From positions 1-31,579 of the IMG/VR virus record IMGVR_UViG_3300028581_000152: a stretch of DNA of 31,579 nt; one strand, written 5' to 3'. Source of the DNA: a virus. The notes beneath the pieces are model-generated. The model was not told the origin of the DNA. It saw nothing but the letters and a program-made list of their open reading frames with translations, and ran no database searches. Position numbers and translations under genes: made by a program. Positions 1-31,579 of the stretch are shown one piece after another (positions within the stretch are counted from its first letter, which is position 1; every line of letters begins with the position of its first letter).

Positions 1-3000
1 GTACTAATTTGTAATGGATCACCGTCTACTAGATTATAGTTGTACGAATTCCAAGTAAGTGCGTTATAAACAGTAGGTAGTTTATTAGATGACAATATAC
101 CATAAACTTCAGAATATTTAGGAATAAATGTCTGTTCTCCTGTTCCGTTAGCACCACGTTGCAATCCTGTCACTGTGTTTGTGTCAAAGTTTACTGTGGT
201 AAATCCAATCTGCTCACCGTTAACATATATCAAATTACCCAATATGACTGTAATTGTTAACAACTCACCTCCAGAAACCCCACCAGTTATTTTAAGTATC
301 GGAGCTGTTGCCTCAACTGCAATATAATAATCTGCAGGGTCAACAGTCTGAGTAGTGTCATTGTTGTATACAATTACCTGACAAATTGCCTGTTTGTCAC
401 CCTCAAGACCAATGCTTATAATTCCGTCAATCTCAGCAGGAGCAGTTTCATTTTGAATGATAGTTTCTGTAATCATAGTCACATCTTCTACATAGATAGT
501 ATCGTCAGTATCTTGTAGGGTTTCAGTCAACCAAGTTCTTGTTAATGAGTTTGCTCTGTATACAGACGGTACTCCGGTCTTGTTAACATTTTGTAGATAT
601 ACTGCTTGATTAGGTGTTGCTGTTGGTATCATACTTGTAATAATTACAACATCACCTGGCTCAACTGTTGATAGTATACTTAAATTATTATCAGGATTTA
701 ATCTCAATGCACTTGATGGAATACGATAACCATTTATAGTTACCCATAGTCTATCAACATTGCCTTGTTCCCACTGTGATACGTTCATTGAACCAGTGTC
801 ATTAGTCAATGCAAATACATCACCATCACGAACCGCAGTGACTCTAAAGGTTGTTGCAGAAGGTTTATCATATACATAATAAATTGCAGTAGCAGTTCCT
901 GTACCTGTACCAACTCCTGTTGCAACAAAGTTAGTTCCTACATTATTATTCAATGCACCTATTAGTGTGAAGTCAGTAGTACCTTGACTATTGATTTGAT
1001 ATGTATTGCCTTCTGTAAAACTGCCAGCAGTAACTTCAGATTCCAATCCTCCCAATAAGTCAGAACCAGTAAAGATAATTGGTGTTCCTAATATTAATTC
1101 AAGTGAACTAGATACTGTTATTCTGTCATTAGATGCAGTTGTGGCAGTAGCAAGAGTAGTTGTAATTGTGAATGTCTTATCTAACCAAACATATCCACCA
1201 CCAGTCCAAGTTGATACTATTGTTACTGGATCGTTAATTGCATTTGCTGTAGGATCATATGCACTATTGTATAACGCAATTTGAGTTGCACTTATAATTT
1301 TAGCATAATATGTATTATTGTTTAGTTGTACAGATCCTAACGTTCCGTCAATTCTAACAATATCATTTTCTGCTAAATTATGCGGTACACCAGTTGTAAT
1401 AGACACAGCAGGATTTCCACTAACTTCAGCTAGAATTGCGCCTGAAGTAGTAACTTGAACCATTACAGGTCCGCTAGGTGTTTCTGATATAGTAAAATCA
1501 AATCCATTAACTACTGTTTTAATAAAATACACTGTTCCGTCACACAATATATTACCATATGGTGTTGCAGGATTAGAACGCTTAAACATAATTGGTTGTC
1601 CAGGAGAGAATCCTATAGTGGAAGAACAAGTAACCACATTAGTAGTAATCGTTGTGCTGGTTATACCAACTGTAATTGGAGCGGTAATAAGATTGTCTAC
1701 TCCTGATATTGGCGCTACTGTTGGTGGATTAGTAATGCCAATCATTGAGCCAAAATCAGTAGTCAATTGTATCGCCGAGCCGCCCGGTGTTTCTGATACT
1801 GCAAATTCAGTCGAGCTAATAATATTTACTACATAATAAGTTTGGTTAGCAACGATGCCACCAAATGTTGTACCAGTAAATGTGATAGCGTCATTAATAT
1901 TCAATGAATTTGTGTTACCTGAACTTAAAGTTAAGTAGTCAGGTCCTGGACTATACAATCCGGTGCCGGCTGTTCCAGTTCCGGTGCCTACACCAGTTGC
2001 TGTAAACATAGTTCCTACATTGTTGTCAACTGATCCTATCAATGTAAAGTTTGTTGTACCAACTGTCAATATTTCATAGGTAGCACCTATAGTAAACGAT
2101 CCAGCAGTAGTTATTACTCCGCCATCAAAACCAATTGCCGCAGTGCCTGTTCCAGTACCCGCACCACTAGCAGTAAACAAACTTTCAAGTGAAGTACCTG
2201 TTCCTGATCCTATTCCTGTAGCTACAAAAATGTTGTTTAAAGCAGTGCCTGTACCTGTACCAACGCCTGTTGCAACAAATTCCAGACCAATTGTATTTGA
2301 CGATGCACCTATTAATGTAAAATCAGTAGTACCGATTGAATTTATAATATATACATTTCCAATAACAAACGAGCCAGCAGCCACTTGAGTGGCGCCGATC
2401 AATGTAAAGTCAGTAGTACCTAATCCATCAATAGTATATGAAGTGCCTATAACGAACGAGCCGGCATTTATTTGAGTTGAACCAATTAGGGTGAAGTCCG
2501 TCGTTCCAACTTTAGTAATAACATACTCACTACCTACTAAGAATTGTCCGGCGGTTATATTTGCATCATATCCCGGTGTATGAGTTGTACTACCTATGAA
2601 GAATGAATTAGTAGTTGATCCAGAGAAAGTTCCACCATACGTAGTATGTAGATATTGTCTATCAGTTAAGTTATAGCTTGTAACTGCAACAGTATCGCCT
2701 GCACTTGTTCCAAAGTTTAAGCTTAATGTTTCAGTATTGAAATCAATAGTATAGTCAGATGTTTCTACTAAACGTCTACCATTGTGTTCAACAATAGCAT
2801 TTTTGGCATTATCGCCACCTACATAATTAGATAACGTAAACTCAGTAACAGCAGTTGTAAGTTCGAATAACTCTACTTCTGGGACTGTGTATCCATACTG
2901 AACTGGCGCGGTCTCACCAAAAACAGATAATACAACAAAGTCATTTGCTTGAGTATATTGATTAGCGAAAACAATCTTTGCTGTTATACCCTCATCTGCA

Positions 3001-6000
3001 ATAGCTATTGCATAGTCATTTGTAACGCATAATGCTATACCAGTTGCATTAGCTAATGTTACATTTGTTCCACTTGATGTTAATGATACAGTAAACTCAT
3101 TACCAACAATAGAAGTAATATAATATTGTTGCTGTGCTATTAGTCCAGACGAAACGAATGATCCAGTATCTATCGCATCACTGAACACAATTGTGTCACC
3201 TACCTCATAATGATCGGTACTATTAACAACAATAGTATTTGTTCCACTATTTGTTTCTGAAACAATACCCTGTTCGCCTAATACTAAATTAGTGCCGTTG
3301 TGAATAAGTATAGGATCCGTCCAAACTAATCCATTTGTTGATTGGATGTTTACAAGCATTATTCCAGTAGCAGATGTAACATCAAATGTAGGGCCTGCTA
3401 TACCACCTGACACAGATGCAGATATAGTTATTTTGTTAGTTATGTAACTTATTGTCTTTATCCAATATGTAGTACCGGATACTATTCCACCAAACACTGC
3501 ACCTTGGAATGTTATAGGTGCATTTACCGCAAAATAATCTACTGACTCGCATACGATGCCATTATCAATCGCATCCGTTTCGATTGCGTTAACTGATTTT
3601 GGATCAGTATTTGGTCGTATTACTCCGGAGCCATTAAATCTATCAGCAGAATAATTACAGTTCAATGGCATCTCAACAAAACCAGTCGAGATATTATCAA
3701 CGAACGGTATAGTTTGCGAATTGGCTTTAACTAGTTGATTACCATTGCCTACTTCGTATACATCTAGTCGTAGTGTATGGTCTACTGCTAATGCTGTTCC
3801 GATAGTAACTACTTTATTCACCCAGTCAACAGTAAAATCATAAATTCTTATACTAGTATTTGTTGCAGTTGTAATATCAAACAATGATATATTTGCCGGG
3901 TTCTCTACAACACCTTCAAATGAGAACTCTGTTTGACCAGAGTCTGGTACTATTTCAGTAGAGACAACATTGTAACCAGCATGTCCGTATATTGACGTAT
4001 CCCAATCAGTGCCAGGTCTTGTTGTGACAATCATTGTTAAATTATCAGATACTACCCCAGGAACTAATTCTTCTGGACCATAACCTGCAGTGAATGCATC
4101 TCCTTGTACATCGTATACAGTAGGTGCAGTTTCAAACACAGATGAACTAATCCAAGTATTTCCATTATTTGTACTTGTAATGATAGCGTTATCATCACCT
4201 ACTACTATCCATTCACCATCAATACTGTTATATGTTATACCATTTAAATCTTTTGTTGTACCTGACGTTTTAATCGTCCAAGTATATCCATCAGATGATG
4301 TTTTAATAGTACCTGTATTACCCACAGCCATAAACAATGAGTTAGCATACAACACATCATTTAATGTAGGACCTGTTGGGTAGATGTACATAAATGTAGT
4401 TGAAGGTGGATTAGTTGCATTCAATGTAATTGGAGATCCACCTGATGTAGTGCTTACTTTAAGTTGTGTAGAAGAAGTAACATCAACTACATAGTAAGTT
4501 GTACCGGATGAAATCACATTAAATGACTGAGTAAATCTTACTGTATTACCTACTTGGAATCCAGTAGTACTGCCAACGTTAATAACGTTAGTGCTTGCGT
4601 TTACACTAATAATGTTAGATTCATTTAGTCCAAACCAATTAGTGCCGTTCAATGATGTATATATTACACCATCCTCACCAACAGCAACAATCATTGAACT
4701 GCTTGATGTAACACCGTTAAATCCTTTGTATGATACAATAGGAAGTGTAGTCCAAACGTATCCATCAGAACTGATTTTAATAACACTTGTTCCTTGTGTA
4801 GATCCGGATATTATCTCTTGACCATTACCAACAGATATAAAACCTACATAGCTAGGTATGTTTACATACGTTACACTGTTTAAATTATTTACTAATCCAT
4901 TAGTAAATGTGTCTACTTGTGCCCATGAGAACGTATCAGTTGATAATACAATGTTTTCTCCTACTGCAATCCAAATAGCATTTCCATAAGCAACACTTGA
5001 TAGTGAAGTAGATTCTACAGATAATAAAGTAGAATCGTAATTATTTATAGAATAGGGTGTAGCATCATAGGGTGTGAAGGCTCCGCCGGCAGTAGTAAAC
5101 ACTATACCATCAGTACTTGTGTAAATAGGTGTAGTTGCACTTTCACAAACTATTACGAACAATCCATTAGCATAGATTATGTCAGAAGCATTAACTGGAA
5201 TATTTACTAATTTGTTTATTGCCCAACTTGATGCATCTACGCTTAACAGTGATGCAGAATATTCAGGTGTATTTGCGGCTGCAACATATGTTGTACCGTT
5301 CCAAGAAATAGCAACAGTATCTACACTTGTTGGGTAGAATGGTTGGTCTTGCAATATAGTATCTAATGTATATTGATCTTCCGGAGCAAATGCATTATCT
5401 AAATATGTACTATTTGGATAAGTAATGCCTTCAATCAATTGTGTTAAATCTACACCAGGCATATTAACTGTAGGGTCATAGTAACCAATGATACGATCCA
5501 ACTCGTTGAGTTTTCTACTACCACTATTTAATAATTCCCATTTACCTATAATGAATTCATTATCATTGTTACTGATAATACATTGCCATACTTGGTTGTT
5601 ATACTTAACAATACTTTGATTGAAGTAGAATGGCTCTGGTAAAAAAACATAATCACCCAATGTGTATTCTGTTTCTAATACTAGACCATTTACCGGGACA
5701 TTTAATAAAGGATTAGCATATACTTCACATTGTGTTGCAGAAATTACTTTTAAGTAATATTGACGTACTATACCTGCAGGAGTACCAGAACCAATTACAC
5801 TTGTAACGTTTCCGTCTGATTCTACTGGTAATAAGAAATCATAATTTGGATTAGTGTTAGCGACTATTACATCAATTCCACTAACAGTTAATACCAAATC
5901 ATTTAATGGACTTGTTCCACCTAAATCAGTTCCAGAAATAGTGATAGTGTTATCAAACGTGTATCCTGAACCCGGATTTACTATATCAATGGTATATCCA

Positions 6001-9000
6001 CCTAATTTCTTACCAACATTGAATGTTGGCGAAGATATTGGATCTTGCGTAAAGACTGTTTCTAGTATTTCATCCGTTAATCCGATTGCAGGATCACCTA
6101 ATGTGTCTGTCAATGTGATATAAGGGTTATCCGCTGTTAATGTCATCTGACCATTGTCAGTAGTTAATACAAGGTCACTGCCTCCTATTGTATCAGTAAT
6201 AGTAAACGTGTCGCCACCTAAATCATAGCTATTGATAAAATATGTTACTAATGCAACTACATTACCAAATACCGCACCAGAGAATGATATTGGCATGCCA
6301 ATATAGAATCCGGTTGTTAGTGTGCCTGAGGCTAATGTATATTCATTAGTAGATGAAGATGAGCTTGCCACTTCAACAGCTAATGCACCGTTAGATACTA
6401 CATAGTATGTGTCACCTGCAGTTAATCCGCCGATGCTTTCAGACAATACAAACGGTAAGTTGTTGTATATGTTTGTTAATCCACCGCTTAGATATCTCAA
6501 ATATAAATAATCACCGTTGCTTGTAGCGGCTACTGTATCTCTTGTTACTAAATTACCATTAGTTCCTGATACACCAGTACCTACACTAGCTACAGTTGGG
6601 TAGAACGTAAACAATTGACCAGTAACTTGTCCTGGGCTTACTGGTAGTCCAACGTTCATTGTCATTGAACCTGTTGCAGTTGTTAGTTGTACCGCAGTAG
6701 TTTGGCTAGTTAATGTGCAACTACCTGTTGCAGTACTCAATGTTGTGACCGGTCCGTTGATAGTAGATGACAATGTAATTTGTGTACCATTGTAAATGCT
6801 TGCAACATAATAAATTTGACCTGCAACAAGACCACCAAACATAGTTCCAGTAAAGATTATCGGGTCATTCACACTTAATTCTAACGTAGAACCAACTGTT
6901 ACTAAGTTAGTTGTTACAGTAGTGTTAGTTGCTGTTAATATTAAAGGATCATTTGTTGTTGATATAGTAAATGTTTCACTATCTATAACAGTTATGATAT
7001 AGTAAGTTTCATTTTCAATGATACCACCAAATACATTTCCAACAAAGTATACAGGTAGACCAACATAGAAGCCACTAGTTCCCGCAGTACCTGTTGGTAG
7101 TGTTGGAGTTGTAATGAAGTTGGTTGTTAATTCTGTTGCTGTTACATCTAATATACCAGGATATGCAATTGTAACAATAGCTGTGTTAGTTACTTCACCG
7201 GCGTAGCAAGACAAGCCGGCTGCGGTAACGGTGTAGTCAGTTAATGGCAGTACTGAACCACTAACTGTAGTTGATATTGAGAAGTCACTCTCATTTATAA
7301 CTTCAGCTACATAGTAGGTAGTATTATTTGTAATTACTGGACCTACTGCGCCAACAAATTTAACTGGCATTCCAACATAGAAACCAATTGTTGATCCGGA
7401 AGCATTTGGTTGGGTACTGTCGTAAGTTAATCTCACTGCATCATTTGCGGCTACTGTTTCACCTACTTGACGGATAAATGATGACCATGTAAGCACTTGG
7501 TCATTTGTAATATCTTGTATTTCAAATGTTGCACCTTGTGCGCTTGCCAAAATATCATTAACCGGTGGCTGAGTTTGTTCTAATGTAATAGCAGAACTTG
7601 CAATTCTTGTGCTGTTATTAAATAAACCAGCATAAAAGCTACCATAAAAATTGTCAGGTGCCCACTCAGTTACTTGAGAATCATATGTAGTTCTATCAAA
7701 TCGTAATGTAATGATATTTTCTCTAGTTGGTAAAGAAGTTGAAACACAACTTGCTCTGGCACTTACTGCAATATTATTATTACTTCCGGTTCCAGTATTA
7801 GTTAGTACGACTCTATCATGGTCTTGTAATGCATTTGCGTAACTAGTATACAATGCAACAACATAGAAAGGAGTATTTTCTAATACTGCTAGATAATAAT
7901 ATTGACCATCATCTAATCCACCCACCGCAGTGGTATCAGTACCTACATAGTATTGTATTAAATCACCTGTTTGTACAAATTGAGTTTGTAATGTAATTGT
8001 GTTTGTTAGTACATCAACATCGGTACTAGCAAATGTTACAATCTCACTCGGATCAATTCGAATTTCTGGCAATACTTGATAACCTTCACCTGGATCGATT
8101 ACATCAATTCGTAGAATCGTATCTAAGTTCATCACAGGTTGTAATATAGCCGCACGTCTTGGTGCTGGATATATAGTTGTATCAATATATGCAGTGACCT
8201 TTGGTGGTTCAGCATAACCTCTACCGCCATTTAATAACAACACAGGAGGTAAGTCAATGATAATTTGTTCACCGGGGAGATGATTTGTTATGGTAGTACC
8301 GTTAACTCCACGAGTCAATCCACTCAATGTGCTATATGCTCTATCAACACTACTGTATGCAATTTCCTCTTCACCTATTAATATAACACCTGTAGTTGGG
8401 AAGCCGTATACATTATCAACAACCATTGATATGCTATTCAATGTCAAATATGATAATAATAAAGTGATTGGATAATCATTTACCCCGGTGATGCTTAAGC
8501 CTTGATTATTGAACCAATTGATATATGGTTGAGTTTGCCAGATAGGGTCAGTTGGCAAGTATTGATTGATACTACTTGGATTAGCGTATACTAATTCAGG
8601 AGTGATATACTGTTGAAACTGTGTGTTATATTGTGCAGGTAAATCAAAATCAGTTATCTCACCTTCGTACACATTAGTGCCAGTGTATTTAAATAAGAAG
8701 TCTTTGATTACCACATGATAAGGTTTAGCTTCATTTAAATAACCTGCTAAGAATTCTTGGTTATCACTTTGGAATACTTCTAATGGTAATAATTCACGTA
8801 TGGTATGTGCAACATCTATGAATGACGTTTTGTTTAACCATGGTAAATAATTTTGACTCTCAATTGTTTCACTAACAATATAATTGAACATCAAAATTAA
8901 TGATTTATTTCTAAACAATAATAAATTGCTAGGTAATTCTTCATTTACTGCACGAATAATACTACGTGTTTCTTCACTTGGGAAGGTATCAAAAGGTGTC

Positions 9001-12000
9001 GTGTCAAAAAAGTTATCACCAAATCCTATTCGTGCTTCTGCATAATCCCATAATGAACTACTAAACTGTATTGTACCATTTTGCAATCCAATACGGACCC
9101 ACTCAATGCCATCATACACATATGTTTCTTGTAATCCGTCACCATTCTTATTAACAGTAACAATTAGTCCAAGTTGAGCATTGATTGGAGCTAAATCATA
9201 ATATGATTCCACTAACATAGCAGACTTAGTATTATCATTATATCCAGGTGCCCACCAGTTAATTAATTCCCAGTAATCTTGTGTGTTGTAGAATAATTCT
9301 GGTGCACCAGGCCAATTTGGGTTATCAACTGTAGAAGGATTGATTGCACCTTCTGTGAATAAGAATTTCAAACTGCTTGTTTCAGCTAATGGATATTGTG
9401 CTAATACTGTGTTATAGAATTGCAAATAGTTTTCTAATGCTTTAAATCTATTGTAGAAGAAACTTTGACGAGGACGTACTAATATACCACTCTGTACTGG
9501 TTTTGGTAAGAACGGATCAGGAACAACAGCGCCGGTTTGATTGACACCACTGAAACTCTCAAGCATTCTGTTATACAATGATTCCGGTACTACTGTATCT
9601 CCTATGCCAGGTAGTCCTGGTAAGAAATCATCAGCATAATTAGAACGTATTAAACTGTACACACTATGCGAAACATCGTCATTTGTTCCTGTAGCAAAGC
9701 CAATATGCAATGCAGTATCAGTCGCATTGATATTACTACCGCAATTATATAAACCAAATACATTTGGTTGTATTGCTGCCATATATGAAATACCTGTAGA
9801 CAATGGGGTAGCTATATATGATTCACATATAGTATCTGATAATGTTTTTCCTATTTGGTTAAACACAATGTTTGTATTTCTTACCCAATAGTAATATACA
9901 GGTACAAGAGCTCCTGTGCTATTCAATCTATATTCAATTGCATAGTCATCAATACTACGAGGTGTGCCTGGTCCTTGATATACGATTGGTTCAACGTCAC
10001 TGGTAACCCAACTATATACTTTAACGTCACTGCCTGGGAATACTCTACCCCACCATTTACTATTATAAACAACATCATCACTTTGATGATAGTTTACAAA
10101 TCGTGTAGTGCTTGTATCGAACCATAACTTACCTAATTGTCCCGGACCCCATACGGTAGAACCTTTATTCGTTGCATCAGGACTATTGTAATTTGCAGGA
10201 TCAGTGTTAGATACTATGTCTAAATTCTCACGTACTGCGCCCAATAATTTACCTTGCAACGGATCAATATAATCTAAATTGTCTAATGTATTGTTAGTTG
10301 ATACACTATATAACTGAACGTTTTGTATAGCATCAGTATCAACGATTGGTGCAGAATTACGATACACTATCCAATCAGATTCACCTGAACTATTGTTATA
10401 AATCACTACTTGACCATTATCATATCCAGGTCTAAAGTTAGGTGTACCAATGATAACGCTGTTATTATTAAAATCTAACGCTGTACCATAATATGGTTGG
10501 CTACCATAATCTTCATTCAGTGCATTAACGCTTTGAGCATATACATATGCACCAGAATTATTTACATTTTCATTGTAAACAGGCAAGTAATCGTACATAT
10601 ACACTGCGCCTGCATTAACAAAACTATCTATGAACTGTGTTGTATTGTTATCAAACAATGTATCATTGTCATAGTTTTCATCATCACTTGCATCAAACGT
10701 TGTTTCTGCATATCGTGCTGATGCCGGAGCACTTACTACAAATGAACCACTAGAGTTAAATTTAATAGTAGAACCAAATTGTGTTCTACCTTGACTATGC
10801 GGGTCATTGATTAATTGTGTTTGTGTATATAACTGTATACCCAATTGGTCTAATACATCAGCATCTAAAACAGACACAGTTAACTTAGCATTGATAAACG
10901 CTAAATCTACACTGATAACTTGAATAGTTAAAATGTTATTTGAAGCAGATGCAGTAACGTTTGTGATGTTTGCAGAAGTAATAGCATTGGCAGCTGCCGT
11001 TGCATTTCCTGCAGGAATATTTACAGCATAACCATTTACTAATATTGTAGTAGCCGCAGTTACGTTGCACTCAGTAGTGCCGGTAACTATACCATAACTG
11101 CTACCTCCATATGTATAACGATAAACAGCACCTTCAGCATTTTGACTGTTAATTTCAAACGGTGCGCCAATCAATAATTCATTTGCATAAGTGTCTACAT
11201 CTAAGCTATAACCAAAGTTTGTTCCAACTTCAGGATTAGCATCTACTGATGTGAATTCTTGTGTTAATACAAATTCAGAACCGCTTACAGTAATGATATC
11301 ACCTGCAGTTAATGATTGGTAAACATTAATATTTGTTCCAACAACACCGTATTCATTATCATCAATCAATGTCCCATTAACGCTTACAAAGATTGGTTCA
11401 GTTTGTTGAACAGCGGACATTGAACCAGTGTCGGTAATTAATTGTAATGTTGAACCACCTCGTTCAGTAGATACAGTGAAAGTAGTTCCTGATGGTTTAG
11501 CCAATACATAATAAACTGTGTTTAATGATACTCCACCAAATACAGTTCCAGTAAACACGATAGGATAACCAACTGTTAGAACAGAACTGTCAGTACACGT
11601 AAAACGGTCAGTACCTGCGTTAGTATCAGTGACCGTCACTGGTGTTGTGATTGGTGTAAATATCAAACTAAACGTTTGTGGGGCAAACGGTGAGCTTGTA
11701 AATGGTGCCTCAAACGTTTGTACTAACCTTTCAAAAGAGTAAGCAGTACCTAAATCAGCAACAACGGTATCATTTTCTGGCGCACTAACAGCTACAATAT
11801 TACCATAATAGTTTGTGGCAATAGAATAACCAAAACTATCACCTGCACTTAATCCGGCAACTGTAATCGTGTCAGATAATTCATATAAAGTAGTTAAATC
11901 AGATTTACGATAGACATAAACTAAATTCTGTTCATATGCAGAGATGTATAGCCAATTTTGGTCACCAGATAATGCGATTGAAGAACCCCAGTTGGTTACA

Positions 12001-15000
12001 GAATCGTCATCAGGTGATTCAATTACTTGTACTTCTTGCAATTCGTTAAGTAAATTGTTAATTACTAAATCGTAAATATAAACTTTTCTGTCAGTATAGG
12101 CTGCACCAGTTGGTTGTGATATTACAAATAAATTATCTGAATATGCAATCGTAGAACCAAAAGATATACCCTCAGTAATTGTTTGAACAATACTATAAGA
12201 ATCAAAAACCGAGCTATAAGAATAACGATATGCAACACCGGTCTCTGCGTCACTAATCAAATAACCTAAATTACTTGTTTGTGCAACTGCACTACCATAT
12301 GTTAATGAATTAGTTTTTAATAATTCATCTTCATATACATAGTTTAAACTCTTACGATATACAGCCCAAGAGCCATCATCATTTTCATCAACCCAAACTT
12401 TGTTCTTTACAAATTCACTGTCAAGTAAAGGCAAGTTATTAATATCACTTGGTGTAGCTACACGTTGAGATGAGAATTTCATCGCAACACCTTCACCGGT
12501 GATTGTTGTCAATGCCGATGATAAACTTAATAGAATAGTTACTCTAAATGGATCTACTACTGTTGCAACAATTCTGTAACCATCAATATTACTATTAAAA
12601 TTAATAATAGCAAATGGTTGATATTTTGTTAAATTGTGCGGTGTTGCAAACTGTAGTGTGACAGTTCCATTTAAGTTATTGATTGCACCCACTACTTGTC
12701 CGGCACTTGTTGGAGTATATACTTGCCAAGTGCTATTATAATCAGCTAACCATACGTATTCATTTACATATAAATGTGATAGAGGAGTTGTTGCAGTATT
12801 CAATCCATTATAATAGTACGATGAGATTTTAACATCATTAAAGTTAGTATAACCTGCATCCGGGAACACTCTATTTGGTGTATCTGACGGTAATGTGGGT
12901 AATACATTTGGATTATTTATAGGTCTTCCATAATTAAAAACTGAATATAACGGTACTTCTTGTTCTACACCATCAGTATACACACCGGTAGTAAGTCCAA
13001 CAATAGATGGATTACCTGTTAATTGATTTTGATTTAATCTAAAATCAACAAAGTTATTGTTTAATACACCACCAAACTCGCCGGTCTTAATAGCCCAGTT
13101 TTCATACACATCATAATCAATACCACCTTGTGGTAAGTTTAATCCTTTAAAACTATTTGCCGCAATTCGTGTACCTTTTTCTTTGATAAGATTTTTATAA
13201 ACATTAACCTGTGTTATGTCTGTCAAATCAGCTAATGCTAAGTAATCACGTGGTCTATATCCAATCAATGACCAACTTAGTAGGTCACTATCTTGGTCTA
13301 AATTAGTTTTGTTTGTATCATAAAACAATGTTGCTTCATATGAACGTGTTGAACTGTTAGGCAGTAACCCTTTCTGAATCTCATTATAATCAGTTTCTTT
13401 CCAATACTGTTCTTCAAATATTTCCTTTGCATTTAATACTTTTAATGCAAACCAATATTTGTTTTTATACTTAACAATACTGCCTCTTGTATACTTTTGA
13501 TTAGTACTCCATTCTTCAATATTATTTTGGTTAAGAATAAAGCCTTGTGCATCAATAGTACCATTCCAATCAGCAGACTTTGTGCCTCTGGTTAAGATAC
13601 GATTTTGTCTTAAGCCAGTTACTAAATTATACAATACGTCATTGAACACAGTAACATTATCAAACACAATACCGTGTTCAAAGTTACTAATGTTAAACTG
13701 ACCATACGCAACAGTATCACCTTCATTTAATGGTGTTGCACTAAAGAACGTACTATCACGTGTTACTGATAATTCATTACTTTGTATTGGGTAGAAGTTT
13801 TGATTTAAAATAAAGTTTTGTCTTTGTAGTGTTAGAGGTTGAACTATATGACTATCTTTATTAATAGTAATCAAATTAGCGGCTGGATTTAAGTTAATTA
13901 AACTTCCTGTTTCCCAACCACTCTGTGCCCAGTATAATAATTCCGTAACCATTTGACGCCAGTTAACATCTATACCAGATTCTATTTGGTCAAATAATAC
14001 ACCTTGTGTTAATAAATATCTTCCATAGTTAGCTATAAATTGACTTAGTGATTGTAAGTCAAGAAACTCAGTTCCGTATGGTACAATATTAGTTTTGTTT
14101 TCAGTATAGTCATTTGCTAGTTGAACTGATATATTACCCACTGTAACTTTATTGTAGTTTCCATTAATCTTAGGAGTTACCGTAGTGAAGTATGCGGTAT
14201 CTTGTGAGTTACCAAATACTTTCCAACCAGCGTTTGTGCTTTGCACAACAACGCCGCTATAAATTACAGTGGTTATAGGTACATTATCATACAATACTAC
14301 ACTATAACTTTCGTCTGGAATTAGTAATGATGCATTTCTACTGTTTGGTGTTCCCTTTTCAACATAGAAACCAAGCAAACTCTTATCACTAAATCCTGCC
14401 AATCTATAAATCAATCTTACATCTAAATTATCAAATAAGTCTGTAATATTTTGTGTGGCATTAATACCAACTTGCTTTTCATAATCAACTATCCAGTTTA
14501 TATAACTTGTTTTTGCCGTTCCATTACCATATATGGCAACATCACTAATCACTAAGTGACTGCGATTATTAACTAGATATTGATTAAACTCCGTACTAAA
14601 TTTGTAGTTGTCTACATCAAAACCCAAGTTAAAGAATTTTGCAGGTTTAGTAAGAGCAAGAATCTTCATTAAGTCGAAAGGCCAACTACTGCTTCTGCGG
14701 TATGAGAATTCAACTGGGCCTACATCTCCTACAGCCCATTCATTTCTAAATGTTCTGAAATTATAGTTACCCATCACTGCATCAAACGGGGATAATAAAT
14801 TACCTGCACCATCTACTGGTATTACACTTAATAATTCTTCTCTAATAAATTCAGGCAAGACAATTGGATCACCGTTATTCCAGTTGATGCCCGCAGCCAT
14901 ATCTCCCCATAATACCAAGTTATCACTTGTGTATGGTGCGGCGCCGTATCTATCAGTCCACCAAGTTGGTTGATTTGTAAAGCCAATCATTTCCCAAGGT

Positions 15001-18000
15001 GTGGTGTTTGGAGTACTTGTATCATAGAAGTACTCATATATACCTCTCCAGAATCCTTGTGGAATTGGTTGTCCATTAATTCTATTACCGGACTGGGTGT
15101 AATTATAACTAAACTGGTCATTGGGTTGATAAAATTGTTTCTTATATTCAATGCGATTCTGCCCAACCCAATTTAAGAAATACTGACTGTATATTTGTAA
15201 GACTTCATCATATGAGTAGTTGGTTGTTCTAAAGAATCCCGGAATAACATCATATTCAGTAATAGGAACTATGTCTGTTAATTTAAGATTATTATAAACA
15301 CGTGATTCAAATTCCAATAGTGCTTGGTCTCTAAAGTCAACTAAATTTCCATCAATATATTCTCCATATAATTTAGTATATGAACCATCATGTCCTTGAA
15401 TAAAATATGTAGGTTGAGAATAATTACTATCTAATACAACTCCGGGAATAAATGAGGGGTATAATCCTAATTTAGTAGGAGTGTTTGGTACATAACTTCC
15501 AAAAGTCTGATTGTATTCTTTAATTGTTACAATGTCTCCAGCAGATAAGTCTTTTGTAATAGTCAATGATGGAGTATCTGTACTTACTGTATAATCCTGA
15601 TTAACAATCAATTGTTGTGTTGATGTAAAGTTATCTACTGTTGTAGTCAAATAAACTAATACGCCATAATAATTTGCGGTATCAAAATTATAAATTCTTG
15701 TTAAAGGGTAGATACTTGTATCTAATGAGTTAGCAAAAGTATATGTATTAGTAGCATATGCCGCTTTACTTGGCAACATATCACTCCAGAAAAAAGGTTC
15801 TGATTCTGTTTTGTTTTGGGTAATTTGATCCAATGCATCATCTAAAATAGTTGCAGGAGTCTGATATATGTTATATTCAGTTCTATCTATAGTATAAACC
15901 AATAACGACCTAAAAGTAATATACTGCTGACTGTTATACTGCAAAGAATTAATAAGATTATTATTTTGTGACCTTAACAACGATCCAGGTAATGCTAAAC
16001 TTGCACTATTTTGAATAATCTTATTTCCCCAAGGCACAAGATTACCTAAGTCACGATAATTGTTTGAGCCAAAAACGTCGCCGGTTGTGTTTGGGTTGTT
16101 ATAGAAAATACTTTGATATTGACCGCGAATGTCACCTACGTTAACAACAGATACATCATCATTGAACGGATTGTTTTGTAAGTTGATAGGTATTTGATAG
16201 TATGCAGTTGGACTTACCTGATCGCTTAATAATGTGATTTCAACTACTGTATCAATCAGTGGATTAGGTACAGTGAAATTTACAACTGTAGTATTATCTG
16301 TAATGGTAAAAGTATAAGTTGATGTATCTTGTAATACGTTATTAACGTAAACTTGAATATTAGGCCATACTGTATTTGTTGAGGCAGCTATATCACAAGT
16401 ATAGGTTGTAGTTGCTTCAGATGCAACATAGTTAAAAGAAAATATTTGATACTGACGACTTTCTGCAACAGCGGTTTGCCATCCTAATTGTCTAACAACA
16501 GTTGTTCCAGATGTGTAATTATATACATAACCTGTATTAACTTTTTGTGTAATTGGATTAGTACCACTTACATAATTAAATGTTTCACTGTTTAATGGTA
16601 CGTCAAAACTGATATCACCTACGTTATTAACTGCACTATAACGTAGTGGGAATCCTAGTACAATATCTTTAATTCCAGAACCAATTCCATAACTGAATAA
16701 TTTATTGCCAGCAAATGATGTACCTACATATACATCGGTGTTGCCAAAACTAATGCCATCATTATCAAATATATCAAAGTATGGTGCTTGATTAACTGTT
16801 GTTTTTTGTTGTGCTATTAACCATTCAATACCATCAAAGTAAAAATCTTTACCTTCATTATTATATCCCTTAAATGCAAAGGTGCATTCCAACGGTAATA
16901 CTAATCCGTCACTTGCTTCAGTAAGAGTAATTACCGGCGTGCCTGTACCTTGTATATCAGAAAATCTTACAACATATATTTTGTTTCTAACATTTTCATT
17001 TGTATCGGCAGAAAAAACAATTCTTGCACCATCATATAATGAATAATTATCATTTGATAAATCATTTGCTACCAATGATGAACCTGTAGTGGCAGGAATC
17101 GTTGTAGAAGTATCCCAAGTCACAGTAAGTGTTAAGGTTGACGTACCTGTAATAGTAGTAATTTGAGTATTTCTAGGTAAGACATTTGTAGTATCACTTA
17201 TGTATTGCCCAACCTGAAATGTGCCGGTAACATCTGATGCGGCAATAGTAATTGTCGTACTTGTTCCAGTAACACCTGCAATAGTTGCAGTATAAGCAGT
17301 ATATGTTTCAACGTCTGGCCAATAATTTTCTTGACCGGCTACAAGTGTAAATGCATCAGTTGTTCTATCATCAAAGAAATCAATTGGATCTTTGCCAACG
17401 ACACCATTATTAAATAACCTTAAATTAGGATAAAACTCAATGATTGGGCGTTTAGCTTTATTGTCCTGTGTTGCATATATTGTTGCAATCGCAGGATTAT
17501 TATTATAGGTAGCAGTTGCATTGATAACATCAATGTGGAACCAACGGTTGCTTCTTGACCAAGCATTTTTATCTATACTGTTTCGTGCAATCGTAATATA
17601 ATCTTGATACACAGGGATGTATAGTGTGCTATCATAGTTACCTATATCATATGGCAATGAATCAAATGGGGTGTATGCACCTTCAGTAAAAGGTTCCGGT
17701 GTAATAAGGTCTGCTACGTTTAATAATTCAATTGCTGTACCAACACCTTCTACATAATATTCACCATCTTTATAGCTTGTAGGAAAAATATCACCACTGA
17801 AACTTACTTTAAGACCATTAGTAAACACTACACCATTTGGACTTGTATATTGTTGTTGACCTAATATTTCAGTAATATCTATTTGATTAGTTGAATTGCT
17901 TTCAATCAATCTAATGATACCAACCTTGTTAGCACTTGTGCCGTCTTGGTAATACAATGTATCTAATATAGCACTTAGATATGGTACAAGATTAATAGAT

Positions 18001-19175
18001 CCACTAGTGTTGCGGAAAAAGTTTCGTGCTTTCCATTCTGTGCCATAGTTTGCAGTAATCTTTTCATTTGTTGGAATGTTACTTGCAGGAACTAATCTTA
18101 ATACAGGATCAGATGGGTCACCTACATAAGTTATTGTGTAGAATGTAGCAGATACATCCGTATAAAAGCCACCTTCAAAATTATTGAAATCAGCACTAGT
18201 GCCAGGTGGTGTGTAGCTCGCACCACCATCTTCATCAAATAATGTAGTATCATAAAACTTAGAAGTAAATCCTTGTTCATCAACAACTCCGGTATTGTAA
18301 AACATAACAGTAAGACCTTCAAGTCCTGTCACGCCATCAATGTTGCCTACATCACTTAACAACTGACCATTGATTTGGTCGAACGGTGTAGTAGACACAA
18401 CGTCTACTAAATTATTACCCGGGAAGTTATATTCATCTTGTGCATTTTTATATGGTACTGTAAATATAACGACACCGGTAGTCGTGCCATTATTTTCAAC
18501 ACCCAATACATCACGTGTTTGTAAATTAAGTTGTTGTGGATCATATCCAGTAATACCCGGTTTACCTTGAATCCAAAATTCAGTAGGCTGATTTACAGTA
18601 AACGTATATGTGCCACCACGAATCAATGTTAATGTGGGATTGGTTGTGCCGGCTGGATTAACGTCACTCGATATATTATAACCATTAGGTAGACTTCTAA
18701 CTGTGTAGTCTGTGGCAGTATAAACAATATCTGTGGAAATATTAACAGATGGTGCACCTGTTGGCAACCAATAATATTGATTAAAGTTAATTATTTTATC
18801 TAAGTTAGTAAAGCTATCCCAAGAATAAAATTCACTGTTGAATAATCTATCATTGTTATCTGTTAATGCACCTTCTAATTTTAATGCATCTATGATACCG
18901 GGATAACTGATAAAATCTTTAGCAGTATTTGTATTTGTTTTGGTAAAAACAACTCCAGGATCTAATTGATAATCTCTGCGAACTTTTGTAGGTTCTACTA
19001 CGTAATTATCTTTAGCGTTAATACCATAACCAAATTTACTACCAATATAACCCTCAATCCTCATCGTATTGGGTTGGTCAACGATTTGATCCAGTGTTGC
19101 CCCCAAGAATTGACTATTAGTAGGTGTTTGGAATATCTCTGGTAAAAAATTTAGTGTTCTAATTCGTGCTGCCAT
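1..19175 (-). CDS. Giant virion structural protein (baseplate/fibre), at least 6,391 aa, C-terminus beyond window
   Basis: The ORF starts at ATG 19175-19173, after an AGAGAG ribosome-binding site, and stays open to position 1. Stretches I translated across the whole length contain no stop. The N-terminus (MAARIRTLNFLPEIFQTPTN) and a YYWLP motif near residue 130 recall the very large structural proteins next to gp6 in T4-like cyanophages and pelagiphages (from memory). Visible parts in order: N-terminal half (residues 1-2280) rich in Trp/Tyr/Asn, with WPFDLMKILALTKPAKFF near residue 1490; an FG-GAP propeller (2290-2930); a conserved block near 3170-3570 with KTSFIDVAHTIREL and YLNEAKPYH; beta repeats with TYYV cores; a BNR/Ycf48-like propeller (4610-5020); and tandem GTTDFTLIG repeats (5540-6100). 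It follows gp6, where T4 carries gp7 and gp8, so it may be a much enlarged gp7-type wedge protein or a fusion. A role in the baseplate periphery or host contact is inferred. Confidence 0.93.
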   Translation of the reverse strand, partial: MAARIRTLNFLPEIFQTPTNSQFLGATLDQIVDQPNTMRIEGYIGSKFGYGINAKDNYVVEPTKVRRDYQLDPGVVFTKTNTNTAKDFISYPGIIDALKLEGALTDNNDRLFNSEFYSWDSFTNLDKIINFNQYYWLPTGAPSVNISTDIVYTATDYTVRSLPNGYNISSDVNPAGTTNPTLTLIRGGTYTFTVNQPTEFWIQGKPGITGYDPQQLNLQTRDVLGVENNGTTTGVVIFTVPYKNAQDEYNFPGNNLVDVVSTTPFDQINGQLLSDVGNIDGVTGLEGLTVMFYNTGVVDEQGFTSKFYDTTLFDEDGGASYTPPGTSADFNNFEGGFYTDVSATFYTITYVGDPSDPVLRLVPASNIPTNEKITANYGTEWKARNFFRNTSGSINLVPYLSAILDTLYYQDGTSANKVGIIRLIESNSTNQIDITEILGQQQYTSPNGVVFTNGLKVSFSGDIFPTSYKDGEYYVEGVGTAIELLNVADLITPEPFTEGAYTPFDSLPYDIGNYDSTLYIPVYQDYITIARNSIDKNAWSRSNRWFHIDVINATATYNNNPAIATIYATQDNKAKRPIIEFYPNLRLFNNGVVGKDPIDFFDDRTTDAFTLVAGQENYWPDVETYTAYTATIAGVTGTSTTITIAASDVTGTFQVGQYISDTTNVLPRNTQITTITGTSTLTLTVTWDTSTTIPATTGSSLVANDLSNDNYSLYDGARIVFSADTNENVRNKIYVVRFSDIQGTGTPVITLTEASDGLVLPLECTFAFKGYNNEGKDFYFDGIEWLIAQQKTTVNQAPYFDIFDNDGISFGNTDVYVGTSFAGNKLFSYGIGSGIKDIVLGFPLRYSAVNNVGDISFDVPLNSETFNYVSGTNPITQKVNTGYVYNYTSGTTVVRQLGWQTAVAESRQYQIFSFNYVASEATTTYTCDIAASTNTVWPNIQVYVNNVLQDTSTYTFTITDNTTVVNFTVPNPLIDTVVEITLLSDQVSPTAYYQIPINLQNNPFNDDVSVVNVGDIRGQYQSIFYNNPNTTGDVFGSNNYRDLGNLVPWGNKIIQNSASLALPGSLLRSQNNNLINSLQYNSQQYITFRSLLVYTIDRTEYNIYQTPATILDDALDQITQNKTESEPFFWSDMLPSKAAYATNTYTFANSLDTSIYPLTRIYNFDTANYYGVLVYLTTTVDNFTSTQQLIVNQDYTVSTDTPSLTITKDLSAGDIVTIKEYNQTFGSYVPNTPTKLGLYPSFIPGVVLDSNYSQPTYFIQGHDGSYTKLYGEYIDGNLVDFRDQALLEFESRVYNNLKLTDIVPITEYDVIPGFFRTTNYSYDEVLQIYSQYFLNWVGQNRIEYKKQFYQPNDQFSYNYTQSGNRINGQPIPQGFWRGIYEYFYDTSTPNTTPWEMIGFTNQPTWWTDRYGAAPYTSDNLVLWGDMAAGINWNNGDPIVLPEFIREELLSVIPVDGAGNLLSPFDAVMGNYNFRTFRNEWAVGDVGPVEFSYRRSSSWPFDLMKILALTKPAKFFNLGFDVDNYKFSTEFNQYLVNNRSHLVISDVAIYGNGTAKTSYINWIVDYEKQVGINATQNITDLFDNLDVRLIYRLAGFSDKSLLGFYVEKGTPNSRNASLLIPDESYSVVLYDNVPITTVIYSGVVVQSTNAGWKVFGNSQDTAYFTTVTPKINGNYNKVTVGNISVQLANDYTENKTNIVPYGTEFLDLQSLSQFIANYGRYLLTQGVLFDQIESGIDVNWRQMVTELLYWAQSGWETGSLINLNPAANLITINKDSHIVQPLTLQRQNFILNQNFYPIQSNELSVTRDSTFFSATPLNEGDTVAYGQFNISNFEHGIVFDNVTVFNDVLYNLVTGLRQNRILTRGTKSADWNGTIDAQGFILNQNNIEEWSTNQKYTRGSIVKYKNKYWFALKVLNAKEIFEEQYWKETDYNEIQKGLLPNSSTRSYEATLFYDTNKTNLDQDSDLLSWSLIGYRPRDYLALADLTDITQVNVYKNLIKEKGTRIAANSFKGLNLPQGGIDYDVYENWAIKTGEFGGVLNNNFVDFRLNQNQLTGNPSIVGLTTGVYTDGVEQEVPLYSVFNYGRPINNPNVLPTLPSDTPNRVFPDAGYTNFNDVKISSYYYNGLNTATTPLSHLYVNEYVWLADYNSTWQVYTPTSAGQVVGAINNLNGTVTLQFATPHNLTKYQPFAIINFNSNIDGYRIVATVVDPFRVTILLSLSSALTTITGEGVAMKFSSQRVATPSDINNLPLLDSEFVKNKVWVDENDDGSWAVYRKSLNYVYEDELLKTNSLTYGSAVAQTSNLGYLISDAETGVAYRYSYSSVFDSYSIVQTITEGISFGSTIAYSDNLFVISQPTGAAYTDRKVYIYDLVINNLLNELQEVQVIESPDDDSVTNWGSSIALSGDQNWLYISAYEQNLVYVYRKSDLTTLYELSDTITVAGLSAGDSFGYSIATNYYGNIVAVSAPENDTVVADLGTAYSFERLVQTFEAPFTSSPFAPQTFSLIFTPITTPVTVTDTNAGTDRFTCTDSSVLTVGYPIVFTGTVFGGVSLNTVYYVLAKPSGTTFTVSTERGGSTLQLITDTGSMSAVQQTEPIFVSVNGTLIDDNEYGVVGTNINVYQSLTAGDIITVSGSEFVLTQEFTSVDANPEVGTNFGYSLDVDTYANELLIGAPFEINSQNAEGAVYRYTYGGSSYGIVTGTTECNVTAATTILVNGYAVNIPAGNATAAANAITSANITNVTASASNNILTIQVISVDLAFINAKLTVSVLDADVLDQLGIQLYTQTQLINDPHSQGRTQFGSTIKFNSSGSFVVSAPASARYAETTFDASDDENYDNDTLFDNNTTQFIDSFVNAGAVYMYDYLPVYNENVNNSGAYVYAQSVNALNEDYGSQPYYGTALDFNNNSVIIGTPNFRPGYDNGQVVIYNNSSGESDWIVYRNSAPIVDTDAIQNVQLYSVSTNNTLDNLDYIDPLQGKLLGAVRENLDIVSNTDPANYNSPDATNKGSTVWGPGQLGKLWFDTSTTRFVNYHQSDDVVYNSKWWGRVFPGSDVKVYSWVTSDVEPIVYQGPGTPRSIDDYAIEYRLNSTGALVPVYYYWVRNTNIVFNQIGKTLSDTICESYIATPLSTGISYMAAIQPNVFGLYNCGSNINATDTALHIGFATGTNDDVSHSVYSLIRSNYADDFLPGLPGIGDTVVPESLYNRMLESFSGVNQTGAVVPDPFLPKPVQSGILVRPRQSFFYNRFKALENYLQFYNTVLAQYPLAETSSLKFLFTEGAINPSTVDNPNWPGAPELFYNTQDYWELINWWAPGYNDNTKSAMLVESYYDLAPINAQLGLIVTVNKNGDGLQETYVYDGIEWVRIGLQNGTIQFSSSLWDYAEARIGFGDNFFDTTPFDTFPSEETRSIIRAVNEELPSNLLLFRNKSLILMFNYIVSETIESQNYLPWLNKTSFIDVAHTIRELLPLEVFQSDNQEFLAGYLNEAKPYHVVIKDFLFKYTGTNVYEGEITDFDLPAQYNTQFQQYITPELVYANPSSINQYLPTDPIWQTQPYINWFNNQGLSITGVNDYPITLLLSYLTLNSISMVVDNVYGFPTTGVILIGEEEIAYSSVDRAYSTLSGLTRGVNGTTITNHLPGEQIIIDLPPVLLLNGGRGYAEPPKVTAYIDTTIYPAPRRAAILQPVMNLDTILRIDVIDPGEGYQVLPEIRIDPSEIVTFASTDVDVLTNTITLQTQFVQTGDLIQYYVGTDTTAVGGLDDGQYYYLAVLENTPFYVVALYTSYANALQDHDRVVLTNTGTGSNNNIAVSARASCVSTSLPTRENIITLRFDRTTYDSQVTEWAPDNFYGSFYAGLFNNSTRIASSAITLEQTQPPVNDILASAQGATFEIQDITNDQVLTWSSFIRQVGETVAANDAVRLTYDSTQPNASGSTIGFYVGMPVKFVGAVGPVITNNTTYYVAEVINESDFSISTTVSGSVLPLTDYTVTAAGLSCYAGEVTNTAIVTIAYPGILDVTATELTTNFITTPTLPTGTAGTSGFYVGLPVYFVGNVFGGIIENETYYIITVIDSETFTISTTNDPLILTATNTTVTTNLVTVGSTLELSVNDPIIFTGTMFGGLVAGQIYYVASIYNGTQITLSSTINGPVTTLSTATGSCTLTSQTTAVQLTTATGSMTMNVGLPVSPGQVTGQLFTFYPTVASVGTGVSGTNGNLVTRDTVAATSNGDYLYLRYLSGGLTNIYNNLPFVLSESIGGLTAGDTYYVVSNGALAVEVASSSSSTNEYTLASGTLTTGFYIGMPISFSGAVFGNVVALVTYFINSYDLGGDTFTITDTIGGSDLVLTTDNGQMTLTADNPYITLTDTLGDPAIGLTDEILETVFTQDPISSPTFNVGKKLGGYTIDIVNPGSGYTFDNTITISGTDLGGTSPLNDLVLTVSGIDVIVANTNPNYDFLLPVESDGNVTSVIGSGTPAGIVRQYYLKVISATQCEVYANPLLNVPVNGLVLETEYTLGDYVFLPEPFYFNQSIVKYNNQVWQCIISNNDNEFIIGKWELLNSGSRKLNELDRIIGYYDPTVNMPGVDLTQLIEGITYPNSTYLDNAFAPEDQYTLDTILQDQPFYPTSVDTVAISWNGTTYVAAANTPEYSASLLSVDASSWAINKLVNIPVNASDIIYANGLFVIVCESATTPIYTSTDGIVFTTAGGAFTPYDATPYSINNYDSTLLSVESTSLSSVAYGNAIWIAVGENIVLSTDTFSWAQVDTFTNGLVNNLNSVTYVNIPSYVGFISVGNGQEIISGSTQGTSVIKISSDGYVWTTLPIVSYKGFNGVTSSSSMIVAVGEDGVIYTSLNGTNWFGLNESNIISVNASTNVINVGSTTGFQVGNTVRFTQSFNVISSGTTYYVVDVTSSTQLKVSTTSGGSPITLNATNPPSTTFMYIYPTGPTLNDVLYANSLFMAVGNTGTIKTSSDGYTWTIKTSGTTKDLNGITYNSIDGEWIVVGDDNAIITSTNNGNTWISSSVFETAPTVYDVQGDAFTAGYGPEELVPGVVSDNLTMIVTTRPGTDWDTSIYGHAGYNVVSTEIVPDSGQTEFSFEGVVENPANISLFDITTATNTSIRIYDFTVDWVNKVVTIGTALAVDHTLRLDVYEVGNGNQLVKANSQTIPFVDNISTGFVEMPLNCNYSADRFNGSGVIRPNTDPKSVNAIETDAIDNGIVCESVDYFAVNAPITFQGAVFGGIVSGTTYWIKTISYITNKITISASVSGGIAGPTFDVTSATGIMLVNIQSTNGLVWTDPILIHNGTNLVLGEQGIVSETNSGTNTIVVNSTDHYEVGDTIVFSDAIDTGSFVSSGLIAQQQYYITSIVGNEFTVSLTSSGTNVTLANATGIALCVTNDYAIAIADEGITAKIVFANQYTQANDFVVLSVFGETAPVQYGYTVPEVELFELTTAVTEFTLSNYVGGDNAKNAIVEHNGRRLVETSDYTIDFNTETLSLNFGTSAGDTVAVTSYNLTDRQYLHTTYGGTFSGSTTNSFFIGSTTHTPGYDANITAGQFLVGSEYVITKVGTTDFTLIGSTQINAGSFVIGTSYTIDGLGTTDFTLIGATQVAAGSFVIGNVYIINSIGTTDFTLIGASSNTIGLEFVATGVGTGTGTALNNIFVATGIGSGTGTSLESLFTASGAGTGTGTAAIGFDGGVITTAGSFTIGATYEILTVGTTNFTLIGSVDNNVGTMFTATGVGTGTGTAGTGLYSPGPDYLTLSSGNTNSLNINDAITFTGTTFGGIVANQTYYVVNIISSTEFAVSETPGGSAIQLTTDFGSMIGITNPPTVAPISGVDNLITAPITVGITSTTITTNVVTCSSTIGFSPGQPIMFKRSNPATPYGNILCDGTVYFIKTVVNGFDFTISETPSGPVMVQVTTSGAILAEVSGNPAVSITTGVPHNLAENDIVRIDGTLGSVQLNNNTYYAKIISATQIALYNSAYDPTANAINDPVTIVSTWTGGGYVWLDKTFTITTTLATATTASNDRITVSSSLELILGTPIIFTGSDLLGGLESEVTAGSFTEGNTYQINSQGTTDFTLIGALNNNVGTNFVATGVGTGTGTATAIYYVYDKPSATTFRVTAVRDGDVFALTNDTGSMNVSQWEQGNVDRLWVTINGYRIPSSALRLNPDNNLSILSTVEPGDVVIITSMIPTATPNQAVYLQNVNKTGVPSVYRANSLTRTWLTETLQDTDDTIYVEDVTMITETIIQNETAPAEIDGIISIGLEGDKQAICQVIVYNNDTTQTVDPADYYIAVEATAPILKITGGVSGGELLTITVILGNLIYVNGEQIGFTTVNFDTNTVTGLQRGANGTGEQTFIPKYSEVYGILSSNKLPTVYNALTWNSYNYNLVDGDPLQIS
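135..240 (-). repeat. GEQI...GLQRGANGT module, second copy
   Basis: The translation reads NLIYVNGEQIGFTTVNFDTN followed by TVTGLQRGANGTGEQTF. It resembles a segment near 8400-8280 (GVILIGEEEIAYSS followed by LSGLTRGVNGT). Both fit a short beta module with the pattern G-E-(Q/E)-I-x-(F/Y)...G-L-x-RG-x-NGT. Two diverged copies in one ORF suggest internal duplication. Confidence 0.55.
885..1028 (-). repeat. Isolated copy of the AGSF...GTTDFTLIGA repeat
   Basis: This single unit reads AGSFTEGNTYQINSQGTTDF followed by TLIGALNNNVGTNF and a GVGTGTGTA strand. It matches the long form of the units at 1960-2552, but about 300 residues of other sequence lie between them. Confidence 0.8.
1230..1900 (-). 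repeat. Second cluster of TYYV-type beta repeats
   Basis: Three consecutive units carry the same core: DAITFTGTTFGGIVANQTYY (about 1895-1835, ending in GSMIGIT near 1740), FSPGQPIMFKRS with a diverged VYFIKTV core (about 1610-1520), and a more diverged unit with NNNTYYAKI (about 1330-1300). They belong to the same family as the cluster at 6150-7390. Confidence 0.7.
1960..2552 (-). repeat. Tandem AGSF...GTTDFTLIGA protein repeat in the giant ORF
   Basis: Reading the minus strand, four consecutive units share AG(S/Q)F-x-(V/I)-G-x-x-Y-x-I-x-x-x-GTT(D/N)FTLIG(A/S). The first two units (2552-2466 and 2465-2379) are exactly 29 residues (87 bp) each. The third and fourth carry an extra Gly/Thr strand (FVATGVGTGTGTA and FTATGVGTGTGTA). 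Between them are two further truncated GTGTGT strands (about 2240-2137). A fifth, isolated copy lies at 1028-885. Protein identity is much higher than DNA identity, so the array is old or under selection at the protein level. Confidence 0.85.
4130..5330 (-). other. BNR/Ycf48-like seven-repeat beta-propeller within the giant protein
   Basis: Seven repeats follow the pattern (I/V)-x-Y/W-x-N-x-x-(F/W/Y)-(I/V)-x-V-G-x(5-10)-(I/Y)-x-(T/S)-S-x-(D/N)-G-x-x-W, typical of BNR (Asp-box) or Ycf48-like propellers. Examples are GLFVIVCES...IYTSTDGIVF (about 5080-5200), IWIAVGENIVLSTDTFSW (about 4920-4990), MIVAVGEDGVIYTSLNGTNW (about 4635-4700), LFMAVGNTGTIKTSSDGYTW (about 4280-4345) and WIVVGDDNAIITSTNNGNTW (about 4150-4220). 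Blades 5 and 6 are separated by about 75 residues that form one TYYV-type beta repeat. In known proteins this fold occurs in sialidases, in Ycf48 and in glycan-binding domains. I see no sialidase catalytic set, so binding is likelier than catalysis. The repeats are seen; the role is inferred. Confidence 0.72.
6150..7390 (-). repeat. Cluster of TYYV-type beta repeats in the giant ORF
   Basis: Four or five adjacent units share the order G(F/L)-x-V-(G/N)-x-P-(I/V)-x-F-x-G-x-(V/M)-FGG-(I/L)-...-(T/I)YYV-x-x-(I/V)-...-(F/I)-(T/S)-(I/L)-S-(T/S)-T-...-G. Examples: FYVGMPVKFVG...TTYYVAEV (7390-7290), FYVGLPVYFVGNVFGGI...TYYII (7070-6960), DPIIFTGTMFGGLVAGQIYY (6870-6790), a degenerate unit near 6470-6350 and FYIGMPISFSGAVFGNV (6320-6200). 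Several end in a GSM or GQM turn followed by a new strand. Further single copies lie near 11590-11410, 4560-4430, 3540-3380 and 3210-3040. The units look like small beta-sandwich or beta-solenoid modules. Confidence 0.75.
10390..12303 (-). other. FG-GAP/integrin-alpha-like seven-repeat beta-propeller within the giant protein
   Basis: Translation of the giant frame gives seven blades of the pattern (F/Y/W)G-(S/Y/T)-x-(I/L/V)-x(6-10)-hydrophobic-(I/V)-(G/S)-(A/T/Q)-(P/Y/E), most ending in a V-Y-x-Y strand. Blade cores are YGSAVAQ (about 12290), FGSTIAYSDNLFVISQP (about 12155), WGSSIALSGDQNWLYISA (about 11985), FGYSIATN...VAVSAPEND (about 11840), FGYSLDVD...LLIGAP (about 11220), FGSTIKFN...VVSAP (about 10780) and YGTALDFNNNSVIIGTP (about 10495). 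Seven is the usual number for FG-GAP propellers, which in integrins and related proteins bind ligands and metal ions. Between blades 4 and 5 lies an insert of about 160 residues holding a TYYV-type beta repeat; between blades 5 and 6 lies another, of about 100 residues. The blade pattern is seen directly; the fold and a binding role are inferred. Confidence 0.75.
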
Positions 19176-19196
19176 TATAACTCTCTAGTTGTTATA

Positions 19197-19204
19197 TACT
19201 TATC
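19197..19204 (-). promoter_or_regulatory. Possible late promoter motif GATAAGTA before the giant gene
   Basis: On the minus strand GATAAGTA ends 21 bp before the giant gene's ATG and overlaps the gp6 stop codon. It differs by one base from GATAAATA before gp6 and before the whole block, and resembles the T4 late motif TATAAATA. It is the weakest of the four matches. Confidence 0.4.
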
Positions 19205-22200
19205 TTATTTGTAATTGCACTGGTGTTAAAGCCGCAATCACAACTACATCACTTGCAGTTGCACCATTCACAAAAATTTCATAAGGTGCTGATTTGATTT
19301 CATACAAATCTCCAAAGCTCATAGTTGGATCGTTTGGTACAAGTACAACTGAACTTACAAGGTCTCCCAGTTGTGCGTGTAAATATGCTCCTAATTCACT
19401 AAAATAAAATGTGTCTCCAAAGCTCCAGTTATTAATATTAAAATAACTATTCATTGCAGATAATACTGCGCTACGTATTTCACTATCACTTGCGTTAGTT
19501 GATGGTGACTTGATTACCTTAACTGTTCCTTGCAATTGTGCAGGGGCTTTTGTTCCAAACAAAGGAAGGAAGCGAACACTATTTGGTATGACACTATCGG
19601 TTAACATTTTATAATCATCTAAATTACCATATGCTTGCTGTAATTCATTAATGGTAGGGACATCTGGTTTAGGTACTGTACCGGTAGTATCTTGTATCCA
19701 ATTTGTGTAGGCTGTATAGTATGCCTGTGTTACCAAATATAAATCAATAATGTTTGTAGTAGCAGGATCAATACGTGTTGTATTGTTACTGTTATGCCTA
19801 TACTGATATAATATTGCTTGTCTTCCAGGCTGCATACTATATTGCGGTTGTTCAACTACTAGATAATAAGGAGTTGTTACACTTGTATCTTGTACAGTAG
19901 TATAAAATACATTTTCGCTGAATGCATAGAATACTTGGCCTAATGGATATTCATATTTAATTACTTCAATATTTGTTAATGTTGGGTACTGGTATATTAT
20001 ATCACTCGTAGCAATTAATTGGTAACGTGATAAATTAACAGCATCTTCAATTAATTCAAAGAATGTGTAGATACCTGTATTACTAGAACCAGTTACATAA
20101 CCAGTTACTGTTTGGAAGAAGTCAGGGTCAACAACAATTTCATTGTTGTTTATATCTATACTTGCTACTTCAACTTCAAAATCATTTACATAGCCATCAC
20201 TCTCAACAGTTTGTCCAATTACATTCATTTGTACTGGTCTTGCTAATGGTGCATTACTATTTGGTTGTGTATTTGAAGGTAGTACTTTAACAAAATCAGC
20301 TAATATTTTACCAGTAAATGGGTCATATACTAATTTACCACTCTCATACCAGAAGCGTGTATCTGCGACACTACCAAAATAATATCTTAATGACTTATAC
20401 TCAATTTGATATCTGTTATTACCAACACTGTTAAAGTTTACAAACCAACCAGTAGCGTTATATGCATCAATACTCCAACGGTCTTGTGTAATCAATAATG
20501 CGTTGTTAAATAACAAACTGAAACTTTGATTTAATTCCATTCTGATAACACATTCATTAATAACTGCTGTAGGAAGAGTGTTACCAAATGATGGTATAAC
20601 CTGTGTGATAATTGCTCCAGTTGGAATATATCCGTTTAGTGTAACTGGACCTGAGCCGTTGCTGAAATTACCTTCACCATTATTATAACCATCACCAATA
20701 ACATTTAATACAGTAGTCCAAAAGTATGTGGTATCGCTTGCACTTGCAATACCATAAACTAATCGATTGTTATCATCAAAGTATGCACCGTTTGGTGCAG
20801 TAACTTTAATTAATGCGCTTTTAGTTACATACTTCATATTATGTGTGTTGTATGTTCCAGTAGCAATAGGAGTATTTGCTGAACCATCAATGTTATAAAA
20901 ATAACCAGTGATGCTATTTGCGTCAGTTGTGCTTGTGTTCCAATATACAGTGCCATCACCTGAAGCATTGTTAATATTATAGCGTGGATAATTTTGTAGA
21001 TAATATTGTCTTGCTCTATTGTCAGCTAACGCTAATGCTAAGTTATCAGTTAAGAACTTAATAATATCGCCAGTGTTAGTTATAGTCAATAACAAATTAC
21101 CGTTATCGCTATTTTGATATAATCCACCATCACTTGCAAATGAATTCGTGCTGGAGTATTTTCCTGTAGGATCAAGTAGGTCTAAGTTTTTAGACACGCC
21201 AATAGAACTGCGATTAATAGCGGCACTTTTAATAATTGAACTGTATAATGTATATGGGAAATTTGTATAATCTTCACCATTAACCATTCTGTTCTGTGTA
21301 TAATATCGAGCAGGAGCACGTAGTTTAATGTTTGCTAATGATTCTCTGGCTTGCGCTGTTGAAGCTGGTGTTTGTAATGCTAATCCTATAGTGAGTGCTT
21401 CTGTTCGTCCTGCTCTGCTAATATACTGTATTGTTACTTGAATTCCTTGCATTTCAGTTTGGTCAATAGTATATGTCAATGCATTACCTGCACGTACATA
21501 TGCTCTAAATGTTCCAACTGGTGCTTCGGAAAATACTCCATCACCGAAAGTATAACTAACTTGGTCATTGAATCTGGAAACAACTGAGAATACTTTCTTA
21601 TAACTAGTTTCCGTTTGTAAATTAGCATTAGCGTAAACACTATCTACTAATCTCCATAATGTTCTACCACCATTGCTAGCATTTATTTGATATAACCATG
21701 TATCTGTGTTATTAATACCCTGAATATCAATATCAACTACCTGATTACTAATCTGTTGAGCTAAATTGAAATCGTAAGTCTGTAATGTTCCTTGTTTAAA
21801 ATAAAAGAAGAAACCTGTATTTGGACTACCGTAACCTAATCTATCGTTACGATACATCATATTCATCTTGCCGCTTGGTGCCGGCGGTATCTCATAAACA
21901 TAATCTTCATCTAAACTAGTGGCACTAACTAATTCAAAATTCATATTGATAGTATCTACTGTACTTGTAAATGGTACAATAGGTAAACTAGCAGGTGGAA
22001 TATTAATACTATATTCATCAGTCTTAACTCCTAACAAATCAGCACTATTTCCAGGACGACCTACTCGTTGACTATTAATTAATGTGGCATTTACAACTGT
22101 ATTGAACTGCTCTAACCAGTTAGCATTTGCAGGATCATTCCAAAGAATTGTTTGATTACTTAGATTAACACCATTAATGTCGGTGATATTCTCAGTTGTA

Positions 22201-22571
22201 CTAATATTAGTTACTTTTAAATAACCCTGTCCTGCATTATTACGCTTTGGGTTATAGCTTACTAAGTTGGCTAGTTTAACAACACTGTCTCTACGTTCGG
22301 CAGTATCAATGAAGTTTTCACGTGTATTTAAATCGTTGCGGAAAGCAAGACCTTGACCCATAAACGCAATAACGTCAAGTAAAGCAATAAATTCGCTAGA
22401 CTCAATGTAATCGTTAAACGTTTCAGGATAATACACTCGCAGATAATCTATAAAACTCTTACGCAGAGTTTCATAATCATAGCTTTTAAAATCTGCTTCT
22501 CGGAAGGTTTGGTAAATGGCCTGCCAATTTTGCACACCAAATATTGCTGATTGTCTTGAACTTGTAGCCAT
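19200..22571 (-). CDS. gp6: Baseplate wedge protein gp6 (enlarged, 1123 aa)
   Basis: In T4, gp6 dimers join neighbouring wedges into the continuous baseplate ring. The N-terminal 125 residues match the T4-like gp6 pattern (FREADFKSYDYETLRKSFID, then YYPETFNDYIESSEFIALLD, then AFRNDLNTRENFIDTAERRDS). A second conserved block near residues 407-435 reads LRAPARYYTQNRMVNGEDY, the typical J-like baseplate segment. The C-terminal 95 residues (SDSEIRSAVLSAMNSYF...FYFSELGAYLHA...LVPNDP) fit the conserved end of the family. T4 gp6 is about 660 residues, so some 460 extra residues lie mainly between residue 490 and 1020, rich in Asn/Tyr/Thr. The start at 22571 has an AAGAGAA ribosome-binding site. gp25 lies upstream and the giant gene downstream, the usual wedge gene order. 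Confidence 0.92.
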   Translation of the reverse strand: MATSSRQSAIFGVQNWQAIYQTFREADFKSYDYETLRKSFIDYLRVYYPETFNDYIESSEFIALLDVIAFMGQGLAFRNDLNTRENFIDTAERRDSVVKLANLVSYNPKRNNAGQGYLKVTNISTTENITDINGVNLSNQTILWNDPANANWLEQFNTVVNATLINSQRVGRPGNSADLLGVKTDEYSINIPPASLPIVPFTSTVDTINMNFELVSATSLDEDYVYEIPPAPSGKMNMMYRNDRLGYGSPNTGFFFYFKQGTLQTYDFNLAQQISNQVVDIDIQGINNTDTWLYQINASNGGRTLWRLVDSVYANANLQTETSYKKVFSVVSRFNDQVSYTFGDGVFSEAPVGTFRAYVRAGNALTYTIDQTEMQGIQVTIQYISRAGRTEALTIGLALQTPASTAQARESLANIKLRAPARYYTQNRMVNGEDYTNFPYTLYSSIIKSAAINRSSIGVSKNLDLLDPTGKYSSTNSFASDGGLYQNSDNGNLLLTITNTGDIIKFLTDNLALALADNRARQYYLQNYPRYNINNASGDGTVYWNTSTTDANSITGYFYNIDGSANTPIATGTYNTHNMKYVTKSALIKVTAPNGAYFDDNNRLVYGIASASDTTYFWTTVLNVIGDGYNNGEGNFSNGSGPVTLNGYIPTGAIITQVIPSFGNTLPTAVINECVIRMELNQSFSLLFNNALLITQDRWSIDAYNATGWFVNFNSVGNNRYQIEYKSLRYYFGSVADTRFWYESGKLVYDPFTGKILADFVKVLPSNTQPNSNAPLARPVQMNVIGQTVESDGYVNDFEVEVASIDINNNEIVVDPDFFQTVTGYVTGSSNTGIYTFFELIEDAVNLSRYQLIATSDIIYQYPTLTNIEVIKYEYPLGQVFYAFSENVFYTTVQDTSVTTPYYLVVEQPQYSMQPGRQAILYQYRHNSNNTTRIDPATTNIIDLYLVTQAYYTAYTNWIQDTTGTVPKPDVPTINELQQAYGNLDDYKMLTDSVIPNSVRFLPLFGTKAPAQLQGTVKVIKSPSTNASDSEIRSAVLSAMNSYFNINNWSFGDTFYFSELGAYLHAQLGDLVSSVVLVPNDPTMSFGDLYEIKSAPYEIFVNGATASDVVVIAALTPVQLQIR

Positions 22572-22588
22572 AGTTATTCTCTTTTAAG

Positions 22589-22596
22589 TATTTATC
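22589..22596 (-). promoter_or_regulatory. Late promoter-like motif GATAAATA before gp6
   Basis: Minus-strand GATAAATA lies in the 46-bp gap between gp25 and gp6, 17 bp before the gp6 ATG. It differs from the T4 late -10 element TATAAATA only at the first base and is identical to the motif at 30579-30586. Transcription from it would leave a very short leader, which weakens the call. Confidence 0.5.
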
Positions 22597-22617
22597 TTAA
22601 AGGAAACCACTGTTTTG

Positions 22618-23067
22618 TTATTGAATCGTTGCTGTATTAGTTAAATTATTGAAGAATACATTCAATATTTCAGCATTGTTAAAGGGTGCGATAGCTAATT
22701 CTACTTCAAGTAATATGCCATTTTCCTGAGAATAACTTTTTACAGTATTAATTATCAATCTAGGATCACCATTGGCAATTCTACGAATTTCATTTTCAAG
22801 TCTAAATTGAGTCTGTGGATCATTGGGCTCAAAAACAAAGCTCCAAATAGTAGAACCATATCCAGGATTACCAACTTTTTGTCCTTGTTGAATATTCAAT
22901 GCATTTATAAAGTCTCTTACCACTAAAGCTTCATCTACTAAACGATACTTTTTACCCGGGATAGTTGGTTGTAATACACCACCTGTACCACCATCTATAC
23001 CGGTACTAGCATTAGTTGTCTTTGGTTCATTCGCCCCGATTGTTGAAAATCCTATATATGTTGGCAT
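22618..23067 (-). CDS. gp25: Baseplate wedge protein gp25 (lysozyme-like fold family)
   Basis: gp25 and its relatives in contractile injection systems link the wedge (gp6) to the central sheath/hub; they have a lysozyme-like fold but no known lytic activity. This 149-residue protein is close to T4 gp25 (132 aa). Residues 39-60 (KKYRLVDEALVVRDFINALN) lead into YGSTIWSFVFEPND (70-83) and the family hallmark ENEIRRIANGDPRL (91-104), equivalent to the E-P-R region of gp25-like proteins. The N-terminal 35 residues are Gly/Thr-rich and probably flexible. The start at 23067 has a TAGGAT ribosome-binding site 6 bp upstream. It sits between the gp5-like gene and gp6, the conserved T4-like order. Confidence 0.93.
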   Translation of the reverse strand: MPTYIGFSTIGANEPKTTNASTGIDGGTGGVLQPTIPGKKYRLVDEALVVRDFINALNIQQGQKVGNPGYGSTIWSFVFEPNDPQTQFRLENEIRRIANGDPRLIINTVKSYSQENGILLEVELAIAPFNNAEILNVFFNNLTNTATIQ

Positions 23068-23084
23068 ATTTTTATCCTATAATG

Positions 23085-23092
23085 TATTTAGA
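23085..23092 (-). promoter_or_regulatory. Late promoter-like motif TCTAAATA before gp25
   Basis: Minus-strand TCTAAATA lies 17 bp before the gp25 ATG and overlaps the last codons of the gp5-like gene. CTAAATA-type late motifs have been proposed in T4-like cyanophages (from memory). The spacing matches that of the motif before gp6. Confidence 0.42.
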
Positions 23093-26000
23093 TAAGTTTA
23101 TTAGCATCGGAAGCTAATTCAGTCGATTTCTTTAATAACGCTAACATTTTTACTTGTTGTGCAATATATTCTTGTTTTGCAGTTTCAATTCCCGGATCTC
23201 CTGCAGGCAAATCTTCTGTCGCTTTGCGTAGAGCCAATGTTGCCGTAGATACTACCTCCTTTTGTACATCAATTTCAGCCGTTATATCATTAAGTTGTTT
23301 TAATTTTTCTTGTAATTTATTTACTGCCACAGTACCTGAAGTTTCCCCTGTCGTTGCAGGATTGCCGGCGTAGTTTGGTGTAGGTATTTTACTGCTACCA
23401 AATAAATTCTCTAGTTGACTTGCTAAAGCAGGGCGAGTATTATCAGTTCTAGTACCTATATTTGGTAATGTTATTGGCACTGACCCACCCGAACTTAATG
23501 ATGCTATTGAACTATTCAATTTAGCAGCCAATGCAGGACTTAGTCCAATACTCGCTAATGCTTGTAATGATGCGCCGGGTAATTTTAGTTGATTGATTAA
23601 ACTACTTGCACCACCTGGTAATGAGCCTATATTTACAGCCGCATTAACTTGTCCCAAAGCGGCTGTTATTCCAGCAGTTCCAGGTATTAGATTTACCGCA
23701 CCTTTAGCATTATCTATAATATTTGATACAGCACTTTGTGCTCCCGGTAATCCACTTAGTCCAGTCGATGCACTTGCTGGTAATGTTGCTTTAGCCGCAT
23801 TTACTGCATTTTCTGCGGCTGATGCTAAATTAGTAGAAGCTCCTAAACCAGTAGTAACTGCTGTTGTAACACTTGCTAGTCCATTAGTAGCTGATGAGGC
23901 TGCTCCTGAGGCAATACTTGCGGCATCTATTCCTGAGTTTGCAGCCGCAGATTTTAGTACTCCTGCAACATCGCTAGCTTCTGTACCAGACGCTTGTACA
24001 TCTGCTGTAGCCTTATCAGCAATTTGTTTTAAGTTTTGCGGAACGCCTGCCTTGAGAGTTGGAAATCCTTTAGTAATTGCGGCAAACGCACTACCAGCAA
24101 CACCTTTAGCACTATCTAATAACCCACTTAGTCCGCCACCTAGTTTTGTTAAACCACCTAATGATGTTGCAATAGAACCTAATCCACCTGTTACGACTGA
24201 GGTTAAGTTGGCTGCAAAATTACCAGAAGATATTGCACCAGTTACACTACCTAACATTGTGTTGACTGCTCCACCTGCCTTACCCACTATTCCAGAAACT
24301 CCGCCGACACCTAATGCACCTGATGCTGTTTTTAAATAATTAACAGTACTAGCTAAACCAACACTGGCAGTAGCAGTAACTAGTCCGGCAATTTGACCAG
24401 ATGCTTCTTTGCCTGTTATAACGCCTGCTTGTGTAAGTTGTGTTTGTGCTTGTTGGAAGTTACTAACTTGTGTTTGAACCTGTGCTGTAGGATTATTAAT
24501 ATAAGTTGCGATGTTTTCTGCTCCCGGCTTTCCTGTAAAAATAGCCGAAGGCATCGCCTGTTCAATTGTTTTACCTGAACTAATTAATGCATTTACTAAT
24601 GTGGCTGATCCAGGTTTAATTACACCAGCCGCTTCAAGTTGTTGCGTAGATTGTGCCATTTTACCTATTACAGCAGTACCGTCTACCACTCCTGCTCCTA
24701 GTTTAACTGCGGCAGCGGCTTTTCCAGTCTGTGCCGCTGTTGCAACAGCACCAACCATACCGGTTGTAGTATTTGTATCTAGTGCTTTACTGATTGCCCC
24801 AGTCACTGGAACAGTTGATGCTACACTAGGTGCAACCGGTGCACTAGGTGTACTTGGTACAGAAGCATTAGTGGCTGCAACAGCCGCTGAGGGTGCGCTT
24901 GGGAAGTTTGCACTAGCATTGTTATCTACTTTTACATCAACACCTTGATTTGCACTAGCCCAAGGACTATGTGCAGGTGCTCTACTTACAATGCTTACTA
25001 ATGCTCCCGGTGCTGCCGCCCAACCTTTTGTAGCATCGTATAGTGTATCAGTGTGTGCCACTCTAGTTAGTGGTTTGACTACCTGAGGAACTGTACCTGA
25101 TGAACCTGTGTTCAAGTTAATCTTACTACCATTGATATATGTTGTATTCTGACTTGCAAAACTTGCTTCACCACCTGATTTAAAACTCATTTGGTAATCA
25201 GTTTTTAATGTGTATTTACCTAATGTATAAGTTGAGAAATCTGTGCCCGCTTTGATTTCCATCTTTTTGTCAGTCTCAATATTAATATTCTCTGCTGAGA
25301 TTTTTAAATCTTTTTTAGCATTTATATTAATATTGTTATCAGCGTGTAGATTTAAATCACCCTGTGTTCGTATGTTAACTGAGTTAGTAGCGTACATATC
25401 AATTGTACCTTCTTTACCTAACTCTATCCAACTTTGTCCGTTAGCGTGAATAATGAACAAACATTGTCCGTCATCACTCATTAATATCTGATGACCTAAG
25501 CTACTACGTAATCTTACTAATTGGTCTCTACCTAATAGATCACCATCATCCATTACAATACTGTGACCAACTCTACGTGAAGTTATTTTTAAACTACTTT
25601 GTTGTCCTGTTCCAGTTGCGGCATCTGCAATCGTTTCATCTGTAAATCCACCTTCATATATAGGTCTACCTGGTGTATTAACTCCCCAACCAACACGACT
25701 AGGACTTTCACGTTGACTACTGGTTCCTATAGTACCACGTATTGTATCTCTTATTAGACCTTGTTGATTTAATACGCCTGCAAGATAACTGTTAACTGGT
25801 TTAGGTTCATTATAAAAAGCAGGACTATTATTGATTGCATCGTTATTAGTATTGATATTAGTTACTGGAAGTTTCTTTGCACCACCGTAACTATTTGCTT
25901 CACTAGGATTTAATACAGCAGTTTCAGTTGATCCGTTAGCTGGCACCATGTATAATGCTTCTGGCTCAGGTACACAACCAATCCAATAACCATAGTTAGG

Positions 26001-26348
26001 ATCACCATTAATAAAAATACATATAACAGTTGTGCCTATATCCGGTGGACTATTCCACACACCATAACTAATTGGATTTTGCAAATATGTGCCATACCCT
26101 GTCTTGTCACCTGTACCCTCAGTCAAGCCATAGAATGAAGTCATATAGTTGACGGTTACCCAACTATTGGCATCATCTGGATCTGTACCGCCCATATCAC
26201 TTAGGTATACACGTAATCTACCCGAACGTATAGGGTCGATGTTATCTTTTACTATTCCAAATACAGGTACAGGACTAACTACTGCACCACCTGCACCTAG
26301 TTTATTTGCGCTTGTTGCGCCTTTGGGTTTAAAGATATTATTTGCCAT
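23088..26348 (-). CDS. gp5: Baseplate hub/spike protein, gp5-type, no visible lysozyme domain (1086 aa)
   Basis: gp5-type proteins form the trimeric central spike under the tail tube. Residues 25-130 look like the gp5/VgrG OB-fold (VFGIVKDNIDPIRSGRLRVY...SPPDIGTTVICIFINGDPNY). Residues 250-300 contain GHSIVMDDGD and GHQILMSDDG, and residues 310-420 are a repeat of short alternating strands (GDLNLHADNNININAKKDLK...) like the gp5/VgrG beta-helix. T4 gp5 carries a lysozyme domain between OB-fold and helix; here that space holds only about 120 residues of Asn/Pro/Ser-rich linker with no recognisable lysozyme motif. Residues 440-1000 are Ala/Gly/Ser-rich with many small hydrophobic segments, and the last 75 residues look coiled-coil (KLQEKLKQLNDITAEIDVQK). 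The start overlaps the previous stop (TAATG), implying translational coupling. Confidence 0.88.
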   Translation of the reverse strand: MANNIFKPKGATSANKLGAGGAVVSPVPVFGIVKDNIDPIRSGRLRVYLSDMGGTDPDDANSWVTVNYMTSFYGLTEGTGDKTGYGTYLQNPISYGVWNSPPDIGTTVICIFINGDPNYGYWIGCVPEPEALYMVPANGSTETAVLNPSEANSYGGAKKLPVTNINTNNDAINNSPAFYNEPKPVNSYLAGVLNQQGLIRDTIRGTIGTSSQRESPSRVGWGVNTPGRPIYEGGFTDETIADAATGTGQQSSLKITSRRVGHSIVMDDGDLLGRDQLVRLRSSLGHQILMSDDGQCLFIIHANGQSWIELGKEGTIDMYATNSVNIRTQGDLNLHADNNININAKKDLKISAENINIETDKKMEIKAGTDFSTYTLGKYTLKTDYQMSFKSGGEASFASQNTTYINGSKINLNTGSSGTVPQVVKPLTRVAHTDTLYDATKGWAAAPGALVSIVSRAPAHSPWASANQGVDVKVDNNASANFPSAPSAAVAATNASVPSTPSAPVAPSVASTVPVTGAISKALDTNTTTGMVGAVATAAQTGKAAAAVKLGAGVVDGTAVIGKMAQSTQQLEAAGVIKPGSATLVNALISSGKTIEQAMPSAIFTGKPGAENIATYINNPTAQVQTQVSNFQQAQTQLTQAGVITGKEASGQIAGLVTATASVGLASTVNYLKTASGALGVGGVSGIVGKAGGAVNTMLGSVTGAISSGNFAANLTSVVTGGLGSIATSLGGLTKLGGGLSGLLDSAKGVAGSAFAAITKGFPTLKAGVPQNLKQIADKATADVQASGTEASDVAGVLKSAAANSGIDAASIASGAASSATNGLASVTTAVTTGLGASTNLASAAENAVNAAKATLPASASTGLSGLPGAQSAVSNIIDNAKGAVNLIPGTAGITAALGQVNAAVNIGSLPGGASSLINQLKLPGASLQALASIGLSPALAAKLNSSIASLSSGGSVPITLPNIGTRTDNTRPALASQLENLFGSSKIPTPNYAGNPATTGETSGTVAVNKLQEKLKQLNDITAEIDVQKEVVSTATLALRKATEDLPAGDPGIETAKQEYIAQQVKMLALLKKSTELASDANKLI

Positions 26349-28963
26349 TATGCGCCTTCACCCGGTCTTGCACCAGTAAGTAATGTTGTGTTTTCTGTTT
26401 CTCTACCTGCATCCGGACTTTGAGAATTAGCAATACCGGATTGTGTTTGACCTGCATTTTGAACGCTATCGTCATTTGCTACACCTTGATTTGTGCTTTC
26501 TGTTGTAGTTGTAGTTGGAGTATCGGCATAGTCATATGATAAATTTTCTGGCTGTTGAATTGCCGCTTGAACAGCGACTGCCTCAGCTACACCAGTTGCG
26601 TCATCTTGCGTAAACCCAGTTGATGCCGATGTGCTACTTCCACTACTTGGTGTTGATCCATTTCCTCCTTCGCTTGTGCTAGTGCGTACATCTGAACTTG
26701 ATAAATCAATTCTTCTAGGATCATTTGCCGCAAATGTTGCCCTTGCATTGGCAGCAGTTTCAGTAGTTAATGCTACGCCCGTTCTTGCGGCTGTAGCATC
26801 TGTTACATTTGCTCTTCCACCAAGTGCCGCCGCCGGTGTTCCTACTACGCCCGGGAAATCATTGATGGTACAATTTAATACTTGCTCAAACTTGCCACCT
26901 CTAAAATTATGTTCTATATCAAGAACCATAAAGCTAACACCCTTAACCTTATTAGCTACTGCGGCAGGATAGTTCCAAAAGTATATAGATTCGTTGATGT
27001 TTAATAAACCGTCACTATTTGTGTAATCCACTGCTTCTTTAAAATCTATCTCAATAAAAACTTGTCCACCGTTAGGATTAATAGTAAACCCATCACTACC
27101 GTAAAACTGATTATAAACTTGATTAACACTTGCCGGTGTTTCTTGCACCAGATAATCAGGATCACCTAATATAGTAACTTTGGCTTTAGTATATGAACCT
27201 GGATCAAACAGACTAGTCATATATGCGTTTTGTGCTTCCATACCCACATCTTGTCTTCCCTGTGTATCTTGGTTTTGTTTTTTATTAGGAAATGTAGGTA
27301 TGTTTGCCCCTCCGCCTTGACTTGCTGGATCGCCATTAGGTGTTAGTGCCACATTCATAAATGTATTATCCATAGTCTGTTCATATGATATAACTTCACT
27401 GTTCTTGCCAGTAAACCAATATTCATATCGTTTGTGCGGACCATAATACTTACTAGATTTTGTGTATGGTGAGGATGCAGCCGGAGTTTCATATGGTTGT
27501 ATTACATATGTAATTTCATATGCAAAATCACCTACTTTAGTATCAAAACCTAATGCTTTAACTTCAGTGCTTAAATTATACCATTTAACAGGAGGTATAT
27601 CTTTTTTTGTAACAACTTCTGGACTGTTCGTGTCAGGGTCAGGTTCTTCACTAGCAACAAATATAACTTTAAGCGCATCTTCCATATATGAACTTTGCTT
27701 AATAATATTATTAATAGCTTGAGGAATAGGTGTACCTTTATCAATTTGAATTAATCTTTTAGTAGTGTCAGGTACCGATTTAACGCTTGTCCCTTCAGTT
27801 ACTTCATTTGAGTTATCTGCCCTACTCATTGGTTGTTTTTTTCTATCAGGATCTGCTTTGCTAACAAGACTTGCATTTTGTATAAGACTAGTATCACCTA
27901 TAAATCTAACTTTATACACATTTGGTATTTCAACTGAACCTTGTGTTTTTAGTGTTTGTTGATTTTCATTTAATGTTTTTAGTAAACTAGTAATACCATC
28001 ACCTTCACCATCTAATGCTTCTTTAACCGTTCCAGCAACAATTGGTACTTTATTATCTGCTGTTCCTCTAGCAATACCCATTCCTACGTTAGTAGCTATA
28101 ACGTTAGCTGTTATATTATAAGTTGTAGCACCACCATTAATTTTAAACTTCATTGCAGTTATAACAATGTCATAAAATCTTTCATATACACCACTAGCAT
28201 CAGGACTAGTATTAAGTGTATCACTAGCAAATACTTCACTTGCATTTGCAATGTTTCCATTTTTGTCATAACCTTGAAAACGTATACCTAAAACAAAAAA
28301 CTGTCTGCTTGCGTTAGCCGATTTATCGTAGTTTTTTAATTTACTATTTTTTCTTAATGCATCACTTGCTCTTTTTAGTTTAGTGATAAACGAAAAGCCA
28401 TACGGTTCATAAATGTTAAATGTAAGTCCAGTAACATTAGATGCAGTTTGAGTATTTTTTCCATTGATAGCTGATTTAATTTTTAAATCGTCTATATAAT
28501 AATCCAATTCAAATCCAGGTGCTCGTTTACTTGTTTTGTTATTGATGCCACCAGATTGTGCAATTAAGAATGCACCACCGTTCGTTGATTGACCACTAGC
28601 ATCAGTCTGACTTAGTGCATTAATATTTTTTCTACCTGATAATTGAAAAGCATCATATGCATCGGGGGTAATCATATACAAACTTAATTGATATGTGTAA
28701 CTACTAAAATTTCCTAAGGGGTTTTGTAATCTGCTACCAGGTTTAGGTGACTTGCCTACCCCTTTATCTACTACACTATTTCCTGCAGGCTTTTGAGCTT
28801 GGCCGGCTTGAGTTTGACCTGCAAAACTTTCATTAAGAGTTTCCATCTCATTACTACCAGTTGCAGTAGCATTGCTTTCCATTGCGGCAACTCTAGCGGC
28901 ATAATCAATATCATAAGTTATATCACCGTCTGACGGAGTACCACCTAAATTATTAGTTGCCAT
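26348..28963 (-). CDS. Large baseplate hub-type structural protein, possibly a gp27 counterpart (871 aa)
   Basis: I do not recognise a T4 gene with certainty. After a Ser/Gln/Gly-rich leader, residues 77-106 carry NPLGNFSSYTYQLSLYMITP and DAYDAF, and residues 150-200 contain RAPGFELDYYIDDLKIKSA and a YEPYGFSFITKLKRA segment; this pattern recurs in structural proteins of aquatic T4-like phages (from memory). Residues 671-705 (VSFMVLDIEHNFRGGKFEQV, then LNCTINDFPG) resemble the strand pair that ends hub proteins of the gp27/late-control-D type. The last 165 residues are a Thr/Ser/Asn/Gln-rich tail, probably disordered. It lies directly before the gp5-type gene and overlaps it by one base; in T4, gp27 and gp5 form one complex, which supports a hub role by inference. 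Confidence 0.7.
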   Translation of the reverse strand: MATNNLGGTPSDGDITYDIDYAARVAAMESNATATGSNEMETLNESFAGQTQAGQAQKPAGNSVVDKGVGKSPKPGSRLQNPLGNFSSYTYQLSLYMITPDAYDAFQLSGRKNINALSQTDASGQSTNGGAFLIAQSGGINNKTSKRAPGFELDYYIDDLKIKSAINGKNTQTASNVTGLTFNIYEPYGFSFITKLKRASDALRKNSKLKNYDKSANASRQFFVLGIRFQGYDKNGNIANASEVFASDTLNTSPDASGVYERFYDIVITAMKFKINGGATTYNITANVIATNVGMGIARGTADNKVPIVAGTVKEALDGEGDGITSLLKTLNENQQTLKTQGSVEIPNVYKVRFIGDTSLIQNASLVSKADPDRKKQPMSRADNSNEVTEGTSVKSVPDTTKRLIQIDKGTPIPQAINNIIKQSSYMEDALKVIFVASEEPDPDTNSPEVVTKKDIPPVKWYNLSTEVKALGFDTKVGDFAYEITYVIQPYETPAASSPYTKSSKYYGPHKRYEYWFTGKNSEVISYEQTMDNTFMNVALTPNGDPASQGGGANIPTFPNKKQNQDTQGRQDVGMEAQNAYMTSLFDPGSYTKAKVTILGDPDYLVQETPASVNQVYNQFYGSDGFTINPNGGQVFIEIDFKEAVDYTNSDGLLNINESIYFWNYPAAVANKVKGVSFMVLDIEHNFRGGKFEQVLNCTINDFPGVVGTPAAALGGRANVTDATAARTGVALTTETAANARATFAANDPRRIDLSSSDVRTSTSEGGNGSTPSSGSSTSASTGFTQDDATGVAEAVAVQAAIQQPENLSYDYADTPTTTTTESTNQGVANDDSVQNAGQTQSGIANSQSPDAGRETENTTLLTGARPGEGA

Positions 28964-28964
28964 A

Positions 28965-29276
28965 TTATATACCTAATACTTGTTTTAGTGTTGACGCTTC
29001 TGGTAAATAGATGCTAGTGCCGGTAGTAAAATCAAAAAACGGATCTGATAATGCATTAGGGTTTCTGCTAGCAAAGACCCACCATAACTTAGGATTAGCA
29101 TATAAGTCATATGCTAACATATCCGGACGTAAATTATAGGTTGTTGTTATTTCCCAATATCTATCACTACCTAATTTAGGTATAGGTCTATCAACTAGTG
29201 TATCTAAAAATCTACCATTCACTACACCGGTAGCGTAATACGGACTTGATGCAGGATATAAACTATTACTAGGCAT
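28965..29276 (-). CDS. gp53: Baseplate wedge protein gp53
   Basis: gp53 connects wedge subunits during baseplate assembly. The 103-residue product carries the family pattern: FLDTLVDRPIP (residues 23-33), then YNLRPDMLAYDLYANPKLWW followed by VFASRNPNAL (47-76), a DPFFDF motif and a short strand ending IYLPEAS. It is shorter than T4 gp53 (about 196 aa) but resembles the compact, LysM-like forms in cyanophages. Its ATG overlaps the stop of the preceding gene by one base (TAATG) and its stop is one base before the next ATG, so the three are probably translationally coupled. Confidence 0.88.
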   Translation of the reverse strand: MPSNSLYPASSPYYATGVVNGRFLDTLVDRPIPKLGSDRYWEITTTYNLRPDMLAYDLYANPKLWWVFASRNPNALSDPFFDFTTGTSIYLPEASTLKQVLGI

Positions 29277-30556
29277 TACCAGATACCTCCACCTGATCGT
29301 TTGCTTCCGCGTAACAATTGACCGGTAGCGTATTCTTTGAGACTGAACTTGTTACTGATATCATTTCTAGTAACGATCGGAATACAAGTGATTTGTAATT
29401 GTAATTTTGTAGGTACATAGGTTGCTTCAGAGTTAATTAGTGAATTTTGTGTTGAAAAGTTTGGTGGCCTTGGATTCAATCCATTATTTGCCCTTCTAAA
29501 TACACTTGCAACAAAAGTATTTACTATTGTATTTTGTTGTGCTACATTTACTCCGGGTTGATTTGTCTGACTACCTGCACGTATATAATCTACTTCAGTT
29601 GGAGTATTATATGTAAAATTAGTAACAACTAATGGATGAGCATCAAACGTGTAAGCACCAAAGCCACTCAAATAACATAACGGGGGAGGTACACCATTAT
29701 TGGGGTTCTGATCCTGACCATAGAACATCTTAGTTACACTACGGAAAAAATGTATTACAGCTAATAAGTAGTTTGCTTCTGTTGTATCTTGTGCTGTAAA
29801 ATCAGCCGTGATTGAAACGGTATCTACACTACTACCCTTATACTGATAAACTTTATAGTTGCTATGAACTAAATCACTTGGATCATAACCTGCACTATAT
29901 GTTACTGATATGCCAGGTGTATATGGAAAGATTACCCCGTCTGTTGCTTGTAGTGGTGCTAATATTCCCGCTTGTCCTTTTGGCACATTATACAAATAAT
30001 TTGAATTTGGTGCTAGACTTAATCTTGCTCGCCAATCTGGTTTCTGTTGAAAATTAGCTGTATCTTGTTTTGTAGCAGTACTACGTGTATTGTTTACTGC
30101 TGTTGATATACCTTGTCCACTGCCACCGGCTGTTGGATCAAATACACTTTCAGTAACCTCTTGTCTAGGATCAAATACACTTTCAGTAACCTCTTGTCTA
30201 GGATCAAATACGTTTTCTGTTATAGAGTTGGGTGATGTTACTGTTTGTCCTTCTTCACCAATATTTGTGTTGGGGTCACTGGCAAGACTTATTGTTTGTT
30301 GGGCTTGAGGTATTTCTTGATTTTGTGCTTCTTCACCAATATTTGTATTAGGATCTGATGCGACTAATAGGTTGTTCAACTCATTCTGAAGCTGAATTAG
30401 TGTATTTCTTGCTGTTGCTAACTGTCTTTCTATATCAGCAATTACAGCAGGATCAGGTTGTGGAGAACCGGAAGCCGCATCTAATTGAAGTTCTAATGAT
30501 GCTATTTCAGCTTGGGTTGATGCAATATCAGCGTCTAGTTGAGCTTGTGATGCCAT
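29276..30556 (-). CDS. gp48-like baseplate/tail-tube protein with a coiled-coil and repeat-bearing N-terminus (426 aa)
   Basis: Residues from about 174 to the end resemble the tail-tube cap/initiator proteins of T4-like cyanophages: DWRARLSLAPNSNYLYN, GVIFPYTPGISVTY, LVHSNYKVYQY, FTAQDTTEANYLLAVIHFFR followed by SVTKMFYGQDQNP, and PPPLCYLSGFGAYTF. In T4, gp48 and gp54 sit on the hub and start tail-tube growth; I cannot tell which is closer, gp48 being favoured by its company with gp53. The first 65 residues are heptad-like (IASTQAEIASLELQLDAA, DIERQLATARNTLIQLQNEL). Residues 66-145 hold two ASDPNTNIGEE repeats and a run of VTESVFDPRQE repeats. The start at 30556 has an AAGGA ribosome-binding site. 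It is the first gene of the block, behind a late promoter-like motif. Confidence 0.68.
   Translation of the reverse strand: MASQAQLDADIASTQAEIASLELQLDAASGSPQPDPAVIADIERQLATARNTLIQLQNELNNLLVASDPNTNIGEEAQNQEIPQAQQTISLASDPNTNIGEEGQTVTSPNSITENVFDPRQEVTESVFDPRQEVTESVFDPTAGGSGQGISTAVNNTRSTATKQDTANFQQKPDWRARLSLAPNSNYLYNVPKGQAGILAPLQATDGVIFPYTPGISVTYSAGYDPSDLVHSNYKVYQYKGSSVDTVSITADFTAQDTTEANYLLAVIHFFRSVTKMFYGQDQNPNNGVPPPLCYLSGFGAYTFDAHPLVVTNFTYNTPTEVDYIRAGSQTNQPGVNVAQQNTIVNTFVASVFRRANNGLNPRPPNFSTQNSLINSEATYVPTKLQLQITCIPIVTRNDISNKFSLKEYATGQLLRGSKRSGGGIW
30135..30220 (-). repeat. 33-bp tandem repeat coding for VFDPRQEVTES
   Basis: Two identical 33-bp copies (30135-30167 and 30168-30200) are followed by a partial, diverged third copy (30201-30220). 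Each copy encodes 11 residues in the linker of the gp48-like protein. Perfect DNA identity in the first two points to a recent duplication. Confidence 0.9.
30252..30361 (-). repeat. Duplicated ASDPNTNIGEE segment
   Basis: Two copies of a stretch of about 33 bp (30252-30282 and 30328-30361) encode ASDPNTNIGEE in the gp48-like protein's N-terminal linker. They are 76 bp apart and differ at a few third positions, so this duplication is older than the neighbouring 33-bp tandem. Confidence 0.8.
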
Positions 30557-30578
30557 AATATGTTGTTATCCTTACACA

Positions 30579-30586
30579 TATTTATC
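30579..30586 (-). promoter_or_regulatory. Late promoter-like motif GATAAATA before the baseplate gene block
   Basis: Minus-strand GATAAATA ends 22 bp before the ATG of the gp48-like gene, with an AAGGA ribosome-binding site between. It matches the T4 late element at seven of eight positions and is identical to the motif before gp6. It could drive the whole minus-strand block through gp55, which is encoded divergently next to it. Confidence 0.6.
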
Positions 30587-30628
30587 GCTAAATAAAAGTG
30601 CTGTTTTTACCCTTTCCCTCACAAAATC

Positions 30629-30644
30629 GTTGCTTTTCAGCAAC
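30629..30644. promoter_or_regulatory. Perfect inverted repeat overlapping the gp55 -35 region
   Basis: GTTGCT-TTTC-AGCAAC forms a 6-bp perfect stem with a 4-base loop. It covers the putative -35 hexamer of the gp55 promoter. It could be an operator half-site pair or chance; it lacks the following U-run expected of a terminator. Confidence 0.35.
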
Positions 30645-30658
30645 AATAATGCTATAAT
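30630..30658 (+). promoter_or_regulatory. Sigma70-type promoter for gp55
   Basis: A consensus -10 TATAAT (30653-30658) lies 17 bp after a weak -35 TTGCTT (30630-30635). A start near 30665 would leave a leader of about 20 nt before the ATG, including a GGAG ribosome-binding site (30676-30679). A host-polymerase promoter fits expression of the late sigma factor before late genes switch on. Confidence 0.6.
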
Positions 30659-30683
30659 CATTACAACATAATAACGGAGAAAT

Positions 30684-31579
30684 ATGTCCTTACCATCAAG
30701 AAAACCTGTCAACTATTTAAATAATAAAGACATTCTAAAAGAAATACACGAAAGCAAAAACGCATACTGCTACTTTACAGATCCAAGTTATCATCGCTAT
30801 GATTTTATTGTAGATATGCCACAATCAAGTATTGAGGATAGTTTAGAATATGCTTTCAAGCCAGAAACTATACAGCAAGCAAAAGAAACTCGGGCACTAC
30901 GATTAAGTTTAGAACAGGGTAGTAAGGATGCAGTTAGCCCAGATTCTATCCCCGTTACAGATTTAGTATTTCGTGTAATGAATTGGGATCACGTTCCGGT
31001 CGCACCAAAACAACCCCGCAAAACAGTTAAAAAGAAAACAGCAAAAGATATCTTTGAGTTTGAGGAACCAAATCCAGATGAGATTTTTGCCGACTTAGAA
31101 GATAATACAACCAAAGCTGAAGTGGATGACATGGTTCACGTTAAAGTTAACTTCCCACCATTCCAACATTATAAAATTGATGAAAATAATACATTCTATT
31201 GTGTGGGTAAAAGTCATTGGGAAGGTGATTTGGAAACAGGCAATTTCAATAAAGACCACGGCAAAATCACAAACAAGCTTGCCCGTATGTACATTATGAT
31301 GTGTGAAAAATATGCAATGAAATACAATTGGCGTGGATACACATACAATGACGAAATGCGTAATAGTGCTATCTTACAATTAACTTATGTTGGTCTACGT
31401 TTCAATGAAGCTAAAAGTGCAAACCCATTCGCTTACTACACAGCCGCTATCACTAATAGTTTCTGCAGGGTATTGAATACAGAAAAACGTAATCAAAACA
31501 TACGTGATGATATTTTAGAAATCAATGGTCTAAACCCAAGTTGGAGTAGACAGGGTTCGGGTGGAACTGTATCCACTGT
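30684..31579 (+). CDS. gp55: Late-transcription sigma factor gp55, 3' end beyond window
   Basis: gp55 replaces the host sigma factor and directs RNA polymerase to late promoters with help from the sliding clamp. Only 298 residues are in the window. Residues 9-24 (VNYLNNKDILKEIHES) match the T4 gp55 start (YNYVNNKELLQAI). Residues 192-270 match the T4 core: KITNKLARMYIMMCEKYA, NWRGYTYNDEM, LRFNEAKSANPFAYYTAA and FCRVLNTEKRNQN. Between them are about 165 residues absent from T4 gp55, with a basic run (PRKTVKKKTAK, 111-121), an acidic run (FEFEEPNPDEIFADLED) and HVKVNFPPF...CVGKSHWEGDLETGNF. I recall similar insertions in aquatic T4-like phages. The start is supported by GGAG at 30676. T4 gp55 is about 185 aa in total. 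Confidence 0.9.
   Translation, partial: MSLPSRKPVNYLNNKDILKEIHESKNAYCYFTDPSYHRYDFIVDMPQSSIEDSLEYAFKPETIQQAKETRALRLSLEQGSKDAVSPDSIPVTDLVFRVMNWDHVPVAPKQPRKTVKKKTAKDIFEFEEPNPDEIFADLEDNTTKAEVDDMVHVKVNFPPFQHYKIDENNTFYCVGKSHWEGDLETGNFNKDHGKITNKLARMYIMMCEKYAMKYNWRGYTYNDEMRNSAILQLTYVGLRFNEAKSANPFAYYTAAITNSFCRVLNTEKRNQNIRDDILEINGLNPSWSRQGSGGTVST

Follow-up and report, generated by a model that had tools for sequence, protein, structure and literature searches.

What kind of protein occupies the place directly after a gp6-type baseplate gene when the reading frame found there runs on for more than six thousand codons? The DNA that we analysed (IMGVR_UViG_3300028581_000152; 31,579 nt, hereafter the window) is an entire IMG/VR record, and 60% of it is taken up by one such frame. 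In phage T4, the gene directly after gp6 encodes the baseplate wedge protein gp7 (1,032 aa). We asked whether the frame is one intact gene, to which family its product belongs and whether that product is an enlarged gp7.

Translation bore out the preliminary description of a minus-strand frame that starts at 19175, has no stop and is still open at the window edge; its coordinates and its share of the window, as a single ORF of at least 6,391 codons, were both right. The frame opens with an ATG, 24 bases separate that ATG from the stop of the gp6-type gene, and the part of the coding sequence inside the window (3..19175, minus strand) holds residues 1-6391 of 6404. Its end was found beyond the contig edge, where the preliminary description had proposed to look. 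When the gp6-type protein and the last 1,000 residues of the giant were used as queries, a second record came up, IMGVR_UViG_3300028557_000015 (116,205 bp). It matches the ORF with 100% identity and carries a TAA 13 codons further on. According to this record the full-length protein has 6,404 aa, and the window is short of 13 codons and the stop.

As the source is a metagenomic contig judged without reads, we considered an assembly artefact, that is, a chimera or a hidden frameshift or stop lost through error. The chance of so long an open run is about 10^-201 under an i.i.d. model at 35.9% GC. When the ORF is compared with G002, its closest distinct homologue, changes are more frequent at third than at first and second codon positions in every 500-codon block to the C-terminus, so that the codon-position signal spans the whole ORF. 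Thirty records allowed the ORF that follows gp6 to be traced from its first codon; of these, 26 distinct ones are complete (a count that takes in the identical record and leaves out two near-identical copies) and two run off their contigs. All 26 distinct homologues, which come from many metagenomes, are uninterrupted and measure 5,717-7,346 aa (median ~6,420). These homologues and the identical second record rule out an artefact, whose probability we regard as negligible. The ORF is a real, intact single gene under purifying selection, placed directly after gp6, and its source is an uncultured aquatic jumbo myophage with a giant genome.

The neighbourhood is that of a baseplate cluster. To the right of the ORF, on the same strand, lie genes for a gp6-type wedge subunit (1,123 aa; 19200..22571, minus; phrog_10646), a gp25-type wedge subunit (22618..23067, minus; GPW_gp25), a gp5-type hub/tail lysozyme (1,086 aa; 23088..26348, minus), an 871-aa structural protein (phrog_11190), a gp53-type wedge subunit (103 aa; 28965..29276, minus) and a 426-aa structural protein (phrog_12050), beyond which a divergent late sigma factor gene stands on the other strand. 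The order late sigma factor, structural protein, gp53, structural protein, gp5, gp25, gp6, giant is common to the window, PA5oct and RaK2, small inserted genes aside. The gp5-type protein is about twice as long as T4 gp5, and profiles recognise only its first half.

On the 3′ side of the giant, the second record encodes a conserved phage protein (phrog_11259), a Peptidase_G2-domain protein and radical SAM genes. The Peptidase_G2 domain (intramolecular chaperone autoproteolysis), which is typical of fibre and spike proteins, sits in the second gene 3′ of the giant (L087:13860-15092), and a radical SAM/SPASM cluster follows the structural genes (L087:19245-22998). Radical SAM genes are also found near the giant's locus in Atu_ph07 and Phosso. 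In Salicola phage SCTP-2, the neighbour upstream of the giant is a further ORF, of 3,096 aa (26272-35562), and the gp6-type gene is about 90 kb away.

Slices of the window protein matched PHROG 10938 with E-values down to 1e-82. In blastp, E-values of 4e-112 against PA5oct and 1e-83 against Atu_ph07 were obtained, and hhalign against the RaK2 group gave 100% probability (E down to 3e-90). The body of the protein is homologous, with its segments in the same order, to RaK2 gp465, PA5oct gp355, Atu_ph07 gp180, phAPEC6 gp245 and CBB_236. As in the window, the giant of RaK2 and PA5oct comes right after gp6, with gp25, gp5 and gp53 upstream. Given this body homology and a gene position directly after gp6, with gp53, gp5 and gp25 in the same cluster and a late sigma factor gene on the opposite strand, the sequence comparisons identify the product as an enlarged form of the PHROG 10938 protein that RaK2-type phages encode in their baseplate locus. 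The giant after gp6 has 3,326 aa in RaK2, 3,857 in PA5oct, 4,449 in Atu_ph07 and 4,555 in Phosso, that is, 3.3-4.6 kaa against 6,404 aa in the window protein. The preliminary description was correct in seeing one intact polypeptide, placed after gp6 as T4 gp7 is, and a T4-like cluster, but it overlooked that RaK2-type jumbo phages have named proteins of 3.3-4.6 kaa related to this one.

Some relatives are known components of the virion. For phAPEC6 gp245 (381.88 kDa), 17 unique peptides with 7.6% coverage were detected by mass spectrometry of virions (PMC7247149), and for CBB_236 there were 21 peptides with 7.72% coverage (PMC5259590); both are homologues that lack the long arm. Their genes directly adjoin a gp6-type gene. 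PA5oct gp355 is flagged ESI-MS/MS in its record. The family is spread over hundreds of aquatic phage contigs; no relatives were confirmed in GTDB genomes, which thus gave no clue to the host.

Pairwise and profile comparisons confine the homology to the RaK2 group to two segments. The N-terminal part of the body (residues 1-2190; 12606..19175, minus) is collinear with the giants of RaK2, PA5oct and Atu_ph07 except for an insertion at about residues 160-520. The C-terminal part (residues 2931-3560; 8496..10385, minus) ends after a K-P-Y-H motif at about residues 3479-3489. Between them lies an added segment (residues 2191-2930; 10386..12605, minus) without counterpart in the RaK2 group, in which we found weak FG-GAP-type matches just under the Pfam cut-off (2442-2480 and 2666-2685) and one FCCH-like repeat (2527-2593). 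Among diverse relatives whose start was seen, about 2,800-3,900 residues precede the KPYH motif, with one exception at 1,353. An NCBIfam scan of the N-termini returned no match.

An AlphaFold2 model of residues 2934-3569, built from a 71-sequence alignment, reached a mean pLDDT of 78. In BFVD it matched giant, uncharacterised proteins from uncultured Caudovirales, with E-values down to 4e-49, and the structural protein of Atu_ph07. In the PDB it found nothing better than E 0.6 and no T4 baseplate chain among the matches, and two body profiles run against the PDB with hmmsearch gave nothing credible.

The remainder is an arm (residues 3561-6404 in the full protein, 3561-6391 in the window; 3..8495, minus), beta-rich and modular. 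Five RaK2-group proteins that we tested have neither this FCCH-repeat arm of about 2,850 aa nor the FG-GAP-like segment. Self-BLAST did not return the internal repeats; they were spotted by reading the sequence, and an iterated HMM supplied the counts. Thirteen FCCH-like repeats are present in the window protein, 12 of them in the arm; there are 9-16 per long protein and none in the five RaK2-group proteins. Within the arm the repeat HMM marks one cluster at residues 3926-4349 (6129..7400, minus) and a distal one at 5752-6133 (777..1922, minus). Between these clusters lie a strongly conserved block (4501-4560; 5496..5675, minus) with a weak CBM_5_12-like match at 4518-4536, a BNR/YCF48-like propeller region that varies between relatives (about 4620-5010; 4146..5318, minus) and GTTDFTLIG-type repeats (5539-5736; 1968..2561, minus), of which another occurs at 6047-6096. 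Single Pfam matches in the arm are weak; among 16 members, E1_FCCH was matched in 10 and CBM_5_12 in two, and propeller models were matched too.

Among relatives, the arm has lower identity than the body and many indels. By what follows the KPYH motif, relatives fall into a group with a short remainder, of 552-1,589 residues, and one with a long remainder, of 1,933-3,270. The number of GTTDFTLIG repeats differs between relatives, reaching 13 copies, and this copy-number variation is a candidate route to rapid change in arm length. By our estimate, an arm built as a string of modules of about 60-90 residues could span on the order of a hundred nanometres; the tails of RaK2-type phages measure 120-130 nm. 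An arm comparable in length to the tail would be possible only if it is such a string of folded modules. A model of residues 2931-3700 from 24 close sequences (pLDDT 46) matched a JBD30 baseplate chain in the PDB with E 3.6e-3; this low-confidence model suggests a phage-type beta domain at the start of the arm, and we do not rely on it.

We then come to T4 gp7. Both genes directly follow gp6, and the same baseplate neighbourhood is presumed for their products, but the window protein is about six times as long and has no detectable sequence-profile similarity to gp7. The gp7 family profile scored below 1% against all slices of the protein, deepened profiles included, although this negative is limited, as a true pair, a gp6 compared with T4 gp6 as single sequences, scored only 6%. 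In no slice did hhalign find similarity to gp8, gp9, gp10, gp11 or gp12. A 2.6% hint of gp8 vanished when the profile was deepened. The comparison of slices with T4 gp7, gp8 and gp10 that had been proposed at the outset thus returned no similarity.

These results bear on the idea of a hugely expanded gp7, raised in the preliminary description. The slot after gp6 agrees with it, the window giant standing in the position of gp7, but on these sequence comparisons homology to gp7 is not shown. The protein could still be a true gp7, highly diverged and enlarged, whose gp6-binding domain persists somewhere in the body but has changed too much for sequence methods to find it. The exact position after gp6 speaks for this, as do the existence of giant gp7 proteins in cyanophages and the failure to detect a gp7 elsewhere in the relatives. 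Set against it are the scores below 1% in all slices, the lack of any KGT..SF-type match and the AlphaFold2 model of residues 2934-3569, which covers only part of the body and found no T4 baseplate chain. On balance we consider a diverged gp7 rather unlikely.

The cyanophage proteins deserve a closer comparison. The proteins that T4-like cyanophages encode in the gp7 slot are 4.1-4.9 kaa long (L174:2865-15188, L182:5992-18195, L183:5977-19581, which is cut, and L184:5908-19284), and in DSL-LC03 (4,107 aa) and MED4-213 (4,458 aa) a giant annotated as baseplate wedge initiator/subunit follows gp6, as in the window. As a set, these giants align with T4 gp7 over the KGT..SF segment (hhalign 93%). 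They keep this gp7-like segment and are followed by gp8, whereas the window family shows neither. Arm-type modules are common to both (hhalign 93% at residues 3620-3808), and BLAST aligned a cyanophage gp7-slot giant most strongly with the propeller region, at residues 4819-5058. The common pieces are repeat modules and not the body. This suggests that the slot after gp6 became giant in two lineages, RaK2-type and cyanophage, whose bodies look unrelated in sequence.

Has the giant, then, replaced T4 genes? The gp8 Pfam model, which recognises gp8 in T4 and in cyanophage MED4-213, detected none in nine relatives of 200-525 kb, RaK2 and Atu_ph07. BLAST for gp7 in the same set was likewise negative, which is weak evidence, as this search missed cyanophage gp7 too. 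Replacement of gp7 and gp8 by the giant is possible; their absence fits it but is no proof, because the contigs may be incomplete. Of the earlier proposal that several T4 genes were replaced by or fused into one polypeptide, the replacement of gp7 and gp8 can thus be kept as possible, while fusion with gp8, gp10 or fibre parts is not shown, no similarity to them having been found.

A related alternative is a polyprotein of former genes (gp7, gp8 and fibre) that is cleaved as the virion assembles, to give several distinct proteins of the particle. Jumbo phages encode prohead proteases, the protein divides clearly into a conserved body and a variable arm, and gp8 is unrecognisable in the relatives. 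Yet no slice resembles gp8, gp9, gp10, gp11 or gp12, and weak gp9- and gp10-N-like matches fall in separate ORFs, not in the giant. We hold such cleavage to be improbable, and clearly more so than a diverged gp7.

We favour the reading, at a probability of about 60%, that the giant is an intact, enlarged PHROG 10938 virion protein, a peripheral baseplate component in the place of gp7 with a covalently fused, modular and probably host-contacting arm. The protein would be made late, as one chain, and would assemble beside gp6, gp25 and gp53, in the place of T4 gp7 and perhaps gp8. Assembly would be the work of the body (residues 1-2190 and 2931-3560). The C-terminal arm of about 2,850 residues, in which small beta modules may be strung together with propeller and carbohydrate-binding-like pieces, would project from the baseplate and contact the cell envelope or polysaccharide. 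The adhesive arm would then be covalently part of a wedge protein, in place of a separate fibre. The composition and variability of the arm fit the predicted host contact. The wedge role is read from gene position, because no solved wedge protein proved to be related in fold. A bolder version, in which one unrelated protein took over the work of both gp7 and gp8 and carries the host-contacting arm as a one-piece wedge-plus-fibre, its reach evolving by gain and loss of repeat modules, is a tentative proposal that we think doubtful.

The size of the protein has precedent. Predicted proteins of huge phages reach 7,694 aa, and a structural role was tentatively given to some of them (Al-Shayeb et al. 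2020, PMC7162821); these are comparable in size to the window protein but, as far as we could see, are not treated there as a family of the baseplate locus in which a body and an arm are told apart. Members of the present family are already in UniProt, unannotated. The protein is thus real and unusually large, yet of an already known kind. No study describing its family as such was found, and the view of a family that joins a RaK2-type body to a long arm of modules, and that extends over hundreds of phage contigs from aquatic sources, appears to be undescribed in the literature searched.

What emerges is a family of giant baseplate-locus proteins, carried by hundreds of environmental phage contigs, in which a fixed body is set against a variable modular arm. 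That giants follow gp6 in both RaK2-type and cyanophage lineages makes one ask why this position should grow. Should the arm be what touches the host, sequence data would allow tests of how reach and host range evolve in jumbo phages that have not been cultured.

Follow-up and report, generated by a model that had tools for sequence, protein, structure and literature searches.

A seven-bladed FG-GAP propeller inserted in a hairpin of a giant, probable baseplate protein of aquatic jumbo phages

What would an integrin-like propeller do in the middle of a giant phage structural protein, and how did it come to be there? The question arises from a virus record of 31.6 kb (31,579 nt, analysed in full and called the window below) whose source is described as an uncultivated freshwater jumbo phage. 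An initial annotation had placed seven FG-GAP blades in a structural protein at positions 10390-12303 and suggested that host recognition is built into the body of the baseplate. We give a probability of about 0.5 to the reading, taken as a whole, that the propeller entered a hairpin by a single insertion in the ancestor of a phage clade and is displayed on the baseplate, most likely for contact with the host.

Most of the window is a single minus-strand gene cluster in which the giant frame begins at 19175 and ends at the first bases of the window, preceded by genes for a virion structural protein, a gp53-like protein, a second structural protein, a gp5-like hub, a gp25-like protein and a gp6-like protein; a late sigma factor lies at 30684, on the opposite strand to the baseplate cluster. 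The relevant genes, and the two conserved flanks of the propeller within the giant protein, are as follows.

28965..29276, minus strand: small baseplate wedge subunit (PHROG 7145), gp53-like by position and size
23088..26348, minus strand: gp5-like baseplate hub
22618..23067, minus strand: gp25-like baseplate wedge
19200..22571, minus strand: gp6-like baseplate wedge (PHROG 10646, E 3.7e-256)
3..19175, minus strand: giant virion structural protein (PHROG 10938), at least 6391 aa in one uninterrupted frame that runs off the window start
12630..15497, minus strand: upstream conserved flank, residues 1227-2182, common to the RaK2, CBB, PA5oct, Atu_ph07 and SCTP-2 homologues
8556..10376, minus strand: downstream conserved flank, residues 2934-3540, from sequence comparison with cultivated homologues

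In a 116-kb contig (L003) that is 100% identical over the 6273 residues compared, the giant frame has 6407 codons. The PHROG 10938 profile, annotated as virion structural protein, matches along the conserved parts of the protein (E 1.4e-240), and homologues of 3326-4555 aa are found in the jumbo phages RaK2, CBB, PA5oct, Atu_ph07 and SCTP-2. The order in the window is gp53, hub, gp25, gp6, giant, and in T4 the place after gp25 and gp6 is that of gene 7; judged by gene order, the giant protein would thus be a baseplate wedge protein at the gene 7 position, and it is probably part of the tail baseplate. Searches of the PDB with profiles of conserved flanks gave no match for two (A2, A3) and none that convinced for a third (A4), and the N-terminal profile gave a weak match to a tube protein only (E 0.077). 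The CBB homologue, CBB_236, was detected in virions with 21 peptides (PMC5259590), and the PA5oct homologue, gp355, carries an ESI-MS/MS mark in its record, so that a virion location, extended by homology to the window protein, comes from relatives free of the propeller. Both the virion protein family and the baseplate gene cluster agree with the original placing of an FG-GAP propeller inside a phage structural or baseplate protein.

The original observation holds, somewhat more strongly than first put. The coordinates first given for the blades are correct; they fall on the minus strand and cover residues about 2292-2929 of the 6391-aa frame. The seven cores occur in the order proposed (starting at 2293, 2339, 2396, 2448, 2654, 2800 and 2896), and the ring also holds two domain-sized insertions, after blades 4 and 5, that had been missed.

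10359..12350, minus strand: seven-bladed FG-GAP (integrin-type) beta-propeller, residues 2276-2939, from the model, fold search and family conservation
12354..12368, minus strand: first strand of the enclosing hairpin, WAVYR, residues 2270-2274
12219..12299, minus strand: blade 1 core, residues 2293-2319
12069..12161, minus strand: blade 2 core, residues 2339-2369, recovered by leave-one-out HMM
11907..11990, minus strand: blade 3 core, residues 2396-2423
11730..11834, minus strand: blade 4 core, residues 2448-2482, site of the PF14312 match
11256..11726, minus strand: insertion behind blade 4, putatively following its third strand, residues 2484-2640 (~157 residues), from alignment, model and repeat census
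11112..11216, minus strand: blade 5 core, residues 2654-2688, recovered by leave-one-out HMM
10806..11108, minus strand: insertion behind blade 5, putatively following its third strand, residues 2690-2790 (101 residues), from alignment and model
10590..10778, minus strand: blade 6 core, residues 2800-2862, including a conserved FD...FD loop
10395..10490, minus strand: blade 7 core, residues 2896-2927
10359..10373, minus strand: second strand of the enclosing hairpin, WIVYR, residues 2935-2939

The fold itself is, on the strength of the predicted structure, nearly certain to be a seven-bladed FG-GAP propeller. An AlphaFold2 model of residues 2225-2965, built with 28 homologues, reached a mean pLDDT of 74 and a pTM of 0.77; confidence was low at both ends and in the loop of blade 6 (about 2820-2855 and 2865-2892). 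When PDB entries were ranked by VIA-align, the best 50 were all integrin alpha propellers (Z 34-37), fitting at about 2.6-3.0 Å over about 335-355 residues (model residues ~52-715); the plain Foldseek order gave mixed propellers with poor TM-scores, as expected because the ring has big insertions. The model and its alignment to closed integrin propellers thus predict the closed, seven-bladed ring that had been anticipated.

The sequence evidence is uneven from blade to blade. The motif [FYW]GSx[IL], as originally written, fits three of the seven cores and not the other four, whereas a broader pattern (FG, a hydrophobic strand and a GAP-like turn) fits all seven and hits the protein once more elsewhere. 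Shuffled sequences (300) never gave more than three matches within 650 aa, a count that is partly fitted because the pattern was written after the seven cores had been seen. Pfam FG-GAP_2 (PF14312) gives the window domain 33.6 bits, above its cut-off of 23, with one blade placed (E 4.4e-8 when the domain is excised), and at E<=0.01 it hits 24 of the 28 near homologues. It also scores 45-68 bits in L144, L174, L133 and L353 and 29.8 in L160. Leave-one-blade-out HMMs recovered blades 2 and 5 clearly and put blades 4, 6 and 7 at the top of the decoys; blades 1 and 3 were not recovered. The expectation that FG-GAP HMMs would match most blades was thus borne out in part: most blades are backed by structure and family conservation, but one alone reaches the Pfam cut-off in the window. 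What argues most strongly for seven blades at the sequence level is conservation across the family, since the FG glycine is 94-100% conserved in each blade among 170 homologous inserts (about 95 effective sequences), in which GAP-type prolines are also conserved in several blades. In the blade 6 loop of these inserts F2827, D2828, F2841 and D2842 are 93-100% conserved, column statistics that supersede a regular expression for the loop matching only 6 of the 170. The integrin calcium motif DxDxDGxxD occurs neither in the window propeller nor in any of the 170 inserts, and sequence profiles brought up no propeller relative in the PDB.

Within the ring, the blade 4 insertion consists of a VNG..L..AGD domain with a nested VFTGTVFGG module; modules of this kind (..VFTGTVFGG..YYV..) turn up again in the C-terminal half of the giant protein. 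By eye the blade 5 insertion resembles the flagellin-hook IN motif, and from the usual FG-GAP strand order both insertions would follow the third strand of their blades and lie on one face. Some relatives carry another module (..GTTDFTLIG..GTGTA), which in L002, L034 and L035 occupies the equivalent loop of blade 3 and in L005 and L007 precedes blade 4.

That the propeller is an insertion into the giant protein is likewise nearly certain. It sits in the turn of a beta-hairpin of the form WVD..WAVY(R/K) - W..YR..VD, and the WAVYR (2270) and WIVYR (2935) that enclose it are the sole such motifs in the window protein. Without the propeller the site reads as a hairpin, for example '..IWVDENTNNKWAVYKKGVYS-WAQYRTQVDSVD..' in L139, and the hairpin is also empty in L220, L225 and L367; in BLAST blocks, the match to each of the eight cultivated homologues examined leaves out residues about 2183-2925 of the window protein. 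The flank-to-flank length of propeller-free loci varies from 178 to 2563 aa. One of them inside the clade described below, L365, has a GDSL/SGNH acylhydrolase (E 4.3e-15) between the flanks, upstream of the hairpin, and CBM_5_12 exceeds its cut-off in the propeller-free L327, L287 and L247; these CBM and GDSL matches are few, and they are near the hairpin, not exactly in it. The SCTP-2 insert looked LamG-like, but Pfam did not confirm this.

To trace the history of the insertion, loci were gathered from one propeller-based and four flank-based IMG/VR scans together with cultivated phages, giving 346 loci with both flanks and 249 distinct inserts. The propeller is present in 170 distinct inserts and absent from 79, as called by profile score, with a gap between 224 and 285 bits and the lowest-scoring positives not individually checked. 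A profile of near homologues (A1) had recognised only 118 of the 346 sites, and inserts of ~680 aa had been taken as non-FG-GAP; this was rejected, and the count redone, because five of the six that were read, with a Pfam scan, held FG-GAP repeats. On a FastTree tree built from the flanks alone (155 rows, 1051 columns; a quick method, with no root inferred), the propeller is confined to one fully supported clade: 98 of its 100 rows have it and all 55 rows outside lack it, which fits a single gain, and three changes suffice to explain its presence and absence as against 46.5 in shuffles. The propeller thus seems to have been gained once by a large clade of aquatic phages. L139, with its empty hairpin, is nested within this clade and by parsimony represents a loss, so the propeller would appear to have been dispensable at least once. 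Among cultivated phages in the collection, none was found with the propeller at the giant-protein site; a tblastn search of 50,697 phage records with the propeller as query gave no match, and two divergent propellers used as queries produced a single weak hit, on a phage Phosso gene at another location.

The favoured mechanism is that an FG-GAP propeller was inserted once into a hairpin turn of the giant wedge-position protein, in the ancestor of the aquatic jumbo phage clade. In a closed propeller the two ends lie side by side, and with its ends adjacent the domain could hang from the hairpin as a knob and leave the body of the protein undisturbed. By analogy with the T4 wedge, several copies would be on display in each baseplate, where the propeller would most likely touch a host surface polymer or protein, as a first or a secondary contact, alongside separate fibres. 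The predicted fold, the insertion site, the pattern of a single gain, dispensability in one nested relative and the presence of homologues in the virion support this account; copy number, exposure of the ring and the ligand are what we infer. Exposure is suggested by conservation, as the mean identity to the window protein is 0.53 for the propeller against 0.66-0.68 for the flanks, and pairwise identity is 0.50 for blades 1-4 against 0.61 for blades 6-7. Contact with the host surface is plausible by analogy, given surface-acting domains near the site in relatives and precedents in the phi11 receptor-binding protein (RBP) and the C-terminal domain of phiKZ gp131. Against a main role in host range, propeller and flank identities are correlated (r = 0.88), which points to mostly vertical descent and does not support an often-exchanged host-range cassette. 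The absence of the integrin calcium motif also counts against host contact, as does a gene for a 410-aa protein two genes downstream of the giant in the contig of the same phage (L003/L131), which has an autoproteolytic Peptidase_G2 domain and virion-protein matches and appears fibre-like. With that gene present, the original proposal of built-in recognition instead of a separate tail fibre lacks support; recognition by the propeller would add to fibres, not replace them.

FG-GAP propellers are also used in protein-protein assembly, and a serious rival is that the ring is a platform docking another virion protein, such as a short fibre, a whisker or a neighbouring wedge, and not the host. Its presence in 98 of 100 clade members, mostly inherited with the flanks, would suit such a role, as would the FD...FD loop and blades 6-7, which are the most conserved parts, as for a fixed partner; protein binding has been suggested for the Kelch propellers in CBB virion proteins (PMC5259590). 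Phages outside the clade and L139 inside it nevertheless manage without a propeller, and blades 1-4 and the loops vary and take in whole extra modules. We hold docking to be possible but less likely than host contact; fixed docking by blades 6-7 with their loop could coexist with host contact.

A protein that tolerates insertions generally might also have accreted the propeller as filler with no specific binding role. The variable length between propeller-free flanks and the repeat modules at many places in the giant protein are in keeping with this, as is a second propeller that comes and goes.

4155..5336, minus strand: second seven-bladed propeller, of Asp-box type, residues 4614-5007, from motifs, family matches and model

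This domain has five regular-expression matches to the Asp-box (SxDGxxW), and its model (pLDDT 84, pTM 0.81) fits best to virginiamycin B lyase (2z2o, Z 30.3); the window copy itself has no PSII_BNR or DUF6242 match, and these families are matched in 11 and 13, respectively, of 36 homologues. It is cleanly missing in L005 and L006 (about 80% identical over most of the protein), L069 and L110, and its absence from near relatives indicates that the polypeptide gains or loses whole propellers. Filler is nonetheless unlikely for the FG-GAP ring, as the FG glycines of its seven blades persist in phages that have diverged widely, and inside the clade a single exact empty site was seen. Least probable, and very improbable, is that the ring is an enzyme such as a lyase or glycosidase: enzymes are known among seven-bladed propellers, and propellers occur in phage endosialidases (PMC4901313), but the Pfam and fold matches here are to FG-GAP/integrin propellers, which are binding domains, and no enzyme family was matched.

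Among known systems, the integrin alpha propeller (9t3y chain A, 5e6u chain A) shares the seven FG-GAP blades and the chain order 1-7. The phage domain, in contrast, has no DxDxDGxxD calcium loops, no leg domains and is no membrane receptor, its ring carries two unrelated insertions, and the relationship was missed by sequence search of the PDB; the likeness to the integrin head would thus be one of shared fold, not of common function. The C-terminal propeller of phiKZ gp131 (PDB 4GBF) also has seven blades in a jumbo-phage baseplate and, as cited in PMC4901313, lies at the baseplate periphery and is suspected in receptor binding; it is a C-terminal domain, unlike the mid-chain insertion into a giant wedge-position protein described here. 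The RBP of Staphylococcus phage phi11 likewise puts a beta-propeller in the baseplate, with a cell-wall sugar as its proposed ligand (PMC4901313), but with five blades, in a separate trimeric RBP on a coiled-coil stem. Closer by descent, the RaK2, CBB and PA5oct giant proteins belong to the same family (PHROG 10938) and occupy the same place after gp6, and their downstream flanks are 23-32% identical to that of the window; they differ in their length of 3326-4555 aa and in lacking the FG-GAP propeller at the site. Related jumbo phages also have virion proteins with propellers, the Kelch and RCC1-like proteins of CBB and GAP32 (PMC5259590), yet these are encoded by separate genes and belong to other propeller families.

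A propeller in a phage baseplate is therefore already known; what is new is its FG-GAP type, its insertion in a mid-chain hairpin and its clade-defining distribution. Our literature search, of partial coverage and so saying little, found no report of FG-GAP in a phage baseplate, and the phage propellers in the literature consulted for comparison are separate or terminal receptor-binding domains. Tentatively, we envision that a clade of uncultivated aquatic jumbo phages once acquired an integrin-type binding head in the hairpin turn of a wedge protein, so that the body of the baseplate, and not a detachable fibre alone, may present a propeller ring to the host, on the same polypeptide as a second, replaceable propeller of another family. 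The empty site of L139, the enzyme near the site in L365 and the second propeller that comes and goes offer natural comparisons linking domain content to host. If the reading is true, a mid-chain FG-GAP ring gained once and kept in nearly all members of the clade would mean that surface contact can be built into the body of the baseplate.

The giant virion structural protein encoded by the window carries, besides the FG-GAP propeller inserted in its beta-hairpin, a further domain of this general shape:

Window 4155-5336, minus strand: seven-bladed propeller of the Asp-box type, the second in the protein.

This second propeller is wholly absent, with no remnant, from the homologues on four IMG/VR contigs (L005, L006, L069 and L110). 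A module of about 45 aa, 'GTTDFTLIG...GTGTA', recurs as repeat copies in the C-terminal part of the window protein (residues 5540-5760 and 6050-6095), where one copy (residues about 6050-6095) splits a 'VFTG' module, the repeat type also nested in the blade-4 insertion; in the relatives L002, L034, L035, L005 and L007 it sits in the FG-GAP propeller itself, at differing loops. A search for this module in named phages returned a single weak match and no others. Within the blade 6 loop, two FD pairs (residues 2827-2842) are 93–100% conserved among the propellers of the clade. Phosso, which lacks the FG-GAP propeller at the giant-protein site, has a stand-alone gene weakly similar to such a propeller (PV764938.1, 68424-68828).

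Among neighbouring genes, those following the fibre-like gene in L131, a contig of the same phage as L003, include four or more that code for radical-SAM proteins, one of these carrying SPASM (L131:3923-12777); they possibly constitute a modification cassette. A 426-aa structural protein (window 29276-30556) bears the short tandem repeats VTESVFDPRQE and SDPNTNIGEE close to its N-terminus.

The relative L029 keeps both flanks and the propeller, yet its giant protein stops at 3599 aa, the C-terminal half being either absent or split off. L365, another relative, is without the propeller and has a GDSL/SGNH acylhydrolase domain (L365:5869-8007; E 4.3e-15) between its flanks. On the 353-kb contig L139 the hairpin site is empty (L139:8332-8988), and L139 lies within the propeller clade; this empty hairpin is a natural deletion, usable for comparison.
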